A DNA stretch of 47,391 bases, from positions 1-47,391 of the IMG/VR virus record IMGVR_UViG_3300025732_000071; one strand, 5' to 3'. This DNA is from a virus. A program made the translations under genes and the position numbers. This document shows, piece by piece, positions 1 to 47,391 of this stretch. Position 1 is the stretch's first letter. Each line of letters starts with the position of its first letter. The notes beneath the pieces were generated by a model, which was given only the letters and a program-made list of their open reading frames with translations, was not told where the DNA came from and made no database searches.

Positions 1-151
1 TCAGCCACGCGGATTCGCGGAGGTATGACCTATTTGCTCCCCGGCAATTTTCGCCTTTCGCGAAACTGGAAAATCACGGCTATTCGCCGCGATTTTCGAC
101 GTTTTCTGGACTCCTTTGCGGCAGCGGCGCTCGAGAGCCTACGCTGGTGTC
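1..151. other. Left-edge non-coding stretch
   Basis: No convincing gene before the small terminase subunit. The stretch has a short hairpin (TTCGC at 50-54, GCGAA at 60-64) nested in an AT-richer patch. The start codon at 25 opens a frame that runs through the terminase gene in the wrong phase and looks like a shadow. Being next to the terminase, this is where a packaging site could lie, but no cos or pac signature can be recognised by eye. Confidence 0.4.
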
Positions 152-640
152 ATGGTCAGAGGCCCAGCACCAACGCCGAAGCACATCCTCTCGATGAGAG
201 GGTCGAAAGATGCCAAGTACCGCGAGGAACTCGGCACGCCGGCTACCGCCCTGCCCGAGCCGCCGGAGTGGCTGCGGCCCTCGGCGAAGGCAATGTTTCG
301 TCTCGTCTGCGAGTTTACACAGCAGATGGGGACGTTATGTAACTCTGACACCCAGGTGATCACGCGATACGCGATCGTCTGGGATAAGTGGCAAGAGGCC
401 GAACAGCAACTCGCCAAGACCGGCGAGTGCTGGCGAGAAGTTCTCGCCCCCGACGGCTCCCTGCGGTTCTGCCGGCCGACGAAGTGGCAGGCCCAGAGCA
501 ACCATTGCCACGAGCAGCTACGGCAACTGGAAACCGTCCTGGGCCTCACCCCAGCCGACCGCACCCGACTCGGGTACGGTGCGGTGAAGGTGGTCAATGA
601 CCCCGTGGACGCCCTCTTTGACGACGCAGCGACGGGTTGA
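152..640 (+). CDS. Terminase small subunit (P27-like)
   Basis: 162-residue protein that would recognise the viral DNA end and load the large terminase during packaging. The N-terminus (MVRGPAPTPKHILSMRGSK) has the short proline/lysine-rich opening typical of P27-family small terminases, which is why the start at 152 is preferred over the upstream ATG at 116. A helical core follows (residues about 50-145). The family call rests on this opening, the size and the position just before the large subunit, whose start at 597 overlaps this gene by 44 bases. The two are probably translated together. Confidence 0.75.
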   Translation: MVRGPAPTPKHILSMRGSKDAKYREELGTPATALPEPPEWLRPSAKAMFRLVCEFTQQMGTLCNSDTQVITRYAIVWDKWQEAEQQLAKTGECWREVLAPDGSLRFCRPTKWQAQSNHCHEQLRQLETVLGLTPADRTRLGYGAVKVVNDPVDALFDDAATG

Positions 641-2126
641 CATCCGCGAGTTCGCGCGGCTGCTGAAGCATACGGAGTCCCCGTTCACCGGCCAGCCGTT
701 CATCCCGGCACCCTGGCAGGACGAGTACCTCGACAGCCTCTTCAATACCAAGCGGCCGGACGGCCGGCGACAGTATCAGCGGAGCCTGCTGGCCCTGCCT
801 CGGAAGATGGGCAAGACGGCGATGTGCGCCGTGATCGGCGCCTACGAGGGGTTCTTCGGCGAGGCCGGCGGCCAGATTCTCATCGCCGCCGGGGATCGGA
901 AGCAGGCGAGCCTCCTGTTCACGGCGTGCTCGAGGTACATCGAATCCTGCCCCGGCCTGCTGAAGCGGTGCAAAATCTATAAGAACTCCATCGTCATACC
1001 GCACAAGCAGAGCACGATTCAATTCCTTTCCTCCGAGCACAAGGGCAAGCACGGCTACAACCCGAGCCTGGTGGTGGTGGACGAATACCATGTCCAGACC
1101 AGCCGGGATTTGGTCGATGTGCTGGAATCGGGTATGGGTGCGCGAGCCGAGCCGCTCGTCATCTATGTGACGACGGCCGGCATGGATCGCGTCGGCCCCT
1201 GCTATGACGAGTGGCAGCGGGCGCTGAAGGTCAAGGACGGCCTGATCGACGATCCGACGTTTCTGCCGTGCATCTTCGCGGCCCCCGACGATGCCGACCC
1301 GTTCGACGAGGCCACCTGGCGCACCGCCATGCCGAACTATGGAACGACCGTGCGGAAGGAGTTCATGGAACGCGAGGCGTCGCTCGCCCGCGAGAGCGTC
1401 GTCCAGGAGATCAAGTTCAGGACGCTGTACCTAAACCAGTGGGTGTCAAACGGGGCAAACCGCTACTTCCGCACCGGCACAATCGACAAGTGCCTCGTGC
1501 CGACAAGGCCCATCGGCGACCGCATCGCTTACTGCGGCCTCGACTTGTCGAGCAACACCGACACCACGGCGTTCGTCGCCGTCTGGGCTGACGATGACGG
1601 ATCGTTCGACGTTCACGCGCATCTCTTCATCCCAGAGGAGAACGCCGACAAGCCGGAAGCGCCGTATCGGCAATGGGCCAAGGACGGATTCGTTACACTT
1701 ACGGAAGGCGATCTTGTTGATTTTGACGCGGTTCGGAACTACGTCCTCTCGTTTTGCGAGAAGAACGCAGTCCGCGCCGTGGCTATTGATCGCTGGAATG
1801 CCACGCATATCACGACCCAGTTGGTGGCTGAAGGGATTGACGTCAAGCCCTACGGACAGGGCTACGCCAGCCTCTCGGCGCCGACGAAGTTGCTTGAGGC
1901 GCTGGCATTGGGAGGCCGGCTCCGACTCGGCGACAACAAGGCGATCGCCCTCCACTTGAGCAATATGCAGTGCCGCGTCGATGACGCCGGGAACGTCAAG
2001 CCTACAAAACAACACTCTCACGCGACAGCAAGGATCGACGCCGCCGTGGCCTTGATCATGGCCTTGGGCCTCGCCAGCAGCGCGACGCACGGCCCCGAAG
2101 AAGACCCGAAACTGGTGGTGTTCTAA
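597..2126 (+). CDS. terL: Terminase large subunit
   Basis: 509-residue packaging motor. The N-terminal ATPase has a Walker A-like loop PRKMGKT (68-74) and Walker B VVVDEYH (159-165). The C-terminal nuclease carries spaced acidic residues fitting an RNase H-like fold: D316 in GLDLS, D398 in AIDRW and D481 in ARIDAAVA. It would translocate DNA into proheads and cut concatemers. Length and motif order fit the Terminase_1/HK97-like family. It overlaps the small subunit and is followed after 3 bases by the portal gene, the usual packaging order. Confidence 0.95.
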   Translation: MTPWTPSLTTQRRVDIREFARLLKHTESPFTGQPFIPAPWQDEYLDSLFNTKRPDGRRQYQRSLLALPRKMGKTAMCAVIGAYEGFFGEAGGQILIAAGDRKQASLLFTACSRYIESCPGLLKRCKIYKNSIVIPHKQSTIQFLSSEHKGKHGYNPSLVVVDEYHVQTSRDLVDVLESGMGARAEPLVIYVTTAGMDRVGPCYDEWQRALKVKDGLIDDPTFLPCIFAAPDDADPFDEATWRTAMPNYGTTVRKEFMEREASLARESVVQEIKFRTLYLNQWVSNGANRYFRTGTIDKCLVPTRPIGDRIAYCGLDLSSNTDTTAFVAVWADDDGSFDVHAHLFIPEENADKPEAPYRQWAKDGFVTLTEGDLVDFDAVRNYVLSFCEKNAVRAVAIDRWNATHITTQLVAEGIDVKPYGQGYASLSAPTKLLEALALGGRLRLGDNKAIALHLSNMQCRVDDAGNVKPTKQHSHATARIDAAVALIMALGLASSATHGPEEDPKLVVF

Positions 2127-2129
2127 GCG

Positions 2130-3764
2130 ATGCCGGACTTCGACGACGAAAATGTTGCTGATCTCCTAGAGATGCGATCCAGCCTCTCTCGCGTCTTCGA
2201 GGAAATCGTCGAGAACAACAAGACGACGGCCGGCGTCACCATCAGCCCCGAGAGCAGCCTGAAGTGCAGCGCTGTACTTTGCTGCGTAAGAGTGCTATCG
2301 GAAAGCATCGCCTCGATGCCATTCAACCTCTACCGGCGCCTGCCGGGTGGAGGTAAGGAAATCGCCGAAGACCAGCCGCTCCAGGAAGTCCTCGCCTACC
2401 AGCCGAATGACTGGATGACGAGTTTCGAGTGGCGGGAGTGGATGATGAGCCAGTTGCTCCTCTGGGGCAACGCCTACTCCCTCATCAAGCCCGGCCGCCG
2501 CGGTGCCGTCGACCAACTGATCCCCCTGCACGCCAGCCGGATGACGATCGTCCGTCTCGAGAACGGCCGGCTCCAGTACCAATACACCGAGCCGATGCAG
2601 GCCGAGCCGAAGAAGTACCGGCAGGATCAGATTTTCCACCTCCGCTGGCTCTCGAGCGACGGCGTCACCGGCTACATCCCGATCTCGCTCGCCAAGGACG
2701 CCATCGCCCTCGCCAGGGCGACGGAACTCCACTCGTCGGCGTTCTTTGGCAACGGCGCCCAGACGGGGACGTACATCGAAACCGATCAGCCGTTCAAGCC
2801 TGACGCGCTGCGGAACTTCAAGAGCCAGTGGGACGACGCCCACCGCGGCCCGACCAAAGCGTTCTCCACCGTGGTCATGCCATTCGGCTTCCACAAGAAG
2901 AACGACCCTGTCAACAACCAGCACGCGGAGCTTATCGCCACGCGCCGCTACGCCGTGGAAGAAATCTCGCGCGGCTATCGGGTGCCGTTGCATCTACTCG
3001 GCGACCTGTCCAACGTCCGCTACAACTCCGTCGAGCAGTCGGCCATCGACTTCGCGACGTTCTCGCTCATCCCGCACTGCCGGCGGTGGCAGTTTGCCGT
3101 CCGTCGCGACCTGATCGCGGACTCGGCCAACTACTTCGTCGAGTTCGATATGTCGGCGCTCATGGCAGGCGACTACCAGGCCCGCTCGCAGTTCCTGCGA
3201 GAGATGTTCAACATGGGCTGTCTTAGTGTCGACGAAATCCGCGGCCAGATCGGCTACAACCCGCTCCCCGACGGCCTCGGTAACAAGCGGTTCGTCCAGG
3301 TGAATATGCAACTACTGGACGCCTTCACCGCCGAGAATCCGACGGGTGCGCCGGCTGAACTTCCGACCGCCGCCGCTCCGGCAGACAACTCCGTCGACAA
3401 CGGCGACCAGCCGACCGATGGAAACGACGGGCCGACGCCTGCGGAGGCCGCCACCAGCACCCGCTCCTCGGCCGAGGTGCTCTTCCGCACGACGCTCCGG
3501 CGGCTCGCGGCCGTCGAGGCCGACGGGATTCTTGAGCGCCGCAACAAGCCTGGAAAGTTGCAGGCGTGGCTCGAGGCCCACGAGCAGCGGATGAAGACCG
3601 AACTGCTGGACGCCGCAAAGGCCACTGGCCGCGACATCGAGGCGTTCGCGCTTGCGTGGATGGAAGAGACGAGGAACCGCCTCCTGGAGTGTCACCGCTC
3701 CGGCAGGCCGTATGAGGAGGCGACGAAGTCATGGACGGATCGTGCGAACTTGAGCGACGCCTGA
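2130..3764 (+). CDS. Portal protein (HK97 family)
   Basis: 544-residue protein that should form the dodecameric DNA entry ring at one capsid vertex. The stretch around residues 48-72 (KCSAVLCCVRVLSESIASMP) matches the family opening in which the chain crosses active-site-proximal helices, and the central HLRWLSSDGVTGYIPIS segment is also typical. The last ~130 residues are alanine/proline-rich (TPAEAATST) followed by a charged helical tail, longer than a minimal HK97 portal. It lies between TerL and the prohead protease and overlaps the latter by 34 bases. Confidence 0.93.
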   Translation: MPDFDDENVADLLEMRSSLSRVFEEIVENNKTTAGVTISPESSLKCSAVLCCVRVLSESIASMPFNLYRRLPGGGKEIAEDQPLQEVLAYQPNDWMTSFEWREWMMSQLLLWGNAYSLIKPGRRGAVDQLIPLHASRMTIVRLENGRLQYQYTEPMQAEPKKYRQDQIFHLRWLSSDGVTGYIPISLAKDAIALARATELHSSAFFGNGAQTGTYIETDQPFKPDALRNFKSQWDDAHRGPTKAFSTVVMPFGFHKKNDPVNNQHAELIATRRYAVEEISRGYRVPLHLLGDLSNVRYNSVEQSAIDFATFSLIPHCRRWQFAVRRDLIADSANYFVEFDMSALMAGDYQARSQFLREMFNMGCLSVDEIRGQIGYNPLPDGLGNKRFVQVNMQLLDAFTAENPTGAPAELPTAAAPADNSVDNGDQPTDGNDGPTPAEAATSTRSSAEVLFRTTLRRLAAVEADGILERRNKPGKLQAWLEAHEQRMKTELLDAAKATGRDIEAFALAWMEETRNRLLECHRSGRPYEEATKSWTDRANLSDA

Positions 3765-5146
3765 TCGGCGAAGTGCCGGGGCTGGTTGTCAAGCAGGACG
3801 ACAATGGCCGCACGGTCATTCGCGGCTACGCCGCCGTCTTTGAATCCGAGTCGCAGGACTTGGGTGGCTTCGTCGAGATCGTGGAACGCGGTGCGTTCGA
3901 CGACGTCATGCGGTCGAATCCCGACGTTTTCGGCAAATACAACCACGAGCGCGTCATCGGCCGCACCACCAGCGGCACGATGCGGCTGACGGTCGACGAG
4001 CGCGGCCTGCGGTACGAAATCGACCCTCCGCGGTCGGCTGCGGACGTCGTCGAATTGATCGAAAGAGGCGACGTTCGCGGATCAAGCTTCGCCTTCCGCT
4101 CGAAACCAGCGGACGAGTCGTGGACACGCGACGCCAACGGCCGAATGATCCGCCGGATCAAGAAGTTTTCGTATCTCGGGGACGCCGGCCCCGTCGACAC
4201 CCCGGCCTATCTCGCCACCGAAACCTACGTCAGCAAGCGAGCCATCGAAATGGCTCTCGCTGAGAACACCAAGGCAGCGTCGGAGATCGCCAGTGAGCAC
4301 AGAGCGTCGGAGCCTGCTGTTGAGGCTGTTGTCCAGGCTCCTGAAGCCGAAGAGAACGCCTCCCCAGAAGATGGTGCGGTGGCGGCCGGCGATGAGGAGC
4401 GTGCCGCCATCAGTCTCAAACCTACGGCCGGAATGGCCGCGGCGGCTCGACGAGGATTGAAGCTGCACGAGGAAGGCAAGAGCGGCGACGGCCTGAAGCC
4501 GGAGACGGTCGCCAGGGCGAATCGCCTCGCCCGTCGCGAAAACATGAATCCCGACTGGGTCCGTGAGATGAATGCCTGGTTCGCGCGGCACGCGGTCGAC
4601 GCCAAGGCCGGATGGGATACGCCTGGAAGCGAGTCTCCGGGGTTCGTAGCGCACCTTCTGTGGGGCGGAAACGCGGCGAAGAACTGGTCTGCCAGGAAGG
4701 TGGCCGCGCTCGACAAGGCCGAAGGCCGCTCCATCGAGGAGCCCGATCAGCCGCTCACGATGGAAGACTACTCAGAAGAGAACGCCGACATCACGCCGAA
4801 GAACGCTGCGCTTCTCGATGCCACAGAATCCATCGCGGAGCAGATGGGCCAGTGGCCGCAGGAAGGCCCGAATGGCGCCCACTACATGGCGGAAAGCCCC
4901 TTTGCCGACGCCGGCATGAGGTGCGCGAACTGCTTGATGTATGACGGCGGTGGAATGTGCGAGGCCGTCGAAGGCGACATCGCCCCGGAAGGCATCTGCA
5001 AGTTGTGGGTCATCCCGGCGTCGAAGTTGTCGATGACTTCGGAGAGGTCTGCGAGCGTTGCTGCGTCAGACTCGACGGAGCACTTTCGGTCGAAGATCGC
5101 GTCGCTCAAGGCAACGATGCTGCGGACTCACTTGCACGGCAAGTAG
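3731..5146 (+). CDS. Prohead protease with C-terminal Cys domain
   Basis: 471-residue protein. Residues 1-175 are an HK97-type prohead protease (S78 family), with candidate catalytic His72 in KYNHERVIGRT and Ser118/119 in GDVRGSSFAF. It would cleave the capsid delta domain during maturation. After an acidic Ala/Glu linker (175-230) comes a second domain (235-335; AARRGLKLHEEGKSGDGL, then FVAHLLWGGNAAKNWS). The C-terminus (392-430) has four cysteines, C398, C401, C410 and C423, in a spacing that resembles small iron-sulfur (HiPIP-like) or zinc modules. Usual proteases of this family are near 200 residues, so the tail more than doubles the protein. The start at 3731 has a GAGGAGG ribosome site and overlaps the portal gene. 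Confidence 0.88.
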   Translation: MDGSCELERRLIGEVPGLVVKQDDNGRTVIRGYAAVFESESQDLGGFVEIVERGAFDDVMRSNPDVFGKYNHERVIGRTTSGTMRLTVDERGLRYEIDPPRSAADVVELIERGDVRGSSFAFRSKPADESWTRDANGRMIRRIKKFSYLGDAGPVDTPAYLATETYVSKRAIEMALAENTKAASEIASEHRASEPAVEAVVQAPEAEENASPEDGAVAAGDEERAAISLKPTAGMAAAARRGLKLHEEGKSGDGLKPETVARANRLARRENMNPDWVREMNAWFARHAVDAKAGWDTPGSESPGFVAHLLWGGNAAKNWSARKVAALDKAEGRSIEEPDQPLTMEDYSEENADITPKNAALLDATESIAEQMGQWPQEGPNGAHYMAESPFADAGMRCANCLMYDGGGMCEAVEGDIAPEGICKLWVIPASKLSMTSERSASVAASDSTEHFRSKIASLKATMLRTHLHGK

Positions 5147-5150
5147 TCAG

Positions 5151-5170
5151 TACCCTACAAATCAAGATAT
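5151..5170 (+). promoter_or_regulatory. Putative phage promoter P1 (capsid)
   Basis: TACCCTAC, six bases, then AGATAT, just after the protease stop. This is one of nine copies of a TAnnCTAC-N5/6-CGATAT-like motif in the window. The first half resembles the TAGGCT/TAGCCT -10 boxes of high-GC bacteria, and the capsid leader hairpin begins 23 bases after the motif start. Function is inferred from recurrence and position. Confidence 0.45.
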
Positions 5171-5173
5171 ACG

Positions 5174-5195
5174 CCCTGCGAAGGATTTCGCAGGG
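5174..5195 (+). promoter_or_regulatory. Capsid leader hairpin 1 (CsrA-type)
   Basis: Perfect 9-bp stem (CCCTGCGAA at 5174-5182, TTCGCAGGG at 5187-5195) closing a GGAT tetraloop. Read with its flanks the loop displays AAGGATT, the A(N)GGA core bound by CsrA/RsmA proteins. No T-run follows, so it is not a normal terminator. The phage has its own csrA at 37148. Confidence 0.6.
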
Positions 5196-5272
5196 AGCAG
5201 TGCGAGCGACTTGAGGATTCATTTCGCGGCGCGCTTGCGGGCAAACCACCCGCCGGCCGCCGCACCTTCGCG

Positions 5273-5303
5273 ATTGGCCGGCTTCACAAGGAGCAAGGCC
5301 AAT
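5273..5303 (+). promoter_or_regulatory. Capsid leader hairpin 2 holding the SD
   Basis: Seven-base arms ATTGGCC (5273-5279) and GGCCAAT (5297-5303) enclose CACAAGGAGC, the ribosome site of the capsid gene, directly before the ATG at 5305. Folding would present AAGGAG in a loop, accessible to CsrA or able to gate translation. Confidence 0.55.
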
Positions 5304-5304
5304 C

Positions 5305-6654
5305 ATGGCGAGCAACCTCAAGCGTCTTCAGGACCGTGCCGCGGCGATCGCCGCCCGGATGACCGAACTGGCCGATGTGGCCGAGCGTTCGGAGGATCAG
5401 ACCGCGGAACTCCGTCGGCTTTCCGACGAAGCCGACAAGGTCAAGTCCGACCTGGAGTTCGAGGGCAAGCTCGCCGCGAAGGAGCAGGAACTCCGCGCTG
5501 TCGTCGAGGCTGCGGCCCCGGCGGCCCCCGCCGCACCCGTGGCTGCCGAGCAGCCCAAGAAGGTCGAGATTCGGGCGATCAACCCGCACCACTCGACCCT
5601 GCGTGCGTTCAACGACGGCCCCGATGCCGTCGAGAGCGCCTACCGCTGCGGCCGGTGGATCAAGGCCACGGTGTTCAAGAACGAGTCGGACATCCGGTGG
5701 TGCCGTGAGCACGGCGTCGAGGCCCGCGCCCTCAACGAGGGCAGCAACTCGGCCGGAGGCAGCCTGGTGCCGGAGGAGTTCGCCGCTCGCGTGATCCGTC
5801 TCGTCGAAACCTACGGCACCTACCCGGCCGCCGTCGAGAACGTGTCGATGAGCCGGGACACGATGGTGATCCCGAAGCGTCTGTCCGGCACGACTGCCTA
5901 CTTCGTTGGCGAAGGCTCCAGCGTGACGGAGAGCGAGCCGACCTACGGCAACGTATCGCTCGTCGCCAAGAAGCTCGCAGTCGGCTGCCGCATGAGCACC
6001 GAGGTGGTGGAAGATACCGCTGGCGTGGTGTCCTTGGCCGACGCAGTCGCTACGGAGTTCAGCACCTCGCTGGCCTTCCGCATCGACCAGTGCGGCTGGA
6101 TCGGTGACGGTACGAGCACCTACGGCGGTATCAACGGCGTCATCAACAAGATCAACGACGGTACGCACACCGCTTCGGTGGTGTCGGCCGCGACGGGCAA
6201 CACGGCGTTCGAGACGCTGGACATCGAGGACTTCCTGGCCGTGATGGGCAAGTTGCCCCTCTACGCCCGTCAGGGAGCGGCCTGGTATGTGTCGCCGGCC
6301 GGCTACGCGGCGAGCATCGCCCGCCTGAAGTACGCGGCCGGTGGCAACACCGTCGAGAACATCGGTGCGGCGGCTGGCGAGTCCTTCCTCGGCTACCCCG
6401 TGCGGATGGTGCATGTGATGAACAGCACCCTCGGCGCGGACACCAGCAAGGTGAAGGTGCTCTTCGGCAACCTGAACCTCGCCTGCATCTACGCCCGGCG
6501 TCGTGACTTCTCGGTGCGGCTGTTCGATCAGGTCTACGCGACCACCGACCAGCTTCTGCTCCAGGGAACGATGCGGTTCGATTCGGTCGCACACACCCTT
6601 GGCACGACTTCGGAGGTCGGTCCCGTGATCGCTCTCCGTTCGGCCGCCTCGTGA
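5305..6654 (+). CDS. Major capsid protein (HK97 fold)
   Basis: 449-residue shell protein. Residues 1-75 are a charged heptad-like coiled coil (delta/scaffold region), followed by an Ala/Pro linker and then the HK97 core beginning near residue 105. The core shows GGSLVPEEFAARVIRLV and the later W-G-D-G-T-S-T-Y-G-G-I-N segment typical of Phage_capsid proteins. The prohead protease upstream is expected to remove the N-terminal region. The 158-base leader, with a promoter-like motif and two hairpins, suggests the gene is controlled separately from the packaging genes, as expected for the most abundant protein. Confidence 0.95.
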   Translation: MASNLKRLQDRAAAIAARMTELADVAERSEDQTAELRRLSDEADKVKSDLEFEGKLAAKEQELRAVVEAAAPAAPAAPVAAEQPKKVEIRAINPHHSTLRAFNDGPDAVESAYRCGRWIKATVFKNESDIRWCREHGVEARALNEGSNSAGGSLVPEEFAARVIRLVETYGTYPAAVENVSMSRDTMVIPKRLSGTTAYFVGEGSSVTESEPTYGNVSLVAKKLAVGCRMSTEVVEDTAGVVSLADAVATEFSTSLAFRIDQCGWIGDGTSTYGGINGVINKINDGTHTASVVSAATGNTAFETLDIEDFLAVMGKLPLYARQGAAWYVSPAGYAASIARLKYAAGGNTVENIGAAAGESFLGYPVRMVHVMNSTLGADTSKVKVLFGNLNLACIYARRRDFSVRLFDQVYATTDQLLLQGTMRFDSVAHTLGTTSEVGPVIALRSAAS

Positions 6655-6673
6655 TAACAGGAGCCTCTGAAGC

Positions 6674-7111
6674 ATGATCCACTCCCAGAACCATAAGGTC
6701 GTTGCGAACGTCGAGGCTGCGGCTGTCGGCGCGACCGCGACCGCCACACTAACGATCGACACCCTCGGTTTCGATCACGCCAGCGTGACCGTGCTGCGGG
6801 CCAGCAACGCCAGCACGGTGTTCGCGAACGTCGTGAAGGTCGAAGAGTCGGACGACAACTCGTCCTACTCGAACGTCACCGCCCTGGTGGGCGGCGGCGT
6901 CGGTGGCTTCACGATCCCGGCTGTCACGAGCACGGCTCTGACGTCCGTCCTGAAGTTCGACATCGACGCGAAGGCCAAGAAGCGCTACCTGAAGGTGTCC
7001 TACACGCCAGGCGCCACGGCGAACGTGGCGATCGTGGCTCGGCTTGGCCGTGGCGAAGAGTCGCCCGTGACCAACGCGGACGCTGGTGTCATCGGCCGAG
7101 TCGTTGGCTAG
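6674..7111 (+). CDS. Putative head decoration protein
   Basis: 145-residue beta-rich, Ala/Thr/Val-rich protein with no recognised family. Runs such as TATATLTIDTLGFDHASVTV and YLKVSYTPGATANVAIVARL alternate polar and hydrophobic residues as in beta-sandwich proteins. It sits directly after the capsid gene, where decoration or stabilisation proteins are usually encoded, with an AGGAG site 13 bases before the ATG. Function is inferred from position only; a minor capsid or fibre-like head protein is also possible. Confidence 0.55.
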   Translation: MIHSQNHKVVANVEAAAVGATATATLTIDTLGFDHASVTVLRASNASTVFANVVKVEESDDNSSYSNVTALVGGGVGGFTIPAVTSTALTSVLKFDIDAKAKKRYLKVSYTPGATANVAIVARLGRGEESPVTNADAGVIGRVVG

Positions 7112-7141
7112 TCCCGTACAAGCGGGACGGCCATGACGGCC
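7111..7141 (+). promoter_or_regulatory. Two tandem hairpins
   Basis: GTCCCG (7111-7116) pairs with CGGGAC (7123-7128), and GGCC (7129-7132) with GGCC (7138-7141). They directly follow the decoration gene and precede two further hairpins before the glycosyltransferase gene. No T-run follows, so a processing or insulating role is more likely than termination. Confidence 0.45.
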
Positions 7142-7148
7142 GACAAAG

Positions 7149-7162
7149 GCGCAAGGATGCGC
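7149..7162 (+). promoter_or_regulatory. CsrA-type hairpin GCGC-AAGGAT-GCGC
   Basis: A 4-bp GC stem closes a six-base AAGGAT loop. This is very close to the CsrA selected consensus, in which ARGGAU sits in a hairpin loop. The same architecture recurs before the tail-tube gene (11253), at 24738 and before csrA (37128). Confidence 0.6.
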
Positions 7163-7165
7163 GCC

Positions 7166-7183
7166 CGCTCCTCACAAGGAGCG
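7166..7183 (+). promoter_or_regulatory. SD-sequestering hairpin
   Basis: CGCTCC (7166-7171) and GGAGCG (7178-7183) form a 6-bp stem over loop TCACAA. The 3' arm is the ribosome site of the gene starting at 7188, so the fold would block initiation unless opened. Confidence 0.55.
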
Positions 7184-7187
7184 AACC

Positions 7188-7916
7188 ATGCTGCTGCGTG
7201 TCGGTAATTGTGAAGCCGAGGTGAAGGTAGCCGCTCTGATGAGCGTCCCTCGCCTCGGCTTCACTGATAATTTCTTCTGCATCTCGCAGGCTCTCGCGCC
7301 GCACGGGATCGCCCCGATCAAATACACCGGGGCGTTTTTTGGTCAGTGTTTGCAGCGGACAATGGAGCAAGTCATCGACACGCACGACGTCGTGCTGACG
7401 ATCGACTATGACACGATCTTCACCGCCAAGACGGTGGAGGCGCTCCTCGCCCTCCTTCTGCACTCGGGCTTCGACGCCATCGCCCCGCTCCAGACAAAGC
7501 GGGAAGCGAACACGGTGATGTTCGCCCTGCCGGGCGTGACGCCAGACGAGCGCACGACGGTCGAGAATGACTGGTTCCAGAAGGTCGTCCAGCCTGTCGA
7601 GACGGCGCACTTCGGTTGCACGTTCATCCGCACCGCCGCCATCAAGAAGATGCCGAAGCCGTGGTTCCTGGCAGAGGCAAACGACGATGGGACGTTCACG
7701 GGCGGCCATGTTGACGAGGACATCTACTTCTGGAAGAAGTTCGCCGCCAGCGGCAACCGCCTGGGCATCGCAACAAACGTCAGCGTCGGCCACGCCGAAC
7801 TGATGATCACCTGGCCGTCCAGGAGCGTCGAAGGCGGCAAGGTGCAGCAGCACACGACGGAGTTCTGGAACAACGGAAAGAAGCCGCCGGAAGGCGCCTG
7901 GGGGTTCGTGCCATGA
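7188..7916 (+). CDS. Glycosyltransferase-like protein (GT-A)
   Basis: 242-residue cytosolic protein resembling GT-A glycosyltransferases. VVLTIDYDTIF (68-78) offers a DxD metal/nucleotide-sugar motif (D73, D75), GHVDEDIYFWKK (174-184) an acidic acceptor-side motif, and H202 lies in VGHAELMITWP. It would transfer a sugar from an activated donor. The acceptor is unknown: capsid or tail protein and modified DNA are candidates. It is unusual here, inside the head module between capsid and connector genes, and its leader is packed with hairpins. A sugar-related operon at 42133-44910 may be a partner. It overlaps the next gene by 4 bases (ATGA). Confidence 0.72.
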   Translation: MLLRVGNCEAEVKVAALMSVPRLGFTDNFFCISQALAPHGIAPIKYTGAFFGQCLQRTMEQVIDTHDVVLTIDYDTIFTAKTVEALLALLLHSGFDAIAPLQTKREANTVMFALPGVTPDERTTVENDWFQKVVQPVETAHFGCTFIRTAAIKKMPKPWFLAEANDDGTFTGGHVDEDIYFWKKFAASGNRLGIATNVSVGHAELMITWPSRSVEGGKVQQHTTEFWNNGKKPPEGAWGFVP

Positions 7917-8110
7917 GGATTCGCGTACTGAAGTCGTTCGCTGGCTACCGCCCCGGCCAGGAGTTTGATTGGGGCGACGGCGCGGCCCGCATCTACATCG
8001 CTCGCGGCATGGTCGAGGAGATCGGCGAGCGCCGCCTGGAGGCCGCGACCGTCGAGGAGCGGAGTGAGCGGGCCACGATGCCGCAGCCGGCCAGGAGGAA
8101 GGCGAAATGA
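7913..8110 (+). CDS. Small head-region protein
   Basis: 65-residue protein opening MRIRVLKSFAGYRPGQEFDW, with a short beta-barrel-like first half (residues 1-38) and a charged Glu/Arg tail. Unrecognised, but similar small proteins often lie between capsid and connector genes in siphoviruses. It is coupled to both neighbours by 4-base ATGA overlaps, so the reading frame is well supported. Confidence 0.65.
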   Translation: MRIRVLKSFAGYRPGQEFDWGDGAARIYIARGMVEEIGERRLEAATVEERSERATMPQPARRKAK

Positions 8111-8757
8111 CCGTTTCGATCACCTACGGCTCGCCGGAGTACCCGTCGGCCGGCGTCACGCCGTACCGCAGCCTCATCAAATACACCGCCCCGGCGGCCT
8201 ATCCGGTGACGCTCGCGGAGGCGAAGACGCAGTGCCGCGTCGACACCTCAGATGAGGACACCTACCTCAATAGTCTGATCGCGATGGCGACGGAGTACGT
8301 CGAGAACGTGCTGGACGTCAGCCTCATCTCCCAGACGCTCGAGGCCCGCTATGACTGCTTTCCCTTGTGGGAGATCATCCTCCCCCGCCCGCCGATGGCA
8401 AGCGGCACGGTGACGGTCATCTACCGCGACGAGGCCGGTGTCAGCCAGACGATCACCTCGGCGGCCGGGGCATTTCAGACCGACTACTACGCAACACCAG
8501 GCCGCATCTATCCGCAGTTCGGCGGCGTCTGGCCGGCGGTGCGTGGCGACGAGAACAGCGTCATCGTCCGCTGGCCGGCAGGCTACGGGGCGAGCGGCTC
8601 AAGCGTGCCGAGCACGGTCAAGGGTCTGATCCTTCTCCTCGTCGCCCACTGGTTCGAGATGCGACAGCCAGTGGTCACAGGCTTCAGCCAAGTGCTGCCG
8701 GTGCCGCAGACGTTCGACACGCTCCTGGCGGCGTCCGGCTGGGGAGGCTACCGATGA
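8107..8757 (+). CDS. Head-tail connector (gp6-like)
   Basis: 216-residue protein of the gp6-like connector family, forming the ring below the portal. The helical N-terminal segment PVTLAEAKTQCRVDTSDEDTYLNSLIAMA at about 36-64, the central beta region with ILPRPPMASGTVTVIYRD, and the C-terminal helix (VPSTVKGLILLLVAHWFEMR) are characteristic. It starts on an ATGA overlap and ends on another, placing it firmly in the neck operon. Confidence 0.88.
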   Translation: MTVSITYGSPEYPSAGVTPYRSLIKYTAPAAYPVTLAEAKTQCRVDTSDEDTYLNSLIAMATEYVENVLDVSLISQTLEARYDCFPLWEIILPRPPMASGTVTVIYRDEAGVSQTITSAAGAFQTDYYATPGRIYPQFGGVWPAVRGDENSVIVRWPAGYGASGSSVPSTVKGLILLLVAHWFEMRQPVVTGFSQVLPVPQTFDTLLAASGWGGYR

Positions 8758-9239
8758 GCCTCCAGGCCCATGTGCAGGCAAAAGTGCAGGCACGTTCGCA
8801 GCTCGCGAATGGCCTCACGACGGAGATTGCCGACCACCCGCTGACGTTCTTCTTCGACGTCGGCGACTGCACGAAGGTTTGGAGCGACCGCCGCACGTTC
8901 TCTGCGGGGCTAGACGAGGTCGACTTCTCGGCCATCGGCATCGGCACGGTGAAGTTGCTCTGCATCAAGAACCTGTCGACAACGAGCCAGATCGCCCTGT
9001 CGGCCGGCTGGACGGGGAGCCAGTTCAGCCTGTTCCGGCAGGACGTCACGGCCTGGAACTTCTCGCCGATCATCAACCTCGGGGCGCTGACGCTCCGCGG
9101 CTACCCGATCCGCGAGGGCGGCGCGTTCATGCTGTCCTGCCCCAACTCGGCCGGCTTCGCCACGACGTCCGGCGGGAGCATCCTCCGCGTCGGTGGGACG
9201 ACGGGCCAGAACTACGAAATCTACGTCATGGGAACCTGA
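8754..9239 (+). CDS. Structural protein, IKNLSTT family (copy 1)
   Basis: 161-residue beta-rich protein of unknown function. The central line GTVKLLCIKNLSTTSQIALS is echoed in the next gene (IKLVYVKNTSTTQDLRI) and at 16677 (VGIAFVRNLSTATSATAQV), so the window holds three relatives of one structural family. The ATG at 8754 overlaps the connector stop (ATGA); a longer frame from 8367 in the same phase is a shadow of the connector gene. The position suggests a neck, tail-tip or virion-surface protein. Confidence 0.7.
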   Translation: MSLQAHVQAKVQARSQLANGLTTEIADHPLTFFFDVGDCTKVWSDRRTFSAGLDEVDFSAIGIGTVKLLCIKNLSTTSQIALSAGWTGSQFSLFRQDVTAWNFSPIINLGALTLRGYPIREGGAFMLSCPNSAGFATTSGGSILRVGGTTGQNYEIYVMGT

Positions 9240-9243
9240 TTAG

Positions 9244-9750
9244 ATGGCACTCACCGCCCAGATCGCCCTCTCCATCCTCGCCCATGAGACGTCCAGCGGC
9301 GACCTGTCGCGGACGCTGCGGGCCACGCCGGCCAACTACGCGCTTCGGCTCACAGACGGCACCGGGGCCAACCAGGCGCAGGTGGTGTGGAGCGACTCGC
9401 GGACGGCGACGACGTCGAACGACGACCTGATGCTCTGGAATCTCTCCGACACACGCGACGGCGCCGCGGTGACGGTGGCGTTCACGCAGATCAAGTTGGT
9501 CTATGTGAAGAACACGAGCACAACGCAAGACCTTCGGATCGGCGGCATTTCTGGCGTTGGCGCGTTCGCCGGGCTGCCGATCAACCTGTCGCTCACGCTC
9601 CCGCCTGGCGGGTGCTACTTGTTTTCCGCCCCGACTGACAGCGGCGTCGTCGTGACTGCTTCGGCGTCCGCTTCCGCCGCCCGATTCTCGGCCGCCTCCG
9701 GCTCCTGCACCTACGAAGTTCTGTTCATCGGCGAAGGCACGGTCACATGA
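9244..9750 (+). CDS. Structural protein, IKNLSTT family (copy 2)
   Basis: 168-residue beta-rich protein, likely a diverged tandem duplicate of the preceding gene. It shares VWSDSRT near residue 40 with VWSDRRT of copy 1, plus the KLVYVKNTSTT strand and a Gly/Cys/Ser-rich end (PPGGCYLF against REGGAFML). It starts 4 bases after the previous stop and overlaps the next gene by 4 bases. Exact role unknown. Confidence 0.68.
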   Translation: MALTAQIALSILAHETSSGDLSRTLRATPANYALRLTDGTGANQAQVVWSDSRTATTSNDDLMLWNLSDTRDGAAVTVAFTQIKLVYVKNTSTTQDLRIGGISGVGAFAGLPINLSLTLPPGGCYLFSAPTDSGVVVTASASASAARFSAASGSCTYEVLFIGEGTVT

Positions 9751-10064
9751 TCATCGGGACCATGCGTGAGCGGGTCGCGATTAAGTCTCAGACGGAGGTG
9801 CGCAAGCCCTCCGGCGAGACGGTCATGGACTGGGACACCACCGTCGCCACGGTGTGGGCGAGCGTCAGCGGCCTCTCGAGCCGTGACATCCTCCAGGCCC
9901 AGCAGGCCAACGTGATCGCGACCCACCGCATCCGCATCCGCTACCGTGCCGACGTCACGCATCTCAACCGCCTCGTCTGGCGAGGCCGTACGATGGAAAT
10001 TGCAGCGGTCGTCGAGCGTGACAACCGCACGGCCTTGGAAATCCTGGCCCGCGAGGTGCAGTGA
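9747..10064 (+). CDS. Head closure / head-tail joining protein
   Basis: 105-residue protein of the Phage_H_T_join family, which plugs the connector and joins head to tail. The family pattern is visible: an N-terminal MRERVAIKS line, a tryptophan strand (ATVWASVSGLSSRDIL), THRIRIRYRADVTHLNRLVWRGRTMEI, and a final EILAREV strand. Length is normal. Coupled by ATGA at the start and TGATG at the end. Confidence 0.87.
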   Translation: MIIGTMRERVAIKSQTEVRKPSGETVMDWDTTVATVWASVSGLSSRDILQAQQANVIATHRIRIRYRADVTHLNRLVWRGRTMEIAAVVERDNRTALEILAREVQ

Positions 10065-10810
10065 TGGCGGTACTCATTGACGCAACGCAGCCGCGTGACT
10101 TCGGGGGGCAGTCTGCCAAGCAGATCGTCGAAGGGTTCGTCAGCATCCAGACGGCCGGCGCTCGCGAGGTCGCAAAAGAGCTTGAGCTGATGGCCCTACG
10201 GGCCATGAAAGACCCCGGCCAACTGAAAGCCAAGGCCGCCAAGAAGGCGTCGGAGATCATTCGCAAGGGCTACAAGTCCAAGATCAACAACGTCACCGAC
10301 AACCTCGGCAAGTCGATAACGACGCGGATTCGGCAGTACGAAGGGGCGACGGTCGCGATCACCGGCCCGCGAGTCACCGGCCCCGTCGGCGCCGACCCTG
10401 ACATGGGGAGCGGGAATCACGCCTGGCTGGTCGAGTTCGGGACCGGCGCTCGCAAGCCCGGCACGCAGGGACGCCGCACCTACGTCAACGTCCACCAAAT
10501 GATCAACGGGAAGATGAAGCGGGCCGGCACGTTCAATAACGAGCAGTTTGCGAGCATGGGCCGCGGCTACTACTTCCTCATGGGGTCGAAGAATGAGCGG
10601 ACGCGGCAGGCCAAGATGGGCGTCGGCTACCCGCACGACTTCGGCTCCGACGCTCCAGGCGAGATGCACCCGATCACGCTGAAGCCGGGCGAGACAATCC
10701 GCCCCATGCCAGCCAAGAACCTGATGCAGAAGACGATCTCCGAGAACTCCTCGGCCGTCCTGGCGTCCCTCATCGCAAACATGAAGACCTACATCGAGGA
10801 ACTCCGGTGA
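10064..10810 (+). CDS. Tail completion / neck protein (HK97 gp10-like)
   Basis: 248-residue protein between the head-closure and terminator genes. The region HAWLVEFGTGARKPGTQGRRTY is the hallmark of HK97 gp10-type proteins (W-L-V-E-F-G-T-G). An early Lys/Ala-rich helix (KAAKKASEIIRKGYKSKI) also fits. It is longer than typical gp10 (about 150-170), with an extra segment around residues 150-215 containing MGRGYYFLMGSKNERTRQAK. ATG at 10064 overlaps the previous stop; an in-phase GTG lies one codon upstream. Confidence 0.8.
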   Translation: MAVLIDATQPRDFGGQSAKQIVEGFVSIQTAGAREVAKELELMALRAMKDPGQLKAKAAKKASEIIRKGYKSKINNVTDNLGKSITTRIRQYEGATVAITGPRVTGPVGADPDMGSGNHAWLVEFGTGARKPGTQGRRTYVNVHQMINGKMKRAGTFNNEQFASMGRGYYFLMGSKNERTRQAKMGVGYPHDFGSDAPGEMHPITLKPGETIRPMPAKNLMQKTISENSSAVLASLIANMKTYIEELR

Positions 10811-11232
10811 TCATCAAGCCCGAGGACTACGTCTTTTACCGGCTGACGAGCGTCCCGGCGGTCGCCCGCCTCGTCGGCTTCAACGTCTACCCGATCGCCG
10901 TGCCGAAGTCGGCAGGGTTCCCCTTCATTGTCTACAAGCGGCAGAACATCATCCGCGAGGCCAGCCTGACCGGGCCGATGTTCATGCCGCTCTTGTCCAT
11001 CCAGGTGGCCTCCTGGGCGCTCACGCACGACGCCGCCAGGGAGTTGGGAGACGAGGTTCGGCTTGCTCTGGATGGCAACACCGGCACGGCAATGGGGGTT
11101 ACAATCAGTGATATGAGGCTCGTCAGCGAAACTGACGATTTCCTCGATCCTACGGCCGTCGGAGCACAACTCCCGCCGGCTTACGAGGTCAGGCAACTGT
11201 ATCAGATCAGGTGGCAAGAGGCCGCCTCGTAA
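10807..11232 (+). CDS. Tail terminator (DUF3168/gp17-like)
   Basis: 141-residue protein that should cap the tail tube at the head-proximal end. The pattern fits: short helix with LTSVPAVARLVG, then VYPIAVPKSAGFPFIVYKR, a strand SIQVASWALTHDAARELGDEVRLAL, and a C-terminal YEVRQLYQIRW strand. It starts at a GTG overlapping the previous stop (GTGA). The next gene lies behind a 39-base gap holding a promoter-like motif and a CsrA-type hairpin. Confidence 0.82.
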   Translation: MIIKPEDYVFYRLTSVPAVARLVGFNVYPIAVPKSAGFPFIVYKRQNIIREASLTGPMFMPLLSIQVASWALTHDAARELGDEVRLALDGNTGTAMGVTISDMRLVSETDDFLDPTAVGAQLPPAYEVRQLYQIRWQEAAS

Positions 11233-11250
11233 CCCTACAGGTCACGACAC
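11231..11250 (+). promoter_or_regulatory. Putative phage promoter P2 (tail tube)
   Basis: AACCCTAC, aggtca, CGACAC: a copy of the nine-fold motif with one deviation at the first base. It starts at the end of the tail-terminator gene and 22 bases before the tail-tube leader hairpin, the same spacing as before the capsid gene. Confidence 0.4.
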
Positions 11251-11252
11251 TG

Positions 11253-11266
11253 GCGCAAGGAGGCGC
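11253..11266 (+). promoter_or_regulatory. CsrA-type hairpin GCGC-AAGGAG-GCGC
   Basis: Perfect 4-bp GC stem closing a six-base AAGGAG loop that is also the ribosome site of the tail-tube gene (ATG at 11272). CsrA binding here would directly compete with ribosomes. Confidence 0.62.
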
Positions 11267-11271
11267 GACTC

Positions 11272-11607
11272 ATGGCAGGCGTTTCGGCACAGGGACTCAC
11301 GTTCTCGTTCGGCGGGTCCAACCTCACGGTCACCTCGGTCCAGGTCAATGACACCCAAGACCTCATCGACGGCAGCCACCTGGGCATCGCCCCGAACGGC
11401 CGTCGGGAGTACGTCGGTGGCTTCGCGACCGACCGCGAGGTGCAGATCGACTACATCTCCACGAACATCCTCACGGCCGGCGTGTCCGGCTCTCTGTCGA
11501 TCTCCGGCCCGATCTCGTTCAGCGGCAACGCGACGATCGCGTCGTCTTCGATCGGCGGTTCGGTCGGCGCCCTCGTCTCCGGGAGTGCGACGTTCCGAGT
11601 CGCGTAA
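11272..11607 (+). CDS. Tail-tube-like protein 1
   Basis: 111-residue beta-rich Ser/Gly/Ile protein (MAGVSAQGLTFSFGGSNLTV) in the place of the major tail tube gene, between terminator and tail chaperones. Its own promoter-like motif and leader hairpin suggest high, regulated expression, as for a tube protein. The next gene begins with nearly the same words (MAGFAAQGATFTFTGSKGEF), so the two are tandem paralogues. Which one builds the tube cannot be told from sequence. Confidence 0.68.
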   Translation: MAGVSAQGLTFSFGGSNLTVTSVQVNDTQDLIDGSHLGIAPNGRREYVGGFATDREVQIDYISTNILTAGVSGSLSISGPISFSGNATIASSSIGGSVGALVSGSATFRVA

Positions 11608-11610
11608 GCG

Positions 11611-11994
11611 ATGGCGGGATTCGCTGCCCAAGGGGCGACATTCACGTTCACTGGCTCCAAGGGCGAGTTCAAGGGAGCCATCGTCGGGATCAGCGTCGAG
11701 ACGCCGGTCGCGGAGATCGTCGATATGACGTCTCCAAGCGACCCTTCTGGGACGTCCATCCTCGTCCCGACGGGCGAGTGGTCTGGCGGGAGCATCTCCC
11801 TGGACTTCATCGCCACGACGGCTACCGGAGACGTTCAGGACATCGTCAGGGGCATCGGCCAACTGACGTTCGCATCGCCCAAGTGGACGGTGTCGCGACG
11901 GGCAATTCTTGAGTCTGCCAATACGGAGGCTCGTGTCGGGGAGTTGGTGCGAGGGACTGCAAACTTCAAGGTCACAGATTACGCAGGAACCTGA
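11611..11994 (+). CDS. Tail-tube-like protein 2
   Basis: 127-residue paralogue of the preceding gene. Both have the AQG-TF-F opening, a central conserved strand (WSGGSISLDFIATT against ATDREVQIDYIST), and a closing strand (ELVRGTANFKV against ALVSGSATFRV). Three bases separate the genes. Possibly two tube subunits, or a tube protein and a tail-tip variant. Confidence 0.68.
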   Translation: MAGFAAQGATFTFTGSKGEFKGAIVGISVETPVAEIVDMTSPSDPSGTSILVPTGEWSGGSISLDFIATTATGDVQDIVRGIGQLTFASPKWTVSRRAILESANTEARVGELVRGTANFKVTDYAGT

Positions 11995-11997
11995 TTC

Positions 11998-12372
11998 ATG
12001 GCGTTGAGCAAGGCGAAGATTCTGGCGGCGAAGGATGTGAAGTTGTCCGAAGCGGTCCCCGTGCCGGAGTGGGGCGGTGACGTCTACATCCGCACCATCA
12101 GCGGCACCGAACGCGACAAGTTCGAGGAAGCCTACAGCGAGCAGAAGATGAAGGCGTTCCGCGTTCGCTTCCTCGTGATGACGCTGGCCGACGAGTCGGG
12201 CGAGCGGCTGTTCGCCGACGCCGACATCGACGCCCTCGGCGGCAAGTCCAGCGTCGTGATCAACCGTCTCTTCGACAAGGCGTGGCAGCACAACGCCTTC
12301 ACCGACGAGGCCGTGGATGCGCTGGGAAACGGTTCACAGACCGCCCCGAGCGAAAGTTCTACTTCGACCTAG
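11998..12372 (+). CDS. Tail assembly chaperone G (unshifted)
   Basis: 124-residue product of the zero frame, equivalent to lambda gpG. The sequence from residue 20 (VPEWGGDVYIRTISGTERDKF) resembles the tail-chaperone family, and FRVRFLVMTLADESGERLF with DIDALG follows. The last 13 residues (after GSQTAP) lie beyond the shift site and are low-complexity Ser/Thr. It lies just before the tape measure, the diagnostic position. It would coat the tape measure during tail assembly and is not part of the mature virion. Confidence 0.85.
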   Translation: MALSKAKILAAKDVKLSEAVPVPEWGGDVYIRTISGTERDKFEEAYSEQKMKAFRVRFLVMTLADESGERLFADADIDALGGKSSVVINRLFDKAWQHNAFTDEAVDALGNGSQTAPSESSTST

Positions 12373-12638
12373 CGCTGGCACTGGGCCGGTCGGTCAAAGA
12401 ACTGCTCGAGACGGTCGATTCGCAAGAATTGTCGGAGTGGTACGCCTACCAGCAGCGGTGGCCGCTGGAGAACAGTTGGCAACAGACGGCCAGGATATGC
12501 AGGACGATCATGGCGGCGTCCGGCAACTACAAGCGTGTGCCTGACGAAGAAGTGTTCATCCCAGCGTCGAAGCGGCCGAAGCAGTCGCAGGATGCGATGT
12601 TCTCCGAACTGATGAAGTTGCAGAAGCCTCAAGGATGA
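11998..12638 (+). CDS. Tail chaperone GT, -1 frameshift product
   Basis: A -1 slip at 12324-12330 joins 111 zero-frame codons to the overlapping frame that ends at 12638, giving about 213 residues. The added part (FYFDLALALGRSVKELLETV, then ELSEWYAYQQRWPLEN) is the classic T domain of lambda-like chaperones, with the SEW-AY pattern. The T part has no good start codon of its own, which supports expression only by frameshift. The ratio of G to GT is normally set by slippage efficiency and is critical for tail assembly. Confidence 0.85.
12324..12330 (+). other. Slippery heptamer G GGA AAC (-1 frameshift)
   Basis: In the zero frame the codons are CTG GGA AAC, so the heptamer GGGAAAC has the X XXY YYZ form and phase needed for tandem -1 slippage. 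It differs from lambda's GGGAAAG only in the last base. After the slip the reading continues AAA CGG TTC into the T-like domain. Confidence 0.85.
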
Positions 12639-12639
12639 G
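12628..12639 (+). promoter_or_regulatory. Weak CsrA-type hairpin (tape measure)
   Basis: CTC (12628-12630) and GAG (12637-12639) flank AAGGAT, the ribosome site of the tape measure (ATG at 12643). The stem is only 3 bp, so it is a weaker example of the AAGGA-in-loop theme and could be chance. Confidence 0.3.
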
Positions 12640-12642
12640 ACG

Positions 12643-15600
12643 ATGGCTGGACGCGGCTACCTCGGCAAAATCTCGGCGATCCTCACGGCAGACTCCAAGG
12701 GGCTGTCGCGAGGGCTGAACGCCGGCGCCAAGGACGTCACGCAGTTCGCGAGGAAGATTCAAAGCACGATCTCCGGCGCCACGGGCCGCGCGGGCCGCGA
12801 GTTCGACAACATCCTGACCCCGCTGCAAAAGTTGCAGCGGGCGCTCAAGGTCGGCGTCGGCCAGAATCTCAAGTTAGTCAATCAGCAGGAAGTGCAGGCG
12901 ATCCGGCAGTTCGCCGAGGCCGCCGAGCGGATCGCCAAGCCCGTCTCGCAGGCCAGGGGCGACCTCGCTGGCCTGTCGGCCGAGGTGCAGCGGAACTTCG
13001 CCCCGGCGCTCGAGTCGGCGCAGAAGGCGGCCGAGCAACTCCGCACCTCAATCGGCAACGGCGCCAGGGTCAGCGAGCGCGACTTTGCCAACCTTGAGGC
13101 GCGGATCAACCGCGTCACGCAGGCCGCGAGCCGCCTCCGCGAGGCGGGCCAGGCGACCGCGGGCCTCGCCTCCGGCCAGGAACTCCGCTTCCAGCGCCCT
13201 GGCTTCCTTCAGCAGACGTCCCGTGCCGCCGCTCTCCAGCAGCAGGCCGCGGCCCTGTCGCCAGAGCAGATTCAAGGCAGCGGCGTGGCGGCCCTCGTCG
13301 GCCAGCAGCGGCAGGCGGCCCAGGAGGCGGCGAATCTCCTCTCCACGCTCGAGCGCATCCGCGTCACGCGAAATGGAGACGCGCAGGCGGCCGAGGCCGC
13401 GTATGGCCGCCAGGTGGCGGCACTGCGGCTGGTCAACGACCAGTTGGAGCGAGAGATCACGCTGTCGCAGCAGGCGGCGAACGCCCAGAGAGAGGCCGCC
13501 GCTGACGCCCAGCGGCGGGCCGAGGCCGCTTCCAGGTTCCTCAATGTCGACCAGCGTGAGTCGAACCTCCTCGCGAGCCAAGGCCAGCAGCAGGATGTTC
13601 GTGCCTATCTCCAGCTTCTCGAGGAGTCGCGAGTCAGAACCGAGGCGCTGACAGACGCCCAGCGGCGCGCCGCTGCCGCATCCAGATTCCTCAACGTCGA
13701 CCAGCGCGAGTCGAACCTCATCGCGAACGAGGGCCAGCAGCAGGACATTCGCGAATACATCCAACTGCTTGAGCAGGCGCGGGCCAGAACGGAAGCACTG
13801 GCCGATGCCCAGCGGCGGGCCGAGGCTGCATCACGTTTCCTTGTTGTCGACCAGCGTGAGTCGAACCTCATCGCGAACGAGGGCCAGCAGACGGACGTCC
13901 GCGCCTATCTGCAACTACTTGAGGACGCGCGGGTTCGGACGGAGGCACTTGCCGACGCCCAGCGGCGGGCCGAAGCAGCTTCTAGGTTCCTCAACGTCGA
14001 CCAGCGTGGTTCGGACCTGTTGTCGAATCAGGGGGCAGCGTCTCGCGTCAACCCGCAGCAGGCGTTCCTTGACCGAGTCGGTGGTGAGATCACCGCCGTC
14101 CGCAATCAACTCCGCGAACTGCCTGACTTGGCTGGATCGCTTGGCCCGGTTGTCGACAACCTCACGACGCGGTGGCAAAACCTCGGCCGCGCCGGCGTCG
14201 GTTTTACGGCTGACCAACTGCGGCGAGTTCAGCAGGAGACGCAAGCCATCCAGGCTGCGCTCAACAGCCGCCGAGACATCGGCCAGCAGTTTCTGCAAAA
14301 CTTCGGTGGCGAGGGCGTCGCCGGCCTGTCGCTGGGCATCGACGAGCGGCAACTTCGCTCCGTCGGATCGCAGATCGAGTTCGTCCAGAACAGACTGTCT
14401 CGGCTGACTGCCGAGCAGCGAGGCCCGGCCGTCGCCGCTCTTGAGGCTTACAGACAGGCGGCATTCCGCGCTTTCTCTGGGACGGCAGACAGCGCGGAGC
14501 AGGCCGCGGCAGACGTTGCGAGAACCCGGCAGGAATTGATCCGCACCGCCGCGGCTGCGGAAGGCGTGCGACCTGGCCGATTCGCCGAAGACTTCCGGCG
14601 AGCCGGCGACGTCGCGCGTGGCTTCGGGGATAGGGCTGGCCTTGCCATCCAGCAGGCGGCGTTCGCCATCGAAGACTTCTTCAGCGTTACTGGTGGCCTT
14701 GATCAGCGAGTGCGTGCTGCTGGCAACAACATCTCGCAGCTTGGCTTCGTACTCGGAGGTACAACTGGACTTATTGTTGGCATCTCTACAGCCATCGGCG
14801 CGCAACTCGTCGCGGCCTTGATCAACTGGTACAACAACGGCCGAAAGACCGAAGACCAGACGAAGTCGTTGAGCGCAGCGCTCGCCGACCAAAAGCGAGT
14901 TGTCGACGCCCTAGCAGAGTCCTACAAGAAGGTCGCGGAGGCCGTTCAGGACGCTGGCCTGTCGCAGCGTGGGCAGAGAAATGCCTCCATTCGCCGCCAA
15001 GTCGAAGAGATTCAGCAGCAACAGCGACAGGCACGAGAGCAACGAGTTCAGTCCGTTGACATCGGCGTTGCGGCAGCGCGTGGAGACGTCGCAAGGTTTG
15101 AGCGAGAATTGGGCAGCGCTACAAGCCCCGAGCAGCAAGTTCGCGCTAGGTTGCAACTTCAGGCAGCACAAGAGCGGCAGCGGCAAGAAGAGCGGAGGGC
15201 CGTAAGCGATGCGGAGCGTCGTGCTCGCGGAAGTATTCGCAGCCAGGTGATTGACACGCTGGCGGCTAACTACAGAGCGGAAGCCGGGATTCTGACGATG
15301 GGCGGTGGCTCTGCGAGAGCAGAGCAACAAGTCGCCAATCTGCAAAACCTCGGACAGTCTCCGCAAGATGCACTCCGCGCTCTTCAGGCAAGAATCGACG
15401 AACTTGTTCAGCGAGGTGCAGAAGGTTCAATCATCCTTCCGCTTCAGCAACTCCGCGAACAACTGCTGACGCAGGTTCAGCAAATCGAAGCCGACAAACT
15501 CGCCGCCAGAATCAGCAGAGAAGCTCTGCGGATCGCGGACGCCATGAACGCCGCCCAGGCCGACATTGCCTCGGCATTTGATGGCGTCGTCGGCGCGAGT

Positions 15601-16674
15601 GGCATCGAGGACGAGATTGCCGCATTTGCCGAGTCACTGGCCCAGTTACAGAAGGCCGCAGGCGAGGCCGCCCAGGCAGGCCGCGTCGAAGAGGCCAGGG
15701 CGCTCAACAATGACATCAACGCCATCAAGGCCCATATCAACGCTCTCCGCGACGCCGCCGCGGCCGTGAAGACGTTCGGCTCCGAACTCGCAAGGTTGTC
15801 GGAGTCCGTCGCGCAGGACGTCGCGACGCTCGAGCAGCGGGCCGAGCAGGCCAGGCGCGAGGACGTCGCGCAAGGGACGAACGCGACTGGGGCGCAGAGG
15901 ACAAGGGCAGAGCGCGACCTGGAGGAGGCGCGAAAAGCGCAGAAGGAGTTTGAAGACAAGCGAGCGTCGGCCGTCGAAAAGATGGAGCAGGACGCTGTCA
16001 GGAACGGAGACAAGAGGTTCAAGCGACTCCGCGAAATCGACAGTATGCTGGCCGCGCCAGCGAACGGCGTCGGAGCCGACGGCACTCGAGGCGGAACGGC
16101 CGAGGAACGCGCTGCGGCTCGCGAGGAGAGGCGGCGGCTTGAGGCGAGCATCAACGCCGACGTCAACAACAACCCAGAAGTTCAGGCTGCCCGCCAGCGG
16201 CGAGACGACATGACGCGCCGTGCGGAGCGGGCAGCGTCAGGCGATCGTGGTCGCGAACTCGCGATGACGCCTGCGCAGCGAGCAAGGCGAGAGGTCGAAC
16301 AGAGCGCGAGGGACATAACCGAGGCGTTCACGGTCGAACTGCAAGGCCAGCGGTTCGTTGCCGACGTCGCTGGCCGCAACGCCGCCCTCAACCGCCTTGC
16401 CGAGCAGCAGATGCAGCAAGTCGCCCCGATGCTCGCCGGCTTCCGCGAGGAGCGACTCAACGCGATGCTCCAGGGGCCGTCGCGGGCGGCGCTCAACGTG
16501 GCCGACGCTCAGACGATGGAGGGGAACCGGGAACTCAATCGACTCCTCCGCGGCGACGATCCAAACAGGGACGTCAACCTCGTCGAACTTCAGAAGCAGT
16601 CGGATTTGCTGCAAGGCGTCATCGACGCGATCAACGAACAGGCCGGTGCAGACGTCGTGGAAATCAGAGGATAA
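12643..16674 (+). CDS. Tape measure protein
   Basis: 1343-residue, Ala/Gln/Arg-rich, mostly helical protein that sets tail length and is ejected with DNA. By the usual 0.15 nm per residue it predicts a tail near 200 nm. One hydrophobic segment (about residues 700-727; LGFVLGGTTGLIVGISTAIG) can span a membrane. Residues 288-460 are a tandem repeat of a 50-residue unit (DAQRRAEAASRFLNVDQRES plus 30 more), repeated at 13504, 13654, 13804 and 13954. Long coiled coils occupy 780-860 and 1085-1150. It follows the chaperone pair after 4 bases. Confidence 0.93.
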   Translation: MAGRGYLGKISAILTADSKGLSRGLNAGAKDVTQFARKIQSTISGATGRAGREFDNILTPLQKLQRALKVGVGQNLKLVNQQEVQAIRQFAEAAERIAKPVSQARGDLAGLSAEVQRNFAPALESAQKAAEQLRTSIGNGARVSERDFANLEARINRVTQAASRLREAGQATAGLASGQELRFQRPGFLQQTSRAAALQQQAAALSPEQIQGSGVAALVGQQRQAAQEAANLLSTLERIRVTRNGDAQAAEAAYGRQVAALRLVNDQLEREITLSQQAANAQREAAADAQRRAEAASRFLNVDQRESNLLASQGQQQDVRAYLQLLEESRVRTEALTDAQRRAAAASRFLNVDQRESNLIANEGQQQDIREYIQLLEQARARTEALADAQRRAEAASRFLVVDQRESNLIANEGQQTDVRAYLQLLEDARVRTEALADAQRRAEAASRFLNVDQRGSDLLSNQGAASRVNPQQAFLDRVGGEITAVRNQLRELPDLAGSLGPVVDNLTTRWQNLGRAGVGFTADQLRRVQQETQAIQAALNSRRDIGQQFLQNFGGEGVAGLSLGIDERQLRSVGSQIEFVQNRLSRLTAEQRGPAVAALEAYRQAAFRAFSGTADSAEQAAADVARTRQELIRTAAAAEGVRPGRFAEDFRRAGDVARGFGDRAGLAIQQAAFAIEDFFSVTGGLDQRVRAAGNNISQLGFVLGGTTGLIVGISTAIGAQLVAALINWYNNGRKTEDQTKSLSAALADQKRVVDALAESYKKVAEAVQDAGLSQRGQRNASIRRQVEEIQQQQRQAREQRVQSVDIGVAAARGDVARFERELGSATSPEQQVRARLQLQAAQERQRQEERRAVSDAERRARGSIRSQVIDTLAANYRAEAGILTMGGGSARAEQQVANLQNLGQSPQDALRALQARIDELVQRGAEGSIILPLQQLREQLLTQVQQIEADKLAARISREALRIADAMNAAQADIASAFDGVVGASGIEDEIAAFAESLAQLQKAAGEAAQAGRVEEARALNNDINAIKAHINALRDAAAAVKTFGSELARLSESVAQDVATLEQRAEQARREDVAQGTNATGAQRTRAERDLEEARKAQKEFEDKRASAVEKMEQDAVRNGDKRFKRLREIDSMLAAPANGVGADGTRGGTAEERAAAREERRRLEASINADVNNNPEVQAARQRRDDMTRRAERAASGDRGRELAMTPAQRARREVEQSARDITEAFTVELQGQRFVADVAGRNAALNRLAEQQMQQVAPMLAGFREERLNAMLQGPSRAALNVADAQTMEGNRELNRLLRGDDPNRDVNLVELQKQSDLLQGVIDAINEQAGADVVEIRG
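13504..14022 (+). repeat. 150-bp tandem repeats in tape measure gene
   Basis: Units start at 13504, 13654, 13804 and 13954, exactly 150 bp apart; the fourth is partial. Each begins GA(C/T)GCCCAGCGGCG and encodes DAQRRA-AASRFL-VDQRES. Copies differ mainly at third positions and a few residues (LASQ/IANE), so they are diverged but in register. Gain or loss of a unit would change tail length by 50 residues. Confidence 0.9.
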
Positions 16675-16676
16675 AC

Positions 16677-17045
16677 ATGGCAGATATTTCTTACGGTATC
16701 ACGCTCAACGTCAACAAGGGCTTCCTGGTGAGTCAGGTCAACGCCTCCGGCGTGACGGCAGACATGGGCATCGCCGGACTCAAGTCCGACACCTACACGC
16801 TGTCGACGAACGCCGTCAGCATCTCGACGGCGAACCTGTCGGCGGTCGGCATCGCGTTCGTTCGAAACCTGTCGACCGCGACCTCGGCGACCGCCCAGGT
16901 CGGGATCACGGCCGGCGGCTCGTTCGCCCCATTCACGACCATCAAGGCCGGCGAGCCGCAGTTGTTCCGATTGACTACAGGCGTCGACTATCAGGCCGTC
17001 GGCGTCGCCGGCACGCGGCTCCGAGTCGACATCCTGGAGGGCTAG
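16677..17045 (+). CDS. Structural protein, IKNLSTT family (copy 3)
   Basis: 122-residue beta-rich protein directly after the tape measure, where distal-tail components are encoded. VGIAFVRNLSTATSATAQVG matches the KLLCIKNLSTTSQIALS line of the proteins at 8754 and 9244. The rest (TIKAGEPQLFRLTTGVDYQA) also has the same strand order. No known family; probably a small tail-tip or tube-associated subunit. Confidence 0.65.
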   Translation: MADISYGITLNVNKGFLVSQVNASGVTADMGIAGLKSDTYTLSTNAVSISTANLSAVGIAFVRNLSTATSATAQVGITAGGSFAPFTTIKAGEPQLFRLTTGVDYQAVGVAGTRLRVDILEG

Positions 17046-17048
17046 TCG

Positions 17049-18176
17049 ATGCCGAAGTTAGTCAAGGAAATAACGTCCGGCAACGAGAACAGCCGCTCCG
17101 TAGACGGCGGCCAGTTGGCTGACGTCTCTGTGCGGACATGGCGGGTCATCCTCCAGTCCCCTGCGGAAGCGTATGACGTCCAGAAGGAGATCGGCGTCTA
17201 CATCGGCGACACGCACCCCGTAAACACGCAACTCCCGTGCGTCTCTATCTCGGAAAAGGCAGAAGGCGACTCCCGCGTCGTCCGCATCGTCACTGCCAAC
17301 TACCGCACCACGCCTGGTGCCGACCCTGGCAATGACCCGAACAAGGAGCCGCCTGACATCAGGCCGGCGCAATACAGCATCACATCGTCGTTGATGGAGG
17401 TGCCGACGAAGTCGTGGCGAAAGATCGGACAGGTCTGGGTGCCTGGGCGTCGGCCGGGTGCCTTCGGAAACGGCTTTCTCGGCGTTGGTGCGTTTGAGGA
17501 CGTACTGGAAGCCCCAAAACCGCCACTAAATCCAGTCGGAGACAGATACGACGGCGTCTCTATGTTGGTGCCGATCATCTCGATCAACATCGAGCAGTTC
17601 GACAACTACCCAACCCGCCGCCTTGACGACTCCGGGAAGGTCAACAGCGACCAGTTCACGTTTCTTGGGCTACAGATCAACAAATACACTTGTATGCTCC
17701 GAAACATCTCGGTACGCCCTGTTGTCGAATCTCACGGGACAGCGATTTATCGTGGATTTCAGAGAACGTATGAGTTCTCCATTAAGACTAACGGCGGTTG
17801 GTGGACCGAGCAGTTGCTCGAGGGATTCAACATCAAAAACGACCGCGTGAATGAGGCCGGAGTCGACAACGGCGCACTGAACCTTGAGATCATCGACTCT
17901 AAGGTCAAAGGTTGGCCGAACGCCCCGGAACTTGCCAAGGACTCGCAAGGAAAGAAGATGCGCGCAAGGGTTCTGATAAGCAGCCCTGAAGGCGCCGTTA
18001 CACAGCGGCCTTCCGCACAGCCAGTCGCGCTCAACCTTGACGGCACGCCGCGGGACGTCCAGAACCCACCGGCCGGAGAGGAGCCAGTTCTAACCGAGCG
18101 ATATTTGACCCAAGACGCCATTCCATTCGGCCCCAATTTCGTCAACATGGGCGTCCGCATCTTCGACATAGTCTGA
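17049..18176 (+). CDS. Putative distal tail protein
   Basis: 375-residue protein without a recognised domain. The first 110 residues contain VRTWRVILQSPAEAYDVQKEIGV and ISEKAEGDSRVVRIVTANYRT, and the middle has YEFSIKTNGGWWTEQLLEGFNI. Proline, Asn and Gly are frequent and beta strands dominate. Position between tape measure and fibre suggests distal tail or hub. It ends on a 1-base overlap with the next gene. No contractile-tail genes are visible nearby. Confidence 0.55.
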   Translation: MPKLVKEITSGNENSRSVDGGQLADVSVRTWRVILQSPAEAYDVQKEIGVYIGDTHPVNTQLPCVSISEKAEGDSRVVRIVTANYRTTPGADPGNDPNKEPPDIRPAQYSITSSLMEVPTKSWRKIGQVWVPGRRPGAFGNGFLGVGAFEDVLEAPKPPLNPVGDRYDGVSMLVPIISINIEQFDNYPTRRLDDSGKVNSDQFTFLGLQINKYTCMLRNISVRPVVESHGTAIYRGFQRTYEFSIKTNGGWWTEQLLEGFNIKNDRVNEAGVDNGALNLEIIDSKVKGWPNAPELAKDSQGKKMRARVLISSPEGAVTQRPSAQPVALNLDGTPRDVQNPPAGEEPVLTERYLTQDAIPFGPNFVNMGVRIFDIV

Positions 18177-18535
18177 TGGCTGAAAACAAGTCCTACCAAT
18201 TCGGCCCAGTCCTGACAGACCGCATCATCAGCGTGGTGAAGCGCGTCGACTCGATGCCGTACCAAGCAGGGCTTTCGCGGATACCGACGCGGTTTGAGGA
18301 CGAGGGCGGCGGTAGCGGCTACCGCCTCCGCATCGGCAAGACCACGGCCACTTGGACGAAGAACACGGTGATGACGATCCCACTCTATGAGGACGGCACG
18401 CCGCCGAACGAGACAAGCAGCGATGAGACGCTGGAGGACTGCGTGAACCACTGGGGCGACGTCCCCGCGAACAAGTGGGTCGGTATCCAGCGCGGGCAGA
18501 CCGGCTCTTACTACCTCGTCGTCGCGGAGTGCTAG
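18176..18535 (+). CDS. Tail-region protein of unknown function
   Basis: 119-residue protein, unrecognised. Segments GYRLRIGKTTATWTKNTVMTIP and WVGIQRGQTGSYYLVVAEC look like beta strands. It is sandwiched without gaps between the putative distal tail protein (1-base overlap) and the giant fibre gene (adjacent), so it is most likely a tail-tip part or fibre-attachment protein. Confidence 0.6.
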   Translation: MAENKSYQFGPVLTDRIISVVKRVDSMPYQAGLSRIPTRFEDEGGGSGYRLRIGKTTATWTKNTVMTIPLYEDGTPPNETSSDETLEDCVNHWGDVPANKWVGIQRGQTGSYYLVVAEC

Positions 18536-21500
18536 ATGCTGTTCGGTTGCTCGCCGTGCTGCGGCGGTTGCTCAAAATGCACCGACCGGTCGCACACGCG
18601 GCTCATAGCGTCGCTTGAGTACGGCGGCGATGGCGGCGAGACGATTGCCGCGTCCGAGGGGAACTACGGGGCCGTCACAACTGACTGTCAGCCGGCAGGC
18701 GGCGTGTCGCCAGTCATCGCTGTCACCTTGGACACCCCAGGCAGCGGCTACACCTCGGCCCCTACTCTTGCGCCGTCCAGTGGCACGGCGACGTTTACTG
18801 CCGAAGTGCGACAGTCGCTTCAGTCAGTAGAGGTCACGAGCGGAGGCTCTGGCTACACATCGCCCCCGACCGTGACGATCTCCGGCGGCGTGGCGGTGAC
18901 AGCGGCTGCGGCGACTGCTGTCGTTCGCGGTGGCGGAACGGCGGCTGTCGTCACCAACGGCGGCTCGCTTTACACTTCGCCGCCAACAGTTTCGGCCAGC
19001 GTCGGCTCCGGCCTAGAAGCAACCGCCGTCATGTCCGGGTATGTCTACGCCATCGAAATCGCCAGCGGCGGCAGCGGCTACACGTCAGCGCCGACAGTCT
19101 CTGTATCTGGCGGCGGCGGCTCTGGTTGTTCTGCAACGGCGTCCATCTCGCCGGATGGGGCAGTCACTGTGGTGACGGTGGTCATCGGTGGCTCTGGATA
19201 TACGTCGGCGCCAACCGTCACGATCTCCGGCGGCGGCGGCACAGGCGCCGCCGCAGTCGCCGTTCTCCGCTACCGCGTGGCCTCTGTGTCGATTCAATCT
19301 GGCGGGTCTGGCTATCCGCTCAATGCACCGCTCGCCTTTGAGGGTGGTGGCGGAAGCGGCGCGGCCGGCACGCTGACGGTTTCTGGCTCTGTCGCGGAAA
19401 TCGTTGTCACGAATCCTGGACTCTACAGAAATGCGAGCGGCGCGATCCCGATCGGGTGGCCGACCGTGGCAATCTCCGGCGGTGGTGGGGCTGGCGCTAC
19501 GGCAACGCCGCATTTCACGCCTGGCGGCGTTTACAGCGTCGGCGTCCAGTCTGGCGGCTCCTACTCGGCACCTCCTGCGCTGTCATTTTCAGGCGGCGGT
19601 GGCTCTGGGGCCGAGGCCACTGCCTACATCATGTGGCAGCAGTCTGGCGAGATCGGACTCAACTTCGTTGGCGGGGAGTGCTTCACTGCCATCGACTTCG
19701 GATTCTGCTCTGCAACAGAAAGCGAAGACTACCCGCTGGCACCGTGTATTGGCTGCGGAGGCTCGCTGAACCAGACAAACACCACACCGCCAACAACATA
19801 CAGATACGGCGAAAACAGGACGCTTTCAATCAGGGCGTCTACGAGCGGAGCGGCTGGAACTGGCTCGCCGGCGGGCCGGTCGTTGCCGGAAGACATACGC
19901 TCCGTCGACTACACGCCTGGGGGCGAGTATGTCTTCGTCTATCATGGGATGACATGGTCTGTCCCGAGCAGCACGGTCTACGACGAGAGGTTATGGGCCA
20001 GAAGGCTTTTCAGCAGAGTCCCGCCGACCGGAACGTGGGCAATCTGGCAACCAACACAGCCATCGTCGGCAGTCCAGCCAGTGCTAACGCCAGTCTGCAA
20101 GCAAACAGAAGACCTTGCAGGGCAGCCTGTGTGGTGGCTTGAGTCATTCACAATCACATCGCCTGGGAGCAACCTATACGTCCCGCAAGTATTTGATGAC
20201 GAGGCGTATGTTCAACCAGCAAACGGCAACCTCGGAACAGATGACACGTTCTTCGTCCCCGCTGACGTCGAATACACCTACTCGACTCCGGTTGCCACTT
20301 CATTTGATGGGGTTGCTGGATTCAGCCAACCGCCATCGCTGTCATTTGGATTTACTTCATCCGGTAATGGCAACTACACGCTGACGTCGGTTTCAGTAAA
20401 CTCGCCAGGTGGTGGCTCCACACTTGCGGACGGCGACTGGCCGTTTACGCTGTCGAACTTCTCTGTCGGCCATGTTGTAAATACGCCATCGTTTCTGGCA
20501 ACGATTGTAAATGGCGGCATTCAGTCGGCATCTGTGTCTTCGCCAGGGTTGGTGCGGGGTGGCGCCTCGCTTTCGTCTATCGCCGTTCAGGACGTTCCCG
20601 GCTATCCAGGCTATTCCTACTACCCACGCATCCTCATCGGCCGCAGCAACTACAAGACCACGGTCACTTACTCGCAGCCTACGGTCGTCGCCACGGCGCC
20701 ACCAGGGAACGCCGTGTTCTCTGTTTCGCTCGCTTCCGGCACCGACGTCAGTGGCAATCCGTTCTGGTATGTGTCTGCCGTGTCGATCATCAGCGGCGGC
20801 TCCGGCTACTACGAGCCTGTTGGGCTGGACTTCACGGCTACCGGCGCCGATGGTGTCGAGGCAATTCCAGCCATCGCAACAGCATCGCCCCCCAACCGCG
20901 AACAGCCAACGCTGTCGATCGGCGGCAGCGGCAACTTTACGCTTGCGTACTCGTATGACTCTGAAAATGACGTCTGGTCTATATCGTCCGTCACAATCGT
21001 GGACGGCGGGACGGGATACGAAGACGGTCAATATGCCGCGATCGTGCTTGGCGAAGATGATTCTGAAGTCCAGGCGGCGGAGATCGTGCTTCGCACGGGG
21101 CGCGTCGAGCCGACGATCACGTTGAGCGTTGCCGGCGGGAGCGGGGCCGTGCTGGAGGCGACCCTCCAGGAAACGTACCAGGAAGGGTACTGGATGGTAT
21201 CGTCGGTGACGATCATTGACGGAGGTTCTGGCTACGAGAATGGCGCCGAGGTGATCTTCTCGGGTGGCGACCAAGAGTATGACAACCCCTACGCGACGGT
21301 CACGACCGACGAAAGCGGCGCCATCGTCAGCGTCGACATCTTGTTTGGTGGCTATCTCTACAGCGACAATGGGATTGTTGAGGACGTCGAGATATACGGC
21401 GGTGGTTTGTTTTACAAGCAGCGCACGCACCTTGCCAGCGTGACGCTGATCTCTGGCGGAAAGTATTTCAATAGGACGATTACTGCCACCGTGGAGCCGC

Positions 21501-21715
21501 TGGACACAGTCGAGTGCAGCGGAGAAGTGAGCGAGGAGAACGGGTGGGAACTGATCCGCTACAAGCCGCCAGCGGACACAGACGATCATGCAGTAGGGGA
21601 TACGTTTCAGGCATCGACGCAAGCCTACTGCAATTCGCAAGTGCCGTCCGTGCAATACGATTTCACGCGAACGCGACGGTGCGGCTTTCCTGACATCACC
21701 TTCAGGATTGAGTGA
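18536..21715 (+). CDS. Giant Gly-rich repeat tail fibre
   Basis: 1059-residue fibre or adhesin. It opens with a cysteine cluster (MLFGCSPCCGGCSKC, six Cys in residues 1-18). Residues 60-390 are about eight imperfect 30-40-residue repeats of the kind SGGSGYTSAPTVTISGGGGSGA followed by a Val/Ile-rich strand. A middle domain (395-760) lacks the repeat and has scattered cysteines. The repeat returns at 770-1000 in an acidic version (SSVTIIDGGSGYENGAEVIF). Such Gly-X-Tyr repeats suit a beta-solenoid or beta-roll shaft. Probably the tail-tip fibre contacting the cell surface. No chaperone gene is seen next to it. Confidence 0.72.
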   Translation: MLFGCSPCCGGCSKCTDRSHTRLIASLEYGGDGGETIAASEGNYGAVTTDCQPAGGVSPVIAVTLDTPGSGYTSAPTLAPSSGTATFTAEVRQSLQSVEVTSGGSGYTSPPTVTISGGVAVTAAAATAVVRGGGTAAVVTNGGSLYTSPPTVSASVGSGLEATAVMSGYVYAIEIASGGSGYTSAPTVSVSGGGGSGCSATASISPDGAVTVVTVVIGGSGYTSAPTVTISGGGGTGAAAVAVLRYRVASVSIQSGGSGYPLNAPLAFEGGGGSGAAGTLTVSGSVAEIVVTNPGLYRNASGAIPIGWPTVAISGGGGAGATATPHFTPGGVYSVGVQSGGSYSAPPALSFSGGGGSGAEATAYIMWQQSGEIGLNFVGGECFTAIDFGFCSATESEDYPLAPCIGCGGSLNQTNTTPPTTYRYGENRTLSIRASTSGAAGTGSPAGRSLPEDIRSVDYTPGGEYVFVYHGMTWSVPSSTVYDERLWARRLFSRVPPTGTWAIWQPTQPSSAVQPVLTPVCKQTEDLAGQPVWWLESFTITSPGSNLYVPQVFDDEAYVQPANGNLGTDDTFFVPADVEYTYSTPVATSFDGVAGFSQPPSLSFGFTSSGNGNYTLTSVSVNSPGGGSTLADGDWPFTLSNFSVGHVVNTPSFLATIVNGGIQSASVSSPGLVRGGASLSSIAVQDVPGYPGYSYYPRILIGRSNYKTTVTYSQPTVVATAPPGNAVFSVSLASGTDVSGNPFWYVSAVSIISGGSGYYEPVGLDFTATGADGVEAIPAIATASPPNREQPTLSIGGSGNFTLAYSYDSENDVWSISSVTIVDGGTGYEDGQYAAIVLGEDDSEVQAAEIVLRTGRVEPTITLSVAGGSGAVLEATLQETYQEGYWMVSSVTIIDGGSGYENGAEVIFSGGDQEYDNPYATVTTDESGAIVSVDILFGGYLYSDNGIVEDVEIYGGGLFYKQRTHLASVTLISGGKYFNRTITATVEPLDTVECSGEVSEENGWELIRYKPPADTDDHAVGDTFQASTQAYCNSQVPSVQYDFTRTRRCGFPDITFRIE

Positions 21716-21963
21716 TGGCCCGGTGCATCTATAACAGCAGGATGTGTGTCATCTGCCGCCGCCCGCTCCCCGAGGGCGGCAGGACGGAGCGTCGAGAGTG
21801 CCGCGGCGGCCTGGGAGACTACGTCGCCGCCGGCTTGGAGTCCGTTGGCATTACCAAGGAGCGAGTTTCGGCGATCACGGGGGCGCCGTGCCGGTGTCCT
21901 GAACGGCAAGCCGCGCTCAATAAACTAGGTAAAATCATCGGAATCGGCGTGGACAACCCCTAG
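21715..21963 (+). CDS. Small Cys-rich zinc-binding protein
   Basis: 82-residue protein with CVICRRPL (C-x2-C) early and a pair near the end (APCRCPERQ); C29 of RREC may complete a zinc site. The segment GDYVAAGLESVGITKERVSAITGAP is helical. ATG at 21715 overlaps the fibre stop (TGATG); a GTG one codon earlier is in phase. Function unknown; similar small Cys proteins occur after tail genes, possibly DNA- or protein-binding. Confidence 0.62.
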   Translation: MARCIYNSRMCVICRRPLPEGGRTERRECRGGLGDYVAAGLESVGITKERVSAITGAPCRCPERQAALNKLGKIIGIGVDNP

Positions 21964-21980
21964 GCTACTTGTCACGATAT
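21961..21980 (+). promoter_or_regulatory. Putative phage promoter P3
   Basis: TAGGCTAC, ttgtca, CGATAT: one of the best copies of the nine-fold motif. It shares CGATATT-x-CC with the copy at 40470. It sits in the 22-base gap between the small zinc protein and the HExxH gene and would start a transcript for the nucleotide-metabolism block. Confidence 0.5.
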
Positions 21981-21985
21981 TACCT

Positions 21986-22270
21986 ATGGCCGGCGACCAC
22001 CACTTCACGATCCACGGCGTCAGATGGCTCCTCCGCTTCACGCGGCTGCGGGGGCGGGCGGCCGGGTGGGCGTACTTGCCGGATGCGAAGAACCCGAAGA
22101 TGCCGCGAAAGATTCTGATCGACGAGCGGCTCAAGGGCCGCGCCCGCCTGGAGACGATCCTGCATGAGTGCATCCATGTCTCGTTCCCAACGGCCAGCGA
22201 AGAACACGTTACCGAGGCCGCCCGCGACATCTCCCGCGTCCTCTGGAGCCTCCGCGACGAGCCTGCTTGA
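21986..22270 (+). CDS. Minimal HExxH metalloprotease-like protein
   Basis: 94-residue protein with HECIH (H60-E61-x-x-H64) in the helix RLETILHECIHVSFP, the zinc-binding signature of zincin peptidases. A following helix carries E72/E73 and E78 as possible third ligands (SEEHVTEAARDI). The N-terminal half is a short beta sheet (FTIHGVRWLLRFTR). At this size it is a bare catalytic core without signal peptide. It could process a phage or host protein or act in lysis; the HExxH is seen, activity is inferred. Confidence 0.68.
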   Translation: MAGDHHFTIHGVRWLLRFTRLRGRAAGWAYLPDAKNPKMPRKILIDERLKGRARLETILHECIHVSFPTASEEHVTEAARDISRVLWSLRDEPA

Positions 22271-22499
22271 CGCCGTTGTCGCCACGCTCCCCGACACCTA
22301 CCACGGCATCGGGTACTGGATCGACAACGTGGCACCGGAAGCCAGGGCGGAACTGGACGAGATCAAGCGGCAGTTTCGGGCCGGCGCCATCAAGACGCCT
22401 CGCCGCACGCTCGCCAAGGCGATTGCCAAGCAACTCAACGAGCGCGACATCTGCAAGATCGGATTCCCAGGAGTCGAAGCATGGCTGCAAAGGGGCTGA
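22263..22499 (+). CDS. Small helical protein, start uncertain
   Basis: About 78 residues. Credible sequence begins near LLDAVVATLPDTYHGIGYWI and continues through a basic helical part (IKTPRRTLAKAIAKQLNERD). The only upstream ATG (22164) lies inside the protease gene and would add a shadow-like Pro/Ser/Arg sequence. A CTG at 22263 overlapping the previous stop, or a GTG at 22329, are the plausible starts. The two-helix basic region could bind DNA. It overlaps the phosphoesterase start by 19 bases. Confidence 0.55.
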   Translation: MLDAVVATLPDTYHGIGYWIDNVAPEARAELDEIKRQFRAGAIKTPRRTLAKAIAKQLNERDICKIGFPGVEAWLQRG

Positions 22500-23638
22500 A
22501 GGCGGCGATCATCTCGTCGCTGCCTGCGGAAACGCCGGCCGCGGACTCCGAACAGGTCACGCAGCGGCAGGACGGCGACACGCTGGAGGCGAAAAGCACC
22601 TCGCGAAGGATCAAGACCGTCGAAGACCTCCTGCGGCATATCGGCGCGGATATGCAGGCATACGAAGTCGCCTCGTCTGAAGCCACCAAGTGGGAGTGCG
22701 GCGACGGAAACGGCGGCAGCATCGAACTACATCGCGTCTTCGTCAGGCTCAAGCCCAAGGCTGGGCCTGGGGTCCGCGAGTGCGTCGAGGCGATGATCAA
22801 GGCGGCGACGAAAGACCTGCGCCGCAAGGCCGTGCCGAAGCCGTCGAAGCGCAGTGGCCTCTGGCAAGTCGTGGTCGTGGCCGATGCCCACTTCGGGAAA
22901 TACGCCTGGCGCGGAACCACCGGGGCCGAGGACTACGATCTCTACATCGCCGAGAAGGTGGTGCGGCAGGCAGCGGGCGAGCTTCTCGCCGTCGGCGACG
23001 CCTTGAAGCCGGCCCGCCGGACGATCGCGTTTCTTGGCGACCTCCTGCACTATGACAACCCCAAGGGGCAGACGACGTCCGGCACGCAACTCGAGCGGGA
23101 CGGCCGGCTCCAGAAGATGCTCGAGATCGGCTGGGACACGCTCCTAGAGATCGTCGAGCGGTCGGCCGAAACGGCGCCGACGGACGTCCTGGTGGTCAAC
23201 GGAAACCACGACGAGACGCTGTCCTGGGCATTCCAGCGGGTGCTGATGGAGCGATTCCGCAAGGACGGCCGCGTCACGGTGTCCGAGGCGTGGACAGGCC
23301 GGCAGTACGCGACGCACGGTAAGAACCTGATCGGCTTCTGCCACGGCCACAAGGCCAAGCGGAAACTGGGCCAGATCATGGCGCTCGAGCAGCCGCGTCA
23401 CTGGAGCAACGCTGTCTGCCGGGAGTGGCACACAGGCCACTACCACTCGCAGGCCGCAGAGTGGCAACGGCCCATCGAGACGATCGACGGCGTGATCGTG
23501 AGGACAGCGCCGGCCCTCTGCCCGCCGGATGACTGGCACGCCGAGAACGGGTTCATCGGCTCACGGCGGGCGATGGAGACGTTCCTCTACCGCCCCGAGG
23601 GCGGCCTGGTGTCGATGCACGTTGCGGGGGCGGAATAA
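22481..23638 (+). CDS. Calcineurin-like metallophosphoesterase
   Basis: 385-residue protein. The C-terminal two-thirds carry the full metal-binding series: D135-x-H137 (VVADAHFGK), D187 (FLGDLLHYDN), GNHDE (241-245), CHGHK, and TGHYHS. This fits Mre11/SbcD-type nucleases or related phosphatases. Residues 1-120 are a separate N-terminal region of helices and an acidic/Gly stretch. A CAGGAG site lies before the ATG. Next to dCMP deaminase and dNMP kinase genes, a role in nucleic acid or nucleotide turnover is likely; the substrate cannot be read from sequence. Confidence 0.87.
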   Translation: MAAKGLKAAIISSLPAETPAADSEQVTQRQDGDTLEAKSTSRRIKTVEDLLRHIGADMQAYEVASSEATKWECGDGNGGSIELHRVFVRLKPKAGPGVRECVEAMIKAATKDLRRKAVPKPSKRSGLWQVVVVADAHFGKYAWRGTTGAEDYDLYIAEKVVRQAAGELLAVGDALKPARRTIAFLGDLLHYDNPKGQTTSGTQLERDGRLQKMLEIGWDTLLEIVERSAETAPTDVLVVNGNHDETLSWAFQRVLMERFRKDGRVTVSEAWTGRQYATHGKNLIGFCHGHKAKRKLGQIMALEQPRHWSNAVCREWHTGHYHSQAAEWQRPIETIDGVIVRTAPALCPPDDWHAENGFIGSRRAMETFLYRPEGGLVSMHVAGAE

Positions 23639-24141
23639 TGGCTACCCTGCACCACAACACCCCGCTCGACTGGCTCCGCATCGCCGCCCAGGAGGCCGCT
23701 GCCGGAAGCCACGACATGCACACCCAGAACGGCGCGATCCTGGTGCCGCGGGCCGCGGCCTACGTCTGCGTCGGGATCAACAAGGTGCCGGCGGGAGTGT
23801 GGGCGGCGCCGGATCGGCTCGCGCGGCCGGCGAAATATGACTACATCGAACACGCGGAGCGGATGGCGATCTATCAGGCCGCGCGAGTCGGCACGCCGAC
23901 GCTGGGGGCGACGCTTTACTGCCCCTGGTTCGCCTGCATGGACTGCGCCAGGGCGATCATCGTGGCCGGGATCACCGAGGTCGTCGGCCATGTTCGGCCG
24001 CGAGCCGCGACACCGGAGCGGTGGACGGCAAGCATCGTCAAGGCCGAGGCCATGCTACGCGAGGCGAACGTCAGTATGCGGTGGCTCGCGGAGCCGCTGG
24101 GGGTGACGATCCGATTCGACGGCCAGGAGATGACGCTGTGA
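23638..24141 (+). CDS. dCMP deaminase-like protein
   Basis: 167-residue zinc-dependent deaminase. HAE (H72, E74) supplies a zinc ligand and the proton shuttle; PWFACMDC (96-103) supplies the two cysteine ligands (C100, C103), and the W-F after Pro is typical of dCMP-type family members. It would convert dCMP to dUMP, feeding thymidylate synthesis, though no thymidylate synthase is in the window. A 1-base overlap with the phosphoesterase and a GTGA overlap with the kinase gene make this a tight operon. Confidence 0.82.
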   Translation: MATLHHNTPLDWLRIAAQEAAAGSHDMHTQNGAILVPRAAAYVCVGINKVPAGVWAAPDRLARPAKYDYIEHAERMAIYQAARVGTPTLGATLYCPWFACMDCARAIIVAGITEVVGHVRPRAATPERWTASIVKAEAMLREANVSMRWLAEPLGVTIRFDGQEMTL

Positions 24142-24695
24142 TCATTGGACTCTGCGGGGCGGCCGGGGCGGGGAAGAACACGGTTGCGGAGCGCCTGTGC
24201 CTGGAGCATAAGTTCGTGCCGCTGGCGTTTGCCGATCCGATCTACGAGGCCGTGTCGGCGATCACCGGGCTGACGGTCGAGGAGTTGCAGGATCGGAGCC
24301 GAAAGGAGCAGCCGCTGGGCTGGCTCGACGCCTCCCCACGGAAACTTCTCCAGACCCTCGGCACCGAGTGGGGCCGGAAGATGATCCACGAGGAAATCTG
24401 GGTCATGGCGACGATGCAGAAGATCGAGTCCTCGCCGGGGGTCAATTTCTGCATCACCGACGTCCGCTTCCCCAACGAGGCGGCGGCTATCAAGGCCCGC
24501 GGCGGCGTCGTGTGGCGGGTGGTGCGCCCCGGCTTCGGCGTTCTGGACGGCGAAGCGGCGAGCCACGAGAGCGAGCGCGGCATTCCCGACGAATACGTCG
24601 ACGACGAGATCGTCAACGACGGTGGGATTTTCGCCCTCCAGACCGCCGTCGATGCCGCAATGAGCCGGCTACAGGCCGCTACAATGGTGGTATAG
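24138..24695 (+). CDS. Deoxynucleoside monophosphate kinase
   Basis: 185-residue P-loop kinase with Walker A GAAGAGKNT at residues 7-15 and the VPLAFADPIYEAV substrate-side motif of T4 gp1-like dNMP kinases. TDVRFPNEAAAIKARGG is another family mark. It would phosphorylate dNMPs to dNDPs for phage DNA synthesis. The start is the GTG at 24138, overlapping the deaminase stop; a longer frame from 24021 is its shadow. A promoter-like motif lies at its 3' end. Confidence 0.87.
   Translation: MIIGLCGAAGAGKNTVAERLCLEHKFVPLAFADPIYEAVSAITGLTVEELQDRSRKEQPLGWLDASPRKLLQTLGTEWGRKMIHEEIWVMATMQKIESSPGVNFCITDVRFPNEAAAIKARGGVVWRVVRPGFGVLDGEAASHESERGIPDEYVDDEIVNDGGIFALQTAVDAAMSRLQAATMVV
24675..24694 (+). promoter_or_regulatory. 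Putative phage promoter P4
   Basis: GCCGCTAC, aatggt, GGTATA: a diverged copy of the nine-fold motif inside the last codons of the dNMP kinase. It would serve the structural/holin/fibre block that follows. A similar GGCTACAGG precedes it by a few bases. Confidence 0.3.
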
Positions 24696-24737
24696 CCCCG
24701 TGTAGCACGCCCCGTGAGGCCCATAGAGGCCCGCAAC

Positions 24738-24751
24738 GCACAAGGAGGTGC
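24738..24751 (+). promoter_or_regulatory. CsrA-type hairpin GCAC-AAGGAG-GTGC
   Basis: Perfect 4-bp stem around a six-base AAGGAG loop, extended by CGCA (24732-24735) and TGCG (24753-24756) after small internal loops. AAGGAG is the ribosome site for the ATG at 24757. Same design as at 11253 and 37128. Confidence 0.62.
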
Positions 24752-24756
24752 CTGCG

Positions 24757-25110
24757 ATGGAACCGAAGATTCGGCGGAAGTTCAAGTCGCTTCCCGTCAC
24801 GCTGTCCACGGCGACCGCGTCGGCCACCACGATTCGCTGGGACGACGTTGCCGGCGGTGCGGTGCTTCTCGGCACCGGCGCGACCGCGGCCACCTCGATT
24901 CAACTCTGGTGCAGCGGCACGACGGACGGCACGTTCGGCCGGCTCTATGACGCCAGCGGCAGCGCGGCCGACATCGCCTTGGCCCAGTCGGCCACCGAGG
25001 CCCGCGTCTACGCTCTCCCAGACGCCGCCTATGGCGTCGGAGCGTTGAAACTCGTCGCCGGCCAAGCCGCCGGCACGGCGGTGTCGTGCGTCGTCCTCCT
25101 CAAGACCTGA
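24757..25110 (+). CDS. Putative virion protein
   Basis: 117-residue beta-rich Ala/Thr/Gly protein (SLPVTLSTATASATTIRWDD, then ATSIQLWCSGTTDGTFGRL). The ATG at 24757, 9 bases after AAGGAG, is preferred to the in-phase GTG at 24748, which is part of the ribosome site. Composition resembles the putative decoration protein at 6674. Unrecognised; possibly a fibre-associated or head-surface protein. The CsrA-type leader suggests it is expressed with the other late proteins. Confidence 0.62.
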   Translation: MEPKIRRKFKSLPVTLSTATASATTIRWDDVAGGAVLLGTGATAATSIQLWCSGTTDGTFGRLYDASGSAADIALAQSATEARVYALPDAAYGVGALKLVAGQAAGTAVSCVVLLKT

Positions 25111-25123
25111 CGAGGGGGCGACC

Positions 25124-25435
25124 GTGACGGCCGAGGAGATCAAGCAGAGCGTCTTGGACACGTTTCTCCGCATTGCCGACAGGTTCGGCGTGCCGTGCGT
25201 GATCCTCGCGGTCGTGATGTTCTTTGGCCGCGAGGCCGCGATCGCCATCCACGGCACGGTTGTCGAGCCGATGGTGAAGTCCCATGTCGAGTTTCTGGAC
25301 ACGACGGCCGAGACGCTCAAAGAGATCGGGCAAGTGCAACGCCAGCAGGCCATGACGCTCCAGGAACTGTCGCACGGCCAGCGCGAACTGCATCAGTTCG
25401 TGAAGGCCGTGGTCGAGGAACAGGCGAGGAACTGA
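25124..25435 (+). CDS. Holin-like membrane protein
   Basis: 103-residue protein with one membrane segment (about 22-40, GVPCVILAVVMFFG) followed by a long helical, heptad-like tail rich in Gln/Glu (55-100). A single span plus coiled tail before the last fibre gene is compatible with a class III-type holin, but also with a membrane anchor or spanin-like part. GTG start with GAGGGGG upstream. No endolysin lies beside it, so the holin call is tentative. Confidence 0.5.
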   Translation: MTAEEIKQSVLDTFLRIADRFGVPCVILAVVMFFGREAAIAIHGTVVEPMVKSHVEFLDTTAETLKEIGQVQRQQAMTLQELSHGQRELHQFVKAVVEEQARN

Positions 25436-25438
25436 CGC

Positions 25439-27727
25439 ATGGGCATGAGTCCGAAACTTCTGCGTCCCCGCGCCTCCGGCTTCGATCCGCGATCCATCTC
25501 TGGCCTCGCCCTCTGGCTGGACGCGGCTGACGCCTCGTCGCTCTACACCACCGACGCTGGGCCGGTGACGGCGGTGTCGGCACCTACGGAGATCAGTGGG
25601 TGCGTGGGATGGTGGGATGGTGCCGATGCCACCTCCATGTTCGACGCGGCCAGCGGCGGCTCACAGGTCGCGCCAGGCGGCGTCATCTCGCGGTGGCAGG
25701 ACAAGAGTGGCCGCAACAACCATGCGACAGCGACAACCACCGCCCGCCCGACGCTCACCGCCGCTGGACTGAACGGCAGGAGTGTGGTTACGTTCGATGG
25801 TTCGGCCAACGCCATGACCGTCCCAGCCAACGCGGACTTCAATTCCAACGATGTGACCTACTTCGTTGTGTTCCGCCAAGTGTCGGCGGCGAACAAGGGC
25901 GTCTACACCAAACTGAGCGCGGTCGGCGGCACGCTCGGATTCGGCCTCGCGGTGCGATCCGACCAGTCCGTGTGGATGCTCCAGAAAAACGCCGGATCGT
26001 CGCAGGTGTTGACCGCCAGCGTCAACCCGACGACCGCCACGCGAATCTACACCGTCACCTCAACGACTGCCGCCAACGGATTCTTGGACGGTCTGGTGTC
26101 CGCGTCCGCGTCCGGCCAGACCGCAGACCACAGCCTCAACCAAGCGGTGACGATTGGCGCGCGGGCCACCTCCGAATACCTCAATGGCTACATCGCGGAG
26201 ATCATCCACTTCAATGTGGCCCTCTCCACCACCGACCGCGCCCGCGTCGAAGCCTACCTCGCGGCGAAGTGGGGGATCGCTGGCGTCCACGCACAGGCAA
26301 CGGCGACCAGCGATCCGGTGGGGTATTGGCGTGATAAGAGCGGGAACAACAGGCACGCCACGCAGGCGACTGGGGCGAGCAGGCTGACTGTTAGCGCAAC
26401 GACTGTCGGGTCGCGGCGAGGTATCGCAGCAACTGGAACGCAGCGACTGACGGTTCCGATGGCTACATCGCAGCCCAATACGTTTTTTGCGGCAGTACGA
26501 GCAGGCGGTGCGGGAACGGTTGGAACAATCGTAGACGGCATGGCTCCCGGCACGCGGCAGATTGTGACCATCAACCTTTCGTCAAACACACTCAAGACTT
26601 GGGCCGGCTCTGCTTTCATAGATATTGGAGGCGCGCAGTCTGGTGCGGTAGCCTGCGTTGTGGCAGGGTTTAGCGGGGCGACATCTCGCGGCGCCGTAAA
26701 CAGCAAAGCAATCTGGGCCGCAGGCAATCCCGGCACCAACAACACATCTGTGGGCCTTGTGCTGGCTAACTGGACAGACTTCAGCGCTCCCCTGAACGGC
26801 CAGATCGCAGAGTTTGGCGCTTACAACAGGGCGCTGACCGACGCAGAAGCCGCGCGGCTTATGTCTTACTTGGCGGCTAAGTACGGCGCCGTACTTGCGC
26901 CGCAGGTTAGCAATGCCGACGCGCAGAACTGGGTGAACCGGGTCTACGCAAACGGCGGCACCGTCTCGTCCACTACGGCGACGGCGGTGAACCAGTTCTG
27001 CGTGGACATCGAAAATGCGGGGATTCGGGATCGCTTCTACCGGCTGAATCTGTTCTGCGGCACCGCTGACGCCTCGCTTATCGCCGTCAGGACGCCGCTC
27101 TATCGCGGTCCTAGCCTCTCAGGAACGCAGTACGGAGGCGCTACCGACACAAACGCTAGTTTTGCCGCCGCCACCGACTATGCGGAGACGGGGGCAAACG
27201 GCGGTCTGAAGGGCGACGGCAGCACCAAGTTCCTGAACACTGGGCTTCCGGCAAACACCGTTGCACTTGGCGACCGGCACTTGGCAGTCTATGAGCGCGT
27301 CAAGTCGTCTGGGACTTACCGGGTATCCATTGGAGCGCGAGTCCCGACCGCTACATTGTTTTACTGGGAACTAGAGACGCTAAATCCAGCAAGCACATAC
27401 ATAACCTACAGCGGTAATACAGTGGCATCGGCCACTTCTCCGAACTACACCGGCGGTGCCATGTGGCTGTCATCGCAGCCTTCCACCAGCAGCCTTGCAC
27501 TGTACAAGAACGGAAGCCTTGCGTCTTCCTCGTCAGCCGTCACCGCGACAAACACCTATGCTGGAAACGTATACGTTTTCGCACTGAATGAAAATGGAAC
27601 CGCCGCCTACCACTCTGATGGCCGTTTCGGCGGGTACTCCATCGGACTGTCTATGACCGACGCGCAGTCAGCGGCGTACTACACAGCAATGCAGGCGTTT
27701 CAGACAGCACTAAGCAGGCAAGTATGA
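25439..27727 (+). CDS. LamG-domain tail fibre / receptor binder
   Basis: 762-residue protein. Residues 20-60 hold the start of a concanavalin/LamG-like domain (LALWLDAADASSL) that breaks off. A full domain follows (about 55-285), opening CVGWWDGADATSMFD, with WQDKSGRNNHAT and the closing IIHFNVALSTTDRARVEAYL. A second domain (300-495) begins at YWRDKSGNNRHAT without its first strand and closes EFGAYNRALTDAEAARLMSYL. The last 265 residues form another beta-rich module. LamG folds bind carbohydrate or protein, so this is a good receptor-binding candidate. It overlaps the next gene by 4 bases. Confidence 0.75.
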   Translation: MGMSPKLLRPRASGFDPRSISGLALWLDAADASSLYTTDAGPVTAVSAPTEISGCVGWWDGADATSMFDAASGGSQVAPGGVISRWQDKSGRNNHATATTTARPTLTAAGLNGRSVVTFDGSANAMTVPANADFNSNDVTYFVVFRQVSAANKGVYTKLSAVGGTLGFGLAVRSDQSVWMLQKNAGSSQVLTASVNPTTATRIYTVTSTTAANGFLDGLVSASASGQTADHSLNQAVTIGARATSEYLNGYIAEIIHFNVALSTTDRARVEAYLAAKWGIAGVHAQATATSDPVGYWRDKSGNNRHATQATGASRLTVSATTVGSRRGIAATGTQRLTVPMATSQPNTFFAAVRAGGAGTVGTIVDGMAPGTRQIVTINLSSNTLKTWAGSAFIDIGGAQSGAVACVVAGFSGATSRGAVNSKAIWAAGNPGTNNTSVGLVLANWTDFSAPLNGQIAEFGAYNRALTDAEAARLMSYLAAKYGAVLAPQVSNADAQNWVNRVYANGGTVSSTTATAVNQFCVDIENAGIRDRFYRLNLFCGTADASLIAVRTPLYRGPSLSGTQYGGATDTNASFAAATDYAETGANGGLKGDGSTKFLNTGLPANTVALGDRHLAVYERVKSSGTYRVSIGARVPTATLFYWELETLNPASTYITYSGNTVASATSPNYTGGAMWLSSQPSTSSLALYKNGSLASSSSAVTATNTYAGNVYVFALNENGTAAYHSDGRFGGYSIGLSMTDAQSAAYYTAMQAFQTALSRQV

Positions 27728-28035
27728 CGCTCTCTGACATCGACATTCCGCCGTCCGTAGAGTTCTCGCTGGCCCATGCGCTGGTGTTCACGCCAGAACT
27801 TGCCCAGCGGCTTGCGGAACTCCACGCCGAATACGGCAGGCCAGACTGCGTTGCCATCCCTCGCCAACTCACAGACGGCAGGCTCATGCTGTCGGCCACG
27901 CTGCTCCACGCCATTCAACCCGGCGGCTGGCTGCATGAGATGTGGGAAGCGGCCGACAAGGCCGTCCTGCTGCCTGCCGTTGAGGTGATCCCTTGGGACG
28001 AGGCGGTGGCGTTGCTGCCGGTGGAGCCTAACTGA
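27724..28035 (+). CDS. Small acidic protein after the fibre
   Basis: 103-residue acidic protein (LSDIDIPPSVEFSLAHALVF; ending VIPWDEAVALLPVEPN), unrecognised. Coupled to the fibre gene by ATGA, so it may be a fibre assembly chaperone, a common partner of receptor-binding proteins. It ends tail-to-tail with the integrase gene, overlapping it by 8 bases, with no terminator between them. Confidence 0.6.
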   Translation: MTLSDIDIPPSVEFSLAHALVFTPELAQRLAELHAEYGRPDCVAIPRQLTDGRLMLSATLLHAIQPGGWLHEMWEAADKAVLLPAVEVIPWDEAVALLPVEPN

Positions 28036-28882
28036 CTTTCGGCAGGACGTCGGGCGCGTTTGTGTCGGGCCGCACGATCCTCGGGTCTAGGTACTTCCTC
28101 GTGACGGCCGGACTCGAGTGACCCATCAGCGTCTGCGGGTCGCCGCCGGCTGCGGCGTAGTATGAGGCCGACGTCTTCCTCACGCGGTGGAACTTGCTCA
28201 TCCGGTCATTGGGTAGGCCCGCCCGCTCGCAGATGCGGCCGAGGCGGTGCCAGATGAGGGTGTAGCTGCGATCCCAGTCGAAGACGATCTTCCGCCTCGT
28301 CTTGGTCGCCATGATGGCCTCGTAGCACTCGGGAGGGATCGGCCGGTAGATGTCGGCCCGCTGCCCCTTCCGCCCCTCGGCGCGGAAGATCACCGCCTGC
28401 GGCTCGACGTCCGACCACTCGAGCGCCAGCAGGCCTCCGATCCGCTCGCCCGTCCAGTACGCGGCCTGGAGGATGGCGCGGAACCATTGGCTCGCCGGCA
28501 CGCCGCAGGTTTCGCCTTGCTCTCCATCGCAGGCGACGAGGAGTTTTCTGAACTCGTCGATCAGCCAGGCTCTAGGCACCCGCTCCGGCACGCGGATCGT
28601 GCGCATCTGCGGCCAAGGGCATAGACCACGGCGGGCGGCGAACTCTGCGAGCGCGTGCAACTGCGCCCTGTCCTTCGCCGCCGTCCCGACCGACCGCGTC
28701 TTCAGACGCCAGGCCAGGAACTTGGCGAGTTCGAGTTCGTCGAGGTGTTGCTCTACTGTCGGCTCGACGCCGCCAAGAAATTGACGATACTTGCCGATCG
28801 TCATCCCGTAGAGCCGAATGGTGCGGTCGCTGATCCCCTTCAACGGGGCGTAAAGATCGCCAAGTAGCTGGTGCAGGAACAA
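28028..28882 (-). CDS. int: Tyrosine recombinase / integrase
   Basis: 284-residue site-specific recombinase. The core-binding domain (1-100) precedes the catalytic domain with R147 (TGERIGGLL), K172 (GRKGQ), H232-x-x-R235 (FHRVRKTSAS), H255 (GHSS) and nucleophile Y264 (KYLDP): the set is complete. It would integrate and excise the genome at an att site not identified here. The start is TTG, 8 bases after GGAGGAG; no in-frame ATG fits better. It points against the virion genes and lies between structural and replication modules, arguing that the window shows a virion-type gene order. Confidence 0.92.
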   Translation of the reverse strand: MFLHQLLGDLYAPLKGISDRTIRLYGMTIGKYRQFLGGVEPTVEQHLDELELAKFLAWRLKTRSVGTAAKDRAQLHALAEFAARRGLCPWPQMRTIRVPERVPRAWLIDEFRKLLVACDGEQGETCGVPASQWFRAILQAAYWTGERIGGLLALEWSDVEPQAVIFRAEGRKGQRADIYRPIPPECYEAIMATKTRRKIVFDWDRSYTLIWHRLGRICERAGLPNDRMSKFHRVRKTSASYYAAAGGDPQTLMGHSSPAVTRKYLDPRIVRPDTNAPDVLPKVS

Positions 28883-28893
28883 GGTGGCATCTC

Positions 28894-28905
28894 CTCCAAA
28901 TGGAG
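28894..28905 (-). promoter_or_regulatory. Integrase leader hairpin over the SD
   Basis: Read on the minus strand, CTCC-ATTT-GGAG forms a 4-bp hairpin whose 3' arm is part of the GGAGGAG ribosome site of the TTG-started integrase. Folding would lower integrase translation. Confidence 0.4.
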
Positions 28906-28921
28906 TACCACATCCGTGCGA

Positions 28922-29131
28922 TCAGGCAAACAAGCGCATCATGCGTTTCGTGAGAATCGAGATTTTTTTCACCCGGCAAAACCGATACCTTCCGCCCGCC
29001 GTGGCGAGCCACATGGCTCTGGCGATGGTTTTTGCCTCGGCGGCAGACTTCGCCGAGATCGTGAACTCGTCGGCGTCACACACCTCCCCGTCCTCCCATT
29101 CGACAAGGACCGTAAATGTCCGCTGGGCCAC
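28922..29131 (-). CDS. Small protein upstream of integrase
   Basis: 69-residue protein (MAQRTFTVLVEWEDGEVCDADEF at its start spans residues 1-23 in outline; basic end KKISILTKRMMRLF). The GTG start has a strong AAAGGAGG site 7 bases upstream, so the gene is well supported despite its size. It is on the same strand as the integrase, 39 bases upstream. An excisionase or recombination accessory role is possible from position, but no HTH is obvious. Confidence 0.6.
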   Translation of the reverse strand: MAQRTFTVLVEWEDGEVCDADEFTISAKSAAEAKTIARAMWLATAGGRYRFCRVKKISILTKRMMRLFA

Positions 29132-29229
29132 GACCGGCCTCCTTTCCGGGGTTTTGGCTTCCTGCTTCCTTCCACCCCCTAGAATCCCCTATCCTCCACT
29201 GAAGGTCAAGCCCATCAGGAGCGGGAAAA
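29132..29229. promoter_or_regulatory. Divergent intergenic region
   Basis: 98 bases between the leftward integrase unit and the rightward regulator/replication unit. On the minus strand TTGACC is followed about 18 bases later by ATTCTA, a possible promoter. CCCCTA-GAAT-CCCCTAT lies in the middle as a direct repeat. This is the natural place for a lysogeny switch operator. Confidence 0.4.
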
Positions 29230-29796
29230 ATGGCAAAGGCGGGAAAGGTTGACTATCTTGCCCAAGCCGTCGGCTCTGCGGAGGCCGCCGCCATCATGGG
29301 CATTCATTGGACACAGCCGGCCAAGATGGTGGAGAAGGGCCAGTTGACGTCCCACCTCGTCACCGGCTCGCTGTATTCCGACGATCCCAGCCGCACCTAC
29401 GCGATCTATGACGGGGCCGAGTGTGAGGCCAACTACCAGGACTATGACGAGCGGTTTCGGGCGGCCGGCGGAAGGACGGAGCGTCGGCCACGCTCGTGGC
29501 TCCATACACGCCCCGACGCCCTGCGGCACCTGAAGGCGGTGAAGGCGCCGATCGCCTTCGCCGACGCCATCGGCATGGCCGAGGCGGCGAAAATCCTCTG
29601 TGTCCACCAAACGCTGATCCCGCGGCTCATCGCCAGCGGGAAGGTCGTCGGCAGGAAGCCCTGGAACCCGAGGGGGAAAACAGGGTCGAAGGTGTTCATC
29701 ATCTCGCGGCGTTCGTGCCAGGAGAACGTCAAGGAGATGCGGGCGCTCGAGGCCGCCGGCAAGAAGCCTGGACGGCCGCGAAAGAAAGTCTCTTGA
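29230..29796 (+). CDS. Two-HTH DNA-binding protein
   Basis: 188-residue protein with two helix-turn-helix-like segments: residues 14-40 (SAEAAAIMGIHWTQPAKMVE) and 113-140 (MAEAAKILCVHQTLIPRLIA). Both have the Glu-Ala-Ala-x-Ile-hydrophobic-Gly/Val opening of MerR/excisionase-type folds. The end is basic (KKPGRPRKKVS, AT-hook-like). It is the first rightward gene after the divergent region, where a Cro-, excisionase- or activator-type regulator is expected. It may control the promoter-like motif just after its stop. Confidence 0.65.
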   Translation: MAKAGKVDYLAQAVGSAEAAAIMGIHWTQPAKMVEKGQLTSHLVTGSLYSDDPSRTYAIYDGAECEANYQDYDERFRAAGGRTERRPRSWLHTRPDALRHLKAVKAPIAFADAIGMAEAAKILCVHQTLIPRLIASGKVVGRKPWNPRGKTGSKVFIISRRSCQENVKEMRALEAAGKKPGRPRKKVS

Positions 29797-29820
29797 CTCG
29801 TAGCCTATCGGCCCGATACA
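29793..29820 (+). promoter_or_regulatory. Putative phage promoter P5 (helicase)
   Basis: TTGACT, cg, TAGCCTAT, cggcc, CGATAC. The TTGAC and TAGCCTA elements have the same spacing as at 40462 (P7). Either TTGAC and CGATAC are -35 and -10 (about 16-17 apart), or TAGCCT is the -10. Confidence 0.5.
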
Positions 29821-29848
29821 TTCCTCCACGCTCATGGATGGAGGAATG
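29819..29848 (+). promoter_or_regulatory. Perfect 10-bp inverted repeat over the SD
   Basis: CATTCCTCCA (29819-29828) and TGGAGGAATG (29839-29848) are perfect complements around a 10-base loop. The 3' arm contains the GGAGG ribosome site of the helicase gene (GTG at 29851). In RNA this would sequester the SD; in DNA it could be a repressor operator. Confidence 0.6.
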
Positions 29849-29850
29849 CC

Positions 29851-31236
29851 GTGCGTTGGCTTTGGCAGCATCAAGAGGACGCGATTCGCTGGGCGCTCGA
29901 CCGCCAAGCGGCCATCCTGCATCACGGGATGGGCAGCGGCAAAACTCGGACGGCGCTTGAGTATCTGCGCCGCCTGGGCGCGAACCGAACGCTCGTGTGC
30001 TGCCCGAAGGCCGTGATTCCGGCCTGGAGCAAGCAAATTGGAATGTGGTTTCCCGAATTGCGAGTTGTCCCGCTCGACCAGAACGGCTCGGCCGCAAAGG
30101 ACAAGGCGGTCACTGCGGCCCTGGCCGACACCTCGCCGGTGCTCGTTGTCTGCAATTACGAGAGCGTCTGGCGGCTCAAGAGCGTCGAGAAGGCTCGGTG
30201 GGACTGCTTCATCTGGGACGAAATCCACCGTCTCAAAAGTGCCACGGGCGTGGCGAGCCGCTGGGCGGCCAAGATGGTGAAGGCCAATCCGACGGCCAGA
30301 CGCCTCGGCCTCACCGGGACGCTCATCCCGCATTCGATCCTGGACGCCTGGGCGATCTACCGGGCCGTCGAGGCGCCGGACTGTACCACTTTCGGTACGT
30401 CATACACGCTCCACAAAGCCAACTACGCCGTCTTCGCCAACGGGCCGCAGAAGTTCGTGGTCGGCTTTAAGAATCTGGCCCAGGCCAACAAGAAGATCGC
30501 GGCCACGACGCACTACGTTCGGACCACCGACGTCATCGACCTCCCGCCGATCTCGTTCCACGACGTTGCCTGCGACCTGTCGCCGAAGGAGTCAAGCCTC
30601 TACCGCGAGGTTGAGAACGAGTTCTGTGCGGTGTGCGAAGCCGGAACGGTGACGCCGACGAATGCCCTTGTGCAGCTTCTCCGTCTCCAGCAAATCTGCG
30701 GCGGCTACGTCCGGTTCGACGACGAGAAGACGGCCACCAGAATCGACGAGCATCCAGCAAAGGCGAAGATGCTGTCTGATATGCTGGAGGACTTGCCCGC
30801 GTCGGAGCCAGTAGTGATTTTCTGTCGGTTCAAGAGCGACATCGAGGCGGCGAAGAGCATCGCCGAGGCTCTCGGGCGGAAGGTCAGCGAACTCTCCGGC
30901 GAACGCAACGAACTGGCCGATTGGCAGCAGGCCAAGACATCCGTCCTTGTCGCGCAGATTCAGTCGGGCGGGATCGGCATCGACCTGACTCGGGCGGCCT
31001 ACTGCTGGTTCTACAGCCTCGGCTACAGCCTCGCGGAATACGAGCAGGCCGTCGCGCGGCTGCACCGCCCCGGCCAGACGGCGAAGACCGTCATCTACCA
31101 CCTTGTCGCAACGATCAGCGGCCGATCCACCGTGGACGGCCGGGTCTATGCGGCACTTCGGGACAGAAAGGAAGTCGTGAATGAACTCATCACAGGCTAC
31201 AAGCACCGACAGCACGCTCTCCACGGTGCTCGCTGA
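29851..31236 (+). CDS. SNF2-type DEAD/DEAH helicase
   Basis: 461-residue SF2 protein. Motif I GMGSGKT (26-32), motif II DEIH (123-126), motif III LTGT (154-157) and motif VI LHRPGQ (404-409) place it in the SNF2-like group; the RPGQ ending is diagnostic. It is compact, with only the two RecA-like lobes. Phage members act in DNA replication or recombination, moving along duplex DNA. GTG start at 29851, directly after a hairpin that covers GGAGG. It opens the replication block. Confidence 0.9.
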   Translation: MRWLWQHQEDAIRWALDRQAAILHHGMGSGKTRTALEYLRRLGANRTLVCCPKAVIPAWSKQIGMWFPELRVVPLDQNGSAAKDKAVTAALADTSPVLVVCNYESVWRLKSVEKARWDCFIWDEIHRLKSATGVASRWAAKMVKANPTARRLGLTGTLIPHSILDAWAIYRAVEAPDCTTFGTSYTLHKANYAVFANGPQKFVVGFKNLAQANKKIAATTHYVRTTDVIDLPPISFHDVACDLSPKESSLYREVENEFCAVCEAGTVTPTNALVQLLRLQQICGGYVRFDDEKTATRIDEHPAKAKMLSDMLEDLPASEPVVIFCRFKSDIEAAKSIAEALGRKVSELSGERNELADWQQAKTSVLVAQIQSGGIGIDLTRAAYCWFYSLGYSLAEYEQAVARLHRPGQTAKTVIYHLVATISGRSTVDGRVYAALRDRKEVVNELITGYKHRQHALHGAR

Positions 31237-31630
31237 AATCGCCGCCATCGACATACAGATGGTCGAGGCGAATGACCGCATCGACCAACTCAAGGCTCGC
31301 CGCCAGCACCTCGAGTCGCTGGCCGTCGAGGAGATGACAACACAACGCCTGGACGGAGTCAGGGTCGCAGGGAGGTCGTGGAGGGTCGAGTTCGACCACC
31401 ACATGAGCGTTACGGAGGACAAGAAGGAGGCCGTCATCAAGGCGGCGGTGAAGGCTGGGTGCTGGGAACAACTCCAGACCGTCAACACCGCCCGCCTGAA
31501 GAGCCTCCTGCGTGAGCAGGCGAAGGAGGCGGGCAGGGATGCCCGCTCCTGCCACTCCGCTGGAACTGCGTTTGAAGGTCTTGTCGGGGAGCACGTTGCC
31601 CCCCGGCTGCGTCATGTCACGGTTGGCTGA
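31181..31630 (+). CDS. Coiled-coil protein of replication block
   Basis: 149-residue protein that overlaps the helicase gene by 56 bases. Residues 15-55 are a heptad-like helix (IAAIDIQMVEANDRIDQLKA); 60-85 a strand pair (GVRVAGRSWRVEFDHHMSV); 90-120 helical with KAGCWEQLQTVNTARLKSLL. The last 30 residues are low-complexity. No known family. Similar-looking proteins in phages accompany recombination genes, but no function should be assigned. Confidence 0.6.
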   Translation: MNSSQATSTDSTLSTVLAEIAAIDIQMVEANDRIDQLKARRQHLESLAVEEMTTQRLDGVRVAGRSWRVEFDHHMSVTEDKKEAVIKAAVKAGCWEQLQTVNTARLKSLLREQAKEAGRDARSCHSAGTAFEGLVGEHVAPRLRHVTVG

Positions 31631-31648
31631 CGCTCTGGTTCGATTGGT

Positions 31649-31670
31649 TCATGCAAGGAGAAAAGCATGA
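31649..31670 (+). promoter_or_regulatory. CsrA-type hairpin covering the start codon
   Basis: TCATGC (31649-31654) pairs with GCATGA (31665-31670) around a ten-base loop that begins AAGGAG. The ATG at 31667 lies in the 3' arm, and the ribosome site in the loop. Folding would block the start while showing an AAGGA motif for CsrA. Confidence 0.55.
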
Positions 31671-32446
31671 CGACTGCGATTTCGACGAAGACGATCGACT
31701 ATCCAGCCCTGCGGGCTGACAGTCGGCAGATGCGGATCATCGAGGCGAACCTCGATGGCGAGCCGATGAACGAGCAAGACCTCGTCAGGGTGAAGACCCC
31801 GGCGGGCGGTGGCACGAAGTGGACGGTGCCGGTGAACGGGAACGACGAGTCGTTCGACGAACTCGTCGGCCTGTGCGTCGGCATCGCCAAGCGCGGTGTG
31901 CTCTGGCCCCAGGACGACCCGACGGATCAGCGGCCGGTGATCGTGACGAACGATCTCCTCGTCGGCTACCGCGTGTCGGACGACCTGGGGAGCAACATCG
32001 ACCCGAAGGTGCTCGAGAAGTTTCGGATCGGCGACCGTCGCTATGACTGGACGGCGCTCGCGAACTCGCCCGAGTTCGGCTACGGCTCGGCCCGTGGCGG
32101 TGCCGGGAAGAGGTGCAAGGAGAGCCGGATCATCGCTATCCTCCGCGAGGGCGACGTCTGGCCGATCCTGGTGACGGTCGGGCCAGGGAGCCTGCGTGGC
32201 CTCCTGCCGTTTCTGAAGCGTCTGCCATCGTTCCACTACGAGTGCGTGATCGGGCTGAAGCTCGAGAAGGCGAAGAGCAGCGGCGGCCAGCCGTACAGCG
32301 TCATCGTCCCTCGCGTCGTCGGCCTCGTCAGCGAGGAGCAGGGCGAGGTGGCGCGACGCATCTACGTCGAGCCGCTCAAGCGGATGTTCTCCGCTCCCCC
32401 GGCCGGCGCGGTTGTGGAAGCCGGCGGCGACCACGACGAGGAGTGA
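31667..32446 (+). CDS. Putative ssDNA-binding protein
   Basis: 259-residue protein with a beta-rich core and acidic end (GGDHDEE), a layout typical of phage ssDNA-binding proteins whose acidic tail recruits partners. GAGKRCKESRIIAILREGDVW and the strand VIGLKLEKAKSSGGQPYSVI resemble the core of phage SSB-like families. The assignment is by shape and by position between helicase, nuclease and prim-pol genes, not by a firm motif. It has its own hairpin leader, suggesting strong, regulated expression. A strong terminator follows. Confidence 0.5.
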   Translation: MTTAISTKTIDYPALRADSRQMRIIEANLDGEPMNEQDLVRVKTPAGGGTKWTVPVNGNDESFDELVGLCVGIAKRGVLWPQDDPTDQRPVIVTNDLLVGYRVSDDLGSNIDPKVLEKFRIGDRRYDWTALANSPEFGYGSARGGAGKRCKESRIIAILREGDVWPILVTVGPGSLRGLLPFLKRLPSFHYECVIGLKLEKAKSSGGQPYSVIVPRVVGLVSEEQGEVARRIYVEPLKRMFSAPPAGAVVEAGGDHDEE

Positions 32447-32655
32447 TCACGGCGGCCTGGCCGGAGGCCCAAACCACGACTCATCACCGTGGACCGGCAG
32501 GCCCAGCCTGCTTGTGGCCTAGTAACGGCAGGAAGTCTGACTGACCCTCTGGCGTTTTTCCCTTTCCCGCCACGGCAGCGGACGACTTCGCCCCTCCCGG
32601 CCCCTGCGACTGCGGGGCCGGGAGGGGATTTCTTACACCAACAAAAAGTCTTGCC
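32447..32655. other. 209-base gap with terminator
   Basis: Between the SSB-like and nuclease genes. A 33-codon frame (32443-32544, GTGA-coupled) is possible but unconvincing. The right half holds the strong terminator at 32591. No nine-fold promoter copy is visible, so how the next gene is transcribed is unclear; terminator read-through is possible. Confidence 0.5.
32591..32634 (+). terminator. Strong Rho-independent terminator
   Basis: Perfect 14-bp GC stem (CCCCTCCCGGCCCC at 32591-32604, GGGGCCGGGAGGGG at 32614-32627), 9-base loop, then ATTTCTT. The best terminator in the window, closing the transcript that carries the SNF2 and SSB-like genes. Confidence 0.88.
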
Positions 32656-33171
32656 GTGAAGAAATACACCATCAAGGCGCACCAGACCAAGTACGGCGGC
32701 GTCATGTTTCGCTCGCGTCTCGAGGCACGCTGGGCGGCATTCTTCGACCTTCTCGGATGGGAGTGGAGGTACGAGCCAATAGACCTAGATGGGTGGACGC
32801 CTGACTTCTACTTGAAGTTTCCATGCCACCACTCGGAGTGCGGTGGATTTCATGACCTTTACGTCGAGGTGAAGCCTTACTCGGACGACGAGGAGTTCAG
32901 GGGTCATTTTGTGTCAAGGGTTTCGTGGGGGTGTGTCTTCGATGACTTTGGCAATGAGTCATCCATAGACGTAGATGCCGGCGGGAGATTCGGCCTTACT
33001 CCAGACGTCGCGAGGTTTTGTATCTGTCACGGCGACGGAGGTGGCGACTATGACTTGAGATTCTTTGTGCCAGGCGACGGCAACTCCGGCCCGTATCAGC
33101 ATTCCGTCTCCGCAGAGTTGTGGAACGAAGCAGGAAACATTGTTCAGTGGTTGCCAAGGAGGAGCACATGA
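32656..33171 (+). CDS. PD-(D/E)XK nuclease-like protein
   Basis: 171-residue protein. FRSRLEARWAAFF (E23), then TPDFYL (D50) and YVEVKP (E71, K73) give the E-D-ExK core of the PD-(D/E)XK nuclease fold. Between D50 and E71 lies a His/Cys segment (CHHSECGGFH) that may bind zinc. The last 100 residues are Gly/Asp/Phe-rich and unrecognised. GTG start. It overlaps the prim-pol start by 4 bases. Possible roles are replication-fork nuclease, Holliday-junction processing, or host DNA degradation. Confidence 0.75.
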   Translation: MKKYTIKAHQTKYGGVMFRSRLEARWAAFFDLLGWEWRYEPIDLDGWTPDFYLKFPCHHSECGGFHDLYVEVKPYSDDEEFRGHFVSRVSWGCVFDDFGNESSIDVDAGGRFGLTPDVARFCICHGDGGGDYDLRFFVPGDGNSGPYQHSVSAELWNEAGNIVQWLPRRST

Positions 33172-34916
33172 CAGACATATTTAAGGCGGCGGCTCACTAC
33201 GCCGCAGAGTTCGGCTGGCCGCTGGTGCGGAACTATGGAATGCGAGAGGACGGTGCCTGCATGTGCCGCCTCGGATTCTCATGCGCGACTCCTGGGAAGC
33301 ACCCTGTAGAAAACGACTGGCTTCCGCACGCCACGAAGGACGAGGACACGATCGCCTCGTGGTTCGAGGGTGGCGAGCGGTGGAACATCGGACTGCCGCT
33401 CGGCACTGCCAGCGGCCTGGTCGACACCGAATGGGACGACGAGAAGTCGCTCGAGACGGCGAAGAAGTTCGGGATCATCAACGCCCGCACAATTGGCTAC
33501 TCGTCGAACCGCGGCGGCCACCGCCTCTGGCTCATGGACGAGCGGTTGATCTCCATTCCACGCGGCGTCAAGAAGATTGGTGGCCTAGAGGTTCGATTCG
33601 GCGGCGGCGGAAAGCAGGCGCAGTCGATCATCCCCCCCAGCCGCCACCACACCGGGAACGTCTACAAGTGGGATGCGGGGCGATCACCGGACGAAATCGA
33701 GCCAGCGCGTCTACCAGAGGCGCTCGTGCTGGCCGTGATTTCGGCGTGCGCTGGCGAGACTTCTGGAGAAGGCGTGATCACGAAGAACACGCTCTTCGAG
33801 CGTGTTGTGGGGAAGGGCGAGCGTCACGACTCGATGGTGGCGTGGATTTCATCTGAAGTCATGCGAATGCGCGATCCGCACGACCCTGCGGAGCAGCAGA
33901 ACGTCCTGATGGTTATGCGGTCGCTCAACAAGACCCAATGCAGTCCAGAGCTAGAAGAGCCGGAACTGCGGCAAATCTGGATGAGCCAGTTGCGGTGGGG
34001 CATGAAGGCCCGCGCGGCCGGGGCGACGAAGATCGCGAGCACAGACCAGGACGCAGACAAGAAGGTCGAGGAGGCGAAGGCCAGGAACGTCCACGCGGCC
34101 AGCGGCCTCGAGTTCCGCGGCGGCGAGTGGTTCCCTGGAATGTGGAAGTTGACGGTCGTGCATTCCGACCCCAAGGAGTTCAAATTGCACGTTCCGGTCG
34201 TCGCCAACAGCGACGGGAGGGCCGACCATGTCCATGTCTCGCTCTCGAGCGCCGACTGGAGCAGCCCGATCTCGGTGGCCCGCAAGATTCTTGAGGCCAC
34301 TGGGACGATCGACGTCACCGACCCGAACCCGAAGGAGTGGGCCAAGATTTGGAACGGCTTCTCCTTCAAGAAGGAGGGCGAGAAGGCGTGGACGCGGGTC
34401 CGCGGCCTGAAGGTCAAACTCATGGACGAGAAGACAGAGGAGTGGCCTCCGGCGGAACAGCAGCGGTTCGCCGTCGTCGCCGGCTGGCTGCTCGACGGAC
34501 TGTCGGCAGCCGTACGGCCGGAGGCCGACGCGGACGGCACCGCGCCACACCCCTCTGGACGGCCCTCCTGGGTCAATTCAGCCGAGGGGGAGCCACTGCT
34601 CTACTTCTCATGGAATCGTGTCTGGGAGGACATTCAGAAGAACCGGAAGGTGCGTCTGGCCGAGGGGGAGTGCATCGCCCTCAAGCGACGCATCCTGGCT
34701 GCCTCCGGCGAGCCGGAGTTCAGAATCGACCGGCACCGAACCGCGACCGGCGTGAGGCGCCGGTACGTCGTGTGGACGCAGAAGCACATTACCCATCTTG
34801 AAAACATTGCCCATCCTGAAGGCGGTGTCCCGCAAAGTGGCCTTATAGATAGGGGGGAAATTGAAAATCAAAACCCAGTGACGAGCGCGGGAACGCTGGT
34901 TTGCGGTCCAACGTGA
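33168..34916 (+). CDS. Prim-pol type primase-polymerase
   Basis: 582-residue protein. The N-terminal 200 residues are a bifunctional primase-polymerase domain: HYAAEFGWPLVRNYG opens it, GLVDTEWDD (83-91) supplies metal-binding acids, SSNRGGHRLWL (112-122) the sGG-H motif, and QSIIPPSRHHTGNVYKW the nucleotide-side motif. The usual D-x-D is D-T-E here, followed by DD. Residues 230-330 are helical and linker-like, and the C-terminal half (330-560) is an unrecognised module. AAGGAGG lies before ATG 33168, deciding the start over an in-phase upstream one. It should prime phage replication; no separate DNA polymerase is in the window. Confidence 0.85.
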   Translation: MTDIFKAAAHYAAEFGWPLVRNYGMREDGACMCRLGFSCATPGKHPVENDWLPHATKDEDTIASWFEGGERWNIGLPLGTASGLVDTEWDDEKSLETAKKFGIINARTIGYSSNRGGHRLWLMDERLISIPRGVKKIGGLEVRFGGGGKQAQSIIPPSRHHTGNVYKWDAGRSPDEIEPARLPEALVLAVISACAGETSGEGVITKNTLFERVVGKGERHDSMVAWISSEVMRMRDPHDPAEQQNVLMVMRSLNKTQCSPELEEPELRQIWMSQLRWGMKARAAGATKIASTDQDADKKVEEAKARNVHAASGLEFRGGEWFPGMWKLTVVHSDPKEFKLHVPVVANSDGRADHVHVSLSSADWSSPISVARKILEATGTIDVTDPNPKEWAKIWNGFSFKKEGEKAWTRVRGLKVKLMDEKTEEWPPAEQQRFAVVAGWLLDGLSAAVRPEADADGTAPHPSGRPSWVNSAEGEPLLYFSWNRVWEDIQKNRKVRLAEGECIALKRRILAASGEPEFRIDRHRTATGVRRRYVVWTQKHITHLENIAHPEGGVPQSGLIDRGEIENQNPVTSAGTLVCGPT

Positions 34917-34945
34917 CGAAAGTGCCTGGAAATAAAGGACTTACG

Positions 34946-34966
34946 GTGGACCGGAAACCGGCCCAC
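34946..34966 (+). promoter_or_regulatory. Hairpin before UvrD-like gene
   Basis: GTGGACCGG and CCGGCCCAC pair, with one A-C mismatch, around an AAA loop. It is followed by an A-rich stretch and the AAGGAGG ribosome site of the next gene. No T-run, so not a rightward terminator; it may protect or separate the helicase message. Confidence 0.4.
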
Positions 34967-34995
34967 AAAAAACCAAACAAGGAGGAAAACGGGCC

Positions 34996-36636
34996 ATGCA
35001 ATCAGCGAGGCTTGTCGGTGGGGCTGGGACGGGGAAAACGACGGAGTTGCTCAAGATCATGGGCGACGTCGTGGAGCGGATCGGCGAGCCGTCGCAGATC
35101 GGCTTTGCGTCGTTCACCAAGGCCGCCAGGGCCGAGATGGTGTCCAGGGCGTCGGAGCGGTTCGACTGCCACCCCAGCGTCCTGGAGAAGCATGGGTGGT
35201 TCAGGACGGTGCATTCAACGTGCTACCGGCAACTGGAGATCAAGAACGGCGACCTCCTTAAGGCCGACAACGAGTCCACGAAGTGGATCGCCGACCGCCT
35301 CCGGGTGCGGGTGGAGTGGAAGAAGGTCGACGACAGCGGGTTCACCTCGGTCGTCGGCGACGACGAGGCGGCGATTTCCCTGTCGCTCTGGGACGTCTCC
35401 CGCAACCGCGTCGAGCCGCTGGCCGACGTTCACGCCAGGCGTTCGGTGGCTGGTCTGGACGTCCCGTCGCTCGAGACGGTGAAGTTCTGGGTTAAGGCAT
35501 ACGAGGACGCCAAGAAGATCGACGGCCGCGTCGACTACGTCGACACGCTGGCGATGTTCTCGGGCGTTCGGTTCACCATCGACGGGCCGGAGTCCGTCGA
35601 GCCGAACGGCATCCAGCCCGTCGGCGTGAAGGCATGGATATTCGACGAGGCCCAAGACTCGTCGAAGTTGGTCGACATGGTCTGCCGGCGGCTCGCTTCT
35701 GGGCCGGATGTGAAGTGGGTGTTCCTCGCCGCAGACCCATTCCAGTCGGTCTTTGGCTTTGGCGGTGCAGATTACCGAAACTTCCTATCTTGGGAAGTCG
35801 ACAAGGAGCGGACGATGCCGCAGTCCTACCGCTGCCCGCGGGCGGTGATGGAACTGGGCGAGCGGTGCCTGAAGCGGATGCGGACGGGATACTTCGACCG
35901 CGGGATCGCTCCGGCCTCGCATGACGGGTGCGTGATCCGCGAGCCGTCGATTGAGCACGCCCTCGCCCAGGTCGACGGTTCGCGGACGACCCTGGTGCTG
36001 GCACGGTGCAATTTCTCGCTGGCGAAGTTCGAGGACATCCTCACAGCCAGGAAGATTCCGCACGCCAGGATCACCAAAAGCGACGATACGAAGGCATTGA
36101 CCGCGTTCAATGCCTACTGGAAACTACAACACGGCAAGGGCATCGGCCACGACGAGTGGCAGACTGCCATCGAACTGACGCCGGCCCGGTCGATGGGCGA
36201 CCAGTTCCTCCTCCACGGGGCGAAGAAGGCGTGGCGGGACGGACGGTTCAAGGATCATGTGGACTACATGGGGGCAGACGAGCTTGTCACCGTTGGGGGC
36301 TGCACGCCTCTGCTGGCGCAGCACGTTGCCGATGGGAAGTGGGCCGACCTCCTGGACGGCGGCGCGAAGTGGTATCACGCCGCGAAGAAGCACGGCCCCG
36401 GCGTGGCGACGACGCCGAACGTGCGGCTGTCCACGATCCACGGGGCCAAGGGAATGGAGGCCCAGGACGTCGTCCTGGCGACGGAGACGGCGACCCGCGT
36501 CGAGAAGGAGCGGCAACTGGACCCCGCCACGTTCGACGAGGAGTGCCGCATCGAATACGTCGGCGTGACCCGCGCCAAGGAGCGGCTGATCGTCTGTGAG
36601 TCCGATGAACCCAACGCAATGGAGTTGCCCCTATGA
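34996..36636 (+). CDS. UvrD/Rep-like SF1 helicase
   Basis: 546-residue SF1A helicase. Motif I GGAGTGKT (8-15), Ia FASFTKAARAEM, Ib TVHS (71-74), II FDEAQD (216-221), III AADPFQSVFGF, IV SYRCPRAV, V STIHGAKGMEAQDVV and VI YVGVTRAKERL are all present. It would unwind DNA 3' to 5'. It is shorter than cellular UvrD (about 720), with reduced 1B/2B insertions, as is common in phages. Works with the prim-pol and SNF2 helicase. It overlaps the next gene by 4 bases. Confidence 0.93.
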   Translation: MQSARLVGGAGTGKTTELLKIMGDVVERIGEPSQIGFASFTKAARAEMVSRASERFDCHPSVLEKHGWFRTVHSTCYRQLEIKNGDLLKADNESTKWIADRLRVRVEWKKVDDSGFTSVVGDDEAAISLSLWDVSRNRVEPLADVHARRSVAGLDVPSLETVKFWVKAYEDAKKIDGRVDYVDTLAMFSGVRFTIDGPESVEPNGIQPVGVKAWIFDEAQDSSKLVDMVCRRLASGPDVKWVFLAADPFQSVFGFGGADYRNFLSWEVDKERTMPQSYRCPRAVMELGERCLKRMRTGYFDRGIAPASHDGCVIREPSIEHALAQVDGSRTTLVLARCNFSLAKFEDILTARKIPHARITKSDDTKALTAFNAYWKLQHGKGIGHDEWQTAIELTPARSMGDQFLLHGAKKAWRDGRFKDHVDYMGADELVTVGGCTPLLAQHVADGKWADLLDGGAKWYHAAKKHGPGVATTPNVRLSTIHGAKGMEAQDVVLATETATRVEKERQLDPATFDEECRIEYVGVTRAKERLIVCESDEPNAMELPL

Positions 36637-37112
36637 GCCTACTATTCGAGACATCGCTGCCGCCGGAGGATCAGAAGAGGCAGCCCCGGCGTGCGCGCAA
36701 GCGCGACGCTAGTAGGGGAGGTCAAAACGAGTTCGTCCCGGCTTTCGATGTGTCGCAATCTATAAAGGAACTTCGCCCCCTCGGCCGCATCGACCACGCC
36801 TACGTCTGTGCCGACGATGCCTGCGTAGCCGAGTGCCATGACATCCTCGACGAGGATCGCGGCCAGTGGCTCCTGGAGTGCTGTTTCTGCGGGACGAAGC
36901 AGGAGGCGAAGGCAATAGCCGGCGTCATCCAGGAGCCGGCGCCTGACGCATTCCGGTTCCGCGACGGCCGATACGCCGGCCAGACGCTCGACGAGGCCGC
37001 CGCCACGCCGCGTGGCGCCGACTACCTGTCCTGGGCAGCCGAAAGCCACCCACGCCCTGCCGTTCGCGAGGCGGTGAAAACTTGGCTTGCCAAGCGGTCT
37101 GGCGGTCTGTAG
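36633..37112 (+). CDS. Zn-binding protein, DUF3820-like end
   Basis: 159-residue protein. The middle has four to five cysteines (YVCADDACVAEC, then CCFCGTKQEAKA) for zinc. The end FRFRDGRYAGQTLDEAAATP ... ADYLSWAAESHP follows the F-x-x-G-x-Y-x-G-x-T-L pattern of DUF3820-like domains, often attached to exonucleases. A basic N-terminal stretch (KRQPRRARKRDA) suggests nucleic-acid contact. ATGA overlap with the helicase. Confidence 0.65.
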   Translation: MSLLFETSLPPEDQKRQPRRARKRDASRGGQNEFVPAFDVSQSIKELRPLGRIDHAYVCADDACVAECHDILDEDRGQWLLECCFCGTKQEAKAIAGVIQEPAPDAFRFRDGRYAGQTLDEAAATPRGADYLSWAAESHPRPAVREAVKTWLAKRSGGL

Positions 37113-37129
37113 GCTACTCACCACGACAA
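37110..37129 (+). promoter_or_regulatory. Putative phage promoter P6 (csrA)
   Basis: TAGGCTAC, tcacca, CGACAA, overlapping the previous stop. TTGCCA lies 17 bases upstream of TAGGCT (37087-37092), so here the TAGGCT box reads as a -10 with a good -35. The csrA hairpin starts 18 bases after the motif start. Confidence 0.52.
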
Positions 37130-37143
37130 CGGAAGGAGCCGTT
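37128..37143 (+). promoter_or_regulatory. csrA leader hairpin AACGG-AAGGAG-CCGTT
   Basis: Perfect 5-bp stem around a six-base AAGGAG loop that is the csrA ribosome site. Host CsrA genes are known to bind and repress their own leaders, so autoregulation is the simplest reading. Confidence 0.68.
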
Positions 37144-37147
37144 TCTC

Positions 37148-37318
37148 ATGCTCGTCATCACGCGCCGCAAAGGCGAGAAGGTTCAGATCGGGCCTGACAT
37201 CGAGGTCATGGTCACGCGAGTCGCCGACGGCCAGGTGCGTCTGGCGATCAAGGCACCGGACACGACGAAGATCGTGCGGTCGGAGTTGCAGGCGCTCTCG
37301 GAGGCGGCGAAGCGATGA
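37148..37318 (+). CDS. csrA: CsrA-family RNA-binding regulator
   Basis: 56-residue CsrA/RsmA homologue. It opens MLVITRRKGEKVQIGPDIEV; the RNA-binding residues known from E. coli CsrA are kept or conservatively replaced (I4, R6, R7 and R44 in IVRSEL). The dimer would bind A(N)GGA motifs in hairpin loops and block or stabilise messages. At least six leaders in this window show such hairpins, including its own. ATG at 37148 is 9 bases from the loop SD. Overlaps the next gene by 4 bases. Confidence 0.93.
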   Translation: MLVITRRKGEKVQIGPDIEVMVTRVADGQVRLAIKAPDTTKIVRSELQALSEAAKR

Positions 37319-37641
37319 ACCGCAGGGAACTCATCCAGTGGCTCTCAGCAGGCACCGTCGGCATCGCCGCATCGGTGTCGCCTGAAGGCGGCGTTGACGC
37401 CGAGGCGGCCACTGCGGAGGTCAAGGAACTGCCGCAGGAGAAGGCGATTCTGGTGTTCTCGCTGCACTATCCGATTTCGCCGGATCGGCTGGAAGCACTG
37501 CAAGACAGCGCTCGCGAGTTCTTGGCTGAAAACTCCATCGACATTCCTATGGTCGTGCTGCCTCACGGCCTAAGTCTCAATGTCATCCGCTATCCCGTCG
37601 CTGCGTCGGCGCCGGTGAGTTCTGTGTCATCCAAGGAGTAG
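37315..37641 (+). CDS. Tat-signal exported protein 1
   Basis: 108-residue protein opening MNRRELIQWLSAGTVGIAAS: an RR pair at 3-4, a hydrophobic stretch and small residues, as in twin-arginine signal peptides. The mature part (about 85 residues) has EKAILVFSLHYPISPDRLEAL and a helix LQDSAREFLAENSI. It is flanked by csrA (ATGA overlap) and tatA (5 bases on), so gene order itself supports Tat export. No family recognised. The RR motif is a partial match (R-R-E-L-I in place of R-R-x-F-L-K). Confidence 0.7.
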   Translation: MNRRELIQWLSAGTVGIAASVSPEGGVDAEAATAEVKELPQEKAILVFSLHYPISPDRLEALQDSAREFLAENSIDIPMVVLPHGLSLNVIRYPVAASAPVSSVSSKE

Positions 37642-37646
37642 GAACC

Positions 37647-37835
37647 ATGTTCGGACTGGGAACGATCGAGATCGTCGTCATCGGTTGCATCGCTGTGATG
37701 CTGTTCGGCTCGCGGCTGCCCAAGTTGGCCCGCAGCGTCGGCCAGAGCGTCGTCGAGTTCAAGCGAGGCTTCCTGGAGGTCGAGCAGGAGTGCCGCGAGA
37801 TCGAGCGTCACATCGAATCGAAGGTGACGGCGTGA
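37647..37835 (+). CDS. tatA: TatA/E-type twin-arginine translocase subunit
   Basis: 62-residue protein matching TatA. Residues 1-20 (MFGLGTIEIVVIGCIAVMLF) are the short membrane helix, F20-G21 the hinge, and 22-42 an amphipathic helix (SRLPKLARSVGQSVVEFKRG) with the L-P-x-L-x-R-S-x-G pattern. The tail is short and charged. TatA lines the channel that exports folded RR-signal proteins; no TatB or TatC is in the window, so it would have to work with the host's. AAGGAG 8 bases upstream. A membrane-perturbing (lysis) role is an alternative. Confidence 0.88.
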   Translation: MFGLGTIEIVVIGCIAVMLFGSRLPKLARSVGQSVVEFKRGFLEVEQECREIERHIESKVTA

Positions 37836-37930
37836 TCCACACCTGGCTCAACGTCTCCTGCGCTCTCGCCGCGGCCGGCGTGCTGACGTATTTCTCGCTA
37901 CTGCACTGCACGACTTGGTTTGAGGAGTGA
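37832..37930 (+). CDS. Membrane microprotein coupled to tatA
   Basis: 32-residue protein starting at GTG 37832, overlapping the tatA stop (GTGA). Sequence VIHTWLNVSCALAAAGVLTY... has one likely membrane helix (about 6-24) and an acidic end (WFEE). It overlaps the next gene region by sharing a GAGGAG ribosome site. Size and coupling suggest a partner or modulator of TatA, or a pinholin-like peptide. Too short for family assignment. Confidence 0.55.
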   Translation: MIHTWLNVSCALAAAGVLTYFSLLHCTTWFEE

Positions 37931-37932
37931 CG

Positions 37933-38130
37933 ATGTTTGAAGAGACGAAGGCAATCGACAGCGCTGCGGACGCCCTTCTGTTTTGCGACTACTTGGCTAG
38001 GTTCGGAAGCGGCGAAATGGTGAAGCACTACGCAGGGATAGCGAACGTAATACGCGACCTTTCCATACGCCTTGCTTCGCAGGCGATGGCTATGGAGCGA
38101 TCAGAGGCCGCAAAGGATTCAGCCCGATAG
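37933..38130 (+). CDS. Small helical protein
   Basis: 65-residue protein (MFEETKAIDSAADALLFCDY...), mostly helical and mildly charged. The ATG at 37933 follows GAGGAG by 5 bases; an in-phase GTG two codons upstream overlaps the previous stop. No family recognised. Part of the csrA-tatA operon by spacing. Confidence 0.55.
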   Translation: MFEETKAIDSAADALLFCDYLARFGSGEMVKHYAGIANVIRDLSIRLASQAMAMERSEAAKDSAR

Positions 38131-38212
38131 TTTGGAACCGGATGTGCGCACGCCGGACAAGGAAAAACGCCAGAAAGCGCTGGAGACGCGGGTTCGACCC
38201 CCGCAAGGGCTG
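38120..38212 (+). other. tRNA-like segment (not a canonical tRNA)
   Basis: GCGGG-TTCGACC-CCCGC (38188-38204) is a textbook T arm with a GGTTCGA loop, followed two bases later by GGGCTG (38207-38212), which can pair with CAGCCC at 38120-38125. A CCGG/CCGG stem and a CCAG/CTGG stem lie between. The middle is too long and has no clear anticodon arm, and no CCA end is present. Could be a decayed tRNA, a tRNA mimic, or a piece of tRNA acting as att DNA. It spans the end of one gene and the leader of the next. Confidence 0.35.
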
Positions 38213-38217
38213 CTTCG

Positions 38218-38454
38218 ATGAAGACTTACCGCCGCGAACTCACCGGAGCCATCAAGGGCAACAGCCGCCTGCGGCGGCGGCTTGACGAAGCGAAAGAACG
38301 AGTCGCGCGGCTCGAGCGGAACGTGATGTTTCTGGTGGCGAAGTTGGACGCGATTGGACACGGCGACGACGAGGATGTGCGGAAGTGTGCGTGGAGCGTG
38401 GGCTGGTTTCGCAGCCCCGAGGTGGCGAGGAAGGTCAGGGAGGCGATGGAGTGA
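38218..38454 (+). CDS. Small basic coiled-coil protein
   Basis: 78-residue protein, very basic N-terminus (MKTYRRELTGAIKGNSRLRR) followed by a heptad-like helix (DEAKERVARLERNVMFLV) and a C-terminal part with SPEVARKVREAME. No clear ribosome site; its leader is the tRNA-like segment. Overlaps the methyltransferase start by 1 base (TGATG). Possibly DNA-binding; function unknown. Confidence 0.6.
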   Translation: MKTYRRELTGAIKGNSRLRRRLDEAKERVARLERNVMFLVAKLDAIGHGDDEDVRKCAWSVGWFRSPEVARKVREAME

Positions 38455-39590
38455 TGGAACACAGGATTATTCAAGGCGACTGCATCGAAGGGTTGCGGAC
38501 GCTCGCAGACGACAGCGTCCACTGCTGCGTAACAAGCCCGCCATACTGGGGTTTGCGTGACTACGGCCATGACGGGCAGATCGGCCTGGAGTCCACACCG
38601 GAAGCCTACGTCGCCCGCATGGTGGAGGTGTTCCGCGAGGTGCGGCGTGTGCTGCGCGAGGACGGGACTTGCTGGGTAAACCTGGGGGATTCGTACAACG
38701 CATACAACGGGAATCGTGGCGGTTCTACGTCCTTCCAGGCAGCAACAGAGGTCGCGTGCCCCTCACTGCCAAAAGGGAACGGCCTTTCGTGCAAGTCACT
38801 GAAAAACAAAGACCTTGTCGGCATCCCATGGCGAGTCGCCTTCGCCCTTCAGTCTGACGGGTGGTGGCTGCGCCAGGACATCATCTGGCACAAGCCAAAC
38901 CCGATGCCAGAGAGCGTGCGTGATCGCTGCACGAAGGCGCATGAGTACGTTTTTATGCTGACTAAGAGCGAGCGGTATTACTACGACTCGGTTGCTGTAA
39001 GCGAGACAGCAAAGCATAAAGACGCAAAAAACATCCCCTACGCGACTCGGAGGGTTCTTGACGGGAGCGAGACGAAAATACAAAGACAAGAGCGTACATA
39101 TACGGAAAAGGCAACCCGCAACCGTCGATCCGTCTGGACGGTGACGACAAAGCCCTACAAAGGCGCGCACTTCGCAACCATGCCGCCTGACCTCGTCGAG
39201 CCGTGCGTTCTCGCCGGCACGAGCGAGGAGGGCTGCTGTCCGCACTGCGGATCGCCGTGGGGCAGGATTACGGAGCGAAAGGAACTGACACGCCCACGCC
39301 CCAATGCCTACACAAAGAGACATGGCGAAGAGGGTACTGGAAACCACTGCGCGAACGACGTCGCTGGAGTCTCTGTCGAGACAAAAGGGTGGCAGCCGTC
39401 GTGCAAGTGTCAAGAGCACAGGCCAGTGCCGTGTCTTGTGCTGGACCCATTCGCCGGCTCTGGGACGACGCTTGCTGTTGCAGCGAAACTCGGCCGCAGC
39501 GGAGTCGGGTGTGAGTTGAATCCAGAGTACGTCAAGTTAGCGCACGAGCGGATCGCCAAGTCCGTCGAGCGAGAGAGGTTGTTTGCATGA
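38454..39590 (+). CDS. DNA methyltransferase (TSPPYW type)
   Basis: 378-residue SAM-dependent DNA methyltransferase. TSPPYWG (27-33) is motif IV and VLDPFAGSGTTLAVAA (from 329) is motif I; this order, IV before I, marks the beta class, N4-cytosine or N6-adenine. Zinc-like cysteines lie at GCCPHCGSPWG and CKCQ near residues 260-310, an insertion not seen in minimal enzymes. No restriction enzyme is adjacent, so it is an orphan that may protect phage DNA from host restriction. Overlaps the next gene by 4 bases. Confidence 0.93.
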   Translation: MEHRIIQGDCIEGLRTLADDSVHCCVTSPPYWGLRDYGHDGQIGLESTPEAYVARMVEVFREVRRVLREDGTCWVNLGDSYNAYNGNRGGSTSFQAATEVACPSLPKGNGLSCKSLKNKDLVGIPWRVAFALQSDGWWLRQDIIWHKPNPMPESVRDRCTKAHEYVFMLTKSERYYYDSVAVSETAKHKDAKNIPYATRRVLDGSETKIQRQERTYTEKATRNRRSVWTVTTKPYKGAHFATMPPDLVEPCVLAGTSEEGCCPHCGSPWGRITERKELTRPRPNAYTKRHGEEGTGNHCANDVAGVSVETKGWQPSCKCQEHRPVPCLVLDPFAGSGTTLAVAAKLGRSGVGCELNPEYVKLAHERIAKSVERERLFA

Positions 39591-39841
39591 CGACGCTCGA
39601 ACTTCTCGCCGAACTCAACCCCGACGCCCTGCTGGCCGACGGCCTCGAGGCGGCCCTGGTGGGCTACACCGTGAACCACCACCACCCGACCGTCGCCGTC
39701 TATGACATCGAGAAGTGCATCGACGTTCTCGTCGAGCGCGACGGCATGACGCCCGAGGAGGCAGACGAGTTTCTGTCGTTCAACACCCTCGGCGCCTACG
39801 TCGGCGAGAACGGGCCGCTGTATGTGAGGTTTGAGAAATGA
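39587..39841 (+). CDS. Small conserved-looking protein
   Basis: 84-residue acidic protein (LNPDALLADGLEAALVGYTV near the start; ending LGAYVGENGPLYVRFEK). One compact alpha/beta domain with a central VAVYDIEKCIDVLVER. Coupled to the methyltransferase and to the next gene by ATGA overlaps. Proteins of this look are common small phage genes, but no function is known to me. Confidence 0.62.
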   Translation: MTTLELLAELNPDALLADGLEAALVGYTVNHHHPTVAVYDIEKCIDVLVERDGMTPEEADEFLSFNTLGAYVGENGPLYVRFEK

Positions 39842-40263
39842 ACTGTACCATCCTCCCCCTCGCCGACCTCGACGTCATCGACATCAACTGGATCGTCATG
39901 CGTCTGACGAAGCCGGACAGCGACTTCCAGCGGGCCTTGCTCGCCGGCCGCCGCCCCGGCGAGATCGCCATCGTGCGTGATCAGGGCGAGATCGTTGGCT
40001 GGGCCAGGACGGAAGCGTGGACTGAAGGCGACGACGGTGCCGGCGGCGAGGTGAACTGGCGCACGCTCGAGGCATTTGTCGCGAAGGACTACCGGACGAT
40101 GGGTGTTGCCGCGTTCGCCGCCGCTGGCCTCAAGTCGGCCCTGGACATCTGGACTGTCGCCGTCTTCCACCCGCACATGCTCCTCGTGGCACGCCGCGCC
40201 GGCTTCCACCCGACGCTGTTCGCAAAGCAGGACGTCGTCGAGACGAAGTGGAGCCGCGTGTGA
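39838..40263 (+). CDS. GNAT-like acetyltransferase
   Basis: 141-residue protein with the strand order of GNAT folds: EIAIVRDQGEIVGWARTEAW (beta 2-3), LEAFVAKDYRTMGVAAFAAA at the acetyl-CoA loop position (in place of R/Q-x-x-G-x-A), and a final RRAGFHPTLF strand. The binding loop is imperfect (Y-R-T-M-G-V-A), so activity is uncertain. Could acetylate a small molecule or protein; phages use such enzymes against host defence. GTGA overlap with the next gene. Confidence 0.55.
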   Translation: MNCTILPLADLDVIDINWIVMRLTKPDSDFQRALLAGRRPGEIAIVRDQGEIVGWARTEAWTEGDDGAGGEVNWRTLEAFVAKDYRTMGVAAFAAAGLKSALDIWTVAVFHPHMLLVARRAGFHPTLFAKQDVVETKWSRV

Positions 40264-40472
40264 CCGACGACGACAAGATCGAGATGCTGGCATCGCTGGT
40301 GCGGTCGCAGCACTGCCTCCGCGACGTCCAAGAGATGTGCGAGGCCGTCGCGACGGCGTCGAAAGAGGCTGGCGAAACTGGGCTGGCCTTTGCGCTGCTG
40401 ATGGTCAAGGAGTCGATCGGCGCCTACTCCAGGGCGCTCGCGAAGTTCGTCGAAAGTGCTGTTGACGAGTAG
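40260..40472 (+). CDS. Small helical protein
   Basis: 70-residue protein (MTDDDKIEMLASLVRSQHCL...), all-helical and acidic. GTG at 40260 overlaps the previous stop; an in-phase GTG at 40248 is less likely. Ends within the promoter-like motif P7. Unrecognised. Confidence 0.55.
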   Translation: MTDDDKIEMLASLVRSQHCLRDVQEMCEAVATASKEAGETGLAFALLMVKESIGAYSRALAKFVESAVDE

Positions 40473-40489
40473 CCTACACTCCGCGATAT
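40462..40489 (+). promoter_or_regulatory. Putative phage promoter P7
   Basis: TTGACG, ag, TAGCCTAC, actccg, CGATAT. The strongest copy: TTGACG and GATATT are 17 bases apart, and TAGCCTAC matches the consensus. The TTGAC-3-TAGCCTA arrangement is identical to P5. It drives the exported-protein genes that follow. Confidence 0.55.
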
Positions 40490-40528
40490 TGCCTGCCGTT
40501 GGTTCGACCCTTCCTTCGGAGCACCCAC

Positions 40529-40810
40529 ATGAAGAGCATCATTCTTCTCGCGGCCCTGTCCTTCTGCGGCGTGGCGAGCGCCCAGACCGTGATCGTCGTT
40601 CCCGCCCAGGTAGAGGCCGAGGAGATGGCCCGCACCGGCGTCTTCGGCCACCGTGGCCGGCACGGCCGCTGCCGCGAGGGCATCGGTTTCTCGACGGTGT
40701 CGGCCGACGCCGCCGTCCGCAACTGCTGCTATCACGGCCAGTTGACGCCGCGCGAGATCGGCGTCGCCCGTGGCCGCCGTGGCTTCTACGCTGTCATCCG
40801 GTACTGGTGA
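40529..40810 (+). CDS. Secreted small protein (Sec signal)
   Basis: 93-residue protein with a Sec signal peptide: K2, hydrophobic IILLAALSFCGVA, and an ASA-Q cleavage site near residue 18-19. The mature part is basic with two cysteines close together (NCCYHG) and Arg/Gly-rich stretches (RGRHGRCREGIG). The ATG at 40529 is chosen because it begins the signal; an upstream frame from 40499 is spurious. Likely periplasmic or external. Some small secreted phage proteins change the envelope of lysogens. Confidence 0.72.
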   Translation: MKSIILLAALSFCGVASAQTVIVVPAQVEAEEMARTGVFGHRGRHGRCREGIGFSTVSADAAVRNCCYHGQLTPREIGVARGRRGFYAVIRYW

Positions 40811-40813
40811 GAC

Positions 40814-41242
40814 ATGGATCGTCGAGGATTTCTTCAGAGGCTCGCGTCTGCCGCTGCCGCGATGGTGGCGGCGACGCAGTCCGGTGAAATCGCCGCATCG
40901 CTCGTCGCGGCGCCGAAGGTCATGGATGGCCTGGCGCCGCGACGGCTCTGCGAGGCGCAGCAGGCCGTCATTGACGTTCTCAAGGAGTGCAGGATCGTGT
41001 CCTACGAGAGGATCGACCGCGTCGCCGGATACCCGGAGCATCGCGTGACGTACCGCAGGGACAAAGGCCACGGCCTGACGGGCTACGTCGAGACGCTCGC
41101 CGACATCGGCGTTCCGAAGGCGATCACGGTGTCGTGCGTGTCGGAAGTCGACGTTTTTGATGCTTCGCACCTCGGCACGCCGTTCACGATTGAGCGAGAC
41201 AACCTGACATACGAAATCGAAGTGGTGTGGGTGGTGCCATGA
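40814..41242 (+). CDS. Tat-signal exported protein 2
   Basis: 142-residue protein with a clear twin-arginine signal: MDRRGFLQRLASAAAAMVAA, where R3-R4-G-F6-L7 closely fits the R-R-x-F-L consensus. The mature part has a helix (CEAQQAVIDVLKECRI) and beta strands (HRVTYRRDKGHGLTGYVETL; ITVSCVSEVDVFD). Unrecognised. With the RR protein at 37315 and tatA at 37647 it forms a set of export-related genes. Overlaps the next gene by 4 bases (ATGA). Confidence 0.76.
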   Translation: MDRRGFLQRLASAAAAMVAATQSGEIAASLVAAPKVMDGLAPRRLCEAQQAVIDVLKECRIVSYERIDRVAGYPEHRVTYRRDKGHGLTGYVETLADIGVPKAITVSCVSEVDVFDASHLGTPFTIERDNLTYEIEVVWVVP

Positions 41243-41466
41243 CGGAAAAAGAGCAGGAAGACATCGCCGCATTCGCGTTCTCGGCCATCGGCTTCGTGCT
41301 GTTCGGCGCGATCTTCCTGGTCGCCATTGCGCTGGCGACGAGGACGGCCTGGAACATGGTCATCCCCGAGGTCTTCGGCCTGCCGCAACTAACTCTGAAA
41401 AACGCCTTCGGCCTCGTCGGCCTGGGTGTCGTGTTTCGTTGCTTCCCGGTTCTCTCGAAGGAGTGA
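41239..41466 (+). CDS. Two-span membrane protein
   Basis: 75-residue protein with two likely membrane segments (about 13-35, FSAIGFVLFGAIFLVAIAL, and 50-66, NAFGLVGLGVVF). Coupled to the Tat-signal gene by ATGA. Small double-spanning proteins can be holins or immunity proteins; no endolysin is near. A lysogenic superinfection-exclusion role is equally possible. Confidence 0.55.
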   Translation: MTEKEQEDIAAFAFSAIGFVLFGAIFLVAIALATRTAWNMVIPEVFGLPQLTLKNAFGLVGLGVVFRCFPVLSKE

Positions 41467-41470
41467 GAAA

Positions 41471-41818
41471 ATGATCAAGGTCAAAGTCAACACGCTGGAA
41501 CTGTTCCGCCTTTGGAACACGAACATCCGCAACGACGAACTCGCCGACGCCCTCGGCGTCCCGCGCGGAACGCTCTGGTATCTGCGTCAGCGGTTCAAAT
41601 TGCCAGCCCGCGGCAAGGGAAGCCGCGTCCCCAGCGTGACGGAGCGCGACGCGCCGAGTCCAGAGGAGATCGAGCAGCGCTGCGCCGAGATTCGCGCCTC
41701 GTGGCCCGAAGGTGAGGAGGAGCGTCGTCGCGTTGGCCCCCGGCAGCGTCGGTGGAGCCTGCCCGCCTACGCCTTCGATGGACGCGGCTGCGCGTTCCAG
41801 CAAATCGCTGTGGACTAA
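41471..41818 (+). CDS. HTH DNA-binding protein
   Basis: 115-residue protein with a helix-turn-helix (about residues 18-40, NDELADALGVPRGTLWYLRQ) in an otherwise short basic context. ATG at 41471 follows AAGGAGTGAGAAA; an upstream frame from 41426 is spurious. Likely a transcription regulator of the downstream operon, whose promoter-like motif begins at its stop. C-terminus unrecognised. Confidence 0.65.
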   Translation: MIKVKVNTLELFRLWNTNIRNDELADALGVPRGTLWYLRQRFKLPARGKGSRVPSVTERDAPSPEEIEQRCAEIRASWPEGEEERRRVGPRQRRWSLPAYAFDGRGCAFQQIAVD

Positions 41819-41838
41819 TACGCTACAAGACCAGAAAC
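41819..41838 (+). promoter_or_regulatory. Putative phage promoter P8 (sugar operon)
   Basis: TACGCTAC, aagacc, AGAAAC, with TGGACTAA just upstream. First half matches well, second half poorly. It precedes the five-gene operon. Confidence 0.4.
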
Positions 41839-41845
41839 TACATGG

Positions 41846-42136
41846 ATGGCGCACCGGCCGCTCGAGAAGACGATCGTCGCGAAGGTCATCGCTGCCGCAA
41901 GGCAGCGGGGCTGGTGGGCGATGAAAACGCACGGCAGTGCGTTCAGCGTTGCGGGGCTGCCGGACATCCTTGTCATCAGGGAGGGCCGCGCGGCCTGGAT
42001 GGAAGCGAAGCGACCGGGCGAGAGTCCGACGAGGATTCAGGAGCACCGGATGCGAGAGTTGGCTGCGGCGGGCTGCCCGGTGACGGTCGTGACGAGCGCC
42101 GGTGACGCCATCGAGTTTCTTGAGGGTATCCAGTGA
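41846..42136 (+). CDS. VRR-NUC nuclease
   Basis: 96-residue stand-alone VRR-NUC (PD-(D/E)XK) nuclease. E7 in PLEKTI, GLPDILVI (D40) and WMEAKRPGE (E53-x-K55) give the catalytic set, and TRIQEHRMRELAAAGCPV is the usual helix. In phages it may process branched DNA or act in packaging. Its stop overlaps the aminotransferase GTG start. Confidence 0.85.
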   Translation: MAHRPLEKTIVAKVIAAARQRGWWAMKTHGSAFSVAGLPDILVIREGRAAWMEAKRPGESPTRIQEHRMRELAAAGCPVTVVTSAGDAIEFLEGIQ

Positions 42137-43233
42137 TCTACTGCGGGCAACCTGACATCGGCGTAGCGGAAGAAACCGCTGTGCTCGATGTGCTGCGCGG
42201 CGGTCAACTGACTCGTGGCCCCGTCGTGGCTGAGTTCGAGCGGCTCTTCGGCGGCATCAACGGCCTCCACATGCACGCCGTCTCGAGCGGCACGGCCGCT
42301 CTGCACCTGGCCCTCCTGGCGGCCGGCGTCGGTCGTGGCGACGAAGTCATCGTCCCAGCGACGACGTTTGTTGCCACGGTGAACGCGGTTCTCTACTGCG
42401 GCGCAAAGCCGGTGGTTGTGGACGTCGATCCGAGGTCGTGGACGATCGACCTGAACGAGATGGCGGCGGCCGTGACGGAGAAGACGAAGGCGATCATTCC
42501 CGTGCATCTGTACGGCGTGCCGGCGCCGTCGCTGAATGACTGGAAGGTCGACTACTACCGCTCGACGGGCCGGCGGATCGTCATCATCGAAGACTGCGCC
42601 GAAAGCATCGGGTGCCTCCGCAGCGGGTGGGCGCCGGCTGCGGACATGAACTGCTACTCGTTCTACGGGTCGAAGACGATCACGACCGGAGAGGGCGGTG
42701 CCGTCGGCACGCAGGAGAAGCTCTTCGCGGAGCGGATCGCCCACCTCGCCGGCCAGGCGATGACGGCGACCCGCTACGTCCACGACGCGCTGGGGTGGAA
42801 CTACCGGATGACCGAGGTGCAGGCCGCCATCGGCGTGGCGCAACTCTCCCGCCTGTCGGAGTTCATGGAGAAGCGCCGTCAGGTATTCGACTGGTACAAC
42901 TCCCGCCTGCCTGACCGTTTCCGCCGCCAAGAGGTCGCGAAGGACGACACGCACGGGTGCTGGGCGTTCGCCGTCGTCAAGGAATACGGACGACCGATGG
43001 ACGCCCGCCATGTCGAGCGACTGATGCGCGAGGACGGCATCGAGACGCGACCGATCTTTCCTCCCGTCTGTCACTTCCAGCATGTGCAGCGGGCTGGGAG
43101 AACAGGCCGTCGCATATACGCCGCCGATTCGTTGTACCGATACGGCCTCGTCCTGCCGACACACACGAGCCTGACCGAGAACGATGTGGAGAAAGTATGC
43201 GCAAGCCTCGTAAAAGCCGCGTCCTGTTCGTAG
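42133..43233 (+). CDS. DegT/DnrJ/EryC1 aminotransferase
   Basis: 366-residue PLP-dependent sugar aminotransferase. Catalytic lysine K181 is in SFYGSKTITTGEGG; VSSGTAALHLAL, EVIVPATTFVATVNAV and IIEDCAESIG are family marks. It would transfer an amino group to a keto-sugar nucleotide in making amino sugars for surface glycans or glycosylated products. GTG start overlaps the nuclease stop. Its last 37 bases overlap the ATP-grasp gene. Unusual in a phage. Confidence 0.92.
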   Translation: MIYCGQPDIGVAEETAVLDVLRGGQLTRGPVVAEFERLFGGINGLHMHAVSSGTAALHLALLAAGVGRGDEVIVPATTFVATVNAVLYCGAKPVVVDVDPRSWTIDLNEMAAAVTEKTKAIIPVHLYGVPAPSLNDWKVDYYRSTGRRIVIIEDCAESIGCLRSGWAPAADMNCYSFYGSKTITTGEGGAVGTQEKLFAERIAHLAGQAMTATRYVHDALGWNYRMTEVQAAIGVAQLSRLSEFMEKRRQVFDWYNSRLPDRFRRQEVAKDDTHGCWAFAVVKEYGRPMDARHVERLMREDGIETRPIFPPVCHFQHVQRAGRTGRRIYAADSLYRYGLVLPTHTSLTENDVEKVCASLVKAASCS

Positions 43234-44066
43234 GCGGTGGACGTCGGGTGTCGCTGGCGAATGAGTTCATCGCCAGGAACGCCGACGTCTACGGCTACGA
43301 GTCGAGCATCGACGTCCCTTTGGCCGACGTCGCCAAGGAGGTCGTCGAAGGCATGGACTTCGACGATCCCGAGTGCGGCCCCGACATCATCGAGTTCGCC
43401 GCTCGCCGGAAGATCACGCATATCGTCCCGCTCATGGACGAGGCCACGGTTGTGTGCGGCGACATGGAGCAGTGCATCGGCTCGCCGGCCGCCGTGGCGA
43501 TGCTCTGCCACGACAAGTTGCACTTCGCAAATTGGATGAAGGAGCACCACCCAGACGTCTACCCGGCCCCGCGGCTGACGCGGTATCCGAAGTTCGCGAA
43601 GCCCCGATTCGGCCACGGCTCCCGCGGGACGAAGGTGCTGCATCGCCCCGAGACGATCGAAATGTCGGCGTCGTGGGTGATCCAGGACTACCTCGACGGC
43701 GACGAGGTGTCGGTCGACCTCTTCCTGGGCGCCGGACAGTGCCGCGGCGCCGTGGCCCGCAGCCGCGACCGCGTCGAGGGTGGAGAAGTTATCGAGTCGA
43801 CGGTGCTCGCCCCCGAGGCGTCGGTGTCCTACCTGATCGACGCCGCGGCGGTGTGTGCGGACCTGGGGATCGTCGGGCCGGCGAACGTGCAGTTCAAAGG
43901 CGGCAAGATCATCGAGGTCAACCCGAGGTTCGGCGGCGGCAGCGTCCTGTCGATCGCCGCTGGCCTGCCGCTTGTGGCCCTGGCCCTCGGCCACAACGTT
44001 GACGGCCCTCCCTGGAAGATCGCGCCGCTGACGATGCGGCGGTATCACGCGGAGAGTTTCCGATGA
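43197..44066 (+). CDS. ATP-grasp ligase (CarB-like)
   Basis: 289-residue ATP-grasp enzyme. N-terminal Rossmann-like start RKSRVLFVGGGRRVSLANEF, then KPRFGHGSRGTKVL (ATP loop), VIQDYLDGDEVSVDLF and EVNPRFGGGS (metal ligands). Proteins of this group couple a carboxylate to an amine or thiol using ATP. ATG at 43197 lies inside the aminotransferase end, so the two are co-translated. With the aminotransferase, methyltransferase and phosphatase it may make a modified sugar or amino-acyl product. Confidence 0.87.
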   Translation: MRKPRKSRVLFVGGGRRVSLANEFIARNADVYGYESSIDVPLADVAKEVVEGMDFDDPECGPDIIEFAARRKITHIVPLMDEATVVCGDMEQCIGSPAAVAMLCHDKLHFANWMKEHHPDVYPAPRLTRYPKFAKPRFGHGSRGTKVLHRPETIEMSASWVIQDYLDGDEVSVDLFLGAGQCRGAVARSRDRVEGGEVIESTVLAPEASVSYLIDAAAVCADLGIVGPANVQFKGGKIIEVNPRFGGGSVLSIAAGLPLVALALGHNVDGPPWKIAPLTMRRYHAESFR

Positions 44067-44614
44067 GTGAATCGCTGATTGACGCCTACAAACTTGACTG
44101 CCTCGTGGCACTCCTCGAGTCGACGGACAAGCTCGACGGCGACATCGTCGAGGTCGGAGTCTACAAAGGTGGCAGCGCTCGAGCAATCGTCGACAACGCC
44201 GGACAGTCGAAGGTCTTCCTGTTCGACACCTTCACGGGAATGCCGAATCACGATCCGACGCTGGACGGAAGGTGGGGCATTGGCTCCTTCAGTGACACGA
44301 GCGCCGTGGCGGTCATGGATATGTTTGTCGGCGACAAGCGGGTGAGCGTTTACCCAGGCGTATTCCCGGCCGAGACGGGCGACGTTCTCGCCGGCCGCCG
44401 CCTGCGGTTCGTCCACCTGGACGTCGACAACTACGAGTCCTACGCCGCGTGCCTGGAGTTCCTCTACGAGCAAGTCGTCCCCGGCGGCATCATCGTGTTC
44501 GACGACTACGGCGAGGACTGCTGCCCCGGCGCGAAGGCGGCTGTTGACGAGTTCTTCATCGGCCACGCGCAGGTGGTGATCGAAGGCCCGGTGGTCTATG
44601 TGGTGAAGCCATGA
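44063..44614 (+). CDS. TylF/macrocin-type O-methyltransferase
   Basis: 183-residue SAM methyltransferase. GDIVEVGVYKGGSARAIV is the SAM loop, VFLFDTFTGMP the acidic second motif, and RLRFVHLDVDNYESYAACLE the TylF signature, followed by GGIIVFDDYG. Enzymes of this type methylate sugar hydroxyls in glycans and macrolides. Coupled by ATGA on both sides. Slightly short for the family (about 220-250), lacking part of the N-terminus. Confidence 0.88.
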   Translation: MSESLIDAYKLDCLVALLESTDKLDGDIVEVGVYKGGSARAIVDNAGQSKVFLFDTFTGMPNHDPTLDGRWGIGSFSDTSAVAVMDMFVGDKRVSVYPGVFPAETGDVLAGRRLRFVHLDVDNYESYAACLEFLYEQVVPGGIIVFDDYGEDCCPGAKAAVDEFFIGHAQVVIEGPVVYVVKP

Positions 44615-44910
44615 AGACGGCGGCCATCGACATGGACGGCGTGATCTGCGAGGAGCGGCCGACGTTCGAGCGGTCGCTGGCGAAGGCGTTGCCAGGCTCC
44701 CGCGAGATGCTCGAGAGCCTGCGAACGGCCGGCTACCGGATCATCATCCACACAGCCAGATCGTGGTCGGAGTTGGCGATGACTGAACAGTGGCTGTTTG
44801 AACGCAGCATCCCATACGACCAGTTGGTGATGGGCAAGCCGGTCGCGGACATCGTCGTGGACGATCGGGCGGTTGCGAGCCTGGAGGAGGCTGTCGATGT
44901 GGTCGACTGA
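44611..44910 (+). CDS. HAD-like phosphatase
   Basis: 99-residue HAD protein. IDMDGVIC gives the nucleophile D7 and acid D9, IIHTARSW the second motif (T), and VADIVVDDRA the acidic end with MGKPVAD before it. This minimal form without a cap would dephosphorylate a small molecule such as a sugar phosphate. It ends the operon, and its stop TGA shares a base with the first attC-like site. Confidence 0.82.
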   Translation: MKTAAIDMDGVICEERPTFERSLAKALPGSREMLESLRTAGYRIIIHTARSWSELAMTEQWLFERSIPYDQLVMGKPVADIVVDDRAVASLEEAVDVVD

Positions 44911-44956
44911 ACACGCATGATAAGCGGCGGCTTGCCGTCCGCTTCATGCGCTGGTT
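44910..44956 (+). repeat. attC-like site a (short)
   Basis: AACACGCATGA-TAAGCGG ... CCGCTTCATGCG-CTGGTT: imperfect inverted repeat bounded by AAC and GTT, with a 10-base centre CGGCTTGCCG plus T. As in all seven sites, the right arm has one extra unpaired base (CATGA against TCATG). It follows the HAD gene and is first in the array. Confidence 0.7.
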
Positions 44957-44988
44957 ATGGCTGCGGCGAGACAACAGGAGAGATAGCG

Positions 44989-45183
44989 ATGAGATGGAAG
45001 ATGATCGACAGGCCAGCCGAAGGGAACACAATCAGCCAGTGGTTCGCGTTTTGGCCCATTACGGTCGGCGGCGAAACCCGGTGGCTGGAGTGGGTCGCGG
45101 TTGAATACCGAACGATCATCGCCTACGGCAAAGGCACCGGCGACGGGAAGATTCACAAGCACGCGGTGCGGTTCATTTCATAG
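44989..45183 (+). CDS. Cassette 1: small Trp-rich protein
   Basis: 64-residue protein MRWKMIDRPAEGNTISQW..., Trp-rich and compact, perhaps one domain (WPITVGGETRWLEWVAVEY). ATG at 44989 is 8 bases from AGGAG. It lies between sites a and b, with its stop just before site b, the standard cassette layout. Function unknown. Confidence 0.65.
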   Translation: MRWKMIDRPAEGNTISQWFAFWPITVGGETRWLEWVAVEYRTIIAYGKGTGDGKIHKHAVRFIS

Positions 45184-45187
45184 CCAT

Positions 45188-45228
45188 AACGCCAGCGATC
45201 AGCGGCTCGTCCGCTGCATCGCGTGGTT
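45188..45228 (+). repeat. attC-like site b (short)
   Basis: AACGCCAGCGAT-CAGCGG ... CCGCTGCATCGCGTGGTT. The right arm read back is GCGATGCAGCGG, so one G-C is unpaired, as in the other sites. Only 41 bases, the shortest of the seven. Confidence 0.68.
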
Positions 45229-45281
45229 CTGTGGCGAATCGAACGTATTGGAAAACCAACGGAAAGTGACGGATTACGAAT

Positions 45282-45500
45282 ATGAGCGGGGAGTGGATTC
45301 CGGTGACGGAGCGTCTGCCAGAAGTTGACGACGTATGCCTTTGTTTTGCAGAAGGGCAATCTCGCCCGTTTCTTGCTTCCTTTTCAGAGGACGGGTGGCA
45401 ATCGTTGGACGTGTACGACTACGACCGAGACGGCGAGTGTACGGCAGAAAATCCGACACACTGGATGCCGCTCCCTGCCCCGCCAACGGACGCCAAGTAG
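45282..45500 (+). CDS. Cassette 2: DUF551 protein
   Basis: 72-residue DUF551-type protein: opens MSGEWIPVTERLPEVDDVCL and ends THWMPLPAPPTDAK, both signatures of DUF551. The middle is acidic and aromatic. Function of the family is not established; members are widespread in phages. It is one of three in this array. ATG at 45282 has only a weak ribosome site (GGAAAG). Confidence 0.8.
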   Translation: MSGEWIPVTERLPEVDDVCLCFAEGQSRPFLASFSEDGWQSLDVYDYDRDGECTAENPTHWMPLPAPPTDAK

Positions 45501-45506
45501 ACACAG

Positions 45507-45588
45507 AACGCCAAGGATCAGGAGCGGCGAGACATGAACACTGACAACATCAACCGGGGCGCCGAGCCGGCTCCTGCATCCGCTGGTT
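45507..45588 (+). repeat. attC-like site c (long, with gene start)
   Basis: Left arm AACGCCAAGGATCAGGAGC (45507-45525), right arm GCTCCTGCATCCGCTGGTT (45570-45588), 44-base centre. The AGGAG of the left arm is also the ribosome site of cassette 3, and its ATG (45534) lies in the centre. Confidence 0.7.
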
Positions 45589-45866
45589 CTCGGGCGGCGC
45601 TGGTTGTGCTGTGGGTCGCAGTGTCACTGCCGCTCGTCATCTATCCCGGCGTCCTCATGGCTGGCATCATGGGCCTTGCGGGTTATGTGCGAGAAGGGAC
45701 GCCATTTGTAAAGGTGGCGGTGTGTAAGGCGTTTTACTGGGCGACGTTGCTATACCCGCTGGCGTGGGTTGCGTCGCCAAGGACGCTTCGCGGGGCGTTG
45801 TATTTGACGGCGTACTTGGCGGCTTGCGCCGCATTGTTCGGTGTGGCGGTAATGCTGGGAGACTGA
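45534..45866 (+). CDS. Cassette 3: three-span membrane protein
   Basis: 110-residue membrane protein with segments at about 21-45, 63-80 and 88-108. The first 20 residues (MNTDNINRGAEPAPASAGS) are encoded inside the attC-like site; PASAGS is the reading of its right arm. Function unknown; small membrane proteins are frequent integron cassettes. Confidence 0.72.
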   Translation: MNTDNINRGAEPAPASAGSRAALVVLWVAVSLPLVIYPGVLMAGIMGLAGYVREGTPFVKVAVCKAFYWATLLYPLAWVASPRTLRGALYLTAYLAACAALFGVAVMLGD

Positions 45867-45867
45867 G

Positions 45868-45915
45868 AACACGCAGGATAAGCGGCGGCTCCGCCGTCCG
45901 CTTCATCCGCTGGTT
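45868..45915 (+). repeat. attC-like site d (short)
   Basis: AACACGCAGGAT-AAGCGG ... CCGCTTCATCCGCTGGTT, centre CGGCTCCGCCGT self-complementary. Follows the cassette 3 stop by one base. One unpaired base in the right arm (GGATGAAGCGG when read back). Confidence 0.72.
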
Positions 45916-45939
45916 CTGTGAGCGTAGAGGAGAAGCGAG

Positions 45940-46257
45940 ATGTATTGCCCGATCTGCGACCAGAAGCCGATGAACTGCGACTGCACGCCAGAGGAGCGGC
46001 GGATGCACTCCGAGATCGAAGACTTGGAGGAGCAGATTCCGCAATGGATTCCAGTGACCGAGAGGATGCCGGATCAAGGCGTGCGGGTGCTATTCTTCGT
46101 CAATCGCAAAAACACCAACTACGCTGCCGCATACGCTGGCGAATACATCAAGGTATTTGACACTTGGGCTTATGACTTGGCGAACGAAAAAGGGTGGTCC
46201 AGCGCGTTCGTCACGCACTGGATGCCGCTTCCGGCACCGCCGAGCGAAGGCAAGTAG
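45940..46257 (+). CDS. Cassette 4: Zn-ribbon plus DUF551
   Basis: 105-residue fusion. The first 20 residues (MYCPICDQKPMNCDCTPEE) have C-x2-C and C-x-C for zinc, then a short helix, then a DUF551 part (WIPVTERMPDQGVRVLFFV ... THWMPLPAPPSEGK). The extra zinc head is absent from the other two DUF551 cassettes. AGGAG before the ATG. Function unknown. Confidence 0.78.
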   Translation: MYCPICDQKPMNCDCTPEERRMHSEIEDLEEQIPQWIPVTERMPDQGVRVLFFVNRKNTNYAAAYAGEYIKVFDTWAYDLANEKGWSSAFVTHWMPLPAPPSEGK

Positions 46258-46263
46258 CCGCAG

Positions 46264-46344
46264 AACGCACAGGATCAGCGGCAGCGATGAAAGGACTCCC
46301 CATGCCTAAAGACGATGCAACGCTGTCCGCTGCATCCGTTGGTT
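46264..46344 (+). repeat. attC-like site e (long, with gene start)
   Basis: Left arm AACGCACAGGATCAGCGG (46264-46281), right arm CCGCTGCATCCGTTGGTT (46327-46344), 45-base centre containing the start of cassette 5. Single unpaired base as in the other sites. Confidence 0.7.
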
Positions 46345-46937
46345 ATCCCGCCTACGGCGTACCGTCGCTTCTTGATTGCAAGACCAATGCAGAGTTGATT
46401 GCGGCTGCCGATTCGCTGGGCTATATCGGCAACAGGGTTTTGGATTTGTCTTACGGGCATGGAGAGTTTTGGACGCAGAAGCGGCCGGCAACGCTCGTCA
46501 CGAACGACCTCAATCCGACAAAAGGCGACTACCATCACGACGTTTCTGGATCGCCGCCGAATGAGTGGCTCGATTCATTCGATACGGTTGTGTGGGACGG
46601 GCCATATCGACTCAACGGCACACCCAATCGCGGAGTCTTTGACGAGAAGTTTGGGACTGACGATCCACAGAGGCTTCGGGACAGGCTCAATCTTTTGTTG
46701 CTTGGAGTGGTGTTCGCATCGCGGTGTGTCGCCAACGGAGGCCACGTTCTCGTCAAATGCCAGGATCAAGTCGCAGCGGGCCGCAAGCAGCAGCAGCGGA
46801 GAATGATTCAGGACACTGGTGAACTGTTTGGGTTGAGGTGGATTGACGAACTGCACATGCGGGTGGCCGTCCGCAAGCAACGGTCGCAAAAACTGTCACG
46901 GTCGAACTTTAGTACGCTGGTCGTTTTCAAGGGATAA
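46302..46937 (+). CDS. Cassette 5: methyltransferase-like protein
   Basis: 211-residue protein with class I methyltransferase features: NRVLDLSYGHGEFW (motif I), TLVTNDLNP (acidic end of strand 2) and FDTVVWDGPYRL, a D-G-P-Y variant of the D/N-P-P-Y motif IV. Then VFASRCVANGGHVLVKCQDQ. Probably a DNA or small-molecule methylase, possibly degenerate. ATG 46302 has AAAGGA 6 bases upstream, better than ATG 46287. The first dozen residues (MPKDDATLSAASVGY) come from the attC-like site. Base use is visibly less GC-rich than in the phage core. Confidence 0.68.
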   Translation: MPKDDATLSAASVGYPAYGVPSLLDCKTNAELIAAADSLGYIGNRVLDLSYGHGEFWTQKRPATLVTNDLNPTKGDYHHDVSGSPPNEWLDSFDTVVWDGPYRLNGTPNRGVFDEKFGTDDPQRLRDRLNLLLLGVVFASRCVANGGHVLVKCQDQVAAGRKQQQRRMIQDTGELFGLRWIDELHMRVAVRKQRSQKLSRSNFSTLVVFKG

Positions 46938-47017
46938 CACGCAGGATCAGGAGCATCGCATGACAGACGAAACTACACCGCAGGACGACGCAGCGATGTC
47001 TCCTGCATCGACTGGTT
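46936..47017 (+). repeat. attC-like site f (long, with gene start)
   Basis: Left arm AACACGCAGGATCAGGAG (46936-46953), right arm CTCCTGCATCGACTGGTT (47000-47017), 46-base centre. The stop of cassette 5 overlaps its AAC. AGGAG of the left arm serves cassette 6, whose ATG (46960) lies 6 bases on. Confidence 0.7.
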
Positions 47018-47223
47018 CGCTGGCGTGGACTCCGGTGGAGGAACGCCTGCCGGACGATGGAGAAGAGGTTCTCGCGTACGCCGACGGCAGGCGATGCAAC
47101 GCTGAGTTTTGGCGGAGCGAATGGTGGCACGCATGTCAGGGTTTTGAGAAACGAGGGGGCCGGATGCTGAAAAGGGTTTCGCATTGGATGCCACTCCCTG
47201 CCCCGCCAACGGACGCCAAGTAG
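46960..47223 (+). CDS. Cassette 6: DUF551 protein
   Basis: 87-residue DUF551 protein (WTPVEERLPDDGEEVLAYAD ... VSHWMPLPAPPTDAK). The first 20 residues (MTDETTPQDDAAMSPASTGS) are encoded by the attC-like site; SPASTGS is the right arm. The ending PLPAPPTDAK is identical to cassette 2 although the middles differ strongly. AGGAG start site within the repeat. Confidence 0.78.
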   Translation: MTDETTPQDDAAMSPASTGSLAWTPVEERLPDDGEEVLAYADGRRCNAEFWRSEWWHACQGFEKRGGRMLKRVSHWMPLPAPPTDAK

Positions 47224-47229
47224 CCAGCG

Positions 47230-47276
47230 AACACGCCGGATAAGCGGCGGCTTGCCGTCCGCTTCATCCGCTGGTT
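47230..47276 (+). repeat. attC-like site g (short)
   Basis: AACACGCCGGAT-AAGCGG ... CCGCTTCATCCGCTGGTT, centre CGGCTTGCCGT as in site a. It is the last site seen; 115 bases remain after it. Confidence 0.72.
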
Positions 47277-47286
47277 CTCTCGCTGG

Positions 47287-47306
47287 TAGCCTATTTCGGG
47301 CAGATT
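47287..47306 (+). promoter_or_regulatory. Putative phage promoter P9
   Basis: TAGCCTAT, ttcggg, CAGATT: good first half, fair second half. It follows the last attC-like site, showing that phage-type signals continue beyond the array. Confidence 0.42.
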
Positions 47307-47365
47307 GCGTGACGGCCAATAATCTAGAAATTGACTACCGCAAGATAACGAAAGGATGGCGAGGC

Positions 47366-47391
47366 ATGGTGGTTGGATACGGCGTGTTAGT
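47366..47391 (+). CDS. Start of a gene cut by the window edge
   Basis: ATG at 47366 (MVVGYGVL...) after AAAGGATGGCGAGGC, open to the end of the window. Only eight full codons are visible, so nothing can be said about function. If the sequence were joined to base 1 the frame would stop after 17 codons. Confidence 0.3.

Follow-up and report, generated by a model that had tools for sequence, protein, structure and literature searches.

The window, i.e. the whole stretch of 47,391 nucleotides of viral DNA analysed here, most probably contains an integrase-less cluster of integron-type cassettes carried by a tailed phage, which would belong to a pool of cassettes moved in trans by the integron integrase (IntI) of the host; we assign this reading a probability of about 0.8. 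A structure-aware scan recovered seven hairpins bounded by AAC and GTT, all within positions 44910-47276, as claimed in the preliminary description of this DNA (inverted repeats a to g), and no site in the rest of the window, on the opposite strand or in reversed-sequence controls of the window. A tighter site pattern gave four matches in the window and none in 100 dinucleotide shuffles. All seven sites are on the + strand: a (44910..44956, 47 nt), b (45188..45228, 41 nt), c (45507..45588, 82 nt), d (45868..45915, 48 nt), e (46264..46344, 81 nt), f (46936..47017, 82 nt) and g (47230..47276, 47 nt), the gene that follows site g lying beyond the window end. Site a has the stem AAGCGG/CCGCTT, site c the variant AGGAG/CTCCT, and the stem of site f also contains AGGAG. 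Sites c, e and f, of about 82 nt, have long loops which hold the start codon of the next open reading frame (ATG at 45534, 46287 and 46960 respectively). A single extra base had been described in the right arm of each repeat; there are in fact two, 6 nt apart, in every site (T-N6-C in site a).

Six cassettes, each made of a site and the ORF to its right, are delimited on the + strand. Cassette 1 (44910..45187) comprises site a and a 64-aa ORF (44989-45183) with no Pfam match. Cassettes 2 (45188..45506, site b, ORF 45282-45500), 4 (45868..46263, site d, ORF 45940-46257) and 6 (46936..47229, site f, ORF 46960-47223, which starts inside the site) encode DUF551 proteins, an assignment made previously and borne out here by matches with E values of 2e-14 to 3e-12. 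Cassette 3 (45507..45867) carries a 110-aa ORF (45534-45866) that starts inside site c, and cassette 5 (46264..46935) a 216-aa ORF (46287-46937) that starts inside site e and is DNA-methyltransferase-like (PHROG 24333, E 1.3e-7).

By their architecture the hairpins are attC-type sites: they combine R boxes, an unpaired spacer, two extrahelical bases 6 nt apart and compensatory stem changes. To characterize this site type we used 118 IMG/VR loci (1.09 Mb), in which 259 sites were found and none in reversed controls. The AAC/GTT R-box ends are present in 7/7 window sites and invariant in the site alignment, the finder being a structural regular expression that itself demands AAC/GTT, with no false positives in the reversed-sequence controls. 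In the viral stem six pairs are changed on both sides and 96.2% of cells are paired, a level reached in none of 500 shuffles. As in attC folding, the central spacer is unpaired and the extrahelical bases are on one arm only, with the same 6-nt spacing as in the aadA1 attC site of plasmid R100. GTTRRRY is a consensus, not an invariant sequence, for the outer R box; the departure from it noted earlier is general, since only about 1% of the viral sites fit (among 235, GTTCTCA was found 80 times, GTTCTGT 52 times and GTTATGC 17 times), and the GTT/AAC core is kept despite this departure. Sites of the T-N6-C extrahelical class are excised well by several IntIs (PMC3053210). An Rfam search of the array region returned nothing relevant (one chance match). 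More than 100 virus contigs besides the window phage carry the same site type, and the exact site pattern had only eight matches in the genome collection.

A CALIN is a group of two or more attC sites that has no intI close by. With seven attC-type sites and no TIGR02249 match in the window, the array is a CALIN, in agreement with the earlier proposal of an attC-type array lacking an integron integrase. It does not form a complete integron (intI plus attI), the recombinase of the window not being an IntI. The same holds on a larger scale: no TIGR02249 match over the cut-off, hence no IntI, was detected in the approximately 118 viral records searched, window included.

The preliminary description took each site to close the ORF on its left. 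The co-travel of sites and genes in the 118 loci (259 sites) contradicts this: when the right-hand gene is shared, site identity is 0.85 (33 families, 56 contigs; none of 500 permutations as high), whereas sharing of the left-hand gene gives 0.593 vs 0.590 after permutation, i.e. background. The site therefore co-travels with the gene on its right, and the polarity is the reverse of that of ordinary cassettes. As judged from these comparisons, each attC lies at the 5' end of its own gene and the cassette is [attC site]-[gene], unlike class 1 cassettes, Planctomycetota integrons and phage TJE1; in a classical cassette attC stands at the 3' end of the gene. In a minority of the right-sharing families the same gene is preceded by a different site class, which suggests that some exchange involves the right end as well, or homologous recombination.

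Canonical polarity is ruled out by the co-travel test, and an ordinary integron array in which only the R box has diverged is a very improbable explanation. Stop codons do lie near the following site (median distance 1 nt), as in classical cassettes; they are usually in, or just before, the R box of the next site. Against canonical polarity, start codons lie inside sites and reading frames cross the right arm, the extrahelical bases are in the arm opposite to that of the canonical aadA1 site, and the genes of Planctomycetota integrons run opposite to the sites.

The sites of about 80 nt usually hold a Shine-Dalgarno sequence and an ATG in the loop, with a frame that reads through the right arm. 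In 77 of 100 long sites the loop contains an ATG followed by an open frame (4% and 13% for the +1 and +2 frames), and this ATG is preceded by a Shine-Dalgarno sequence in 69 of these 77 (23 in shuffled sequences). The AGGAG stem occurs in 33/100 long vs 1/134 short sites (p 4e-13). In this long class the loop would thus supply Shine-Dalgarno and ATG, and translation would proceed through the right arm. A cassette with its own start and stop would be expressible from any phage transcript that runs into the array, presumably initiated at phage promoters. A comparable arrangement is ORF-11 of the class 1 attI1 (PMC8876359), likewise a recombination site that bears a Shine-Dalgarno sequence and an ATG; ORF-11 sits in attI and helps the first cassette only, whereas here the cassette's own attC starts its own gene. 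Reversed, self-starting cassettes appear to be new.

Circularization of cassettes predicts that the start and the end of a cassette match, and such a match, 5 nt long, is seen in 134 viral intervals between the bases that follow GTT and those that precede the next AAC. The proportions at the five positions outside GTT/AAC are 0.93, 0.97, 0.84, 0.77 and 0.73, followed by background, and the mean matching run is 4.28 vs 1.77 in permuted intervals. The R-box ends of window cassettes 1 to 6 match over 6 (GTT followed by ATGGCT), 5, 3, 3, 5 and 7 nt. The R box thus appears to be rejoined at the ends of each cassette, in the viral set as in the window. The sites could instead be inert relics of host integrons, acquired illegitimately, and the variation could result from homologous recombination at repeated hairpins. 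Similar hairpins could act as recombination hot spots, and a few sites do change class before the same gene. However, a 5-nt match beyond GTT, which is absent between the two outer arms of a single array site, needs site-specific exchange, and the large cassette diversity, with 209 of 249 ORFs distinct, together with intact sites also argues against relics; we regard this explanation as improbable.

The array was proposed to lie truly within a phage genome, and this is upheld. Genes for the terminase large subunit, portal, head maturation protease and major capsid protein (597..6654, +) are on the same contig, and the array is preceded (44063..44910, +) by a TylF-like methyltransferase gene (44063-44614) and a HAD-like ORF (44611-44910). 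This flank is common to sister phages, in which the genes after it differ: related phages have other genes or other cassettes there. Invariance of the cassettes between related phages had been named beforehand as grounds for abandoning the proposal; in a related phage the same flanking genes are followed by a different cassette set, an outcome that favours the proposal. The array occupies one end of a linear contig, as might be produced by the fusion of a host integron contig to a phage through misjoining or binning. We consider such an artefact scarcely credible. A second contig of the same phage, G020, is 99.99-100% identical to window positions 2-46001 where compared, which spans the phage-array border, and its other end again opens with a site and a methyltransferase cassette. 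Many other viral contigs have arrays, 18 of the 50 long ones with a phrog_9-type terminase match; in the genome collection the exact pattern has only the eight matches. Misassembly is rejected in view of G020 and of the numerous other contigs of this kind. A DNA search of 50,697 INPHARED phage records with the window array gave no match.

Integrons with related sites are found in Planctomycetota. Contig L125, from a Planctomycetaceae metagenome-assembled genome (MAG), contains two sites of this type, a DUF551 cassette that ends CACAGAAC at a presumed attI, and intI (TIGR02249, E 5e-133; among solved structures nearest to the integron integrase 2A3V, E 4e-84), and chromosomal-type genes come after this integron. 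It is the only host integron found with exactly this site type, and it is in a MAG. IntI homologues are present in 69 of 392 Planctomycetota genomes. Sedentary chromosomal integrons of this phylum (Pla86, CP036296; attC model, PMC8352920), in which IntI is present, have the same stem, GATCAGCGG...CCGCTGCATC, and the same positions of extrahelical bases as the viral sites. They differ in that the R boxes of the host sites are still GTTRRRY-like and in that their clear genes are arranged gene-to-attC, outward from attI, opposite to the viral cassettes. L125 and Pla86 resemble Treponema-type integrons, where intI is transcribed toward attI (PMC3607928), in having the array at the 3' end of intI; Treponema cassette genes are co-directional with intI, whereas L125 and viral genes are inverted relative to attC. 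The sequences point to Planctomycetota as probably the phage host.

We propose that cassettes are excised and inserted in trans by the IntI of a planctomycete host that carries an integron. The gene-carrying strand would be the folding ('bottom') attC strand, with T-N6-C as extrahelical bases, and crossover would occur in the left AAC box. An alternative is that the phage's own tyrosine recombinase (28031..28882, -) moves the cassettes. Of the 50 array contigs that reach 20 kb or more, 32 encode a PF00589 recombinase; the proteins extracted belong mostly to one family related to the window's recombinase (33-94% identity to it), and such an Xer/Int-like enzyme, which many array phages encode, might in theory act on these sites. 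However, this family is Xer/lambda-Int-like by sequence and by fold, is not specific to arrays and often occurs where no site was detected: the site pattern was missing in 23 of the 37 contigs searched for it, and the single-site pattern was present in only 7 of the 30 phage contigs not chosen for having an array. Scanning with the recombinase alignment relied on a close subset, the full one being too divergent. In the window the gene is about 16 kb from the array. This distribution and distance fit a recombinase of lysogeny or a core recombinase of the phage group, and its action on the cassettes is unlikely.

For movement by the host IntI, we slightly favour a more specific form: a largely virus-restricted class in which the 5' attC has been rebuilt as a translation start, and which forms a common planctomycete-phage pool that borrows the host IntI during infection, right-box exchange occasionally swapping start modules in frame. 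In this class the Shine-Dalgarno sequence is in the stem or the loop, the reading phase is fixed and the stop codon falls within the R box or directly at it.

Clusters of attC sites in phages have in themselves been described before: Qi et al. (2023; PMC9892861) reported 17 CALINs among 10,705 NCBI phage genomes, integron components being infrequent in phages, and showed that IntI1 recombines several of their sites; neither Planctomycetes nor start codons within attC are mentioned in their text. Like the window, these phages, e.g. Tetrasphaera phage TJE1, have attC clusters without intI, and their CALINs also carry small genes including methyltransferases. As we read the sequence of TJE1 (HQ225832), its two most convincing site candidates are arranged gene-attC, i.e. 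canonically, with the extrahelical bases in the gene-side arm; the window type differs from phage CALINs by its reversed polarity and its R box (GTTCTSN/GTTATGN). Compared with those 17 CALINs, a single site type is present here in more than 100 virus contigs. Reversed polarity and a built-in start amount to a different answer to the problem of cassette expression, in which no integron promoter is needed. The accessory genes in viral cassettes include those for methyltransferases, Mom, HNH, MazG and DUF551 proteins, and our results suggest that phages rely on a recombination system of the host to reshuffle these genes of their own.

Seven hairpin sites, all in one orientation, were found at the window's right end (44910-47276, + strand), which confirms the array of the preliminary description. 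A structure-aware scan, reading in order AAC, a spacer, GAT, a six-base stem, a loop, the complementary stem carrying a single inserted base, CAT, a spacer and TGGTT, returned those seven sites and no others in the window, and no site in the reversed sequence of the window. A gapped pattern derived from the short sites matched at least 119 stretches in IMG/VR contigs, whereas 257 Gb of bacterial and archaeal genome sequence gave only 8 matches; this pattern was built from the window's own sites, so that related types with other stems would be missed. Three of the 8 genome matches looked like real sites, all in Planctomycetota (L123, L125 and L126). Among the matches listed, 259 sites were present in 1.09 Mb of viral loci, mostly from incomplete metagenomic contigs, compared with none in controls, and a single strand carried all sites of each viral locus, the sole exception being L031, with sites on both strands. 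The sites fall into size classes of 40-43, 47-48 and 79-83 nt.

The sites have the properties of integron attC sites. Paired stem variants (CAGCGG/CCGCTG, AAGCGG/CCGCTT, CTGCGG/CCGCAG and CAGGAG/CTCCTG) represent compensatory changes: six pairs were altered on both sides and 96.2% of cells were paired, a value reached in 0 of 500 shuffles, although the structure was drawn from the same sites and slid controls therefore favour it by construction. Two extrahelical bases, T and C on the folding strand, lie in the same arm 6 nt apart (T-N6-C), as do those of the aadA1 attC of plasmid R100; in published excision tests a spacing of six performed best, and several integrases were even favoured by a C as the second base (PMC3053210). 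Furthermore, the bases that follow GTT are the reverse complement of those that precede the next AAC, with matches by position in viral intervals of 0.93, 0.97, 0.84, 0.77, 0.73, then 0.28. The mean run was 4.28, compared with 1.77 (sd 0.12) in permuted intervals, and the outer bases on the two sides of a single array site did not match each other (mean run 1.81). The window's six cassettes matched over 6, 5, 3, 3, 5 and 7 bases. Such a five-base match is the trace left when cassettes are excised and inserted at the R box.

As the interval end match is blind to the assignment of sites to genes, exchange between phages was used to determine which gene belongs to which site. Pairs of sites sharing only the gene on their right were 0.85 identical across 33 families from 56 contigs, against a permuted value of 0.59 (highest permuted value 0.67), compared with 0.593 for pairs sharing only the left gene (permuted 0.590), the families not being fully independent. 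Site identity thus tracks the gene on the right across phages, and the cassette unit is a site plus the gene downstream. The extrahelical bases agree with this assignment: in the R100 aadA1 attC they lie in the arm adjoining the gene that it closes, whereas in the viral sites they lie in the opposite arm. Among the 64 viral intervals in which one strand had the clearly longer ORF, 59 showed the reversed orientation. In contrast, most clear cassette ORFs of the sedentary integron of the Planctomycetota chromosome Pla86, and of other intI-bearing Planctomycetota integrons, run opposite to the sites, which is the canonical polarity, and the best site candidates in Tetrasphaera phage TJE1 (Qi et al., 2023) are also canonical by our own reading. 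In L062, a long site precedes the interval that follows a short site in the window (site b) and in L084, so that some exchange also takes place at the right box, or through homologous recombination.

Most long sites carry a putative translation start. In 77 of 100 unique long sites, a loop ATG begins a frame that stays open across the right arm and for 75 nt or more beyond it, the other two frames being open in 4% and 13%; the phase across the right box was identical in 70 of these 77. A Shine-Dalgarno-like motif was present 5-16 nt upstream of the ATG in 69 of the 77, compared with 23 after shuffling. The AGGAG/CTCCT stem variant, which keeps pairing and mostly places a Shine-Dalgarno sequence 6 or 9 nt ahead of the ATG, was found in 33 of the 100 long sites but in just 1 of 134 short ones (p 4e-13). 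Within the window, a loop ATG is present in sites c (45507-45588), e (46264-46344) and f (46936-47017), of which c and f also have the AGGAG stem. Stop codons are commonest at -4, -9 and -1 relative to the next AAC; on the gene strand the most frequent box, GTTCTCA, becomes TGAGAAC and can therefore supply the stop. We infer translational coupling, in which the ribosome finishing the preceding gene would open the hairpin. About one-fifth of the ~82-nt viral sites lack an open loop ATG (e.g. L015:5860-5941, L018:12651-12732, L035:2699-2779), and several of these share a different, equally long loop (GCGACCGCTGACGAAACTACA...).

Clusters of attC sites in phages, and the activity of IntI1 on such sites, have been published (PMC9892861). 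In the open-access literature searched, we found no report that attC as a rule lies at a gene's 5' end, that a Shine-Dalgarno and ATG occur within attC, or that planctomycete-type phages commonly carry such arrays, each being a weak negative.

The record, a virus of 47,391 bases, encodes HK97-type head proteins (terminase large subunit, E 5e-137; portal, E 5e-95; protease; major capsid). G020, a second contig of the same phage, runs 11.9 kb past the window's left end. At that far end, opposite to the array, a further long attC-type site (L146, a stretch of G020, G020:C1:37936-57935, at 19796-19876, minus strand) reads in frame into an N4/N6-type DNA-methyltransferase-like gene; the array may extend across the junction of a circularly permuted genome. 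Arrays vary between sister phages. L209 is 77% identical to window 41356-44891 and then carries at least 10 sites, its DNA matching the window's array only in stretches of ~100 bases, at sites; in L206-L208 the flank is ~91% alike up to window 44899, and other genes follow. DUF551 proteins account for 21 of the 130 distinct cassette proteins, which also include two C5-methylases and one each of Dam, Mom, HNH and MazG. Adjoining the array, window 42133-44910 encodes in series a DegT/DnrJ aminotransferase, a TylF-like methyltransferase and a HAD-like phosphatase, possibly with sugar or surface modification functions. The phage also encodes a TatA/B/E-like protein (PF02416, E 7e-10; coordinates, with neighbours, 37647-37835, 37315-37641 and 40814-41242), and nearby ORFs have twin-arginine-like N-termini (MNRRELIQWL..., MDRRGFLQRL...), which is unusual in a phage.

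No IntI was found in the window, and none over cut-off in the ~118 viral records searched. The sole tyrosine recombinase found in the window (28031-28882, - strand) is Xer/lambda-Int-like; its family was found at 71 loci and is common to many phage contigs with and without arrays. Cassette movement by this phage enzyme is improbable: it is frequent in array phages, but also occurs in contigs where the site search gave none. L125, a Planctomycetaceae MAG contig, carries two viral-type sites, a DUF551 cassette, intI, and then rhodanese and ROK genes. The intI product (377 aa) scored 443 bits with TIGR02249 (cut-off 265), its nearest solved structure being the integron integrase 2A3V. The cassette end CACAGAAC abuts non-attC sequence, presumed to be attI. 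The attI-proximal cassette is normally the latest insertion. From this position beside the presumed attI, the L125 host integrase probably accepts the viral site type. IntI homologues were present in 69 of 392 sampled Planctomycetota genomes; the probable host group of the array phages was assigned from site similarity and one MAG. Mobilisation of the cassettes in trans by a host IntI is therefore favoured, with a probability of about 0.7 for that step alone.
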